Part shown: one piece after another, positions 1-64,000 of the stretch
Numbering within the stretch: the first letter of the stretch is position 1
How the letters are laid out: each line of letters opens with the position of its first letter
Assembly: GCA_946699065.1 (NCBI GenBank)
Contig: CAMPDV010002059.1
Span: forward strand, 1 to 64,000
Direction: 5' to 3'
DNA: 64,000 nucleotides
Source of the DNA: Loxodes magnus
Taxonomy: Eukaryota; Ciliophora; Karyorelictea; Loxodida; Loxodidae
Made by a program: the position numbers and the translations under genes
The notes under the pieces: model-generated
What the model was told of the DNA's origin: nothing
What the model saw: only the letters and a program-made list of their open reading frames with translations
The model's database searches: none

Positions 1-1836
1 GCAAATCAAAATCTATTTCTTTCTGTCCTTGATGTATATAGCCATAATCAAAACTTATATTTATTTTGCTTTATTTCAGCTTCAAATTTTATAGTGACTG
101 CTCTTATATTTATTTATAACTTCTTAGGTCTAATTTTCTAAGATATTATATAATGGAAAATATTTTCCGTAATCATCTTAAATAGGAAAAGCATTTTATG
201 TAATATCTTAATTTCTTTATAAGCTTAAAAACGCTAATCTTTATTCATCTTTTATTATCTAAATTACATCAGTATTTAATAAATTGCAGTTATCAAGACT
301 TAATCTTCTTAATTTTTGTAATTTAATAATTTCTTGTATTCAATTTTCGCCATTAACTTAGCAATCAGATAAGCTAAAGCTTTATAAAAATAGGCAGTTT
401 TCTTTAATAGTTTCTAAAATTTCTTTTTTATTTTATTTTAGTTTAAGTCATACTTAAGTACAATTCCTACAATTTTAGAATATTATTTATAACTCTTCAT
501 CTAAATCATTTTCTGAGAATATTGTTATATCTTTTAAGTTTTAGTCATAAATACCTATTAATTTATAATCTTCCTTCTATAATTTATCTAAATTAAGAAA
601 ATTTATTTTCTCCAAATTAAGTGAGTTTTATAGCAGTGATTCTAAATTTCTTTAGTTAAAATTCTTACAGTCAACTAGTCTAGTTTCTTATAGATTTGGA
701 AATTAAAAGTTAAAAAGTACTTAAGAGGAGATTGAAACTTCTTAAAAGTCTAAAATTTTTATTTTTCTAGCGTTTATTTTATCTATCATTAAATCCGATA
801 AATTTTAAAGCTAAAACAAATGCATTTAAATTAAACTAGGACATAAATATATAGATAGATGACTTTAACTATTATAATATATACTAATAGTTTCAATTTA
901 GTTTCCTTAAAATTGCAAGTATTGCTTAAGAATATTATTATTCTATTTATTGCTTTAGATTTTTATTTATTTTTATTTCAAGTTTAGATAATAATCTAAT
1001 AAAATTTAGCCTTTTATCTGAGGAGTATATTTCTATGCTTTCTAACCTTGTTAACATTTCTAGAAAAGTTAAATTTTATTCTTCCAATTCTATAAAAAAA
1101 GATTCAATGCTTTCAAGTTTGCATAGAGAAATATTGAGTAATTTTGCATCCATAAAAGATTGTTGCCATATCTCTAGCTTTTCTAAAAATAATTATTTTG
1201 ATATCTACTATTTTATTCTTTGAATAGAAGCAAATTATTTAATTTATTTTGTAACTATTAGCATAGATTAAAAGATAAATCTCGTGCATATATTATTAAA
1301 GATTTAACATTCGAATGAGTCACTTATCTTAAAATCCGATTTATTTTACTTTTTATATATTTTATTTCTTTGTTGATATATTTTTTTATTTTAAAGTATC
1401 ATAATAGAATTTAAACTAATAGAAGTATTTATTGACTTTCTATAGATTGATTTATCTCTATTTTTAAGAATATTTTCTATTATTTCTTAAAAGTTTTATT
1501 TTATTTATTAATAGATTTTTCATTCCATACCTTTTCATCTTTTTATTTAATTTTTTACTTGCTTTAATGACTATTTTTAGTTATTTTTTATTTTAAGATT
1601 AGATACTTAATTCTATCAGCTAAGCAAGTTAGCATTCCTGACAGCTTACTTGTTCTTAAACTTTATTTTTATTATATTCCATTTAATATTTTTTCAAATT
1701 ATTCTAAACGAAACAATTTTATAAAGCAAAATGTAAAAAAATCGAAAAAATTATCTATTTCGCTATATACAGATCTAACAATAAAATTCTTAAGTTAGAC
1801 CTTATTTTTTATACTTTAACAAAAGGAATAAGTCAT
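1..1836 (-). CDS. Leucine-rich-repeat-like protein, partial, frame change inside
   Basis: Read on the minus strand with TAA/TAG as Gln, this stretch gives protein-like sequence rich in LxxL patterns such as LRRLSLDNCNLLNTDVI and LESIEIYSSDKRLNFIRLL, resembling irregular leucine-rich repeats. LRR proteins usually act as binding scaffolds; no partner is suggested here. A possible start is the ATG at 1836 (MTYSFC). The best frame changes near 930-1000 and again near 60-100, so either short introns are present or the copy is damaged. The gene runs off the left edge of the window. The plus-strand ORF at 1035 is its shadow. The LRR assignment is by eye. Confidence 0.5.
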
Positions 1837-1879
1837 TGAGCAAATTTAAAAATTGAATAATTACGAGCAAGTTTATTAT

Positions 1880-2435
1880 TAGCATTAAATCTAGAAAATA
1901 ATTATAAAATCAAAAATAAGATAATATAATTATTAATTAAATATATATCTATTTTATTTCATTAATTGATACGCTTTTTCTTAAAAATATCTAATAAACA
2001 TTTCTTTAATTTTTTAATTAGCTAGTTCATAAATAAATTGATAAATAAAAGCTTCTAAGAATATTGATATAAAGTTAATAAATAAATCATTTATGTTTGC
2101 TATTTTATCTTAAAATATCCTATTTAATAAAATTAAATGCTTATAAATTATAAATTTCATTAAATATATCACACACAGCTCTTTTAATATGCTTTAATTC
2201 TTAAAAAATTCTTTATTTAAGTCTTTCCCAGTGATAGTATTCTCTTGAAATATTATCTTCTATAGTCCGTGATCGAGGTGCTATCTTAAGAGACTTTATA
2301 CCTGGCATTTTTCAAAATAATTGTTGCCCCTCTCTCCAATCTTTTATCTCTCAACTCCTGCCAAGATTCTTACTCGGTTCTTCACACGAGTACTTCCTAG
2401 TACCAGAATTTCAGTTAATTAAATGGAAATATTTA
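1880..2435 (-). CDS. Hypothetical protein, limits unclear
   Basis: The minus strand reads as a hydrophilic, Trp-containing protein (for example EEPSKNLGRSWEIKDWREG, then SREYYHWERLKQRIFQELKH). The stretch 2260-2405 is clearly richer in G+C than its surroundings, as coding DNA is elsewhere in this window. Two internal TGA codons fall where Trp is plausible. No start or stop could be fixed and no family was recognised. It could be a fragment of an old element. Confidence 0.35.
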
Positions 2436-2439
2436 TTTT

Positions 2440-3320
2440 AAATTAAATATGTTATACTAAAAATGTGCAAAATAATTGAAATATAATTTTTTTAATTTAA
2501 ATAAGAATTCTCAAGCTAATTATAATTTTTAACCCAATATCCCTTTAAAAGAAAAAATTTAGTAAAACATTTTTAAGAATAATTTAAATAAAAATTTAAA
2601 GAAATAAATTTATATCTAAAATCAATCTTAAGTAAAGTATTCTTAAATTTCAAGTATTATGTATGAATATTTAAGTTTCCTTTATACTTTATTTACTTAA
2701 TTATCTGCTTAAATATTGTTTATAAAATAAATTACTAATCAATCTCTTTTCAAAACTTATTATAATAATATTTAACTTATTTAGATATTTTTATTAATTT
2801 TATTAATGTTTTTTAAATATTTTATTTTATATATTTTAGAATTATTTGAACATTTTAATATTAATTAATAAGAATTTCAAGTATTTTAAAGATTTTTATT
2901 TTAATAGATAATTTATAAATGTCCAAAAAGTATTTGCTGATATCTAACTTTTTCTTATAATATTATTTTTTATTTTGATATTCATTTTTTAATTTTTAAG
3001 CATTACTTAAAAAATAATTGCTATATTCATAAATTAAAATTATTGTAAATAAAAACAAAATTTCTTATTTTAGATGTATAAAAAAGCAATTTTATGTTAA
3101 AAAGAAATATTTAAAAATAAGCATTTTTATTTAAAATAGTAATCCATTTAATTGACTTTATATAGCATATATAATTAAATTAGAATTTATTCTAAAATTA
3201 TTATTTTCTAACTTTATTACTTCATAGATAAAAATTTTAAATTAATTGAAAATAATGTTTATTTTACTAATAATTTGTTAAAGAATTAATCTCAATTTTA
3301 TAATATATAATAGTGATTAA
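2440..3320. other. AT-rich spacer
   Basis: About 880 bases of A/T runs with no protein-like frame, tRNA or repeat that I can support. Confidence 0.5.
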
Positions 3321-3349
3321 TTAACTAGATTTCATATATATTTGGTTCA

Positions 3350-3907
3350 TCACGAATTAAAAGTTTATTGTAAAAAATACATTAACTTCAAATTTCTTGG
3401 ATCATGTCATGCATAAGTCTTGATGATTTTTGGTTTGTTCTTTCTAATAGTTTTCGATAGGTAGAATCCTAATCATTTCTTATTGAATTCATTAACAGCT
3501 TATTAGATAAATGGAGATTCTTTGTTTAGTTGAAATATTTTTTCCTTCGAATTTTTCCTTCTTAATTGGAATAAAATCTGAATATATTATCCATTAGTTT
3601 TCTATGATTCTCTTTTCTTTTAGTCTAAATCGGAAAAATTTATCACTTTATGTCCTGACCATTTGATTATCATCATCGTATTATTTTCCTATAGGAAAAG
3701 CAATTAATCGTAGGTTGTTGTTCCACATCCATCGTATCATTCATCGATATCTTTTAGAGAAATATGCTTTCCGTCAGCTCTACGAATTAGTTGAACTTTG
3801 TTTCTATCTCATCGATTCTGATATTCGCTGTTTACTTAATTTCAGTTTTTTGAACATTTGTGTTAATCATCAGGTATTCAAATTTTATTTTGAACTCTTA
3901 TATTTGT
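3350..3907 (-). CDS. Hypothetical protein ending in tandem TGA
   Basis: The minus strand gives a continuous protein-like reading, with RRADGKHISLKDIDEWYDG in the middle and YAWHDPRNLKLMYFLQQTF at the end, closing with two consecutive TGA codons (3350-3352 and 3347-3349). An internal TGA reads as Trp in DEWYDG. The start is not clear: no in-frame ATG lies near the 5' end, and a possible 24-nt GTAA...TTAAG intron sits just upstream, so a small first exon may lie around 3920-4005. No family recognised. The plus-strand ORF at 3715 is its shadow. Confidence 0.55.
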
Positions 3908-4098
3908 CTTAAAAGTATAAGCAATTATTACAATTTTAATAAACTAACTTTACTAAAATTAATTGATATATTTTTTATAATTAAATAGGTTTTATTTTTT
4001 TCATACTTGAATTAATGAAATTAATTTATATAAAAGTACTAACAAAAATATTTTAAACTATAATTAGTTAAGATAAATTTAGTCATTTAAATTTTATA

Positions 4099-5490
4099 AT
4101 GTTTATTATTATTTTATTATATTTAACTAAAAATAAAAAATCCAAGGATTCAAAAGAGGTTTCTACACCACTTCCAAATGTTGGAGATGAAACCTGAATC
4201 CAATCTTGGCCAGAGTCTTTTTCTTAACCTTAACCTTCTTCTTAATCTTAACAACTTGAAATTCAAACAGGATATGAAGAGCAAAAGAAATCCTAGAAAG
4301 CAACTCACGTAATAGGTCCTACATCGGAGGAAAAGCCAAAAAAGCAGATGAAGTCTGCTCTTCACCACGAGGTGTCAGAATTTAATCCTTCTGGCCAGAT
4401 GAGCATGGAGTAGCTCATCAAAGAGGTTCTGAACCTCCAGGAAGAGGTTAGGAAACTGAGGAAGGATAATGAGAAGCTTATGGAACAACTCAGCCTAGCG
4501 GAAGGAATAGAATCCAGACTTATGTCCTAAGAAAGAGAACTAAGCGCTTTCTGAAATATCCTAAGACCAGATAAACTAATCCTAAAATTAGCTTCAGAAA
4601 CAATCTGATCTGAGTTACAGACTGGAAAAATTAGAAAAGAAGCTAGATGAACAAAGGGGAGATCAAATGATGATTGAAGAGACCAACATGAAGACTAGGG
4701 GTAAACTAAAAAAAGAAGTGAAAAATTGTTACTACTGCAATTCATCAAAATACTTGTGAAGACGCTGCATGAAATTCCAAAATTTCAAGACGTAGTATTG
4801 AAATAAATAAAGAAGAATACAAGCTCATCAGAGGAAGAAAAAACAAATAAAATAGAGACAAATCAGAGAGAGATTATACCTAAATGAATTAGGTTTCATC
4901 TACAAGAGAAAATCTGATTAGAAATGAAGATAGAATTGGAAATGACATGAGCAGTAGGAGGAGAGAGGAAGAGAGACCTTTAAAGCTTTATTTTTAACGC
5001 CATAGCAATCTGGTTTCCAGCATGAAAAGGTGAAAATCCTCAATAATTGCTAAACTTAATTTATCCTATTATTATTATATTTAGCTAAATTAAAATTATT
5101 AAAATTTTAAATTTAAATACTAAAATTTATTATTCAAGTTTATAAAAGAGTAAAGTTAATTTTGGTAAAATTTACTTTTTTTATTAAATTATTAAGAAAT
5201 AATTTTATTTAAATAGAGTGGGCCTTGTCTCTAAAGGTTACGAGAAGAATTTAACAAAGATTAAAAGATAGAGAAGCAAACTTTCTAAATGTTGGACTAG
5301 ACTAATCTCCTCATCATGAGTTGGAAATCTATCTGTAATTGCCTGTTGGCATCCTGTACTTTAGAGAATTGGAATCCCAACCTTGGCGGCAATTAGAAGA
5401 GAATTTGCTATGAGAATATTTGGATTTAAAGAGAATTAAAAAATTAATTTTTTAAGGAGATGTGCCCTATTTGAAGGGCTACACACTCTA
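4099..5490 (+). pseudogene. Gag-like protein with coiled coil and zinc knuckle, copy A
   Basis: A Gln-rich N-terminal stretch is followed by a coiled coil (LIKEVLNLQEEVRKLRKDNE) and a CCHC-type knuckle CYYCNSSKYLWRRC at about 4727. The knuckle has Tyr where His is expected, and a TGA codon supplies the Trp. The order matches the copy at 31238. At 4552 a TGA (in ELSAFWNI) aligns with TGG in that copy (ELKAYWNI, 31604), direct evidence for UGA=Trp. The reading frame shifts by one just after this point, so the copy is probably broken. An AT-rich tract at 5040-5215 interrupts it, and 5215-5490 resembles the C-terminal part of the other copy. Such proteins are typical of retroelement Gag/ORF1, but no reverse transcriptase is nearby. 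Confidence 0.6.
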
Positions 5491-5499
5491 TAATAAGAT

Positions 5500-6240
5500 T
5501 TTTTTAATTATAAAGTTAATTAATAAATAATAATTTAAAACTTAAATTAATAATTAGTTTTTTAATTTAATCTTTCAATCCTTTTATATTCGATAATTTA
5601 ATTTAATTATTATTTATCCTTACTTTAGTAAATCAACGTAAATTAGAAACATTTTTTAATTAATTTTTTTATTTTGTAAAAACATGTTAATAAAATGGAT
5701 AAAAGGTAAAACTAAAAATAATTAAATACAAAATTTAAAATTAAAATGATAAACTAATTATTTCTTTCTCTTATTAAAAGTGTAATTTTAATTAAAGCAT
5801 TTTAGGATTTATCTTGAATATTATTATAAAAAAGGTAATTAAATTAGTTAATAATTAAATGTAAAACAATTTAAATAATAAATGCCCTCTTAAGATATTT
5901 ATACTACTTAATAAAGGAATTAAAATTAAATATTATATCAAAAATATTTATATTTGTTATTATTTATGATATTTTATGTATTCAACTTATAGATATCTAG
6001 ATTTAAAATAATTTTTAAAAGAGGAATCATAATTTTTTATTTAATATATTAATTTTAATTAAAAATTTTAAATAGAATTATCTTTAATCATAATTAAATA
6101 GAAAAAAGAGAAAAATAATTTTTAATTTTTACAAAAGCATAGAATTTATAGTAATCTGTATTATGTTTATATTATAAATAGATAAAAATAAAATTAATTA
6201 TATTAATTTAAAAAAAGGTTCAAAAATCATAATAAAACTT
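5500..6240. other. AT-rich spacer
   Basis: A/T-rich sequence without a supportable gene. The left arm of the older inverted repeat begins no later than about 6045, where comparison stops because the right arm reaches the window end. Confidence 0.5.
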
Positions 6241-6244
6241 GTTG

Positions 6245-6933
6245 AAACCGTCTATTTCTTCTCCAGGTTCATATGCTTGAATAGCATATCTGATGCGGCG
6301 AATCTATCCTTGCTTTACTGTTGGTTTTTTATTCCAATCTCAGTTCTTACCAAATATTTGCTTGTTACTTCTTCTTTATGTATCTACTATTTAGTTGAGA
6401 AGTTTTTCTCCTTTAATCAATTTTTTTTATACAATATACCTTGGCTAGGTTTTTTCAGAATTTTTGATTTTCGTAATTTTTGAAATTTATGGTATCACCA
6501 ACAGTTCTTTTTTAATCACCCTATTTTCTACAGAATCAGCACATAACTTGTTTTCTTTTTATTTTTTGATTAGATATCTATAATATTTAAATTTGATCGC
6601 ACAATATCTATTGGATCGTGAATAGCTTTAATCATAACTTGCTCGTGGTTTATTTAATTGATATTTCGAATTTCTTATAATTTTTCTTCTGATCTTTTAA
6701 TTTCTGATTAGTAAAATGTGTAGAAGCTTTTAAGCTAAATTCTTTGTTAATTATTTATTATTTTATAGGAGTTAGTTAATTTTAATATCTAGGTTGCTTG
6801 TTTGCTAAATTAGTTTCTGCACTGCGTCTTTAAGTTTTTTTATTCTCAGCTTATAAAGATAAAATTCTAATTAAGGTATCTTAATATTAATTAGAAGAAG
6901 ATTGATTTAGGTTTATTGCTTCTTAGGTGCCAT
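6245..6933 (-). pseudogene. Gag-like relic with zinc knuckle, copy F (left arm)
   Basis: Mirror copy of 63112-63800. From an ATG at 6933 it shows the coiled-coil motif LSLQAENKK and then a knuckle of the form CWFC...GWLKKNCWW. The first half of the knuckle is out of frame with the second by one base, in both arms. The residue in the zinc-binding His position is Trp; here it is written TGA, and in the right arm TGG. The plus-strand ORF at 6277 is the shadow of this gene. Confidence 0.5.
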
Positions 6934-6959
6934 TTTATTATATAATATTGCACTTTCTC

Positions 6960-8010
6960 GTATAAAATATTTAAAAATTCTTCGCTTTCCTGTAATTAAG
7001 TTTTCACTTAACTTTGTAATTAGTATAATTAATGACATCTTTTAATTTTACAATTCATCTAATTTAAAAGAAAACATATTTAAATTAAATTTCTTCAAAT
7101 AAAACTTTAATTTAGTCTCATATTTTACTTTTTTAAGATTTAGTTAATAACTTTTCTTAGTAATCTTTTATTTATCACATAAAAGTTTTACATAACTTAA
7201 AAAAATATTCTCATCATTTTAAATAATAAAAACTTTTATTTTGTTTTACAAAAGTAAAAAATCTATGATCACTTATTTTTTACATTTTTTATATATCATT
7301 TTTGCATATTATAAGTAAACTATATCTTTTTTAAATAAATATTAGAAAATTCTATTGACTAGTTTATTTAATGCTTTTTAAATTTTAAACACAATAATAA
7401 ATTTACTGAAACATTTAAAATAATTAAATAATTTTAGCTAATTTAAAAATATTTATTTTAATATCTTAGCTAATATATTATTATCATATGTTTATCTTAC
7501 TTCTGTCAATTTTATTTATTTATTTACATTTATTTTAATATTAATAATTTAAATTTCTTTTTAAATATATTATAATTTAAATTAATTATAATTTTCATGC
7601 ATATATTAAGATAGATGCAAATATGCTGTTTACAAAGATTTCTAACTATAATAAATTTAAAATAGAATAAAAAGAAAATAAAGCATACTATATACATTTA
7701 AACAGTTTATTTAGTTAAATAATAATTTTATTTTATAAATAAAGCAGTTAGTTCTAATATAAAGTAACTTTAATATTTAAATTAGTACCTATTTTTTATA
7801 AAAAATACTAAAATTATAAAATATAAATTTTGTTTAAACTTTGAAATGATTGTTAGATGAACAAATAACTAAATTTAAAATTAAATAAGTATTATTGATA
7901 TTTTATAATAAGAGATATTATCATTCTTTTACTTTTTAATTTAAAATATAATGTTTTCAGTTACGTTTATATCATAATTAATTTCAGTATAAAGATTAAC
8001 AATTCTTCAA
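6960..8010. other. AT-rich spacer within the left arm
   Basis: No protein-like frame or RNA gene seen. It is conserved in the right arm (62035-63085) at roughly the same level as the flanking genes. Confidence 0.45.
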
Positions 8011-8017
8011 AAATAAA

Positions 8018-9205
8018 ATGGAACATAGTTGCTTCAAAAGCGATAACTATAACGAAAGTGTAAATGAAAAAAAGATAGAACCAAACATTCAATAGAACAT
8101 AAAATTAGAAGCTTAACTTAGTGGTAATTAGTAAATTGAAATCATTTAAGAAATTAATATAAATACTCTCGTTTTTAAATCTCAAACAAAGTAATTCGTT
8201 AAGTATAATTTTTAACCTTAAGAGTAAATATCACAGTTGTAAGAATTAAAAAATAACAATATAGTGGCAGTCCATTTAAAAAAAAAATTTATTAGAAGAT
8301 TAAAGAAATGAGATTGAAAAATAGTTTGATATATTTAGATAAAATATAAATGATTTTAGAGATGCTAAATTACTTTAAAGAGGTGAAGGTAGAATTCAAG
8401 ATATTATAGATCCTTCTTTGCACATTCCTAAATATCACTGAAGTTGGGTTCCTGCTGATTTCTAAATTTAACACGGATAATGCATTTGCACTTCTAAAAT
8501 CCTGGAGTAAAACCTGAAAATAAATAAATTTATGACATAACATGTAAACTTCTAACTCAATGTATCCCATATTTTTAACTCTTTTCTCCTTAATACTAGT
8601 TCTAAGAAGGTTCAAACTTATAATTAATAGTAAAAAGTTAATCTTATTAGCTATAAACGAATTAAAGTTATAGAGGAGTATGACATAGAGAAGGACTAGA
8701 TGAAAACATAATAGCAGTAGCAATTTACTATTACTCAATTTCAGAAATAATTCAAAAGAGTCAAAACATTTTAAGAGTAGGAAGTATGAAATAAAATTAA
8801 GAGATATTAGATATTGTAGAGTTTTAAACTGATTAAAATGATTTATTAATTTTCGATAATACCTAGCATTAACATATGCTTAGTGAAATAAAGAATACTG
8901 AAAATGAGATGGCTGAGAGATAGTTAATAGCTTTCTTTTTGATAGATCCATTGAATCCGATAAAATCAGCTAAGGAATTTCCAAATGTTTAATGCACTGA
9001 TTTTGAAAAAGCAAATGAAAAAAAAAAATTTTTTAGAGAGAAAAGGGCAAATGCTATTTCAGAAACGTTTGAAGAAAGCAAATAGAGTTCAATCTTGTAA
9101 GAAGCAAACTAAGTTAATTTGAATAATAATTAAACCTCTGAAGAAGCAAGACGATCCCGTAGAAATAACGGCGAAAGAAGTGGTTAGTTAAGGCGTTTAG
9201 ATTGA
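8018..9205 (+). pseudogene. DUF4246/clavaminate-synthase-like gene, frameshifted left copy
   Basis: Copy of the gene at 60839-62026, with the same start-to-stop length (1188 nt). It has one extra base in an A-run near 8280 and one missing base near 8500, so about 70 codons between them are out of frame, including the VPADF segment. The WHREG iron-ligand motif and the C-terminal FFLIDPLNP segment lie outside the damaged part. TGA at 9203 is the stop. The minus-strand ORF at 8370-8738 is a shadow. An assembly error in the homopolymer is an alternative to a true mutation. Confidence 0.7.
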
Positions 9206-9209
9206 AAAA

Positions 9210-9885
9210 TTTATTTACAATATAGCAAAAAAATATAATAAAGTGTAATAATATAAAAAATTAAAAAATAAATTTCTTTAAACTATATAAAATAATGAAC
9301 TAATAAAATAATATCTTAGAGAAACTAATGTTTAAATTATAATCTATTATTAAATTATTAGTATAATCTTAGAATCACAGATTTGTTTTTTAAGTTCTAT
9401 CTATTAAAATCTTTTAGAATATAAACTTGAAATATGTTTTTCTTAACTTACTTTAAAAGAATTATTTCAGCAGATTTTTAGATAATTTAATTTTTTATTA
9501 TTTAAAGTTAATTTAATTTAAATAATTGTTTATCAACTTTAAGATAAGATAGAGCATTACTTAAATTATTATGCAAAGCTCAATTATTTATTCTTTATTT
9601 TGAGATATTTACTTATAATTTATCTTTCTACTGCAACATTCTTCTACCTAAAAATGTTTTCATTAAATTACATAAAAAAATAAAACAATTAAACAAATAA
9701 TTTTCATTTCCATAAATTTAAATATTTTTTGTTATAAATGAAACTTTAACATTTATTAAATAGTTGATAAAGTTTTTTGTAATTTTAATATTTTATTATT
9801 AAGTTTAAATTTAAATTAAAAAGTTTCAAAATCTATGTTATTACATTAATTAATAACATTAGAAATTTAAGTTTTATAAAAAACA
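9210..9885. other. AT-rich spacer
   Basis: A/T-rich, mirrored in the right arm at about 60145-60835. No gene or RNA seen. Confidence 0.45.
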
Positions 9886-9889
9886 GAAT

Positions 9890-9972
9890 AGTCCATTTGG
9901 TAAGTGTCTGGTTTTTAATGTGACAATCGTTGTTCAAGTTAAAGTTAAAGTTTCGGACGTTGTAACTTTCTA
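9890..9972 (+). pseudogene. tRNA-like relic
   Basis: Contains a D-arm-like TAGTCCATTTGGTAAGTG, a TTTTTAA anticodon-loop-like stretch and a GTTCAAGTT T-loop-like stretch, but the stems do not pair well. The right-arm copy at 60060-60140 is equally degenerate. Probably a dead tRNA; the isotype cannot be given. Confidence 0.3.
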
Positions 9973-9995
9973 TGGTTAATAAAAATAAAATATAG

Positions 9996-10067
9996 CTACG
10001 CATTCGGGACTTGAACCCGGGTTTTTCAGGTGAGAACTGAATATCTTTAAGACTAGAATCATGAGTA
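9996..10067 (-). tRNA. tRNA-Glu(CTC)-like, probably degenerate
   Basis: The anticodon arm TTCAG-TTCTCAC-CTGAA pairs perfectly and reads anticodon CTC. The T-arm has the canonical TTCAAGT loop, and the acceptor TACTCAT/ATGCGTA pairs except at one position. The D-loop lacks the usual GG, so function is doubtful. The right-arm counterpart at 59963-60034 has a destroyed anticodon arm. Confidence 0.45.
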
Positions 10068-10399
10068 TTTGGTTTAATATCAATGAAAATTAATTAAGTA
10101 AGTTTAATTTTAAAAAAGTCTTTTATACTTTTTTCTCTTTAAAAATAATTTTTTTATTACATAAATATTTAGATTAAAATAATTTTATTAAAACATATTA
10201 TACACTTAAAATAATTATAAATTAAAAACATTTGTAACATTTTTCATTAAAAAAATTAACTATTAATATTTTTTCTTATTTGCTAAAAAACAAAAAAATC
10301 AGTATTTTTTCGGAAAAAATAAATAAAAATCAAATACAAAAATAGGATTTTAAAGGTTAATATTGAATTTTGTAAAATATTCTATTTTAATGTTGGGAG

Positions 10400-11099
10400 T
10401 AATTATTTAGAATTTCTTATATTTTATCTTTTGTTCTTTTAATTTCCTTATTAAATAGATGTTTAGATAGTAATTTTTATATCTTAACTATTTATTTTCA
10501 TAATTAGTTCTTGCATTTCATCTTAAAGTTTTTTGTTATCAGCCTATAATGAGTAAATCTAAATCAAGATATCTTAATGTTGGCTAGAAGGTTGATTTAA
10601 GGTGAATTATTTCTAAGAAGTTATTTTTTATGTATAATAATAATAATAAATTATAATGATACCATCTTCAATTAGGTTCATCACTGTTTTAAAGTTTGTA
10701 ATGTTGAAATAAAATATCTTGTTTAGAGATCTTCATAATATTTCTCTGTCTAATTCTGCATGATAACGACTCTACTATTACTCTTTTCTCCTGGTTTGAT
10801 TATAAGTATTTGGCTAAATTCTAATTATTTCCAAATGTTTATTAGAGTTTTAGTCTTTGAATTTCTTCGCCTTTTTTCTGTTAATATTTTCTGTACATTA
10901 ACTTTAGTTTATAAGTTTACCCTCTAAAATAATATGTAGTTTACTTAGTTTAATTCATTTTCTTGTAGTTTAGCCTTCTGTTTATTTCAAAATTTCCAGG
11001 TAATTTCTTACGAAGATTCTACGCGTTTACAGAACAGAAATTAGTACTTTTCTTTTCTCCATTTCCTTTTTCTGGATGTGCTGCTGATTCTACAACCAT
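10400..11099 (-). pseudogene. Gag-like coding region G (left arm)
   Basis: Mirror of 58949-59690. The reading starts MVVESAAHPEKGNWGKR and continues through a charged region into a coiled coil homologous to the start of copy F (LQADNKKLQDEMQELIMKIN). The right-arm frame appears unbroken. I did not verify every base of the left copy, so it may be intact. Confidence 0.45.
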
Positions 11100-11637
11100 A
11101 GAATAATTAAGTGGAGTCTATTTTCATATTTTTCAGATAATTATTTTACTTTATTTAGCTTCTATACAATTGAGTGTACCATTTATCTTATTGCTTATTC
11201 TATTTAATTTTTAGTATATTCTAGACTTATTTGCAATTTAGTCTTAATGCTTTATATTATTTAATAGATAAATTTACTAATATAATATTTTTCTTATGGA
11301 TGTATGTTAATTATAATGTTTAAACTTCTTTTCTTTTTATAATTTCTTTTGTGGGTTTGTATAAACTAAAAATAAAATGATCTTACTTTAAGAAAGCACA
11401 TTTTATATATTTATCAATAGTATTGCTTTATAATATTTTATCTTTTTAAGCTTATTATTTTAAATAAAACTTGTTTATATCTTAGAAATGTGAATAAGCC
11501 ATAAAAATGAGTTAAAAAATAGAATTAAATTATGTAAATTTTTAATTATAGTAAGATAATATGAAGTATGTAAATAAAGTATGTGTATAATAATAAATTA
11601 ATAGTAATTTATTTTATACTTTTTTATATAATAAAAA

Positions 11638-11710
11638 AGCCTCCACGCGGGCTCGAACCACGGACCTTTCGCTTACTAAGCGAATGCTCTGCCAACTGAG
11701 CCATAGAGGC
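11638..11710 (-). tRNA. tRNA-Thr(AGT)
   Basis: A full cloverleaf: acceptor GCCTCTA/TGGAGGC, D-arm GCTCAGTTGGCAGAGC, anticodon arm TTCGC-TTAGTAA-GCGAA (anticodon AGT) and T-arm CGTGG-TTCGAGC-CCGCG. A T-run follows as Pol III terminator. It is one of four identical or nearly identical genes in the window. Confidence 0.95.
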
Positions 11711-11922
11711 TGTTAATAAGCATATCTCAATTATTACTTAAACTTTATTTTATAAACTTTTCAAATATCTTATGTATAATACTTTCTTCTTGTTTAATTA
11801 AATTTATTTGCAAATTACTAATAAAATGGGCATATTGTTATTTCATCTTTTAATGTATATCATATCTCTTAATTTGCCTCTTTCAGTTATATACAACTTT
11901 ACTAGCTTTATTAATAAAAAGT

Positions 11923-12297
11923 ATGAATGAAGATCACAGGAGAGAGTACTTATAAAATATCTGGTACATTATATTCTGCATTGCAAATAATTTCGCACTA
12001 GATGTAGTCACGGATAAGGATAGACAATCTGGAAAGATATATAAAACTTACCTGAGGGTTCTAACTAGAGATATGAAGGTTTAACTTACAGATTATCATA
12101 ATAAAAAGTTCCTCATTATCTAGTTGTATATGCAACATAGAGAAGCTACTTAATTTTCTCAATTTTTTATTCTTTTTTGGATTATTTAAGAAGACTGGAG
12201 CGTTTACACCAATATAAAAGAATAAGAAGATTTATCCTATGGAGAAGCGTACGTGCCTCATTTGATGACTATACTAAAAATCAGTTTTGATTATTGA
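11923..12297 (+). CDS. Hypothetical 124-aa protein
   Basis: Starts MNEDHRREYLQNIWYI and ends at TGA 12295. The right-arm copy differs mostly at third codon positions (V, Y and L codons changed synonymously), which identifies this frame as the translated one. A hydrophobic segment, SQFFILFWII, lies near residue 90. No family recognised. It lies about 210 bp downstream of the divergent tRNA-Thr gene. Confidence 0.65.
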
Positions 12298-12299
12298 GA

Positions 12300-13260
12300 A
12301 CACTTTAATTAGCATTAATAGTTATTTCCTATAAACAGTGACTATGTATATTTTTTATTTATTATTAAAATTATTTCCTATTTACTTTTAAGTTAATTTA
12401 ATATTTAAAGAGGATAGAAACTTAGCTATTTTAATAATTTGAAAATAAGATAGTTCTAAATATAGTAAATGAAATCTTAATATGATGCTTAAATAGTAAT
12501 TTAACTAGTTGATGAATTTGGCTTTAATAATTAAGGATATATTTACTAGTTTAGATAAAGCTTTGATTTTATAAAGTTACTTATTAACTAAATAAAAATA
12601 TTAATAAATTGTATTTAATTTGATAGAAAAGCAAAACTATTATGAAATATAAAGAAATCTAACTAACATTAATATATTTTAGTTTATAGATGAAAGTACT
12701 ATTTCTAAAAGTAAAAATAATCTGAAATTAATTAAAATTAGATATTTCAGATCTAACATTTAAAGCATTATTATTTTTATTAAATAAACAACATAAAAAT
12801 GAAACTAAAATTCACGATATTATAATAATTAAATAGCTTTATTAAAATAAATAAATTATATTTTTTATTTTGAAATGCTTAAATAAATTAGGTAGCTTTA
12901 ATAATACATTATTAAGTATTACTGCTAAAACTTTTTCTCCCAAATTATTAAAAATAAGGAAAACTAAAATCTTATATTTATAATAATAAAATAATTAATC
13001 TATTTATTTATGCTAAGTATAATAGAATTTATTTTTTAGAATAACTTGAAAGATTAAAATAAAGATATGTTATGTAAATATAAAGGATTTAAAGAAATAG
13101 ATTAAAAATAATTAGAATACAAAGTAACTTAATAATTATAAGAGAAATAAATTATGATATATTGATAAAAGAAATATTAGCAACATCATTTATTTATTTT
13201 ATAATCTTATTTACATACAGTTTATTATCAATGTAACTCCAAATTTATTCTCTTTCCAAC
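12300..13260. other. AT-rich spacer
   Basis: A/T-rich and mirrored in the right arm. Long readings exist because the code has no unconditional stops, but none looked like protein. Confidence 0.4.
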
Positions 13261-13271
13261 CAATTTTTATC

Positions 13272-13690
13272 ATGCAAAGCCAAATTTATTATATTATGTA
13301 CAAAACTAAAAAAGCTAAACAAAAGAATCTTAAGAACAAATAATCTGCTAGTAATGCAAACTTACTAACATACCACAATCAAATATCTAGTCTTTAAATT
13401 GAGAATAATTAGAAACTGCAACCAAAACAGATACTGTAATAAATGAGTAAGGTTTAAAATTATGAAATTAAAAGTAAAATAGAATATGAATAAATAGAAA
13501 TATTTTAGACTTAATTGCAAATTATCTAAAAATAGAGATATATGCAATCTACAGAAAGTAAACAAATATTTCTATTAGTTTAATTTCCATTACGAAACTT
13601 TATACATAGAAAATATAGAAAAAAGAGTCAAAATATATAGGAAACAAATAAAATGAGTTTTAAGAGAATTAAAACATTGCTCTATTAAAT
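13272..13690 (+). CDS. Gln/Lys-rich hypothetical protein
   Basis: From ATG 13272 the frame reads a Gln- and Lys-rich, probably coiled-coil protein (ISSLQIENNQKLQPKQILQQ). The right-arm copy keeps the same frame with conservative changes. No clear stop was found before the tRNA gene at 13804. Some resemblance to the coiled coils of the gag-like family is possible. The minus-strand ORF at 13365 is a shadow. Confidence 0.4.
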
Positions 13691-13803
13691 ATTATTAATT
13701 AATTATTTTTCTTAGTTTAAATTTTTTACATTAATAATATTTCCTTTTTTTAATTAATTTCCCTTATTTTTATTAATTTTTTTCTTATTTTATCTAATAA
13801 AAA

Positions 13804-13876
13804 AGCCTCCACGCGGGCTCGAACCACGGACCTTTCGCTTACTAAGCGAATGCTCTGCCAACTGAGCCATAGAGGC
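13804..13876 (-). tRNA. tRNA-Thr(AGT)
   Basis: Same 73-nt cloverleaf as at 11638, anticodon AGT, with a downstream T-run. The duplicated pair is kept in both arms of the older inverted repeat. Confidence 0.95.
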
Positions 13877-14599
13877 TGTTAATAAACATATCTCAATTAT
13901 TACTTAAACTTATTTTTCCTTATAATTGCATAAAATAGTGCTTTATTTATTACCTAACCTTGTTAGCATTTTTTATAAAAATATTAATAGCAAAAGGTAT
14001 TAAAATTTTATTTAAAGGGTGTATCAACTAAGTTAATAGAACTTAAATATACAATGAGTATTTAATTTAAGATTTTAGTAATACAATTGTTTATAAGGAA
14101 TAACATTAAAAATTATTATAAATTTCAGTAGTTTAAGTTATATTTACTATCATTTTTATTAATCTACCTATAAATGTACTGTTAAATACTAAATTATAAA
14201 GTTAACCTAAATATAAGAATTATTAGACTTAATAAAATATTTATTATTTTTACTTTATATTTTAACTTCAACTTTCCTTTGATAAAGCTATACTATTAAA
14301 TAAATTGATTTCCATTTTCCTTGCTTAATTTCATAAAAATAAAAATCTCCATAACTTTTAAAGTAGAATATAATACCATCTTAGGTGATAGGTTTGAATA
14401 AGTATAAGAGATTTCATCCATTTGTCTCCATGAGCTATCATTTATTTGAAGTCATAGCGAAAGTTCTACTTAGATTTCCATCACTATATCAAATAAAGAA
14501 ATTTTACTCTTTTTTTGAATAAGCAATACTAGTCGAAATTTTTTCCTGAAGTAAAACACTTAATTCTCTCCATTATCCCTCCATTAAAGAGCAAGGATA

Positions 14600-14915
14600 A
14601 ATGGATTACTTTCAACTAAAAAGTTTTTGGACCGGAAACTCCTTTCCGATTGCACGACCGACGCTCTCTTTTTATGGAATAATGGGGATATCCTGTTGTG
14701 CTCCAGACACAGCTGCTAGGAAGCTCCATCGCTATGAGCAGCCAGGCTTCAAGCCCCTACCAGGAGTGGATAATCTCAAAGATAGTGTTCCCTTCGGAAA
14801 ATGACTCTGATCAGGGACTTTCTCAGCGACAGGAAAGGAATTTGTTCCTAGCCATAAAACCAGAAAGTGTTGTCAGGAAGGTCATTCTCAGCTCCCACCA
14901 TCTTTTCAATTAATA
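14600..14915. other. GC-rich island of unknown function
   Basis: About 315 bases near 48% G+C in surroundings near 20%. Both strands can be read as protein: plus MDYFQLKSFWTGNSFPIAR, then with two TGA as Trp; minus WELRMTFLTTLSGFMARNK. I cannot choose between them. It lies at the start of the segment missing from the right arm. A transferred fragment, a relic of a GC-richer element, or a structured RNA are all possible. Confidence 0.4.
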
Positions 14916-14919
14916 TAAA

Positions 14920-15540
14920 TGGATTATAAACCCGTCTTTTAATCACATTTATATACTCCAAAAATTAAAAAATTTTATTAGTAAAACAAAGTCCAAAAGT
15001 TCTTACTGCTAATGGTAAATCTCTAGACAAAGAGTAAATTCCTATGTTCTCATGTTAAAAATTTCGTGTGATTTAGTTTCTTCTCCGCCTATTAAGAAAA
15101 TAAAATCTTTATTATTAAAAATAGATTTTTGACGATTTCTCTTAAAAATAGTATTTAGTTCCTATGATTTAAATTAACCTTATTTTTAGCAAAACTGTAA
15201 ATCTTCTTTATTTTTCAGTCAATTGATAGATTTTAATTAAATTGAACACTTTAAACTGCTGCTTAGTTGCTATTTTTAGTTAGAGCATTACCATATATGA
15301 TCCCAGTGTTTTCTATATAATTTGAATATTCTAAGGTTATTTTTAGATTTATTTCCCTGTATTTAAAGTTTTAAAGGTGACTATATATCTTTTTTGATAA
15401 TAAAATAATAAATGTAGTTTGATTTATAATAGAAGGTATAACTAAAAGTTATCATCGTTGATAATTTGATTTTAGTAAGTGTAGCAATAAATTAGGCTAA
15501 AAAGAAAGCAGTCTATTGATATAATTTATGGCTATAAATA
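14920..15540. other. AT-rich spacer
   Basis: No supportable gene. A few GTAG...AG stretches near 15400-15500 could be micro-introns of an unrecognised exon. Confidence 0.35.
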
Positions 15541-15542
15541 AA

Positions 15543-16538
15543 ATGGCAATTACTACTAATTAGGAATTTTGGTCATACTAGTTAGCTATTGAATGGTATT
15601 GATTATTATTAGTGTTATCTATTGTTATTTAAGTAGTAGTAATCAAAAGGTAATTGGAATGCTTATAATTAAAAGTTAGTTTGTATTTTAGTTACTAAAA
15701 GCTATTTGTCTTGGTGCTTTTAAGATAAATAAGTAGTTTGGATTTGTTAAATGGTAACTTAGTTTGACTAAATCTATATTTAGTATAAGCTTGCTTTATA
15801 CATTTATTACCAAGTCAACTATAATTTATATAGCTTAACTAATTCTAATACTACACAGTTTCAATTCCTCTTATTTTAGATCATATTAAACTCAAAGCTA
15901 TACAAAATATATCACAGATGTAAGATTAATAGGTTTTAATTATACTCGTATTTCTCATAATCAGCTATCTAAAAGCTTAGGAAAAAGAAAACGTTGCTCA
16001 TTAATAAAATGTAGCAATCTACAAGTAGAAATCAATTAAAAAATATTGAATTAGATATTTTAATCATTGCAAGCTTCATAAAGTTAGTAATTAAAAAGAA
16101 GTAGAACAACTGTTTCATTTCTTTACCACATACATCATAAGGATAATCACTTCTATATGATCATTCCTAGATCTTAAAATCATTATTTGGTTTAGTAACC
16201 TAAAATAATACTCTACTAAAGCGGTCTTAAATGTAATGCGTAATAAGATAACTGAAGTTTTTATAGAAATACAGACTAATGAATTTAACTTAGTAAATCA
16301 AACTAATGTCTTTATAATGTATGCAGTTATTTCTAATTCTAATTTAGTATTTAATCAGTTATAGCAAAGTCCTCCAAATATTTCATAAACTGTTTCCTTT
16401 GCCACTGTTTAATTAATATCATGCTGAAGACTAGAATTAGAAAACTACTATAATCTCACAAACATAAAGAGGGACTAAATATACAAAGTAAAGATTTTCT
16501 ATGTTAAAGAGTTTCTTAAGCTTAAAACTGTGTAGTGA
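15543..16538 (+). CDS. Putative multi-pass membrane protein, 331 aa
   Basis: ATG at 15543 (MAITTNQEFWSYQLAIEW) to TGA at 16536, an exact multiple of three with no frame change. N-terminal hydrophobic segments include WLLLVLSIVIQVVVI, LFVLVLL and VLIILVFLIISYL, followed by a soluble half with VLNVMRNKITEVFIEIQTNE. Two TGA codons near residue 20 and later sit at Trp-like positions. Family unknown; the layout resembles the protein at 49690, possibly a paralogue. It lies in the left-arm-only segment, 140 bp before gag-like copy B. Confidence 0.65.
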
Positions 16539-16677
16539 GTTCTAAAAAATGGTAACCATGAGATGCCTTAATACTTTAAAATGTGTTGACATTTTTTATT
16601 TAGAAGATATATATCCTTTAAGATACTATTATATACTTAGTAACTATCAATCAATAGTTTCCTAAAAATCTAAAAAA

Positions 16678-17470
16678 ATGGAACAATCTATTCGCATTTC
16701 CAAAAACAAAATTAGAAACGCAAAAATGAAAGCGGCTTTCAATTGTAGAAAAATAATAGAAAGAAGACAGCTCAAATTACTCATCAGAATGGAAAAATAT
16801 AGTAGGAATAATCGAGAAAAATCCTTTTAAGATTGAGAAAGAAGCTGAACTCTAATTATAACTCAATTAAATGAAAAGAACAATCTGAATATAAAGAAGC
16901 AATATACAATCAAGGAAAAAAATAAGAGAATAAATGAATTTCATAGATTACTAAAATAATGAATTATTAATAATAAAAAGTAATTTAATATAAAATAATT
17001 TAGTCACGGAATAGTAACTATACGAATAATCTTAAACTAATTCTAAGTAAAACCAAGGTATTATTATTGAAAAAGATTTTAATTAAGCAAATGTTCAAGA
17101 ATAGCAGAATGATGAAAAATTTGACTAAGATTTACTGAAAAGAAACAATAAACTTAAAAAAAATATTTAAGAAAAAATTAAAAAAAAGAATACTAGGTAC
17201 TGCTTGTACTGCAAATCAAAATTATATTTATTAAAACAATATTATGACTGAAAAGAAGATTTAAGTTAGAGAGTAAAAAAGAACTTGAAGAACGATCAAT
17301 AAACTTTGGATAACTTAAAATGGAACCTACAAGAGAAAAATATTCCCAGAAAGTGCAGAAAATTCTTTTAGCTACCTATATAAAAACTTGGTCGTGGTAT
17401 CCCTCTACGTAAAAAAATGGGCAGCAAGAACCTGGCTGAAATCCCAGAAAGAGCAAAACATTAATATTTT
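16678..17470 (+). pseudogene. Gag-like relic, copy B
   Basis: Charged N-terminal region (EDSSNYSSEWKNIVGIIEKN) followed by a decayed knuckle at about 17205, CLYCKSKLYLLKQYY. Compared with CYYCKSKWHLYKNC of copy C, both the His and the last Cys have become Tyr. The frame changes between the two parts. Zinc binding is very unlikely. Confidence 0.45.
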
Positions 17471-17489
17471 TTAGTTTACATATATAAAT

Positions 17490-18500
17490 ATAATCAGAAA
17501 GTCAAACTCTTTTTCTTATTTAGCTTCTTCACTTTACTTTTTTTAAAACTTTATCGATTTTACTTCAAATGATTTACTTTCTTAAAACTTACTTTCAAAC
17601 TTTTTTCTTGATTCACTTATTTGCCTTTCTTTACTTAGAAATCTTATCATTCTTTTTTTTTTGAAAATTACTTGACTCCAAAATAGTATTTTTAACTTAT
17701 TTTTTTCGTGAATTTATTCTAAAAATCTTTTTAAATTTATAAATTTTCTTTGTTTTAAAAGTTATTCTTATTACTTTTTTTGACATTTTGCTCCGTTCCT
17801 TCTAATTTTTTATATTTTTTGGTCTAAGTTAGTTTTAATTTTTAAGTAATTTTGCTTATTGCTGCTTTGTAAAAACTTTTTCATCAAATTCACTCTTTTC
17901 AGTTAAGGCTTATTAAAAAAAATTTGTCGATTCCTAAAATCGACTTTCTTTATATATCTTAGCAAAAGAAGATTTTAAAATTTTATCCAATTTAAAGCAT
18001 CTTTTAAACTCTCCAGGCTTCAATCTTTTTTTATTTCCTTCTTTAAAACTCTTTCTTAATTTTTCGCACTTTTTTTTATAAATTCTTATCTCTTGTTTTC
18101 CTTTAGTTCAAAACAAAATCAATAAAATCTATATCAAGACCAAAATCAAAAATTTGTTATTAAATCAAATTAAAAATTTGTTATCGAAACCAAATTAACA
18201 ATTTTTTTCTAGCATAATCAAAATTCTTTTTTCAAAACCAAAATTATATTTTTCTTATTTTGCATTATTTTTGAATTTTTTATTCCATTTTAACTTTTTT
18301 CATCTCGATTTCCCTAACTTAATTCCATCCGAAAATATCCTCTAATGCAAAACGCTGAGCAAAAACAAATTTTTTATTTTTACAAGTTCAGGCTTTAAAA
18401 TAAAATAATTGTTATTAAAAACGATATAATAATTTGTACTATCGTAAAGGATTTTATATACATAGAAATAAGATGAATTTATCGAACTTGCTTTGAAAAA
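17490..18500 (-). CDS. Basic hypothetical protein
   Basis: The minus strand reads a long Lys/Arg/Phe-rich protein, from YYIVFNNNYFILKPELVKN through FALEDIFGWNQVREIEMKK to a very basic C-terminus (ERSKMSKKVIRITFKTKK). One frame holds for about 900 bases. A TGA at about 17607 (after KQRKANK) may be the stop, otherwise it continues to about 17490. The start is not resolved. Basic, charged composition suggests a nucleic-acid-binding or structural role, but no domain was recognised. Confidence 0.5.
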
Positions 18501-18569
18501 AAATTCTCTTTGAAACAAAAAAATAACGATACTTAAAATTAAAATTTTATAGCAACATTTAGTTTATAG

Positions 18570-19080
18570 TATAAGCACTAAAAAATGAAAGAAAAGAACA
18601 AACGTAAAATAATTTTAAATATGATTAAAATATTATATTACAAGTCCATCTCAAAAATTTATTTTGTTCATAACTTAGATAAAAAATAAAAACTAACTTG
18701 CAAAATCTGTTTGAATTAAATTTTTTATAAACCTTTAATTAAAAAATTAAATATTCTAGAAAATTTTAATAGTTTTAATTAGCCGTTTTTTAAATACATA
18801 AATAAAAAATATAATACCCAAAAGCTTATTGCCTAACTCACTTCGAAAAATTAAAAAACCAAATTTATATAACTTATTTAATTTTCTTTAACTTAATTTA
18901 TGTAAGAACAAACGATCTATTTTAATTACTAAATAGCTTAAAACATAAATTCATTTAACTTTAATAAAAAACTTAATAAACCTTTGAACTTTATTAACTC
19001 AAAAAGAATAATTACTTTAAATATTTTAATGAACTAAAATAATTAACTTTATTCGTAAAAATTAAAATGTTAATTGTACT
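18570..19080. other. AT-rich spacer
   Basis: No gene supported between the basic protein and the WD40 gene. Confidence 0.45.
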
Positions 19081-19087
19081 TGTCCAC

Positions 19088-20150
19088 TCAGTTTGCAACT
19101 TTCCACCTTCTCACAGTTCTGTCCATATCTCCAGATACCAACCATCTACCGTCATTACTTAATGCTATAGACATTATTTCACTTGCATGCCCTTATAAAG
19201 TCTATATACACTCACCCGTATTAAAGTTTCATATCTTAATCGTTTAATCCCATGATCCAGAAAATATAACACTCGAATCAGTACTAATCTAAATACTTGA
19301 TACACCATTTGTATGCCCTTCCAGAGTTCGAATCAGCTAACCAGTTGAGAAATCCCATATCTTTATCGTGTTATCTCCACTTCCGGAGACAATTCATTTC
19401 ATGTCATTTGTTAAAGCTAAAGATTAAATTGATCTCGAATGACCCGAAAAAGTTTTCGTACAACTTCCAGTCTGGAAATCCCACATCTTTATCGTGCTAT
19501 CAGAACTTCCGGAGACAATTCATTTCATGTCACTTGCTAAAGCTACTGAGATAATTGATTTCGAATTATCTGACAAAGTACTCGTACAGCTTCCAGTTTG
19601 GAAATCCCAAATCTTTATCGTGTTATCTCCACTTCCGGAGACAATTCATTTCATGTCACTTGCTAAAGCTACAGATTAAACTGAAGACGAATGATCCGAC
19701 AAAGTTTTCGTACAACTTCCAGTCTGGAAATCCCACATCTTTATCGTGCTATCACAACTTCCGGAGACAATCCATCTCTGGTCACTTGTTAAAGCTACAG
19801 ATTAAACTTCATACAAATGACCCGTCAAAGTTCTCGTACAACTTCCAGTTTGGAAATCCCAAATCTTTATCGTGTTATCGAAACTTCCGGAGACAATCCA
19901 TCTCTGGTCACTTGTTAAAGCTACAGAGGTAACTAAATCCTAATGACCCGTTAATACTTAGTCTAAATATTAAAGAATTACCTTGAGATTAGTCGTAGGA
20001 AATTTTATTAACCAGCTTTTAAAAGCAGAGGTTGGGCAGAATTTCGTATTTTAATAGAAGAAGGGGCATTGTTCCAAGGGACTAATTTCGTTGCTTTAAT
20101 ATTTTTCTTAAAAAAATACTTTTAGTAAATTGTGCTTCTTTTTTCTCCAT
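19088..20150 (-). CDS. WD40-repeat protein, 347 aa, one 19-nt intron
   Basis: Start ATG 20150 ([16 protein letters not shown]), stop TGA 19088-19090. Removing a 19-nt GT-AG intron at 19963-19981 (GTAATTCTTTAATATTTAG) leaves 1044 nt, 348 codons, and joins the N-terminus to the repeats in frame (SQDQVLTGH). At least seven WD40 blades follow, with [14 protein letters not shown] and GH-WD spacing, forming a beta-propeller scaffold for protein interaction. Within the tandem blades the Trp of WIVSGS is TGG in some and TGA in others, and IKIWNF also uses TGA. The central blades are nearly identical, so recent internal duplication is likely. Plus-strand ORFs at 19297-19932 are shadows. Confidence 0.92.
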
Positions 20151-20159
20151 TTTTAACTT

Positions 20160-20885
20160 TTTATAACTGATTTTAATAATTTCTAAATTTAAGTAACTGA
20201 TCTTAATAATTTTCCTTATTTATCTTCAATGCAATTAAATAATTAAACTATTTATTTATTAAGATACTTATAAGTACTCTACTATAATAAAATAGTTTAA
20301 AAATTCTACCTTTTTACCTTAAATCAGACAAATATAAAGTTAATTTTAAAATAGTAAAGAATACAAAGCTTTTACAATTTAATTATTTTATATCTTTTTA
20401 CATTTAAACAAAAGGAAAAATGATTATATCAAAAGCTTTATAACTATGAATTTATATATTTATTATAATAACTTTACTATTCATTTATTAATCATAGCTT
20501 ATTTGAGCTTTAAATAAAAGACTCTTTAATAAGATAGCCTTATTTCTTTATAAACTCCAATAAATGATAAACAAAATAATAAAATTGCTTTAAAAACTAC
20601 TATTATTAATTATTCCTTTTCACTTCATTTAATCAAACAAATGAGTTCTTTAAAGTTTTAATTATTTAAATAATAAAAATAAGTTTCTTAGTTATTAGTT
20701 TAAATAGGAATAATATAAAAAGCATCAAATTATTTAATAAAAGTATTTATCTTTATAATTTATAAGAAATCATTCAATTATCTACTTTCTTACTATTTCT
20801 ATTATATCTTTTATTTATATGAAACTATAAAAGCAAAAGAAGGCTAGTTAACAAAAGAAAAATAAAGTATAAATAGTAAAAATCT
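20160..20885. other. AT-rich spacer
   Basis: Divergent intergenic region between the WD40 gene and the next plus-strand gene; no site recognised. Confidence 0.45.
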
Positions 20886-20892
20886 CAATAAT

Positions 20893-21960
20893 ATGAACTA
20901 ACTACGAAAATCTAAAACATATTTCACCTTAATTTAGGAGTTCAGCTGATTTGCTTAAGAGCTGTTAGGTATTATTTTACCTTAAGAATTTTTAGAATTA
21001 AAAGAAAGAAAAAAGTTTAAGATATTTAAAGAATGGATGAATTATAAAGATAAGCTTGAAGTTAGCTATTTATTACTCTATAACACAAGTAAAGAGAAAT
21101 GGAACAAATCAGCTTTAATCTAAAGGTAATATTCAATAACGTTAAAGCTTAAAAAATAATATAACAAGAACTAGCTTTTAGAACAAACCAAAAACATAAA
21201 ATAAACTTAAAACTGGAACTTTTAGAAAACAATTTAGAATAAAACTACCTAAGAAAGTTTAAAATAATTTAAAAGCTAATCGAATAGGAAAAGGTTAGTT
21301 TATGTAAGTATAAAATGCAAATTAAATCGAGCAATCTTTATGTAATTATGATAAGAAAGTAATTCCTTCTTTCTTAAGATAAAATGAGACTGTAATATGA
21401 TGAAAATAGGAATCTGACCAAATATCTAGTTTCGCTTTTAGGCTAGAATAATAGATAAAAGAAATTAAGAACTGTAAAAAAAGTTGAACAGAATCGAATA
21501 ATAAAAGAGAGGATTGTAAATTTAATTTGCTGAGTTTCATATGAAATTCTAAGGTTTCGCTTCTTTTAATTTCAAAGTATAATTAATTAAAATAGAAAGA
21601 AGCAGTATAAATTAGTTCAAGCGAAGATAAGTAGGTTTATAATTTGCCAACAATATCCCAATGAGTAACTTATCTTCCACAACAGGTTCTTTAATAAAAA
21701 TTAATATCAAATAATAAGAAAAACTTTACTGAGTCTAAAGACTATATTTTTTATTTTAATGCTTATTGATAAACCTTATAATTCTATTTAATAAGAAGAT
21801 TAGGATAATTTAAAGGTTAGGATTTTAGAACTGTTTTTTTTAGTAGATCTAGGAGTTACTGATGGAAGTAGATTTGTAAAAATATCTTAATCTAGTTTAA
21901 GAAAGTACAGTAAGTAATATATTTTATCTACTATATTAAAGCTTAATTATTGTTTTATGC
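20893..21960 (+). CDS. Hypothetical protein with one or two micro-introns
   Basis: ATG 20893 begins MNQLRKSKTYFTLIQEF and continues FLELKERKKFKIFKEWMNYK. Removing a 22-nt GT-AG intron at 21126-21147 links this to a basic region (KPKTQNKLKTGTFRK) and then LEQQIKEIKNCKKSWTESN. With that intron removed, the TGA at 21662 would close a 249-aa protein exactly in frame. However, the same frame continues protein-like past it (VTYLPQQVLQQKLISNN), and a 13-nt GTTAGGATTTTAG segment near 21820 would join it to LVDLGVTDGSRFVKISQ. The 3' end is therefore uncertain. Function unknown. The minus ORF at 21346 is a shadow. Confidence 0.5.
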
Positions 21961-22049
21961 GCTTTTACTTTTTTATCAATGAAGTAACTCTTCTTTGGCT
22001 TCCTTGTCTCTTTATCGCTGCTCTTTCCACTATCTCTTTTCTGATCCAT
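21955..22049 (-). CDS. Possible small basic coding region
   Basis: From ATG 22049 the minus strand reads MDQKRDSGKSSDKETRKPKK, a typical hydrophilic protein start, but continuation beyond about 30 residues is unclear. It overlaps a hydrophobic plus-strand reading that could instead be the tail of the gene at 20893. Confidence 0.25.
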
Positions 22050-22327
22050 TTTTATCTTTAATATGATTTAATATCCTAGCAAGATTTTAAGATCTACAAG
22101 TGAATAAAATAAATTTTAAGTATCATAAACTGATCATCAATCTTAAAATGGTAAGCAATTTAATAAGTGTTAGAAAAAGAGTGTCTTAACTAACCTAACA
22201 AGTGATTAATAGCTCTATGTTTTGACTGAAGATTGCACTGTTTTCTTGAATAAAAACATTTTATATTAATCCTAAATTGCTGCATAATTTATTGATTAAT
22301 GAATCTTTCATGCATCAAGATCATTAA

Positions 22328-22960
22328 ATGGATAATTATCAAATCATGAACGATGAGACAATTAAGAAAAAACCAGAAAGAGCGACTAAATTGTTATCCC
22401 ATAAAAATAATGAAAAGGAGATCCCGGATAATCTGAAGCCACATTAATCTCTTTGCAAAAGCAAGAAGAAACAATCAATCCTTTATACTCAAAGTTTTCT
22501 CCTAAAAATCTACATTCTAGAGAGGAAGTTGATAACCTTTAATCTTGAAGAAAGGAAATTATAAAAATACTGTAATTTTTATCTTGAAATATAGAAGATT
22601 ATAATGAAAAGATCTTATATTTAATGAAAAGATCTCATAATTAATGAAAATTAGACATTAAACTAATGAAATATACATTTGATATTCTCATTCGATTATC
22701 CTTATTTCTATAAATATATTTATTTTCAAATCCTTAAACTTAGGTATCTTCGAATAGTTTGAAAGGCAAGTAATTTAAGAAATTAAGAAGTTTATAGTAA
22801 TAGTAAACCTTGTAAAAAAGCGATGCTGAAGAAAATTATTATTTGGTTGTTTAAATTTCTTTTTAAGATTAATTTAAACCATCCTTCGAGGAAAATAGCA
22901 AGATAGAAACTAGACATCAGAGATTATATTTTTTATCATATTATTTTATTACAAATTAAA
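22328..22960 (+). CDS. Hypothetical coding region with frame change
   Basis: Starts MDNYQIMNDETIKKKPERA at 22328. The better reading moves to another frame near 22440 (SREEVDNLQSWRKEII and later KKLRSLQQQQTLQKSDAEEN). Either a one-base lesion or a missed intron separates the parts. No family recognised. Confidence 0.35.
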
Positions 22961-23257
22961 ATATTTTAAACTAAACACACTTCAAGTAAATTTTAAATTC
23001 TAATTAAGTCCTTACCATAATACTGAAATTAGCCTACTCTTTGAACTTCAAATTAGCATTCTAAACTTTTACCCAGTTTTTTAACTTTTAGCTTATCATT
23101 ATTTTCAACTAGAACTTTACGTTTTGGCCTTAAGATTATTTCCTTTGATCATATTCCAATACTACCTCAAACTTCTTTGCTAAAATTTGCTAAAAATAAA
23201 TACTTTTTGCATTTTAATAAGTTACCTTACAATAAGTTATTAGGGCCATAAAGTATT

Positions 23258-24625
23258 ATGATTAAAAAATTTGAAAAAATGAAATAGATCTAAGAAGGCT
23301 CTAAGAACTAAATTTAATAAAAGAAGCTAAAAGCCTAAGCAAGAAAGCTAGAAAGCTAGAAAAGAAAGATAACTGAAGAAAAAGAATGGAAGGGGCTTTG
23401 ATTTGCTGCTTAATTAAACGAAAACTTAGTAAGGATATCAATATTACTAAGTTAGTGAAAGGAATTTAGTGAAGATTTACGAAGAAATTATGTCTGAAAG
23501 TAGTGGAAGAGCTGGGCTAGCTTTCATAGGTAGTTAAAAGAAGTTCTAAATAAAATTTAATGAAAGTACTAATTACATTTAATCTTCTATCATGCAAATC
23601 TTATAATATGAAAGGAAAACAAGTATTTAATTTTATAAAAAAGAAAAGGAATTTATATAATTATCTTAAGGTTTAAATAAAGACATAGATTGCTAGAATA
23701 TATGGAAAATATCCCAGTGAATACCATCTTATTGTAATATATAAGACAGAGAATTGTATAATAAGGTTTTTTATAAACTGTAACTATTTCAAGCCAATAA
23801 TTGTAGAAAAAATTAGGAAAAGGAATATTAGAAAAGAATAGCTCTAGATTTATAAAAAAAATAGAACGAAGATAAGTATCAAATTAAGCAGAAAATAAGG
23901 TAATCAAAATATTAAAAATGATAACCAAAATCTCACGTATTTCAAGCTAAAAATGTACTCATTAAATGAAACCAAAATATACAACTAAGTTTGAAATTAA
24001 GCTCTAATCATTTTTTGCATAAATTAAAATAATGAAACCTCAAGAATTTTAACTATTCTTTATTTATTCCTTAAAAACATTATTCATAATTAATACCAAC
24101 TCCGCACTAGCTAATATCTTATTTATTAGAAACTACTTAAAGAAGTATACTGTATCGAATATTAATGGATTTATCAGCAAACGAGTCTCACAGAGATTAA
24201 GCTTCAACATATCTCCAAAATGTCTCAAACTTCATCTTTAATTCTTCAATTAAAGGCTGAAAGCTTAGCTTTATATTTAGTCATTCAAATTACTTGAACA
24301 TTATACCTTATACTTAAATATATTAACACTGATATAATAAACCCTTTAATAAAATAAAAGAAGAGGAAGTATGTCTTAAAGAAATAGCCATAACTAATAG
24401 ATACCATATACTTCATAAGCTACTAAAAATCCTTTTAAATTAATAGAAAAATTTAGCTTAAATTTATGGAATGAGCTTCTAATTTAAGAGTTTAATCATG
24501 TACGAAGTCTAGGCTTTGGAATGCTTAAATAGAAAATAAAAGGACTACTATTTTAATAGTTATGGAAATAATAGGTATAGTTATTAAATGATCTAGGAAT
24601 TTAACTTTTAGTATCAGGCTTGTGA
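23258..24625 (+). CDS. Hypothetical protein, 455 aa
   Basis: ATG 23258 to TGA 24623-24625, 456 codons, single exon. The N-terminus is Lys/Gln-rich and probably coiled (QKKLKAQARKLESQKRK). A Trp-rich segment (WKGLWFAAQLNENL, WKQWKSWASFHRQLKEVL) follows, using both TGG and TGA. The C-terminal half holds helical stretches (ALANILFIRNYLKKYTVSN, FKLIEKFSLNLWNELL). No domain recognised. Confidence 0.65.
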
Positions 24626-24629
24626 GTAA

Positions 24630-25255
24630 AAATCTAAATTATTGAATCATTGATAATTATTAAACTTACACTAAAAGTAAAAAACTTTAGCATAATTCTT
24701 TAAAATGGCTACTTCAAAACAGACTTATGATTTGTGGCTAAATATAATTATAAAAATTAAATTTAGTTAAATTAAAAAATATAGAAAAATATAAATTTTA
24801 AGAAAATAATATCTTAAAATAGCAAAAAAGATTAAAATTAAAAATATCAAAAAATTAAAGACTTAACACTAAAAATATTTGGATAAATGTATAATAAAAC
24901 TTAAAGAATAGTTAAAGCTAAATTTAAGAATGGTAATTAAACTATCTTTAAGTATTTAAAAATATCAATGAATTCTTAAAAATTATTTATTCCTATTTTA
25001 TATGAAAAATTTATAAATAAAACTAAAAAGAGAAAGAATATAAATCTAGTAATTTGAATACTTTATAAAATGCTAAATTAAGCTTAAATTTTACGTTAGA
25101 TATAAATTTAATAAAATATAAGTAGATTATCAAATAAATATTATTAATACTTAAAAAGATTTACTATATAAAGTAGATTAAAATTACATTAAATATCCTT
25201 AATTTATATCTATCTCAGTAATATTAATTTTATATTTACTAACATTCTAAAAATA
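24630..25255. other. AT-rich spacer, contains end of left-only segment
   Basis: No gene seen. At about 25097 the sequence becomes homologous to the right arm again; TTAGAT occurs at both ends of the 10.6-kb left-only segment. Confidence 0.5.
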
Positions 25256-25265
25256 TTTAATAAAA

Positions 25266-25338
25266 CGCCGACTAAGGGACTTGAACCCTTGACCACCAGC
25301 TTAAAAGGCTGGCGCTCTAACGACTGAGCTAAACTGGC
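25266..25338 (-). tRNA. tRNA-Lys(TTT)
   Basis: Anticodon arm CCAGC-CTTTTAA-GCTGG (anticodon TTT), D-arm GCTCAGTCGTTAGAGC, and T-arm AAGGG-TTCAAGT-CCCTT. The acceptor GCCAGTT/AGTCGGC has one A-C mismatch. Identical in the right arm. Confidence 0.9.
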
Positions 25339-25398
25339 TTATTTAATATATTATATGTTTATTAAATATTATCATTATAGCAAATAAAATTATAAAAA

Positions 25399-25471
25399 TG
25401 GAGAACACGGGTATCGATCCCGTTGCCTCTCGCATGCAAAGCGAGCGCTCTTCCATTTGAGCTAGTTCCCC
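25399..25471 (-). tRNA. tRNA-Ala(TGC)
   Basis: Acceptor GGGGAAC/GTTCTCC includes the G3-U70 wobble that identifies tRNA-Ala. The anticodon arm is CTCGC-TTTGCAT-GCGAG (anticodon TGC). Three copies are in the window. Confidence 0.95.
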
Positions 25472-25724
25472 TTTATATGAATGCATTTCCTTTTCTTAAA
25501 TACATAAAATAGTGATTAAAAATAATTTTTATTATATATTAATAAAAAATTATAATTTATTTATCAATATTTTAATTATTTTTTATAAGTTTTAAAATAT
25601 TTCATTATTAGATATTTATATGTAATTGTAAAATCGATATTATGATTGTGACTCTCTAAGATAATAAAATGATTATATTATTTTTATTATTATCCTTTTT
25701 TATTATATATAATTATTTATATCG

Positions 25725-26030
25725 CCATAGTTGTTCGAAGGTGAACAACAAGGGACGGCTTCATCATAGGTTGGGAAGCTAAGTACTCATAATCGACTTT
25801 ATGTCTTCCTCTGCTTTGGCTTGGCCTCGAGACATATGTTAATTCAACCTTCGACACTGGCTTACTTTAGTTTTTAATTCTGGAAATAAAAGGAAATTAT
25901 TTTTGCGAGCTTCATCAGAGGTGAAGAATTTAAGTACCCATAATTGACACATTTCGTCCTCTGCTTTGGTGATGCAATGAGACGCAACCCTGCCATGTCC
26001 TTGAACCTCCAACAAGTATTAAAGATTACG
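25725..26030. ncRNA. Two-module element, candidate structured RNA, copy 1
   Basis: Markedly GC-richer than its surroundings and conserved in three copies (also 47300-47600 and 54650-54950), always next to tRNA-Ala/tRNA-Lys. It begins with a hairpin GTTGTTCGAAGGTGAACAAC. Two diverged modules of about 80 nt follow, sharing GCTTCATCA, AAGTAC-CATAAT-GAC and TCCTCTGCTTTGG. CCTCTGC/CAGAGG complementarity in each module suggests stems. Polarity is unknown. It is not 5S, SRP, U1-U6 or a tRNA as far as I can tell. A protein reading exists on the minus strand (MAGLRLIASPKQR) but is not shared by both modules. Confidence 0.45.
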
Positions 26031-26039
26031 AGTATTCTG

Positions 26040-26200
26040 AAATTATATCAGTATTGAATATTTTTATCAGTACTGAATAATTATATCAGTATTGAACAAG
26101 ATTTATCAGTATCTGATAATTTTATCAGTAAAAAACATTCTTGTCAGTATGAAACATTTTTTAAAGAGCTGCGCACCAACGAGAGTGCTATGCGCTTTAT
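26040..26200. repeat. ATCAGTA short repeats and terminal hairpin, copy 1
   Basis: Six or seven copies of TATCAGTAT(TGAA) about 18-25 nt apart, then GCGCACC...TATGCGC, which can fold into a hairpin. It follows the two-module element in all three copies. Confidence 0.6.
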
Positions 26201-26696
26201 AATCAAATTTATTTATTTATCATCAATTTTATTTTCCTTTTTTACTTTTATAATAGTTTTGACTAGTAAAGAGAGAAATATCGCAATCTAAGCAACTTTC
26301 CCATTAATTTGTTTATTAATATTTAAATTTTTTGTCTCTACAATAAGCATCTTATATTAATAGTATCATATTATAATTATGCATTTTCAAATACTTCTAA
26401 TTAATTTGGATGAACAGGTAAACCAATAATTTCTCTATAATATATTAAAAGAACAATGTAATAATAAAATTTATAATACTTCTTTAATAAAGTCATTTCC
26501 TTCTTTATTCTAAACATATTAGGTTTATTAGATAAATTAGATTTATTGATTAACTATTATGAAATGTATGAGATATTATTTAAATCTAAATATAGTAGTT
26601 TAGATAATACTTATTAATATATTGCTTAGAATGCTTTTATTATTTTATTTACCTTCAATTAAAATAATCCATTTTGCACTAAAATATACAAATCTC

Positions 26697-29556
26697 TCAT
26701 TTTTTATGCTCTCTTCTCATGCTTTTTACATCAGTTATTTGAAACAGTTATAAGAGTGTCAACTTTATTTGTCTATGAACTTTTATAGCAAACTTTTCTA
26801 TTTTATTTTAGAAATATTCAATTCTTTTACTTCCCAATATAAATGCTAGTTAGTATGGAGGAATTAAATGCTAAGAAACTCCATCATAATTATTCTAAAT
26901 TTAAAAGCTTACACTATAGTTAAATCTTCCATTTCCTAAAAATATATCCTTTCCAATGCTATTCTTTTCTACTTCCTCTCTACCTACATTCATATAAGTA
27001 AGCAACACTATTAACTATATGCAACTTCCTAATATTTTTAAATTTTTACTATTTTCTTATCCTGTTTTTATTAACTTGCACTTGGTAGGTTAGAGGCAAA
27101 CTTTTCTTACTAGCAACTTAGTGAGTATGAAGAATGATACTATCATATAATATTATTTTCTGTATAAGGAATTACATTTTTTATTAAGAAGGACACTAAC
27201 CTGATCTACATTTTTCGAAGTTAGTAGTAAATTACTTGAATTCTGCAGAGTCAAAATCATACATTACTTATCTAATAAAATAAAGAGTTTCTAAAGGCAT
27301 GTAACCAAGATTTCTTTTTAAGTTTTGAATAGATGTTTCTAATACTTTAGTTAATAATAGTATTTACTCTTATTACTCTTATGAATGATTATAATCAAGT
27401 TAATTTTATATCCATTTGTTATAGATTTATTATCTTTCCTTTTGCTACTGTATCTCTTCATTTTATTCATAATATCAACTTTCATCTACTAGAATATCAA
27501 ATCTATATTTTTCTTTCTTAAGAACTTTTATTCATACTTTATAGTTCTACTTTATAATTCATTTTAAGCATCTTTTTTAAGCAAATAAGTAAGCCTATTT
27601 AATATCCTCTTAAGTTCCATTTAATAGTTTTATCATTTTAACTAAGTTTTTATTACTCATCAGTATTTTATTTTTATATTCTCTAATTTCATTTTCTAAC
27701 TATATTTTCTTTTAAGAACTCTATCAGCTTTTATTTTTATTTTCTTCTTACTGTTAGAATTCTTTTATAATAATGCTTAGTTTTTGTATTTCTTTGAAGG
27801 ATTCTAAGTTTTTTTCAAAGGACTTTAGTTTTAAATATGGTATTTCTTCTTCTTCTACTTTTTTAAATATTTCGAAACTAGGAGTTACTATCTCGTCTTG
27901 GTCAATGTATTCAACTTTCAGCACATTATCTTTGATTTATATGCTTGAATTTCCTTTTATTTCAATTACATTTAAGCTGTTTAAACTTCCACTTATCTAA
28001 CAACTTTGATTTGTTAAGTTGTTAGACTAATTAACATTTCCTTCATTATTCAATAGATTTTAGCTGGAAATATTGTTAATCTTGTTAATAAAAGGATTGG
28101 AATGTTTTATTTTAATGAGATCTGGACTTTTTGCTTATATTGATAAAGCAGCTTTTATTTTCTATCTTTTGACTAAAATTTTAGATATTAAAGTTCCTGG
28201 CTCTTCTACTTTAGCTTAATTTTAATTTTCTATATTAATGGAATTATTTTCCTTTTGTTTTTAGGATAGATTAAAAAATCTATTATTCAATGATGTTTTC
28301 TTTTTGTGAATGATTGCTTATGGTCTATTCTAATCCCTTTGATCTGATTTTCTATTTTATGATAATTGCTTAATAATTCTTGATTTAATATCCTTGTAAC
28401 TAATTTTTTGTTTGCCTTTTATATACAAAATTTACTTAGAAGTTAGATATTAACTTTTGATATGCTAAATATCAATTATTGGGCTTAAAAATTAAAATTC
28501 GTCAGAATAGTTTGGATCGTTAGTTGAAGTATAATTTAATAAAGGTTAATTATTTTAACTTCTAAATTTGATGTTTGTATCAGATCTTATTTTATTTTTT
28601 CTAATTTCAGTTTTCCTACTTTAAGCTTAAGTATTAAAATTTCTTAAATTTCATTATGTTAATGTCATATTAAGATTTTATTCTTCCAAAGATGAAGAAG
28701 TTGGAGAAATCAGCTCAGAATCTGATATTTAGTCTTTATCATTGGTGACCCTTATCCCGTTTTAGTTTTAACTTTATTTAACTTATTTTTTTATTTAACC
28801 TATATTAGAAATTTATTTTAATGAACTTTCTTTCTATTTTAATTAATAGTTTTCAAATTATTAGTTCTAACTTCATTCTTATGTATTTAAATCTTCATCA
28901 CATTATGTTATTTTTATTTTGATTGGAGCTTCTTACGTAGATTATAGCAGCAGCTTTCTACTTTTATTTATTTTTTCTTTTTGAAGTTTTAATTACTTAT
29001 TGTCTTTTAAATTCTAAGATTCTACAGGCTTTAAGTGAAAACTTTAATTATTTCGCTTATTTTTGCTTATATCTGGCGATTTTTATTTTTTAAGAATGTT
29101 TGTCTCATTAGGGTTAATTTAAAGTGTCCAAGGATTATTTTAGGTCTATTATTCTTAAGAAAAAGTGTCTTAGTATTTGATGGGACTTTGCTTTTAATAA
29201 TTTAAGTTTATTGACTAAAATAGGTTTTATCTATCTTAATTTTTCTTTATAGAAGAGATAGAAAACTAGCTTAATATCATAGGACTATCCGTTAAGCCTT
29301 GATTATTATCTTGTTTTAGTTATTCTCTCTTTCTTATTGGAGATTATTAATTCCTAGAGCAGATTTAAAATGTTGAATTATTTTATAATATAACTTATTC
29401 CTTTTAACTATTTTAAGATTTTCCTACTATAGATTTCATTGCTTTCTTAATAGAAGGAGATTTTGTCACTCTGGCAAGTTTCTTAAGATTCCTATCTGAA
29501 TGTTTATATTAAATAGGAGTTAGAATAATTGCATTCAGATTACTTGAGGAATTCAT
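26697..29556 (-). CDS. Large coiled-coil protein, 946 aa, 19-nt intron (left copy)
   Basis: Mirror of 51109-53968, with no indels between the copies (coordinates sum to 80665 at both ends). ATG 29556, TGA 26697-26699, intron 26969-26987. See the right copy for domains. The plus-strand ORF at 27773 is the shadow of this gene. Confidence 0.85.
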
Positions 29557-30123
29557 TTATTTAAGGGTAATTTAAAGTGATTTAATGATAATTTTAAGTT
29601 AGTAAAATAACTTGGTATCAATTTACTATATACTGTCTCTTATTTGTAAAATAAACTAAAGAATCTTTATAAAAAGGTAACTTTAAACTTAGATAAATAT
29701 GCTTAACTTTTTAATTTAGTGGCCTTATTATTTTTATATTAGCGATACTTTAAAATTTCTAAAAAATCACAATAGATATATTAGGGACTTTAATTAAAAT
29801 AAAAAAGTATTTAGTCTCAAATAAGATAATAAGGAGTTTTAACTAATTTTAGTAGATATAAACATATGTATTTTTATAAATATTTGATTTAGATAGTATT
29901 TCTTTATAAACTATTTTAAATAATTTAGATTATTTTTAAGAAATTTTATTATCTTTTATTTCAAAAATATGTCAATATACTTGAGTAATCAGTCGTAAAA
30001 GAGTTATTAGAATTTCTAGATTCGAAATAAACGTACATTATATTTACATAGCTACATTTAAAAATATTGAGAATAAAACAAATAAAAAGTAATTATTTAA
30101 GAAAGATGAGTTATAAAGAATAA

Positions 30124-30196
30124 GCCCGGCTAGCTCAGTCGGTAGAGCGTCAGACTCTTAATCTGGTGGTCGTGGGTTCGAGCCCCACGTTGGGCG
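30124..30196 (+). tRNA. tRNA-Lys(CTT)
   Basis: Acceptor GCCCGGC/GTTGGGC, D-arm GCTCAGTCGGTAGAGC, anticodon arm TCAGA-CTCTTAA-TCTGG (anticodon CTT), T-arm GTGGG-TTCGAGC-CCCAC, followed by TTTT. Single copy in the unique centre. Confidence 0.95.
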
Positions 30197-30227
30197 CTTT
30201 TATTTTTATTAGTTAATAAAAAAAAGT

Positions 30228-30300
30228 ATCGGGACTTGAACTCGGGACTTTCGAGTAACGATAAAAGCATTAAGTATAAAGACTATCATGATTCAACTTT
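30228..30300 (-). pseudogene. tRNA-like relic
   Basis: The minus strand ends with GAGTTCAAGTCCCGA, a T-arm-like element, but the other arms cannot be paired convincingly. Confidence 0.3.
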
Positions 30301-30330
30301 CATCAAGTGCTAGGAAGTAGTAGCGTTAAT

Positions 30331-30358
30331 AAAAAGCAAGAGCAATCTCTTGCTTTTT
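30331..30358. other. Perfect short hairpin
   Basis: AAAAAGCAAGAG, a CAAT loop, and CTCTTGCTTTTT form a perfect 12-bp hairpin. It lies between the tRNA-Lys(CTT) region and gag-like copy C. Role unknown; a structured transcript end is possible. Confidence 0.5.
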
Positions 30359-31237
30359 CTCCTGTTGTAGGTAGAAGTTAACCCTTCCAAAATATATTTT
30401 GAAAGATTTCTATCTTCGGAAGCTTCATCGTAATTACTGGTTTTAGAATAGATTATTAGATTTTTTCTTTCAGCAAAATTTATGCTTAATTAGGAATGCT
30501 TCAATTTCCATAAAAGTTTTGAGTTTTAATATGAAGCTGAGGTAGTAATTTTTTAGCAAGCAAGATCTGCTTCTAGCTCGATAATAAGCTTGACAAACTA
30601 AAGAGATACTAAGCTTCGAATTAAAAGAAGAAGAACGATGCTTTGTATGCTAAGACAGCTAGTTAATAGGTGAAATTTCGACATTACCTTGTATGGCTGT
30701 TTCCAGTATGATTTCATAATGACTTTTATTATATATTATATATAAAATGGCTTCTAAGAAATAACAGAACTTTGAACAAAACATTTAAACAGGAAAATTC
30801 TCTATAAAATAAAAAAGTGAAATAATTACAATGAGTGAAAGTGAGAAATATGATTGATATGACGAACATTAACCACTTGGAAATCCAGAACTAAAAAAAC
30901 TTCCGACACAAACTCAAATAGAAATATTATCTAAGTCATTAAAAGAGTTTATGTTTAAAAATAGATACCTCACTGATAAAGTAGAAAAATTAGAAAAACT
31001 AATAACGTCTTTACTTGAGAAACAATATTAATAATCATAAGAAATAGAAGACAAACTGGAACAAAGAATTCTTTAAATTTAATAATAAATTCAGGTAACG
31101 CCATTTTCGATTTAACAGAATTAATCAGATTCTATGGAAATAAAAAATGAAGCCTCAAATTAAAATAAGCAGTAAACGTTTATTTAAAATAAGTAGTAAA
31201 TTTAAATTAAATAAGTGTTACAGGAATATATATAAAA

Positions 31238-32599
31238 ATGGAGTCTTAAAATCTTGTTCCCGGCTTTTTCTTGAGCAAAGAAGAGAAAAAGCAGGCATAA
31301 AAAAAGTATCAAGAGTCTTCTTCTCCTCACTTACAAAACTAATAAAGAACCTAATAACTATAATAAACACCTCCTAAAGTAATAAAAAGAAAGGAATCTA
31401 ATATAATAACAGGAAAAGAACTTCCATCAAAGATAATTAAAAAGGAAATCAATATTTAGCAGTTAGTATTTGAAATATCCAATCTCTAGGAAGAGATTAA
31501 AGTGCTTAAGTAGGAAAATTAAGAACTAAGAAACTTATTATCGCTTGGATAAGATAACTTAGAGATTAGAATTATTAATTAAGAAAGGGAACTCAAAGCA
31601 TATTGGAACATTTAAACTGAACATAGATAAGAAACAGCAAGGCTTGGAAATATCGTATAAAAACAAGAGTCGGAGTTTATTAAGCAAAAGAATATTAGCA
31701 CAAACATAACTAATTAGACAAATTAGATGGAGATAGAATAAAAAGAGGTTATAAATCGAAAATCAATCAGATAAGTAAGGAAGAAATGCTACTACTGTAA
31801 GAGTAAGTGACATTTGTACAAGAATTGCTAAAAATTTTAGAATTTCAAGAAAAAATTTTGGCGTAAAGAATAAGAAAAATACTAGAGGCTCTATTACAAC
31901 TAGCATGGAGATATTTACAGAAGAAAATGATGTGAAGTACCTTTTGAAATAATAAGAACAAGAAATCAAAGAAACTGAGAAGACCTTAGTGAAGATAATT
32001 TCATTAGAAAGTCAAGAATGATGAGAAGTGTTGTTGATAAAACAACTTATTTTAAACGGTGTCCAGATTGGCACTGTTGAACATTTTAATTTCATTATTA
32101 TTATAAGTGTTACAGGAATAATAGTTTAAAAGAAGAATAAAATGCTACGTGTGCAATAAATAAAACCAATGAAAATACTGCTACTAACTAAGCGAAATTT
32201 AAAGAAAGAATAAATAAGATATTTTTAGAAAACTATTTAGGATATATCCAACATAAAGCGGAAAAATTTATAGAAAAAAATTCTTTAATTCAAATCTTAA
32301 TCCTTGGATAAATGATTAGGAACGCTACATGCAAGACTAAAACTATTCAGAATATTAAAGGATGGTGCGCTAATGAAGTGCTACACCGCCTAACTAAGCC
32401 TAGTAGAAATTCAAGACAAACTAATGGAGACAAGCTGATAGAATAGGTCAGATGGCTGACTACTAAGGCTTTAACAAAGCTTTTTAACTTTTAACTTTTT
32501 TATAAGGAAATAAATAATTAAAAAAACATAAAATAGATTCTACACTTACTTCTGCTTAAATTATCTACTTTTTATTAATTATTCCTCTCATTAATGTGA
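31238..32599 (+). CDS. Gag-like protein with coiled coil and CCHC knuckle, copy C, 453 aa
   Basis: The best preserved member of the family. From ATG 31238 one frame gives a Gln/Ser/Pro-rich start and a coiled coil (NLQEEIKVLKQENQELRNLL). The perfect knuckle CYYCKSKWHLYKNC at 31787 (Cx2Cx4Hx4C) has its Trp encoded by TGA. The C-terminus ends GWCANEVLHRLTKPSRNSR. TGA 32597-32599 is taken as stop; at least three other TGA codons are internal. An upstream in-frame block from ATG 30747 (MASKKQQNFEQ, then EKYDWYDEHQPLGNPELKK) is protein-like but in another frame from 31238, so a longer, intron-containing gene or a frameshift is possible. Zinc knuckles bind nucleic acid; no reverse transcriptase accompanies it. 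Confidence 0.65.
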
Positions 32600-32609
32600 C
32601 TATCTAGTT

Positions 32610-33340
32610 AGTTAGATATCAAACGCTGCTGTCGGATGTTAGTTTATACAATCATTATTATTAGATAAGCATCATACATTCTAAGTATGATTTTATCTTA
32701 AGATATAAGATGTGCCATTTATTATTCCTAAAAGTCTTTCTTTTAGCTGTAATCATGAACTAACTTTTTGTATCAGCTTCTAAATAAATCAAATCCTCTC
32801 TTCAATCTATTAACTTTAAATTATCTTTTCATTTGGTCTCTCATCTATGAGGTATAGGTTTCGACATTATATATAAACCTTCTAAATAGAAAAATAAATT
32901 AAAAAGGCTAGCTTGGTAGAAAAGCCTTAATAAAATAATTAAGGAAGCAAAATAATCCTTTAGAAAGCTACTAATTATACTAAAAGTATATCCTTCCTAT
33001 TATAAGTAAAAGCTTTATAAATAGATAACTATTAATAGTATACAAAAGCTATGCTAGTAGCAATATTGATTGTATTAAAGTTCTAAATGATAGACTACAT
33101 AAGTATAGATAGATAGTGTTTATATTATATGGATTAAAATGAATTAAATAATAGCTAAATGTTTAGTTAATATATGAATTCTTAATTTAGAAAAGCTTCT
33201 GAATAATAGCTTTAGACTAGTATAATGACTATCTAATTATTAATAGCTTATTAATAACTTATTATTTTCTTAAGGTTTTGTTTAGAATTAAACATAATTA
33301 GATTTAAACTATTTACTTTAATTCACTTCCATTATAATCA
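32610..33340. other. Upstream region of the RING gene
   Basis: AT-rich, no gene supported. It presumably includes the promoter of the gene starting at 33343; no element was recognised. Confidence 0.4.
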
Positions 33341-33342
33341 AT

Positions 33343-36300
33343 ATGGCTGAATCTAACAGGTGCAGCTCATGCTTAGTTCATTTCGACTCTTAAATACGAA
33401 TTCCCGTAACCCTTCCTTGTGGACATCAAGTATGCCAAATTTGTATTCTTGAAGAATACTTAAAAGAGGGTTCTAATCAGTGCCCAAAAAGAAACTGTAG
33501 AAAAGTTTCATCCAATGATCCAAAAAATTGAATAAGCTAAAACAACTAATCAAGTGAAAGTAAATAAGAATATAAATAACTTCATCTTGAAGAAACTAAA
33601 GTTGAGCTATCTTACTAGCAAAAACCTAAATTAATAAAAGTCAAAATTATAACCTTAAATAAAGAAGAAATAAACTTAACAGTAGATGAAGGAGAAACAA
33701 TTGAATAGCTTAAATAAAAAGTAGAAAGACTAGAAGGAATTGACACTGATTTTTATGAACTTTAACTTAATGGATGATTTAAAAAATTAGATAGTTAGCA
33801 TAGAATCATTAAAATGGAGAATAAAGATGAAGTTTAGCTAAACTTAGAGTTAAAGGATTGTAATTAATATAAATTTAAGGAGGTGAGAGAATAAGATTTA
33901 GAAGGTAAGCATTAAAAATAGAAAGTAATTAATAAAAATTAGTTTTCAAGATACTATATGAATAATATGGTAAATAGTATAATAATAGAATGTAAATAAT
34001 AATAAAAATTAGAAAGTATTAAATAATCAAAAATAGGTGAAAGTAAGAAAATTAAAAAAGGCTAAAATGACTTCGAAATAAGTTAGAAATAAATGTATAG
34101 GAGGTAAGTTTTAAAAAAGTGTGTAATATATTTATCAAAAGTGAGTAATACTTTAAAAAATAGAAAGTAATAAATAAATCTTAAGAATGTAATAAAATAA
34201 ATAAGATTGTAAGAATACTAAGAAAGGGAGTAAAAATTAAATATAGAATGTAAAAAATAAAGAAGATTGTAAAATAATTATGCTAAGTTGGTAATTTAGC
34301 AAATACAGAAAGTAAATTATTTAATATATAGCAAGTAAAAAAACAAATAAAGGAGGTAAAAATTAAAATAAGATGGTATTTCTATTTAAAATAGAATGCA
34401 AAATATTTTAAATATTTATAGATGGTAAGATATTTTAAATATTTATAGGGAGTAAGATATTTTAAATATTTATAGTGAGTAAGATATTTTAAATATTTAT
34501 AGAGGGTAAAATATTTTAAATATTTATAGGTTGTAAGATATTTTAAATATTTATAGATTGTAAGATATTTTAAATATTTATAGATGGTAAGATATTTTAA
34601 ATATTTATAGAGTGTAAGATATTTTAAATATTTAAAGGGAGTAAGATATTTTAAATATTTAAAGGGAGTAAGATATTTAAAATATTTATAGATTGTAAGA
34701 TTTTTTAAATATTTAAAGGGAGTAAGATATTTAAAATATTTATAGATTGTAAGATTTTTTAAATATTTAAAGGGAGTAAGATATTTAAAATATTTATAGA
34801 TTGTAAGATATTTTAAATATTTAAAGGGAGTAGGATGTTTTAAATATTTATAGATTGTAAGATGTTTTAAATATTTATAGAGTGTAAGATATTTCTAATA
34901 TTTATAGAGAGTAAGATGTTTTAAATATTTATAGAGAGTAAGATATTTTAAATATTTATAGGGAGTAAGATATTTTAAATATTTATAGATGGTAAGATAT
35001 TTTAAATATTTATAGATTGTAAGATATTTTAAATTTAAAGGGTGTAAGATATTTTAAATATTTATAGATAGTAAGATGTTTTAAATATTTATAGAATGTA
35101 AGATATTTTAAATATTTATAGAGAGTAAGATATTTTAAATATTTATAGAGAGTAAGATATTTTAAATATTTAAAGGGAGTAAGATGTTTTAAATATTTAT
35201 AGATGGTAAAATATTTTAAATATTTATAGATTGTAAGATATATTAAATATTTATAGTGAGTAAGATATTTTAAATATTTATAGAGGGTAAGATATTTTAA
35301 ATATTTATAGAGGGTAAGATATTTTAAATATTTATAGAGGGTAAAATATTTTAAATATTTATAGTGAGTAAGATATTTTAAATATTTATAGATGGTAAGA
35401 TATTTTAAATATTTATAGGGAGTAAGATATTTTAAATATTTAAAGGGAGTAAGATATTTTAAATATTTATAGATTGTAAGATATTTTAAATATTTATAGA
35501 TGGTAAGATATTTTAAATATTTAAAGGGAGTAAGATATTTAAAATATTTATAGATTGTAGGATTTTTTAAATATTTAAAGGGAGTAAGATATTTAAAATA
35601 TTTATAGATTGTAAGATATTTTAAATATTTAAAGGGAGTAGGATGTTTTAAATATTTATAGATTGTAAGATGTTTTAAATATTTATAGAGTGTAAGATAT
35701 TTCTAATATTTATAGAGAGTAAGATGTTTTAAATATTTATAGAGAGTAAGATATTTTAAATATTTATAGGGAGTAAGATATTTTAAATATTTATAGATGG
35801 TAAGATATTTTAAATATTTATAGATTGTAAGATATTTTAAATTTAAAGGGTGTAAGATATTTTAAATATTTATAGATAGTAAGATGTTTTAAATATTTAT
35901 AGAATGTAAGATATTTTAAATATTTATAGAGAGTAAGATATTTTAAATATTTATAGAGAGTAAGATATTTTAAATATTTAAAGGGAGTAAGATGTTTTAA
36001 ATATTTATAGATGGTAAAATATTTTAAATATTTATAGATTGTAAGATATATTAAATATTTATAGTGAGTAAGATATTTTAAATATTTATAGAGGGTAAGA
36101 TATTTTAAATATTTATAGAGGGTAAGATATTTTAAATATTTATAGAGGGTAAAATATTTTAAATATTTATAGTGAGTAAGATATTTTAAATATTTATAGA
36201 TGGTAAGATATTTTAAATATTTATAGGGAGTAAGATATTTTAAATATTTAAAGGGAGTAAGATATTTTAAATATTTATAGATTGTAAGATATTTTAAATA

Positions 36301-39300
36301 TTTATAGATGGTAAGATATTTTAAATATTTATAGATGGTAAGATATTTTAAATATTTATAGGTTGTAAGATATTTAAAATATTTATAGATTGTAAGATAT
36401 TTTAAATATTTAAAGGGAGTAAGATATTTAAAATATTTATAGATTGTAGGATTTTTTAAATATTTAAAGGGAGTAAGATATTTAAAATATTTATAGATTG
36501 TAAGATATTTTAAATATTTAAAGGGAGTAGGATGTTTTAAATATTTATAGATTGTAAGATGTTTTAAATATTTATAGAGTGTAAGATATTTCTAATATTT
36601 ATAGAGAGTAAGATGTTTTAAATATTTATAGGGAGTAAGATATTTTAAATATTTATAGATGGTAAGATATTTTAAATATTTATAGATTGTAAGATATTTT
36701 AAATTTAAAGGGTGTAAGATATTTTAAATTTAAAGGGTGTAAGATATTTTAAATATTTATAGAATGTAAGATATTTTAAATATTTATAGAGAGTAAGATA
36801 TTTTAAATATTTATAGAGAGTAAGATATTTTAAATATTTAAAGGGAGTAAGATGTTTTAAATATTTATAGATGGTAAAATATTTTAAATATTTATAGATT
36901 GTAAGATATATTAAATATTTATAGTGAGTAAGATATTTTAAATATTTATAGAGAGTAAGATATTTTAAATATTTAAAGGGAGTAAGATGTTTTAAATATT
37001 TATAGATGGTAAAATATTTTAAATATTTATAGATTGTAGGATTTTTTAAATATTTAAAGGGAGTAAGATATTTAAAATATTTATAGATTGTAAGATATTT
37101 TAAATATTTAAAGGGAGTAGGATGTTTTAAATATTTATAGATTGTAAGATGTTTTAAATATTTATAGAGAGTAAGATATTTTAAATATTTATAGGGAGTA
37201 AGATATTTTAAATATTTATAGATGGTAAGATATTTTAAATATTTATAGATTGTAAGATATTTTAAATTTAAAGGGTGTAAGATATTTTAAATATTTATAG
37301 ATAGTAAGATGTTTTAAATATTTATAGAATGTAAGATATTTTAAATATTTATAGAGAGTAAGATATTTTAAATATTTATAGAGAGTAAGATATTTTAAAT
37401 ATTTAAAGGGAGTAAGATGTTTAAAATATTTATAGATTGTAAGATATTTTAAATATTTAAAGGGAGTAAGATATTTAAAATATTTATAGATTGTAGGATT
37501 TTTTAAATATTTAAAGGGAGTAAGATATTTAAAATATTTATAGATTGTAAGATATTTTAAATATTTAAAGGGAGTAGGATGTTTTAAATATTTATAGATT
37601 GTAAGATGTTTTAAATATTTATAGAGAGTAAGATATTTTAAATATTTATAGGGAGTAAGATATTTTAAATATTTATAGATGGTAAGATATTTTAAATATT
37701 TATAGATTGTAAGATATTTTAAATTTAAAGGGTGTAAGATATTTTAAATATTTATAGATAGTAAGATGTTTTAAATATTTATAGAATGTAAGATATTTTA
37801 AATATTTATAGAGAGTAAGATATTTTAAATATTTATAGATTGTAGGATTTTTTAAATATTTAAAGGGAGTAAGATATTTAAAATATTTATAGATTGTAAG
37901 ATATTTTAAATATTTAAAGGGAGTAGGATGTTTTAAATATTTATAGATTGTAAGATGTTTTAAATATTTATAGAGTGTAAGATATTTCTAATATTTATAG
38001 AGAGTAAGATGTTTTAAATATTTATAGAGAGTAAGATATTTTAAATATTTATAGGGAGTAAGATATTTTAAATATTTATAGATGGTAAGATATTTTAAAT
38101 ATTTATAGATTGTAAGATATTTTAAATTTAAAGGGTGTAAGATATTTTAAATATTTATAGATAGTAAGATGTTTTAAATATTTATAGAATGTAAGATATT
38201 TTAAATATTTATAGAGAGTAAGATATTTTAAATATTTATAGAGAGTAAGATATTTTAAATATTTAAAGGGAGTAAGATGTTTTAAATATTTATAGATGGT
38301 AAAATATTTTAAATATTTATAGATTGTAAGATATATTAAATATTTATAGTGAGTAAGATATTTTAAATATTTATAGAGGGTAAGATATTTTAAATATTTA
38401 TAGAGGGTAAGATATTTTAAATATTTACAGAGGGTAAAATATTTTAAATATTTATAGTGAGTAAGATATTTTAAATATTTATAGATGGTAAGATATTTTA
38501 AATATTTATAGGGAGTAAGATATTTTAAATATTTAAAGGGAGTAAGATATTTTAAATATTTATAGATTGTAAGATATTTTAAATATTTATAGATGGTAAG
38601 ATATTTTAAATATTTAAAGGGAGTAAGATATTTAAAATATTTATAGGGAGTAAGATATTTTAAATATTTATAGAGGGTAAAATATTTTAAATATTTATAG
38701 GTTGTAAGATATTTTAAATATTTATAGGTTGTAAGATATTTTAAATATTTATAGATTGTAAGATATTTTAAATATTTATAGATGGTAAGATATTTTAAAT
38801 ATTTAAAGGGAGTAAGATATTTAAAATATTTATAGATTGTAGGATTTTTTAAATATTTAAAGGGAGTAAGATATTTAAAATATTTATAGATTGTAAGATA
38901 TTTTAAATATTTAAAGGGAGTAGGATGTTTTAAATATTTATAGATTGTAAGATGTTTTAAATATTTATAGAGTGTAAGATATTTCTAATATTTATAGAGA
39001 GTAAGATGTTTTAAATATTTATAGGGAGTAAGATATTTTAAATATTTATAGATGGTAAGATATTTTAAATATTTATAGATTGTAAGATATTTTAAATTTA
39101 AAGGGTGTAAGATATTTTAAATATTTATAGATAGTAAGATGTTTTAAATATTTATAGAATGTAAGATATTTTAAATATTTATAGAGAGTAAGATATTTTA
39201 AATATTTATAGAGAGTAAGATATTTTAAATATTTAAAGGGAGTAAGATGTTTTAAATATTTATAGATGGTAAAATATTTTAAATATTTATAGATTGTAAG

Positions 39301-41098
39301 ATATTTTAAATATTTATAGTGAGTAAGATATTTTAAATATTTATAGAGGGTAAGATATTTTAAATATTTATAGAGGGTAAGATATTTTAAATATTTACAG
39401 AGGGTAAAATATTTTAAATATTTATAGTGAGTAAGATATTTTAAATATTTATAGATGGTAAGATATTTTAAATATTTATAGGGAGTAAGATATTTTAAAT
39501 ATTTAAAGGGAGTAAGATATTTTAAATATTTATAGATTGTAAGATATTTTAAATATTTATAGAGTGTAAGATATTTTAAATATTTATAGATGGTAAGATA
39601 TTTTAAATATTTATAGATGGTAAGATATTTTAAATATTTATAGAGGGTGAAATATTTTAAATATTTAAAGGGAGTAAAATATTTTAAATATTTATAGGTT
39701 GTAAGATATTTTAAATATTTATAGATTGTAAGATATTTTAAATATTTATAGGCTGTAAGATATTTTAAATATTTAAAGGGAGTAAGATATTTAAAATATT
39801 TATAGATTGTAGGATTTTTTAAATATTTAAAGGGAGTAAGATATTTAAAATATTTATAGATTGTAAGATATTTTAAATATTTAAAGGGAGTAGGATGTTT
39901 TAAATATTTATAGATTGTAAGATGTTTTAAATATTTATAGAGTGTAAGATATTTCTAATATTTATAGAGAGTAAGATGTTTTAAATATTTATAGAGAGTA
40001 AGATATTTTAAATATTTATAGGGAGTAAGATATTTTAAATATTTATAGATGGTAAGATATTTTAAATATTTATAGATTGTAAGATATTTTAAATTTAAAG
40101 GGTGTAAGATATTTTAAATATTTATAGATAGTAAGATGTTTTAAATATTTATAGAATGTAAGATATTTTAAATATTTATAGAGAGTAAGATATTTTAAAT
40201 ATTTATAGAGAGTAAGATATTTTAAACATCTATAGATTGTAAGATGTTTTAAATATTTATAGGGAGTAAGATATTTTAAATATTTAAAGGGAGTAAGATA
40301 TTTCTAATATTTATAGATTTTAAGATATTTCTAATATTTATAGATGGTAAGATATTTTAAATATTTATAGATAGTAAGATATTTTTAAGTATTTATAGGG
40401 AGTAAGATATTTTAAATATTTATAGAGCGTGAAATATTTTAAATATTTATAGAGAGTAAGATATTTTAAATATTTTTAGAGAGTAAGATATTTTAAATAT
40501 ATTTAGGGAGTAAGATATTTTAAATATTTATAGGGAGTAAGATGTTTTAAATATTTATAGAGAGTAAGATATTTTAAATATTTATAGATAGTAAGATATT
40601 TTAAATATTTATAGAATGCAAGATAGTTTTTATTCGCAGTTTGTATTTGAAAACTATTATAGCTAGTATTTTTATTATTATAAGAGGGTATTAAATTACC
40701 TCAGGCGGTAAGAATCTAAATCAGGTATCTTTTTAATTTTTGATTGTAAGAAATAATTATAAGATGGTTTTGATTTTATTGAAGCTAGTATTTGCTTATA
40801 TGAGCTTGTATTATTTAACCTTAGTTAGTAATAAAATTATATAGAATGTAATATTATTAATATTTATAGGGGGTAATGATTGATTTGAAAAGAAAGTAAT
40901 GCCTAATATAATTGATTAAAGAATGTTATAGTAATGATTAATTTTAGATTATTTATACTAGGTAGTTATTTTTCTACTTTAGGATGTAAAGAATTTAATG
41001 ATAAGTAAGTTTTTGATTATAGAGGGTAATTTTTGATATAAGCGGAGACGGAAATAGCATTTGACAGCTTTAAATATTTATCTTAAATTAATGTTTGA
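33343..41098 (+). CDS. RING-ubiquitin-like protein gene with single-codon exons and about 270 micro-introns
   Basis: Exon 1 (33343-33859, 172 codons) encodes a RING finger (CSSC...PCGHQVCQIC...CPKRNC, residues 7-50). Residues about 90-165 form a ubiquitin-like domain (ETIEQLKQKVERLEGI, FYELQLNGWFKKL, whose Trp is TGA). Such proteins are usually E3 ubiquitin ligases. From 33860 the sequence resolves into GT-AG segments of 16-21 nt separated by exons of 3 nt (a few of 6, 21 or 27). All introns are phase 1. Joined exons read EEIFKILYEQYEQSES and RVLKKYWKYFETRDEY. A 230-unit array of the same design follows (34398-40617). After it come more non-repetitive introns of 14-26 nt, one possibly about 31 nt, and a last exon reading AETEIAFDSFKYLSQINV before TGA 41096-41098. 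The spliced protein would be roughly 480-500 aa. Two border introns are GC-AG. The first codon made across intron 1 is TGA, so a short 172-aa product is also possible. Splicing itself is inferred. Confidence 0.7.
34398..40640 (+). repeat. 27-bp minisatellite made of intron-like units
   Basis: About 230 tandem units. Each is GTAAGATATT...ATATTTATAG (24 nt) followed by a variable triplet (ATG, GGA, ATT, AGA, AGG, TGA, AGT, AAT, ATA, GGT, GTT). Variant units keep GT (or GC) at the start and AG at the end (TAG, AAG or CAG); I saw one unit with a lost donor, near 40315. Some units are 22 or 25 nt plus a triplet. The triplets recur in a higher-order repeat of about 30 units (about 808 bp), with deletions. 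Period and variants were read by eye. Confidence 0.95.
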
Positions 41099-41193
41099 AT
41101 ATTAATTAATTTTTAATTTAGATACTTTAGTTAATTTAAAGTTACTAAACATATTAGCATTATTTAAGCTCTTTACTAATATTCTTGCTTTTT

Positions 41194-42060
41194 TCACTTT
41201 ATTAATGAAAATTAATTCCTATTAATGAGATGTTGGAATTAGTAATTTAGGGAATATTTTGATAAAATCTATAGTTTTTTGCTGATGTATTTGATTTCTT
41301 GATAATTGTTTTTTTTATTTTAAAATATGTCTAGAAGTGTTGATTTTAATTTCTTTCTATTAATCTTTAAAATAGCTTTAATAATTTTTGAAGATAATAT
41401 GTAATGATCTAATCTCCTCTCTACAAAATGAGTGTTTAATGAATTATAAATACTTAGTTTAAATAATAGTTAATAAGCATTTAGTTAGTTAGTTTGATTA
41501 AGTTATGCTTGCAAATGTAATAAAGTGTTAAAGTGTTACTGTGATATTGCTACTCTATTTTTTAAAGTTTGAATAGATAATGATTTAATTTATAATCTAT
41601 GTAATGATATGATTAAAGCAGATGTAAGAATTTAGCTTATATAATTATTCTTATTATAAGCAAATACTTCAATATTATTAATTTTAATTACTAATATTAT
41701 AACACACAGTCTATATTTAATAACCCTATTTTATATTCTAATTAATATATTAACAACTTATTTTTACCTATTTATTAATATCCTCTATCTATATCTTCTA
41801 TTTTATTTAATCTACTAATATTATTAGTAAGATTTCTCTAGTTTAATACTATTAAGCTGTAGTGTACTCTTAAACTACTTTATTTACATATTTTATGATT
41901 AACTTCTAATTTATGTCTATAATCAGAGTTATTTATTTCTATTACCATTTCAAATCTTAAGTACACTCAAAAGTTATTTCTATCTTATTATATACAAAAT
42001 TTTAATTATTACTCTGTAGGCATAAACAAAACCAGTTACCAATAAATGTCGCCAACAAGT
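41194..42060 (-). CDS. Hypothetical protein, convergent with the RING gene
   Basis: The minus strand gives one frame ending HLINRNQFSLIK and TGA at 41194-41196, 96 bp from the stop of the RING gene. The C-terminal third is convincing (FVERRLDHYILSSKIIKAIL). The upstream part is Gln-rich and less certain, and the start was not found. No family recognised. Confidence 0.45.
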
Positions 42061-42519
42061 GTAATTGATAAGGACAACTCGAAAATGGTATTTAGATTTT
42101 AAAAGTATAATATAGCATAATATAAAAGTAAAAATTATAAAAAATATAAATAAGTAATAATCTGTTCTAGCTAAGCCTTTATAAATATAATAACAAAAGA
42201 TCTCTTTAATTAAATTAGAAACATTATAATTTGCTTAGTATATGCTAACAACATTTCATTATCACTCTAAAAATTCTATCATCTAATCCATCCTACAGTA
42301 AATTTGAGACTGCTCTTATTATTAATGTCTATATTTTTTAACTAAATTGCAAAATAAGTGAAACATTGATAAAAAACTTATTATAAAGCTAAAAAATAAA
42401 TATCATGTAATAAACCTCTTATAAGCAAAAAAACTAACTATTTTAACTATAAATTACGAAAAAGAGATATATAACAACTAATCACGATAAATAAAAACCT
42501 AAAATCTTAAGTTTCAGAT

Positions 42520-43170
42520 TTAAACGAAAAATACATTTTTTATAAACAGTAGTGAAGATAAAATAAGAAAATAAACATTAAAAAAGGAAATCAGCTCAAG
42601 TTCGTAAATGCAAAAGGTAAAATTCCAACTAAAGTAAATAGAAGATAGACTCAAATAATTTACATTATATTAACAATTAATAATCTAGAAAAATTAAAGT
42701 AATGTAGATCCTATGGATATTGAGAAAAATCTAAAACTAAATTAAATTGTTAAGTAGATAAGAATATTTAGATGTTGATTCTGCAAGAGAAAAGGACATC
42801 TAGTAAAGATATGTTAACAGTATAAAATAAAGTAAATAATAGAAGTAAAAAAATTCGAAAAAACTGAATTAATATATTGTACAGCAAGATGGTTAAATTT
42901 ATTTATGATAATACTATTAAGGAATGGAATTAATGAATCAATAACGGAAGCGAGCCTTAAAATAATGAGGAAAATATTGATAGGAGCCACAGAAAGTATA
43001 GAACTAGAAGAGGAAAAAAGGACTGATCTTCAAGATGAATATTGAACCGAAAAAAAAGGAAGAGCAAGAAACTATGAACTCTTCTCAGGAAAGAACCGAA
43101 ATTTTATAAGAGTTAATAAAATTGAACTTAAAATGATTAATCTAAGAAGTGTAGTGCGACTATAATTAAT
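42520..43170 (+). CDS. Gag-like protein with intact CCHC knuckle, copy D
   Basis: A coiled-coil region (EISSSSQMQKVKFQLKQIED) is followed by CWFCKRKGHLVKICQQ at about 42773, a perfect Cx2Cx4Hx4C knuckle whose first Trp is TGA. It is continuous in one frame to about 43165 (LFSGKNRNFIRVNKIELKM). The N-terminus may extend upstream to about 42020. Ends are uncertain. It is a diverged relative of copies A and C. Confidence 0.55.
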
Positions 43171-43519
43171 TTTTGTTATTATTTATATTAAAAAATATTT
43201 TAGAATTAAAAAATGTAGATAAATTTTTGTATATTTAAAACAAATAAAAGAGCAAGTAAAAAAATAGATAAATTTTTCTTAATCTCAAGTTACTTAAATA
43301 ATAATATTAAAAAATAATAATAGTAGAATATAATTAAAATTAAATTAAAATAAAAAAAAAAACTCGAACATTAAGTAAATATTTTTCAGAAATAATTTAA
43401 AATAAAAGAGAATAAAAAGATACACAAAAAAATTAAAACCAAAAATATATCAAATTTTTTAATTGATCAATCTATAAAAAATAAAATACAAAAATCGTTA
43501 AAAAAATATTAAAAGGTAA

Positions 43520-44115
<596 letters not shown>

Positions 44116-44119
44116 TATT

Positions 44120-45930
44120 AATAATTGTAGTATTAAAAATAATTGTAATTAAAATTATAGTAATGATATAATAATAATTAAATTTATCTAAAATAAGAAT
44201 CTATTATTTAACTATTTTAATTATTTAATCTCCTTATTTTTGCTTTATGCACTAGCAAAATTATAACTAATATTATACCTTTAAAATAGTTTTATTTAAA
44301 CCTTAATTATTTAAGCTGAATTTTATAATTAAGTTAAAGAACTTTTTAATTTAAAATCTTATGAAAGTTGATAATTTAAAATTAATTAATTTCAGTTTTA
44401 TCATTTTCTTTTATACTTTAAAGCTTTTTTTTATTCAGTATGACAAGGTGCTTGGAAAATAAAATTTACTATAAATCCGTTTAGTAATTATTTCTGTAAT
44501 TTTGTAAATATACCTAATTAATTTCATCTTAAAGTTATGGAGTTAGGATGAAAATAAAATTTAATATTTGAAAACAGAAGAAAAAATATAAGCTTAAACT
44601 TATTTTATCTTTAATCAGTCTTAAAGCTTCTTTCTAAACATAAATTAAGTTTTTTGCTAATATTTAATTAAATAAAAATAATCTTAAAAAAATAATACTT
44701 TAGCTTTACTTTATCAAATGATTAATAACTTTATTTTTGCTTTTTAAGATTAGAAGAAAACATTAATATTAGATTAAAGATAAAATGCTTTAAAAGTTTT
44801 AGATAATTTTGAATTAAAAGTTTTCTGATTTTTTTAAATAGAAAGATGATAAGACGTTTATTATTAAATCTATTACTTGACTTTTTAAAATCAGCTTGCT
44901 AAATAAAGGAATCATAGGGTTATATAATTAAATAGCTTTTATTTATAAAATATTAATTTAAATTTAATTTGCTAATTAAACAGTACTATTATTTTAGAAA
45001 TAGTCCTAATAAATTTTAAATTTATACAAAACAAAATTGTATATAAGTTAATGAAGCCAAGTTTATAACTGAACAATTTATTAATAAATTCAAACAAAAC
45101 ATACAAATACTCCTGCTTTTTATCAAAGCAAGATATTAATTAATTTTTATTAATAGAATTTAAAGAAAAAATATTTGATACATAATGAAAGTTTTCTAAA
45201 TTTAGATTGCTAGATTTTTTCTAATTTTTATTTATTGAAGATATTATAATACTTCACCAAATAAAACCTAGGTAATGAATAAAACTGAATATGTTGATAT
45301 AAAACTTAAATTATTATTTAGCGCTAAGGTTTATTACAAGGGAACATAATTAGAAAACTAAGATCATTAATAAATTGCTTGTTTTTCTTAAAATCTTTCA
45401 AGTTAATTTAAAATAAGCTATAAATATCTGGTATTTTTATTTATAATAAGCTTCTTTACATAAATAAATTATTAAAATCATAAAAACTTAAAACTTTTCG
45501 CTTTTTGCTTATTTTTTAATTAACTAAGTCTTTTTAATTTTTTATTTAATTAGGAATCCTAAAATAATTATTTCTAAAAGGCTCTTATAAATTACTAGTT
45601 CATATAATACCATTTAAGTCATAATAAATAATTATAAGGATAGAAAGAACTATCTACTTGTAATTTAAAATGAAAATTAAAAATTAAATAAATTAAAAAA
45701 ATCTTGCTAATTCAAAACTTTGGCAGCTAAATAAATATTGATTAGAATAACTCAACCTAATATTTATTTATAGATGCTTGAATGTAATAATTTTATTTTA
45801 TAAATTACAAAATAAAAAAATAATTATCAAATTAGCTTTTTATAAGCTTCTTTCTTATGCTTATTTATTTAAGCATTAATTAATAGAATTCTTTATTTAA
45901 AATTAATAAAAAATTGGTAGCTCAGGATTC
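44120..45930. other. AT-rich region without supported gene
   Basis: I found no reading that looks convincingly like protein and no tRNA or repeat. Confidence 0.4.
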
Positions 45931-45935
45931 AACTA

Positions 45936-46554
45936 AGAAATTTAAGATTTCTATTTTTAATAATTTTGATTTACCTCAATAGAGATCTAAACTTTTGCCA
46001 TTAATAGTTTAAAATCTTCTCTACTATTCTGTATTTTGCCAATACTTTATCTTCTTTCTATTTTAGAAGTGGCTTATTAACGAATTCAACAGTAAATGAA
46101 ATTTCTGAAATTTACAGGGATAATTATTACGTTGAATAGATAAGAAATAACTTATTAATCGTTTCTGGAGGAAGTGAATCTTCAAAAAGATTCACTATTC
46201 TTCAAATAAAAAATGATTAATATAAAACTTAAGAGTTGCAAACTTTTTTAGCAGAAGTCATCATGGAACTATATTTGATGATAAAGCTTCAGTTTATTTA
46301 TAGGAGGAGAAACCACCAAATCACATGAAGTTTTAAATATGAAAACATTCAAGTTTATTCCTTTTTTCGAAGACTTTCCAATAACATTGAGAACGTTTGG
46401 ACTTAGCCTAATAAAAGAAGATTTCTATGTTTTTGGCGGGTTTGACTTTGATTAAAATAAAGCTTAAAATTCTATTTATACTTATTCAAATATTTAATAG
46501 AAGTGAATACATTTATAAGTTAACTTACGAAAAAGTTCATCAAGTACTGAGTGA
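45936..46554 (+). pseudogene. Kelch-repeat protein, frameshifted
   Basis: Kelch-like segments are visible: LLIVSGGSESSKRFTILQ, SLFIGGETTKSHEVL, and FYVFGGFDFDQNKAQNSIY with IQQKWIHL, ending in TGA 46552-46554. Kelch repeats form beta-propellers for protein interaction. The frame changes at a T-run near 46235 and again near 46300, so the copy looks broken unless short introns explain it. The 5' end is unclear (IFNNFDLPQQRSKLLP near 45970). Confidence 0.6.
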
Positions 46555-46879
46555 AATACTAAAAAATTTTAATTACTGCCTTGACAATAAATCTTATTAA
46601 GACAATATAGCAAAAGGATTAATAAGAGAAAAATTTAAATTAAACAGCAAACATAAAGAATATAAAAATATAAAAATGTTCAATAATATTTGTAAGTAGC
46701 TTAAATCTTTTGAACCAAGATAGTTATATAAATAATAAATTAAATAATTAATCATTATTAATACTTAAAAAGATTTACTATATAAAGTAGATTAAAATTA
46801 AATTAAATATCCTTAATTTATATCTATCTCAGTAATATTAGTTTTATATTTACTAACATTCTAAAAATATTTAATATAA

Positions 46880-46951
46880 CGCCGACTAAGGGACTTGAAC
46901 CTTTACCACCAGCTTAAAAGGCTGGCGCTCTACCGACTGAGCTAAACTGGC
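46880..46951 (-). tRNA. tRNA-Lys(TTT), damaged T-arm
   Basis: Same gene as at 25266 but with bases missing in the T-arm and its junction (AAAGG-TTCAAGT-CCCTT), so the stem is weakened. The anticodon arm is intact. It may be a pseudogene. Confidence 0.65.
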
Positions 46952-47011
46952 TTATTTAATATATTATATGTTTATTAAATATTATCATTATAGCAAATAA
47001 AATAATAAAAA

Positions 47012-47084
47012 TGGAGAACACGGGTATCGATCCCGTTGCCTCTCGCATGCAAAGCGAGCGCTCTTCCATTTGAGCTAGTTCCCC
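47012..47084 (-). tRNA. tRNA-Ala(TGC)
   Basis: Intact cloverleaf identical in its arms to the copy at 25399. Confidence 0.93.
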
Positions 47085-47299
47085 TTTATATTCATGCATT
47101 TCCTTTTCTTAAATACATAAAATAGTTATAAAATAGTAATTAATAAATCATTTTTATTATAGATCAATAAAGGATTATAATTTATTTTTATCATAATTTA
47201 TATCTATTTATTATGCTTTTTTAGCTTCTTTTTAATTTTTGTAGCTATTTCATCAAATAGAAAATAAGATCAAATTTCTTTATTACTATATTTTTAAAA

Positions 47300-47600
47300 C
47301 CGCCATAGTTGTTCGAAGGTGAACAGCAAGGTCATCTTCATCAGAGGTTGGGGAAGTTAAGTACCCATAATCGACTTATGTCTTCCTCTGCTTTGGTTTG
47401 GCCTCGAGACATAAGATCCTTAGACCTTCGACGTTGGCTTGACTTGGTTCGTTTATTCTTAATACTGGAACAAAAAAGAAATAATATTACGAGCTTCATC
47501 AGAGGTAGGGAATTTAAGTACCCATAATTGACACATGTCGTCCTCTGCTTTGGTGATGCAATGAGACACAATCCTGCCATGTCCTTGGACCTCCAGCAAG
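47300..47600. ncRNA. Two-module element, candidate structured RNA, copy 2
   Basis: Diverged copy of 25725-26030. In this copy both modules keep perfect CAGAGG/CCTCTG pairing, whereas the first module of the other copies has CCTATG. Hairpin and module motifs are conserved. The overlapping ORFs at 47309 (+) and 47341 (-) are not conserved as proteins. Confidence 0.45.
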
Positions 47601-47624
47601 TATTAAAGATTACGAGTATTCTAA

Positions 47625-47790
47625 AATTATATCAGTATTGAACATTTTTATCAGTACTGAATAATTATGCCAGTATTGAACAAGATTTATCAGTATCTGA
47701 TAATTTTATCAGTAACAAACATTCTTGTCAGTATGAAACATTTTTTTTTAAGGAGTTGCGCACCAACGAGAGTGCTACGCGCTCTATAAT
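47625..47790. repeat. ATCAGTA short repeats and hairpin, copy 2
   Basis: Same arrangement as 26040-26200, ending GCGCACC...TACGCGC. Confidence 0.6.
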
Positions 47791-47859
47791 CAAATTTATT
47801 TATTTATTATTTATTTATAAAGTTTTATATAATATAATTTTTATAAGCTAAAAGCCTAA

Positions 47860-48650
47860 TCAATACTTGCTTTCAATAGGTTTTCATTTATTTCTATCTG
47901 TCTATTTTTTATCGTGTTGATCTTCTTAAATTTTTTTATATAAATGATTATCATTCCACTCTATTTTACTAAGATTTCATCTATTCCCAATCTTTTTTAT
48001 TAGCTCTATTGCTATTTATTAAAAGGCTTGCGAATTGTCTTCAAATTCTTTTATTCTCTTAACTTTCAAACTTTTTTAAGCTAAAGTAGTTTTTTATAAA
48101 ATGTCAGATATGAACTAAATATAGACATATTTCAACTTCTGTTTTGCTTTTGAAAAAAAGTTCTAAATTTTCCAATTTTTTAAATAATTATGCTCTTTAA
48201 AACTCTATTTCATTTTAAGCTTAATTTTTCACAGATTCAGTCTTAGTTACTTTAGTAATTGATAAAATTTCCTCGATTAAGTTGAATATTGATTAACTCT
48301 ATATCTTCTATTAAAAATTTATTATAAACAAATGTATTCTGTAAGTATATCTTTTTAAATTAAGTATCCAAAATTAATACCGAATCTCTTAAACTCTATG
48401 AAAGATTATAAATAAAAGCTAACTTCTTGCTGATAATTTTTGATTTTGTCACTATATTGAGATATGATTCATTTTTCTAATAAACTGTTGAAGTTCTTTT
48501 AATTTCCTTGTAGCCGTTTGCCTTACATTAATGACAAAATTCGGATTAATGTTTTCTTGTATTGTAGCTAATCTTTTATCTTTTCTTAGCTAATATTTTG
48601 AGCACTTTGTTTTGCTCTAATTTTCCAGGATTTTATTTATAATTGAAATT
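47860..48650 (-). CDS. Hypothetical coding region, several frames
   Basis: The minus strand is protein-like but the best frame changes: INPNFVINVRQTATRKLKEL near the 5' end, and KRIKEFEDNSQAFQQIAIEL and KIEWNDNHLYKKIQEDQ near the 3' end. A 20-nt GTAAGGCAAACGGCTACAAG segment near 48530 could be an intron. Gene limits and function are unknown. Confidence 0.35.
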
Positions 48651-48659
48651 AAAACTATT

Positions 48660-49680
48660 TATAGTATTAAAGTTAAATGGAATCTAAATAATTTAGTTAA
48701 GCATTTGATTTTATATAACTTTGCTTTTTATAAAGCAATCTTGTAAGTATATTAATTATTAGCTTACCAACAAATGAAGTCTTTCTATAAATGGTAATTG
48801 AGCAAAATAAATAGCTCATTAAGCGAGTTTAACTAGCTAAATATAGATTGATTGATAATTGATTTGCTTTGAAGTATTTTAAAATAATAAAATAGTTTTA
48901 CTAAATTAGTTGATTATATATTTGATATTATTTTCCTTTCTCTTTTAGATAGCAACTAATTTACAATTGAGTGGTAGAAATATATGTAAAGGTTATGATT
49001 TGTATTTGATTAATAAGCTTTATAAATCTTAGAATTTGTAAATATTGGTAAATATATTAAATTATAAAGTTTATTATTTTAATTTACTAATAAAAGTTTA
49101 ATATACATTTATTAAATCTTAATCAATCCTAAATTATATCTATTCATTCTGTTAGTAAGGAGATATAGTAATCCTATTAAATAAACTTTCATTTGTTATG
49201 TTTTCACCTTTAATATTTACTTAAATATCACTTAAGCTATTAAAATTACTTATTTAACTTCTTTTTTAAAGCTTTTAAGTAATCTTATGTCTGAGGCTTT
49301 GAAAGATGTTTGCAATTGATTTTAAATGAATTGAGTTGATATAAAGGTTTGTTTTGAATACATATTGATGATAAAGTTGAAATTTGATATAATGATTATT
49401 TAACTTAAGTTATTCTAAAATGTCTATGAAAGTATATTTCTTTAACTATATAAATCTATAGTAATTGTTATTTTATTATTTTCTCTAATTATTTATTAAT
49501 CTAGTGATCCAATTATTTTGCTACTGTAATTTTTTGAAATAGCTACGCTCCTTAATTTAATTTATCCATATGGTTTGATCCAATATTTACATTCTAATAA
49601 AGATTATTTCTATGATATGATTAATACTTTTTTGATAGAAATTAAAGGATGCTAATAATTTGGTTCTATAGTAGAGATTT
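48660..49680. other. AT-rich region without supported gene
   Basis: No convincing reading; it may contain upstream exons of the next gene. Confidence 0.35.
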
Positions 49681-49689
49681 AAAGATTAG

Positions 49690-50898
49690 ATGCTCTATTA
49701 ATTATTATGGATAATATGAATTTAAAAATCTGATTCTTTTAGAAGTGATGAAAATAATGAATAGCCTTTAATAGAGAATGATCTTATGGATGTAAATAAA
49801 GATTTAATTTAAATATTAGTTATAAGTTTATTTACTTGTATCATTATGATGATTCACTGCTTTTCTCTAATAAAGATAAATATAATATCTATACATTAAG
49901 TATTTAATTTAATATATATTCCAATTATTTATTAATATATAGCTTTCAAATAAAGTAACCTTTAAATTACATTAGTATATCTTTTATATTATGCATCCTA
50001 GCAAATATCTAGTTATTTATTTACCATTATAACTATAATACTAATTACTTTACAATTCATTAGGCTATCAACGCTATTTATAAATCAACTAATTAACTCT
50101 ATAAGTAGTATTCACCAACTCTTATTTATTTTAATATATCTAAACAGATTCGAAAGGATATCATTTATAATAAATTAAGACTTAGCAAGGAGATGGAGTT
50201 TAATAAGCATATAACTAGCTACTATAAGTAAATAGCCAGGATATAATTTAATCAATAATAATCAAAAGATAAATACCAAATAGAAGATATACAATTATTC
50301 CTATCAATCAGTTACCAAATAATTCTATTATTTTACCCAAATAAACACCTCTATGTAAAAAACTAACTATTAATTCTATCTCACTTCATTAAAGAATTTT
50401 ATATCATTAATTTAAATCTCTTAGGAAATAAGTAGGATATTAAGAATTTTAATACTCTATAATAATAAACATTTAATTAGAAAAGTGCTAATATTTATAC
50501 ACTAATTTAGATAAACTTAAAGGAAATTAGAATTCAAATTATCAAATTTCATTTATAGAAGATCATACCAAGAAAAACTAATAAACATATATATAATTAC
50601 TAATTTAAAAAAGAGATCTATCGATTCAAACATAACTAAAAGAGAGAATTATAAAAGTAGTATATAGATAATAGCTAAATATAGAAGAAAAAGATTTTTA
50701 TTATTATAAAAGATAATAAAATTTCTTAAAAATAATCTAAATTATTTAAAATAGTTTATAAAGAAATACTATCTAAATCAAATATTTATAAAAATACATA
50801 TGTTTATATCTACTAAAATTAGTTAAAACTCCTTATTATCTTATTTGAGACTAAATACTTTTTTATTTTAATTAAAGTCCCTAATATATCTATTGTGA
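49690..50898 (+). CDS. Putative multi-pass membrane protein
   Basis: From ATG 49690 the frame reads a charged start (DSFRSDENNEQPLIENDLMD), hydrophobic segments (ILVISLFTCIIMMIHCF, LFTIITIILITLQFI, LLFILIYL) and a soluble C-terminal half. The first in-frame TGA not read through is at 50896. The last 65 codons lie inside the right arm of the young inverted repeat and are AT-rich, so the original 3' end may have been replaced when the repeat formed. The layout resembles the protein at 15543. Confidence 0.45.
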
Positions 50899-51108
50899 TT
50901 TTTTAGAAATTTTAAAGTATCGCTAATATAAAAATAATAAGGCCACTAAATTAAAAAGTTAAGCATATTTATCTAAGTTTAAAGTTACCTTTTTATAAAG
51001 ATTCTTTAGTTTATTTTACAAATAAGAGACAGTATATAGTAAATTGATACCAAGTTATTTTACTAACTTAAAATTATCATTAAATCACTTTAAATTACCC
51101 TTAAATAA

Positions 51109-53968
51109 ATGAATTCCTCAAGTAATCTGAATGCAATTATTCTAACTCCTATTTAATATAAACATTCAGATAGGAATCTTAAGAAACTTGCCAGAGTGAC
51201 AAAATCTCCTTCTATTAAGAAAGCAATGAAATCTATAGTAGGAAAATCTTAAAATAGTTAAAAGGAATAAGTTATATTATAAAATAATTCAACATTTTAA
51301 ATCTGCTCTAGGAATTAATAATCTCCAATAAGAAAGAGAGAATAACTAAAACAAGATAATAATCAAGGCTTAACGGATAGTCCTATGATATTAAGCTAGT
51401 TTTCTATCTCTTCTATAAAGAAAAATTAAGATAGACAAAACCTATTTTAGTCAATAAACTTAAATTATTAAAAGCAAAGTCCCATCAAATACTAAGACAC
51501 TTTTTCTTAAGAATAATAGACCTAAAATAATCCTTGGACACTTTAAATTAACCCTAATGAGACAAACATTCTTAAAAAATAAAAATCGCCAGATATAAGC
51601 AAAAATAAGCGAAATAATTAAAGTTTTCACTTAAAGCCTGTAGAATCTTAGAATTTAAAAGACAATAAGTAATTAAAACTTCAAAAAGAAAAAATAAATA
51701 AAAGTAGAAAGCTGCTGCTATAATCTACGTAAGAAGCTCCAATCAAAATAAAAATAACATAATGTGATGAAGATTTAAATACATAAGAATGAAGTTAGAA
51801 CTAATAATTTGAAAACTATTAATTAAAATAGAAAGAAAGTTCATTAAAATAAATTTCTAATATAGGTTAAATAAAAAAATAAGTTACATAAAGTTAAAAC
51901 TAAAACGGGATAAGGGTCACCAATGATAAAGACTAAATATCAGATTCTGAGCTGATTTCTCCAACTTCTTCATCTTTGGAAGAATAAAATCTTAATATGA
52001 CATTAACATAATGAAATTTAAGAAATTTTAATACTTAAGCTTAAAGTAGGAAAACTGAAATTAGAAAAAATAAAATAAGATCTGATACAAACATCAAATT
52101 TAGAAGTTAAAATAATTAACCTTTATTAAATTATACTTCAACTAACGATCCAAACTATTCTGACGAATTTTAATTTTTAAGCCCAATAATTGATATTTAG
52201 CATATCAAAAGTTAATATCTAACTTCTAAGTAAATTTTGTATATAAAAGGCAAACAAAAAATTAGTTACAAGGATATTAAATCAAGAATTATTAAGCAAT
52301 TATCATAAAATAGAAAATCAGATCAAAGGGATTAGAATAGACCATAAGCAATCATTCACAAAAAGAAAACATCATTGAATAATAGATTTTTTAATCTATC
52401 CTAAAAACAAAAGGAAAATAATTCCATTAATATAGAAAATTAAAATTAAGCTAAAGTAGAAGAGCCAGGAACTTTAATATCTAAAATTTTAGTCAAAAGA
52501 TAGAAAATAAAAGCTGCTTTATCAATATAAGCAAAAAGTCCAGATCTCATTAAAATAAAACATTCCAATCCTTTTATTAACAAGATTAACAATATTTCCA
52601 GCTAAAATCTATTGAATAATGAAGGAAATGTTAATTAGTCTAACAACTTAACAAATCAAAGTTGTTAGATAAGTGGAAGTTTAAACAGCTTAAATGTAAT
52701 TGAAATAAAAGGAAATTCAAGCATATAAATCAAAGATAATGTGCTGAAAGTTGAATACATTGACCAAGACGAGATAGTAACTCCTAGTTTCGAAATATTT
52801 AAAAAAGTAGAAGAAGAAGAAATACCATATTTAAAACTAAAGTCTTTTGAAAAAAACTTAGAATCCTTCAAAGAAATACAAAAACTAAGCATTATTATAA
52901 AAGAATTCTAACAGTAAGAAGAAAATAAAAATAAAAGCTGATAGAGTTCTTAAAAGAAAATATAGTTAGAAAATGAAATTAGAGAATATAAAAATAAAAT
53001 ACTGATGAGTAATAAAAACTTAGTTAAAATGATAAAACTATTAAATGGAACTTAAGAGGATATTAAATAGGCTTACTTATTTGCTTAAAAAAGATGCTTA
53101 AAATGAATTATAAAGTAGAACTATAAAGTATGAATAAAAGTTCTTAAGAAAGAAAAATATAGATTTGATATTCTAGTAGATGAAAGTTGATATTATGAAT
53201 AAAATGAAGAGATACAGTAGCAAAAGGAAAGATAATAAATCTATAACAAATGGATATAAAATTAACTTGATTATAATCATTCATAAGAGTAATAAGAGTA
53301 AATACTATTATTAACTAAAGTATTAGAAACATCTATTCAAAACTTAAAAAGAAATCTTGGTTACATGCCTTTAGAAACTCTTTATTTTATTAGATAAGTA
53401 ATGTATGATTTTGACTCTGCAGAATTCAAGTAATTTACTACTAACTTCGAAAAATGTAGATCAGGTTAGTGTCCTTCTTAATAAAAAATGTAATTCCTTA
53501 TACAGAAAATAATATTATATGATAGTATCATTCTTCATACTCACTAAGTTGCTAGTAAGAAAAGTTTGCCTCTAACCTACCAAGTGCAAGTTAATAAAAA
53601 CAGGATAAGAAAATAGTAAAAATTTAAAAATATTAGGAAGTTGCATATAGTTAATAGTGTTGCTTACTTATATGAATGTAGGTAGAGAGGAAGTAGAAAA
53701 GAATAGCATTGGAAAGGATATATTTTTAGGAAATGGAAGATTTAACTATAGTGTAAGCTTTTAAATTTAGAATAATTATGATGGAGTTTCTTAGCATTTA
53801 ATTCCTCCATACTAACTAGCATTTATATTGGGAAGTAAAAGAATTGAATATTTCTAAAATAAAATAGAAAAGTTTGCTATAAAAGTTCATAGACAAATAA
53901 AGTTGACACTCTTATAACTGTTTCAAATAACTGATGTAAAAAGCATGAGAAGAGAGCATAAAAAATGA
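51109..53968 (+). CDS. Large coiled-coil protein, 946 aa, one 19-nt intron (right copy)
   Basis: ATG 51109 (MNSSSNLNAIILTPIQYKHS) to TGA 53966-53968. Removing the 19-nt intron GTAGGTAGAGAGGAAGTAG at 53678-53696 leaves 2841 nt, 947 codons, and joins VNSVAYLYEQ to KNSIGKDIFLGNGRFNYS. Residues 1-450 are Ser/Gln/Asn-rich and look disordered (LISPTSSSLEEQNLN). From about 500 the protein is helical and probably coiled (FEIFKKVEEEEIPYLKLKSF, QLENEIREYKNKIL). A KRCLKWIIKQNYKVW stretch resembles an IQ-type helix, but this is weak. It ends with MRREHKK. A cytoskeletal or scaffold role is a guess from composition only. Confidence 0.85.
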
Positions 53969-54524
53969 GAGATTTGTATATTTTAGTGCAAAATGGATTA
54001 TTTTAATTGAAGGTAAATAAAATAATAAAAGCATTCTAAGCAATATATTAATAAGTATTATCTAAACTACTATATTTAGATTTAAATAATATCTCATACA
54101 TTTCATAATAGTTAATCAATAAATCTAATTTATCTAATAAACCTAATATGTTTAGAATAAAGAAGGAAATGACTTTATTAAAGAAGTATTATAAATTTTA
54201 TTATTACATTGTTCTTTTAATATATTATAGAGAAATTATTGGTTTACCTGTTCATCCAAATTAATTAGAAGTATTTGAAAATGCATAATTATAATATGAT
54301 ACTATTAATATAAGATGCTTATTGTAGAGACAAAAAATTTAAATATTAATAAACAAATTAATGGGAAAGTTGCTTAGATTGCGATATTTCTCTCTTTACT
54401 AGTCAAAACTATTATAAAAGTAAAAAAGGAAAATAAAATTGATGATAAATAAATAAATTTGATTATAAAGCGCATAGCACTCTCGTTGGTGCGCAGCTCT
54501 TTAAAAAATGTTTCATACTGACAA

Positions 54525-54645
54525 GAATGTTTTTTACTGATAAAATTATCAGATACTGATAAATCTTGTTCAATACTGATATAATTATTCAGTACTGATA
54601 AAAATATTCAATACTGATATAATTTCAGAATACTCGTAATCTTTA
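54525..54645. repeat. ATCAGTA short repeats, copy 3
   Basis: Reverse-complement copy of 26040-26150; the hairpin lies at about 54465-54500. Confidence 0.6.
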
Positions 54646-54649
54646 ATAC

Positions 54650-54950
54650 TTGTTGGAGGTTCAAGGACATGGCAGGGTTGCGTCTCATTGCATCACCAAA
54701 GCAGAGGACGAAATGTGTCAATTATGGGTACTTAAATTCTTCACCTCTGATGAAGCTCGCAAAAATAATTTCCTTTTATTTCCAGAATTAAAAACTAAAG
54801 TAAGCCAGTGTCGAAGGTTGAATTAACATATGTCTCGAGGCCAAGCCAAAGCAGAGGAAGACATAAAGTCGATTATGAGTACTTAGCTTCCCAACCTATG
54901 ATGAAGCCGTCCCTTGTTGTTCACCTTCGAACAACTATGGCGATATAAAT
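54650..54950. ncRNA. Two-module element, candidate structured RNA, copy 3
   Basis: Reverse-complement copy of 25725-26030, essentially identical. See that entry. Confidence 0.45.
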
Positions 54951-55193
54951 AATTATATATAATAAAAAAGGATAATAATAAAAATAATATAATCATTTTA
55001 TTATCTTAGAGAGTCACAATCATAATATCGATTTTACAATTACATATAAATATCTAATAATGAAATATTTTAAAACTTATAAAAAATAATTAAAATATTG
55101 ATAAATAAATTATAATTTTTTATTAATATATAATAAAAATTATTTTTAATCACTATTTTATGTATTTAAGAAAAGGAAATGCATGAATATAAA

Positions 55194-55266
55194 GGGGAAC
55201 TAGCTCAAATGGAAGAGCGCTCGCTTTGCATGCGAGAGGCAACGGGATCGATACCCGTGTTCTCCA
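55194..55266 (+). tRNA. tRNA-Ala(TGC)
   Basis: Intact cloverleaf with G3-U70, anticodon TGC; mirror of 25399. Confidence 0.95.
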
Positions 55267-55326
55267 TTTTTATAATTTTATTTGCTATAATGATAATATT
55301 TAATAAACATATAATATATTAAATAA

Positions 55327-55399
55327 GCCAGTTTAGCTCAGTCGTTAGAGCGCCAGCCTTTTAAGCTGGTGGTCAAGGGTTCAAGTCCCTTAGTCGGCG
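55327..55399 (+). tRNA. tRNA-Lys(TTT)
   Basis: Mirror of 25266, anticodon TTT. Confidence 0.9.
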
Positions 55400-56176
55400 T
55401 TATATTAAATATTTTTAGAATGTTAGTAAATATAAAATTAATATTACTGAGATAGATATAAATTAAGGATATTTAATTTTTTAATTTTAATCTACTTTAT
55501 ATAGTAAATCTTTTTAAGTATTAATAATATTTATTTGATAATCTACTTATATTTTATTAAATTTATATCTAATTTAAAATCTAAGTAGAACTTTCGCGTT
55601 TTACTTCAAATGAATGATAGCTCATGGAGACAAATGGATGAAATCTCTTATACTTATTCAAACCTATCACCTAAGATGGTATTATATTCTACTTTAAAAG
55701 TTATGGAGATTGTATTTTTATGAAATTAATAAAGGAAAGTGGAAATAATTATTTTAATAGTATAGCTTTATCAAAGGAAAGTTGAAGTTAAAATATAAAG
55801 TAAAAATAATAAATATTTTATTAAGTCTAATAATTTTTATATTTAGATTAACTTTATAATTTAGTATTTAACAGTACATTTATAGGTAGATTAATAAAAA
55901 TGATAGTAAATATAACTTAAACTACTGAAATTTATAATAATTTTTAATGTTATTCCTTATAAACAATTGTATTACTAAAATCTTAAATTAAATACTCATT
56001 GTATATTTAAGTTCTATTAACTTAGTTGATACACCCTTTAAATAAAATTTTAATACCTTTTGCTATTAATATTTTTATAAAAAATGCTAACAAGGTTAGG
56101 TAATAAATAAAGGACTATTTTATGCAATTATAAGGAAAAATAAGTTTAAGTAATAATTGAGATATGTTTATTAACA

Positions 56177-56249
56177 GCCTCTATGGCTCAGTTGGCAGAG
56201 CATTCGCTTAGTAAGCGAAAGGTCCGTGGTTCGAGCCCGCGTGGAGGCT
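56177..56249 (+). tRNA. tRNA-Thr(AGT)
   Basis: Mirror of 13804; intact, followed by TTTTTT. Confidence 0.95.
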
Positions 56250-56362
56250 TTTTTATTAGATAAAATAAGAAAAAAATTAATAAAATTAAGGGAAATTAAT
56301 TAAAAAAAGGAAATATTATTAATGTAAAAAATTTAAACTAAGAAAAATAATTAATTAATATC

Positions 56363-56781
56363 ATTTAATAGAGCAATGCTTTAATTATCTTAAAACTCAG
56401 TTTAATTTGTTTCTTATATATTTTGACTCTTTTTTCTATATTTTCTATGTATAAAGTTTCGTAATGGAAATTAAACTAATAGAAATATTTGTTTACTTTC
56501 TGTAGCATATATCTCTATTTTTAGATAATTTGCAATTAAGTCTAAAATATTTCTATTTATTCATATTCTATTTTACTTTTAATTTCATATCTTTAAACCT
56601 TACTCATTTATTACAGTATCTGTTTTGGTTGCAGTTTCTAATTATTCTCAATTTAAAGACTATATATTTAATTCTGGTATGTTAGTAAGTTGGCATTACT
56701 AGCAGATTATTTGTTCTTAAGATTCTTTTGTTTAGCTTTTTTAGTTTTGTACATAATATAATAAATTTGGCTTTGCATGAT
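56363..56781 (-). CDS. Gln/Lys-rich hypothetical protein (right copy)
   Basis: Mirror of 13272-13690 with conservative differences (for example QNQIYSLQIE against HNQISSLQIE). Same uncertainties. Confidence 0.35.
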
Positions 56782-57749
56782 AAAAATTGGTTGGAAAGAG
56801 AATAAATTTGGAGTTACATTGATAATAAACTGTATGTAAATAAGATTATAAAATAAATAAATGATGTTGCTAATATTTCTTTTATCAATATATCATAATT
56901 TATTTCTCTTATAATTATTAAGTTACTTTGTATTCTAATTATTTTTAATCTATTTCTTTAAATCCTTTATATTTACATAACATATCTTTATTTTAATCTT
57001 TCAAGTTATTCTAAAAAATAAATTCTATTATACTTAGCATAAATAAATAGATTAATTATTTTATTATTATAAATATAAGATTTTAGTTTTCCTTATTTTT
57101 AATAATTTGGGAGAAAAAGTTTTAGCAGTAATACTTAATAATGTATTATTAAAGCTACCTAATTTATTTAAGCATTTCAAAATAAAAAATATAATTTATT
57201 TATTTTAATAAAGCTATTTAATTATTATAATATCGTGAATTTTAGTTTCATTTTTATGTTGTTTATTTAATAAAAATAATAATGCTTTAAATGTTAGATC
57301 TGAAATATCTAATTTTAATTAATTTCAGATTATTTTTACTTTTAGAAATAGTACTTTCATCTATAAACTAAAATATATTAATGTTAGTTAGATTTCTTTA
57401 TATTTCATAATAGTTTTGCTTTTCTATCAAATTAAATACAATTTATTAATATTTTAATTTAGTTAATAAGTAACTTTATAAAATCAAAGCTTTATCTAAA
57501 CTAGTAAATATATCCTTAATTATTAAAGCCAAATTCATCAACTAGTTAAATTACTATTTAAGCATCATATTAAGATTTCATTTACTATATTTAGAACTAT
57601 CTTATTTTCAAATTATTAAAATAGCTAAGTTTCTATCCTTTTTAAATATTAAATTAACTTAAAAGTAAATAGGAAATAATTTTAATAATAAATAAAAAAT
57701 ATAACGTCACTGTTTATAGGAAATAACTATTAATGCTAATTAAAGTGTT

Positions 57750-58124
57750 CTCAATAATCAAAACTGACTTTTAGTATAGTCGTCAAATGAGACACGTAAC
57801 ATTCTATATATGATAATCTTCTTATTCTTTTGTCTTGGTGTAAACGCTCCAGTCTTCTTAAATAATCCAAAAAAGAATAAAAAATTGAGAAAATTAAGTA
57901 GCCTCTCCATGTTGCATATACAAGTAGATAACGAAGAACTTTTTATTATGATAATCTGTAAGTTAAACCTTCATATCTCTAGTTAGAACCCTTAGGTAAG
58001 TTTTGTATATCTTTCCAGATTGTCTATCCTTATCCGTGACGACATCTAGTGCGAAATTATTTGCAATGCAGAATATAATGTACCAGATATTTTATAAGTT
58101 CTCTCTCCTGTGATTTTCATTCAT
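57750..58124 (-). pseudogene. Copy of the 124-aa protein gene, frameshifted
   Basis: Mirror of 11923-12297. Most changes are synonymous, but one base is missing in the segment corresponding to EDLSYGEAY, which shifts the last 20 or so codons and brings a TGA forward. Confidence 0.5.
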
Positions 58125-58336
58125 ACTTTTTATTAATAAAGCTAGTAAAGTTGCATATGACTGAAAGAGGCAAATTAAGAGATATGATATACATTAAAAG
58201 ATGAAATAACAATATACACATTTTATTAGTAATTTGCAAATAAATTTAATTAAACAAGAAGAAAGTATTATACATAAGATATTTGAAAAGTTTATAAAAT
58301 AAAGTTTAAGTAATAATTGAGATATGCTTATAAACA

Positions 58337-58409
58337 GCCTCTATGGCTCAGTTGGCAGAGCATTCGCTTAGTAAGCGAAAGGTCCGTGGTTCGAGCCCGC
58401 GTGGAGGCT
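58337..58409 (+). tRNA. tRNA-Thr(AGT)
   Basis: Mirror of 11638; intact, followed by a T-run. Confidence 0.95.
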
Positions 58410-58948
58410 TTTTTATTAGATAAAAAAGTATAAAATAAATTACTATTAATTTATTATTATACACATACTTTATTTACATACTTCATATTATCTTACTATA
58501 ATTAAAAATAACATAATTTCAATTCTTTTTTTTAACTCATTTTTATGGCTTATTCACATTTCTAAGATATAAACAAGTTTTATTTAAAATAATAAGCTTA
58601 AAAAAGATAAAATATTATAAAGCAATACTATTGATAAATATATAAAATGTGGTTTCTTAAAGTTAGATCATTTTATTTTTAGTTTATACAAACCCACAAA
58701 AGAAATTATAAAAAGAAAAGAAGTTTAAACATTATAATTAACATACATCCATAAGAAAAAATATTATATTAGTAAATTTATCTATTAAATAATAAAAAGT
58801 ATTAAGACTAAATTGCAAATAAGTCTAGAATATACTAAAAATTAAATAGAATAAATAATAAGATAAATGGTACACTCAACTGTATAGAAGCTAAATAAAG
58901 TAAAATAATTATCTGAAAATATGAAAATAGACTCCACTTAACTATTCT

Positions 58949-59690
58949 ATGGTTGTAGAATCAGCAGCACATCCAGAAAAAGGAAATTGAGGAAAGAGAA
59001 GTACTAATTTCTGTTCTGTAAACGCGTAGACTCTTCGTAAGAAAATTGCTGGAAATTTTGAAATAAACAGAAAACTGAAAATAAGAAACTACAAGAAAAT
59101 GGATTAAACTAAGTAAACTACATATTATTCCAGAGAGTAAACTTATAAACTAAAGATAATGTACAAAATAGATTAACAGAAAAAAGGCGAAGAAATTCAA
59201 AGAATTAAACTCTAATAAACATTTGGAAATAATTAGAATTTAGCCAAATACTTATAATAAAACCAGGAGAAAAGAGAAATAGTAGAGTCGTTATCATGCA
59301 GAATTAGACAGAGAAATATTATGAAGATCTCTAAACAAGATATTTATTTCAACATTACAAACTTTAAAACAGTGATGAACCTAATTGAAGATGGTATCAT
59401 TATAATTTATTATTATTATACATAAAAAATAACTTCTTAGAAATAATTCACCTTAAATCAACCTCCTAGCCAACATTAAGATATCTTGATTTAGATTTAC
59501 TCATTATAGGCTGATAACAAAAAACTTTAAGATGAAATGCAAGAACTAATTATGAAAATAAATAGCTAAGATATAAAAATTACTTTCTAAACATCTATTT
59601 AATAAGGAAATTAAAAGAACAAAAGATAAAATATAAGAAATTCTAAATAATTACTCCCAACATTAAAATAGAATATTTTACAAAATTCAA
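58949..59690 (+). CDS. Gag-like coding region G (right copy)
   Basis: From ATG 58949 one frame reads MVVESAAHPEKGNWGKR, IQRIKLQQTFGNNQNLAKYL, IMKISKQDIYFNITNFKTVM and then the coiled coil LQADNKKLQDEMQELIMKIN, which is homologous to the start of copy F at 63150. A knuckle was not identified with confidence in this frame. No stop found before 59690. Relationship to the gag-like family rests on the coiled coil. Confidence 0.45.
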
Positions 59691-59962
59691 TATTAACCTT
59701 TAAAATCCTATTTTTGTGTTTTATTTTTATTTATTTTTTCCGAAAAAATACTGATTTTTTTGTTTTTAGCAAATAAGAAAAAATATTAATAGTTACAAAT
59801 AATTTTAATTTATAATTATTTTAAGTGTATAATATGTTTTAATAAAATGATTTTAATCTAAATATTTATGTAATAAAAAAATTATTTTTAAAGAGAAAAA
59901 AGTATAAAAGACTGTTTTAAAATTAAACTTACTTAATTAATTTTCATTGATATTAAACCAAA

Positions 59963-60034
59963 TACTCATATGTCTAATGTTAAAGATATTCAGTTCTACG
60001 GTGAAAAACCCGGGTTCAAGTCCCAAATGCGTAG
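59963..60034 (+). pseudogene. tRNA-Glu relic
   Basis: Counterpart of 9996-10067. The T-arm and acceptor survive, but the anticodon arm reads TTCAG-TTCTACG-GTGAA and no longer pairs. It overlaps a spurious ORF at 59970. Confidence 0.5.
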
Positions 60035-60059
60035 CTATATTTTATTTTTATTAACCATA

Positions 60060-60140
60060 GAAAGATACAAAGCCCGAAACTTGAACTTGAACAACGATTG
60101 TCACATTAAAAACAAGACACTTTACCAAATGGACTATTCT
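60060..60140 (-). pseudogene. tRNA-like relic (right copy)
   Basis: Counterpart of 9890-9972; degenerate. Confidence 0.3.
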
Positions 60141-60144
60141 GTTT

Positions 60145-60830
60145 TTTATAAAACTTAAATTTCTAATTTTATTAATTAATGTAATAACATAGATTTTAAA
60201 AAATGTATGTATAACTTGAAACTTTTTAATTTAAATTTAAACTTAATAATAAAATATTAAAATTACAAAAAACTTTATCAACTACTTAATAAATGTTCAA
60301 GTTTCATTTATAATAAAAAATATTTAAATTTATGGAAATGAAAATTATTTGTTTAATTGTTGTATTTTTTTATGTAATTTAATGAAAACATTTTTAGGTA
60401 GAAGAATTTTGTAGTAGAAAGATAAATTATAAGTAAATATCTCAAAATAAAGAATAAATAATTGAGCTTTGCATAATAATTTAAGCAATGCTCTATCTTA
60501 TCTTAAAGTTGATAAGCAATTATTTAAATTAAATTAACTTTAAATAATTAAAAATTAAATTATCTAAAAACCTGCCGAAATAATTCTTTTAAAGTAAGTT
60601 AAGAAAAACATATTTCAAGTTTATATTCTAAAAGGTTTTAATAGATAGAACTTAAAAAGCAAATCTGTGATTCTAAGATTATACTAATAAATTAATAATA
60701 GATTGTAATTTAAACATTAGTTTCTCTAAGATATTATTTTATTAGTTCATTATTTTATATAGTTTAAAGAAATTTATTTTTTATTTTTTATATTATTACA
60801 CTTTATTATATTTTTTTGCTATATTGTAAA
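60145..60830. other. AT-rich spacer
   Basis: Mirror of 9210-9885, no gene seen. Confidence 0.45.
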
Positions 60831-60838
60831 TAAATTTT

Positions 60839-62026
60839 TCAATCTAAACGCCTTAAAAAACCACCTCTTTCGCCGTTATTTCTACGGTATCGTCTTGCTT
60901 CTTCTGAGTTTTAATTACTATTCAAATTAACTTAGTTTGCTTCTTACAAGATTGAATTCTATTTGCTTTCTTCAAACGTTTCTGAAATAGCATTTGCTAT
61001 TTTCTCTCTAAAACATTTTCTTTTTTCATTTGCTTTTTCAAAATCAGTGCATTAAACATTTGGAAATTCCTTAGCTGATTTTATCGGATTCAATGGATCT
61101 ATCAAAAAGAAAGCTATTAACTATCTCTCAGCCATCTCATTTTCAGTATTCTTTATTTCACTAAGCATATGTTAATGCTAGGTATTATCGAAAATTAATA
61201 AATCATTTTAATCAGTTTAAAACTCTACAATATCTAATATCTCTTAATTTTATTTCATACTTCCTACTCTTAAAATGTTTTGACTCTTTCGAATTATTTC
61301 TGAAATTGAGTAATAGTAAATTGCTACTGCTATTATGTTTTCATCTAGTCCTTCTCTATGTCATACTCCTCTATAACTTTAATTCGTTTATAGCTAATAA
61401 GATTAACTTTTTACTATTAATTATAAGTTTGAACCTTCTTAGAACTAGTATTAAGGAGAAAAGAGTTAAAAATATGGGATACATTGAGTTAGAAGTTTGC
61501 ATGTTATGTCATAAATTTATTTATTTTCAGGTTTTACTCCAGGAATTTCAGAAGTACAAATGCATTATCCATTTTAAATTTAGAAATCAGCAGGAACCCA
61601 ACTTCAGTGATATTTAGGAATGTGCAAAGAAGGATCTATAATATCTTGAATTCTACCTTCACCTCTTTAAAGTAATTTAGCATCTCTAAAATCATTTATA
61701 TTTTATCTAAATATATCAAACTATTTTTCAATCTCATTTCTTTAATCTTCTAATAAAAACTTTTTCAAATGGACTGCCACTATATTGTTATTTTTTAATT
61801 CTTACAACTATGATATTTACTCTTAAGGTTAGAAATTATACTTAACGAATTACTTTGTTTTAGATTTAAAAACGAGAGTATTTATATTAATTTCTTAAAT
61901 GGTTTCAATTAACTAATTACCACTAAGTTAAGCTTCTAATTTTATGTTCTATTGAATGTTTGGTTCTATCTTATTTTCATTTAAACTTTCGTTATAGTTA
62001 TCGCTTTTGAAGCAACTATATTCCAT
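60839..62026 (-). CDS. DUF4246/clavaminate-synthase-like Fe(II) dioxygenase, 395 aa
   Basis: ATG 62026 to TGA 60839-60841, 396 codons, single exon. Motifs of the DUF4246 (clavaminate-synthase-like) family appear in order: QDIIDPSLH, then SWVPADF, then GVWHREGLDENIIAVAIYYY (family pattern GSWHxEG...IVAxxIYYY, whose His and acidic residue are expected iron ligands). NTQHQHML supplies the second His, and RQLIAFFLIDPLNPI matches the family's C-terminal strand. The Trp of WHREG and one in the YHWSWVP segment are TGA codons. The C-terminus is basic (RRNNGERGG). It is shorter at the N-terminus than most fungal members. The substrate is unknown. The plus ORF at 61306 is a shadow. Confidence 0.85.
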
Positions 62027-62029
62027 TTT

Positions 62030-63105
62030 ATTTTTGAAGAATTGTTAATCTTTATACTGAAATTAATTATGATATAAACGTAACTGAAAACATTATATTT
62101 TAAATTAAAAAGTAAAAGAATGATAATATCTCTTATTATAAACTATCAATAATACTTATTTAATTTTAAATTTAGTTATTTGTTCATCTAACAATCATTT
62201 CAAAGTTTAAACAAAATTTATATTTTATAATTTTAGTATTTTTTATAAAAAATAGGTACTAATTTAAATATTAAAGTTACTTTATATTAGAACTAACTGC
62301 TTTATTTATAAAATAAAATTATTATTTAACTAAATAAACTGTTTAAATGTATATAGTATGCTTTATTTTCTTTTTATTCTATTTTAAATTTATTATAGTT
62401 AGAAATCTTTGTAAACAGCATATTTGCATCTATCTTAATATATGCATGAAAATTATAATTAATTTAAATTATAATATATTTAAAAAGAAATTTAAATTAT
62501 TAATATTAAAATAAATGTAAATAAATAAATAAAATTGACAGAAGTAAGATAAACATATGATAATAATATATTAGCTAAGATATTAAAATAAATACTTTTA
62601 AATTAGCTAAAATTATTTAATTATTTTAAATGTTTCAGTAAATTTATTATTGTGTTTAAAATTTAAAAAGCATTAAATAAACTAGTCAATAGAATTTTCT
62701 AATATTTATTTAAAAAAGATATAGTTTACTTATAATATGCAAAAATGATATATAAAAAATGTAAAAAATAAGTGATCATAGATTTTTTACTTTTGTAAAA
62801 CAAAATAAAAGTTTTTATTATTTAAAATGATGAGAATATTTTTTTAAGTTATGTAAAATTTATATGTGATAAATAAAAGATTACTAAGAAAAGTTATTAA
62901 CTAAATCTAAAAAAAGTAAAATGTGAGACTAAATTAAAGTTTTATTTGAAGAAATTTAATTTAAATATGTTTTCTTTTAAATTAGATGAATTGTAAAATT
63001 AAAAGATGTCATTAATTATACTAATTACAAAGTTAAGTGAAAACTTAATTACAGGAAAGCGAAGAATTTTTAAATATTTTATACGAGAAAGTGCAATTAT
63101 TATAT
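62030..63105. other. AT-rich spacer
   Basis: Mirror of 6960-8010, no gene seen. Confidence 0.45.
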
Positions 63106-63111
63106 AATAAA

Positions 63112-63800
63112 ATGGCACCTAAGAAACAATAAACCTAAATCAATCTTCTTCTAATTTACATTAAGATACCTTAATTAGAATTTTATCTTTATAGGCTGAG
63201 AATAAAAAAACTTAAAGACGCAGTGCAGAAACTAATTTAGCAAACAAGCAACCTAGATATTAAAATTAACTAACTCCTATAAAATAATAAATAATTAACA
63301 AAGAATTGAGCTTAAAAGCTTCTACACATTTTACTAATCAGAAATTAAAAGATAAGAAGAAAAATTATAAGAAATTCGAAATATCAATTAAATAAACCAC
63401 GAGCAAGTTATGATTAAAGCTATTCACTATCCAATAGATATTGTGCGATCAAATTTAAATATTATAGATATCTAATCAAAAAATAAAAAGAAAACAAGTT
63501 ATGTGCTGATTCTGTAGAAAATAGGGTGGTTAAAAAAGAACTGTTGGTGATACCATAAATTTCAAAATTACGAAAATCAAAAATTCTGAAAAAACCTAGC
63601 CAAGGTATATTGTATAAAAAAAAATTGATTTAAAGAGAAAAACTTCTCAAATAAATAGTAGATACATAAAGAAGAAGTAACAAGCAAATATTTGGTAAGA
63701 ACTGAGATTGGAATAAAAAACCAACAGTAAAGCAAGGATAGATTCGCCACAGTAGATATGCTATTCAAGCATATGAACCTGGAGAAGGAATAGACGGTTC
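63112..63800 (+). pseudogene. Gag-like relic with zinc knuckle, copy F (right arm)
   Basis: Coiled-coil start (LSLQAENKK; a seven-A run then shifts the frame) and a middle part ELKSFYTFYQSEIKRQEEK similar to ELKAYWNIQTEHRQE of copy C. The split knuckle follows: CWFCRK in one frame and GWLKKNCWWYHKFQNYE in the next. The frame break in the knuckle is shared with the left arm. The minus ORF at 63577 is a shadow. Confidence 0.5.
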
Positions 63801-64000
63801 CAACGAGTTTTATTATGATTTTTGAACCTTTTTTTAAATTAATATAATTAATTTTATTTTTATCTATTTATAATATAAACATAATACAGATTACTATAAA
63901 TTCTATGCTTTTGTAAAAATTAAAAATTATTTTTCTCTTTTTTCTATTTAATTATGATTAAAGATAATTCTATTTAGAATTTTTAATTAAATTTAATATA

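Follow-up and report, generated by a model that had tools for sequence, protein, structure and literature searches.

The gene at 33343-41098 on the forward strand of the analysed stretch of 64,000 nucleotides (the window) is, with high probability, a spliced protein-coding member of a family with RING and ubiquitin-like (RING-UBL) domains. Its C-terminal tail appears to be built from long series of one-codon exons, with phase-1 spliceosomal introns of 16-26 nt between them, and would grow by duplication of an intron together with a codon. We infer from the sequence both the splicing of the single-codon exons itself and the growth of the tail by tandem duplication of an intron plus the adjacent codon. 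The host of the gene family is very probably the karyorelict ciliate Loxodes magnus.

Architecture of the gene

Exon 1 (33343-33859) encodes a RING finger (aa 7-49) and a ubiquitin-like domain (aa 100-169) in the table 27 code and ends in phase 1. It matched zf-C3HC4, a RING zinc-binding domain, at 26.6 bits against a Pfam cut-off of 21. None of 18 other ORFs of the window had a gathering-level Pfam match. A zf-C3HC4-type RING combined with a ubiquitin-like domain resembles RING E3 ubiquitin ligases (TRIM25/TRIM21/TRAF6-like RING), and the product is predicted to be ubiquitin-ligase-like. The gene structure differs from that of these ligases, however, and the spliced protein of another family copy (L068) found no match at E<=0.001 in a search of a protein collection. 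Likewise, the exon-1 protein (P0001) had no homologue outside the genome at E<=0.001.

After exon 1, a phase-aware splice parse yielded about 269 tiny introns, all 269 of them in phase 1 under a parser that penalises phase changes. The preliminary description had proposed exons of exactly 3 nt continuing for 7 kb, which holds for 260 of 268 internal exons; the other eight parsed at 6, 9, 12, 21, 21, 27, 30 and 57 nt, the last probably concealing one more intron. The 5' non-repetitive chain (33860-34397) has 23 introns, 16-21 nt long and unrelated in their bodies, and begins at 33860, not after 33905. Its exons are 3 nt long except for one each of 27 nt (33943-33969), 6 nt (34037-34042) and 21 nt (34061-34081).

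The middle of the gene is a tandem repeat of 231 copies according to TRF. This intron-plus-codon satellite (34398-40607) consists of 27-nt units, each a 24-nt intron (consensus GTAAGATATTTTAAATATTTATAG; some introns are 22 nt) followed by one variable 3-nt exon. Within it, 227 of 229 internal exons are 3 nt long. One unit near 40325 appeared, by eye, to have lost its donor.

The 3' non-repetitive chain (40608-41042) has introns of 17-26 nt and mainly 3-nt exons, and encodes a conserved GIFLIFDYATFKWE stretch, within which an intron interrupts every codon of YATFKWE. The last exon (41043-41098) ends with TGA at 41096-41098, but this stop is not conserved across copies: by eye, an in-frame TGA lies 18 nt further on in L044, L045 and L046, and L009 reads through. 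Two introns, at 34398 and 40608, are of the GC-AG type.

Spacing of the micro-introns

Distances between an AG and the GTA or GTG that follows it peaked at 3 in 33860-34420 (19 observed, 1.9 expected), and in 40630-41050 they equalled 3 in 12 cases against 1.0 expected. The maximum counts in 300 Markov resamples were 7 and 4, respectively. This histogram is independent of parser training. The splice parser contains no exon-length term, but its splice-site weights were trained on introns of the copy L010 with 3-nt exons on either side, so that some dependence on the 3-nt pattern remains. With this parser, 82 of the 97 internal exons of the non-repetitive L010 were exactly 3 nt, compared with a mean of 1.9 in 50 resamples. 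The gap histogram, the resampling and the parse bear out the earlier observation: the 3-nt spacing is real and far above chance.

An unplanned control came from 15 minus-strand loci parsed on the wrong strand, which yielded 0 or 1 three-nt exons per locus, whereas the remaining 15 had 41-54. Loci L001-L008 and L011-L013, which had been picked for a chance 3-nt gap or two, contained no chain of at least three donors, and the window outside the gene held a single spurious chain of three (21342). Genome-wide, 3-nt exons between two consecutive introns numbered 41,173 against 1,024 for the reversed pattern, and 4-nt exons 2,948 against 940, counts that include satellites, whose share is probably large. 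Codon-usage scoring of the three offsets of the 3-nt exon runs, with offset 2 as the frame of the gene, gave -0.159/-0.307/-0.069 for L068, -0.363/-0.223/-0.217 for L010 and -0.115/-0.241/-0.164 for the window, and did not clearly favour phase 1.

Comparison of family copies and alternative explanations

Exon 1 matched 151 places in the genome, and a RING/UBL exon preceded all seven chain clusters that were opened, one of which has a different satellite. Judged from these sequences, the unusual structure is not limited to one gene. The large family, the unrelated introns in its other members and the hypervariable satellite codons described below go beyond the preliminary description. The gene copies also have upstream blocks in common, and window positions 30253-30730 abut 32495 in other copies. 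With regard to a mobile-element origin, no convincing terminal inverted repeats were seen around the copies.

We aligned 43 distinct copies, obtained from 55 family sequences after removing L015, which coincides with the window, and L066, whose 5' chain is mostly lost, and collapsing identical sequences; L010 and L067-L071 lie outside this set. Wherever they were present, the nineteen 3-nt exons kept a length of 3 (815/815), and the 6-nt exon was 4 nt in one of the 43 copies. Intron lengths in the 5' chain ranged over 15-27 nt; 107 of 986 introns departed from the modal length, 106 of these by a number of nucleotides not divisible by three, which would shift the frame if they were unspliced. 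Donors were GT or GC in 980/986 and acceptors AG in 981/986, and parsimony rates at G/C sites were 0.21 for donors and 0.09 for acceptors compared with 1.56 for intron bodies.

These length changes bear on translation without splicing. With TAA and TAG read as Gln and TGA possibly as Trp, the array would be readable throughout, its 27-nt unit being divisible by three. Given the frameshifting changes between copies and the 22- and 23-nt introns within arrays, we find this reading scarcely credible.

The window and L068 have diverged further. Their twenty 3-nt exons are identical at 50 of 60 positions, against 24.0 of 60 under random pairing, whereas 24 intron bodies are nearly randomised (0.665 identical versus 0.616 when shuffled), although 2 of the 24 pairs are still 0.90 identical. 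The spliced tails of the two copies, aligned from hand-chosen fragments, match as protein, and 0 of 1000 shuffles reached the score. The L010 tail had no significant alignment with the tail of either the window (179/1000 shuffles reaching the score) or L068 (725/1000). In L068, 126 of 130 introns are in phase 1, again with a parser penalising phase changes. The fixed 3-nt exon lengths, conserved splice sites, exon conservation and tail protein alignment together argue that the single-codon exons are joined in phase 1 into one protein, as originally proposed.

The same comparisons bear on whether the region is instead a satellite that lies in a 3' UTR or within a single long intron and whose older units have decayed, so that the GT-AG ends and 3-nt spacing would be by-products of the repeat. 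The middle of the gene is truly repetitive, and part of the flanking units could stem from ancient satellite copies. However, in L010 the 3-nt spacing extends across about 98 introns that are almost wholly non-repetitive, length changes are confined to introns and never occur in the nineteen 3-nt exons, exons outlast introns while the spliced tails align as protein, and arrays with unrelated introns (L067) have the same design. We therefore regard a repeat by-product as improbable.

Another alternative would be that the spliceosome mostly skips the 3-nt exons and joins distant sites, phase 1 keeping the protein in frame. Exons of 3 nt are difficult for the spliceosome to define, and the parse assigns one phase to all introns of the window gene. 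In the 5' chain, however, the window and L068 share conserved 3-nt exons but not conserved introns; this requires frequent inclusion, and general skipping appears unlikely; skipping confined to the inside of the satellite would be compatible with this conservation.

Since the host is a ciliate, and ciliates commonly excise short segments, removal of the segments at the DNA level, in a different nucleus or stage, has to be considered as an alternative to their removal from RNA. Such internal eliminated sequences (IESs) have TA boundaries and are absent from the macronuclear (MAC) genome. In contrast, the segments described here have GT...AG boundaries, match the lengths of published RNA-seq introns of this genome and are present in an assembly that, judged by its size, is the MAC one; we consider their IES-like excision very improbable. 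In the available text on the published MAC assembly, classical IESs are stated not to have been detected (PMC11441545).

Spliced tails of one-codon exons remain the preferred explanation. Exon 1 had pairwise dN/dS values of 0.32-0.74 in the 26 listed of 55 pairs among 11 representatives. Among recent copies, amino-acid constraint looks weak, because their 3-nt exons change at 0.74-1.0 per site against 0.51 for intron bodies. Some copies may be dead, since the parses of L010 and L009 contain phase breaks, L029 has 4-nt exons and the 5' chain is mostly missing from L066. Both copies with a seemingly broken exon-1 frame also have decayed chains.

Satellite diversity, proposed tail growth and significance

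Across the 52 of 54 arrays with at least 15 units (L054 and L063 had fewer), the introns of the 27-nt satellite were near-constant and the codons hypervariable. This comparison is restricted to 24-nt units in which the search pattern fixes the bases at the splice sites, and omits units more than 7 or more than 8 mismatches from the consensus (in two analyses), which lowers intron diversity somewhat. The arrays are not independent because many copies are near-identical relatives; L030/L044 and L031/L045 are identical places, each entered twice. The satellite-coded peptide is 81.5% polar in the frame of the gene versus 59.3% and 59.6% in the others, with some joined codons artificial owing to units removed by the filter. 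A preference for purines after AG could produce such polarity, which we therefore do not treat as proof.

Three unrelated arrays have a common design, with introns of 24 nt in the window, 28 nt in L067 and 18 nt in L010 (6192-6255). For L067 the parser favoured 16-nt introns alternating with 15-nt exons; we prefer, as a reading short of proof, 28-nt introns and exons of 3 nt, because only NNN varies. The exon-length distributions of L045, L044 and L046 are blurred by sequence past the gene.

In the proposed growth mechanism, a tandem duplication would copy one intron together with one neighbouring codon, adding 20-30 nt of DNA and one amino acid while keeping the frame, and the duplicated unit would bring ready-made splice sites. 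As arrays age, intron bodies would drift and codons would be either retained or made more diverse. With every intron in the same phase, the frame would survive the joining of any donor to any acceptor downstream of it, and an unspliced 24-nt intron would likewise preserve it. New introns are known to arise by tandem duplication or from introners when a copied segment already holds splice sites. The proposed process is similar in that splice sites arrive within the copied segment, but here the copied unit would be a whole intron plus one codon, in up to about 230 tandem repeats.

Tiny introns are normal in this lineage. RNA-seq introns of the Loxodes magnus MAC genome have a mean length of 19.3 nt and a mode of 17 (PMC11441545). 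The introns described here resemble the tiny spliceosomal introns of karyorelicts and heterotrichs (about 19 nt, table 27 code), but the text available to us describes no runs of one-codon exons, and its main text mentions no microexon, ubiquitin, RING finger or satellite (PMC11441545). The 5' chain introns have the Loxodes form, mostly 16-25 nt with GT-AG ends. As for the depletion of lengths divisible by three, such lengths account for 226 of 986 introns in the 5' chain across the 43 copies, and 24-nt introns for 220 of 230 in the window satellite.

Schistosome micro-exon genes, as described in the available text, have exons of 3-81 bp and introns of up to 5 kbp (PMC10526429). The window gene is like them in having many very small exons, down to 3 nt and here also symmetric, but it differs in its short introns of about 16-26 nt, in that most of its exons measure 3 nt, in their number of up to hundreds per gene, and in that part of the array is satellite; we liken it to these genes in how it works and do not class it as a member. 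Spliced exons of 1-15 nt include a 3-bp exon of Drosophila homothorax, a 1-nt exon of Arabidopsis and plant microexons (PMC7392893, PMC4674806, PMC8831610), which occur, by the descriptions available, one or a few per gene, in contrast to the hundreds in series here. Our literature search found nothing resembling serial one-codon exons. Standard RNA-seq mapping and gene prediction may overlook such genes, because the published annotation, by its available text, took introns from HISAT2 mapping with read-support thresholds (PMC11441545).

If RNA confirms the structure, these genes would, to our knowledge, far exceed all others in the length of their one-codon exon runs. They would then allow tests of how the spliceosome handles 3-nt exons, whether splicing has to be sequential and whether satellite DNA can extend a protein by single amino acids. 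A more tentative possibility, which we think doubtful at present, is that the intron-plus-codon satellite serves to generate diversity, through recombination in an array whose near-constant introns carry hypervariable single codons, so that family members would place differing tails on a RING-UBL ligase. If so, one gene could give very many in-frame isoforms, because every donor-acceptor pair is in frame, and protein tails would evolve by adding and shuffling single codons as spliceable DNA cassettes.

Gene structure and family

The Loxodes magnus macronuclear assembly (706 Mbp) is read with code 27, in which TAA and TAG encode Gln and TGA encodes Trp or stop, and its RNA-seq introns have a mean of 19.3 nt and a mode of 17 nt, with 93% at ≤25 nt (PMC11441545). 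Under this code, 33343-33904 is open throughout, despite containing TAA, TAG or TGA 15 times in frame. Pfam recognises two domains in the product of exon 1 (33343-33859, forward strand): a RING finger (zf-C3HC4; 26.6 bits against a cut-off of 21) and a ubiquitin-like domain (UBL; 27.2 bits against 25.4). A chain of short introns begins directly after exon 1, at 33860. A phase-aware parse of 33343-41110 yielded 269 introns, all 269 in phase 1, a count partly built in because the parser charges for phase changes; 260 of the 268 internal exons were exactly 3 nt. Arithmetic on this parse bore out the size predicted for the spliced message in the preliminary description, about 1.5 kb. The 57-nt exon very probably conceals one more intron, of 21 nt, because the related locus L009 has a 19-nt version at the equivalent site. 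Tiny introns in this clade, single microexons and schistosome micro-exon genes are already known; no description of a gene with runs of one-codon exons, or of a satellite that repeats an intron together with a codon, was found in those parts of the open-access literature that were searched.

We searched the assembly that contains the window (7,843 contigs, 705,730,643 bases) for related genes. The exon-1 protein matched at least 151 places at E ≤ 0.001, a lower bound with 150 of 2,909 first-look candidates scored, and matches among those listed reached E = 4.9e-72 or better. An exact 29-mer from exon 1 occurred 118 times. Part of the matching places may be unresolved haplotypes. As judged from dN/dS (0.32-0.74; 26 pairs of 55), purifying selection acts on exon 1. 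A RING and/or UBL exon preceded the chain in all seven clusters inspected (L009, L010 and L067-L071), which were the earliest-listed places of the genome searches rather than a random sample. By eye, translation revealed RING, coiled-coil-like and UBL parts in L067, a RING start in L070 and only the UBL in L069; L071 was assigned to the family by DNA similarity.

Two large inverted duplications (6045-14477 with 55577-64000, 96.9% over 8.5 kb; 25083-29959 with 50706-55585, 99.7% over 4.9 kb) place the gene between inverted arms. Twelve tRNA genes (9996-58409; Rfam) occur in the window, several of them paired in line with the duplicated blocks. A 1.76-kb segment (30731-32494) is missing in 15 other copies (L009, L030-L043), where 30253-30730 directly abuts 32495; this stretch, which lies upstream of the gene, may have been inserted recently. 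A 126-nt (42-codon) tandem repeat at 19341-19950 is perhaps WD40-like, a guess from its period; Pfam gave nothing above cut-off for one ORF within it. A 38-39-nt repeat with AGTAT-containing units occupies three sites (26031-26130, 47615-47737 and 54515-54634).

Evidence for splicing and coding

Measured without a model, the spacing between an AG and the GTA or GTG that follows it peaked sharply at 3 nt. Gaps of 3 nt numbered 19 and 12 in two non-satellite parts of the window, against 1.9 and 1.0 expected, and 88 against 9.9 in L010, a chain of about 2.4 kb. Because the introns of L010 are almost wholly non-repetitive, the pattern is no satellite artefact. A parser without an exon-length term, whose splice-site weights were trained on L010 itself, assigned 3 nt to 82 of 97 exons there, compared with an average of 1.9 in resampled sequence. 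Genome-wide, a two-intron pattern with 3-nt exons occurred 41,173 times (a count that includes satellite units) versus 1,024 for the reversed pattern; with 4-nt exons the counts were 2,948 and 940. The chain was absent from eleven further loci inspected (L001-L008, L011-L013).

In an alignment of 43 distinct copies that runs from the ATG up to the satellite, the nineteen 3-nt exons kept their length in all 815 instances present and were missing in two. Of the longer exons in between, those of 21 and 27 nt kept their length in 43/43 copies and the 6-nt exon in 42/43, being 4 nt in one. Of 986 instances of 23 introns, 107 departed from the modal length, 106 of them by a number indivisible by 3. 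Frame-shifting changes are therefore tolerated in introns and not in exons, with the 4-nt exon as the one exception. Donors were GT or GC in 980/986 introns and acceptors AG in 981/986, and changes per G/C site on a tree were 0.21 at donors, 0.09 at acceptors and 1.56 in intron bodies, so the splice sites are held.

A more distant comparison came from L068, a diverged family copy (exon 1: pS 0.451, pN 0.231). Its intron bodies are almost random relative to those of the window (identity 0.665; shuffled, 0.616), while twenty paired 3-nt exons were identical at 50 of 60 positions, against 24.0 for random pairing. The spliced tails of the window and L068 copies, the protein parts following exon 1, aligned as WEEIFKILYEQYEQSESQNDFEIRVLKKYWKYFETRDE versus WKEIFKEMRLLYEKNENLDEIKKRALKKFWRYFEIRDE (score 111, where 1000 shuffles reached 58 at most) and as GIFLIFDYATFKWE versus GIFLRFDYIYFKWE (score 65, best shuffle 53); within the latter, an intron splits every codon of YATFKWE in the window copy.

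L070 and L071, whose exon-1 frames appear broken by eye, also have broken chains, with 3-nt exons numbering 24/52 and 10/15. In these decayed RING-UBL copies the decay thus extends to the one-codon chain, which makes them useful as pseudogene controls.

Other results point the other way. Codon usage in runs of 3-nt exons gave no clear choice of frame, and the L010 tail did not align significantly with that of the window or L068. The parses of L009 and L010 contain phase breaks, the related locus L029 has 4-nt exons, and in another, L066, most of the 5' chain is gone. Among recent copies, the rate of change is higher in 3-nt exons than in intron bodies, partly because the exons are richer in G and C. 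Neither the spliced L068 protein nor the exon-1 protein found a match in the protein collection searched.

The intron-plus-codon satellite and its proposed origin

The satellite (34398-40607) has a 27-nt unit, which consists of one 3-nt exon and a 24-nt intron. Across 219 units, the exon positions were 37, 41 and 52% variable, and the intron positions mostly 0-3%, with five at 7-21%. We compared 52 arrays with at least 15 units, from 50 places, many of them close relatives, excluding units far from the consensus; exon-site diversity exceeded intron-body diversity in all 52 (medians 0.564 and 0.041). The intron consensus was identical in seven copies compared, and their codons differed. One copy, L035, carries AAT in 29 of 36 units, which is Gln in the gene's frame. 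L067 has a distinct satellite, with a 28-nt intron by our reading, in which mainly NNN varies, and L010 has a short array whose unit is an 18-nt intron plus AGA. Different introns therefore seem to give rise to such arrays repeatedly. L068, with 118 of 129 internal exons at 3 nt and diverged introns of 16-26 nt, looks like an aged array.

We propose that a tandem duplication spanning one intron and its adjacent codon would add one amino acid, keep the frame and need no new splice sites. Repeated duplication would build an array, and over time intron drift and selection on the codons would leave a non-repetitive chain. A 24-nt intron losing a splice site would leave a 30-nt in-frame exon; the parses contain one such exon in the window and two in L068. 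Because the window introns are all in phase 1, any donor can join any later acceptor in frame. Two spliceosomes cannot hold one 3-nt exon simultaneously, so splicing is probably sequential. Our best guess is that the tail forms a variable polar linker, running from a charged helix-like segment to the conserved GIFLIFDYATFKWE segment.
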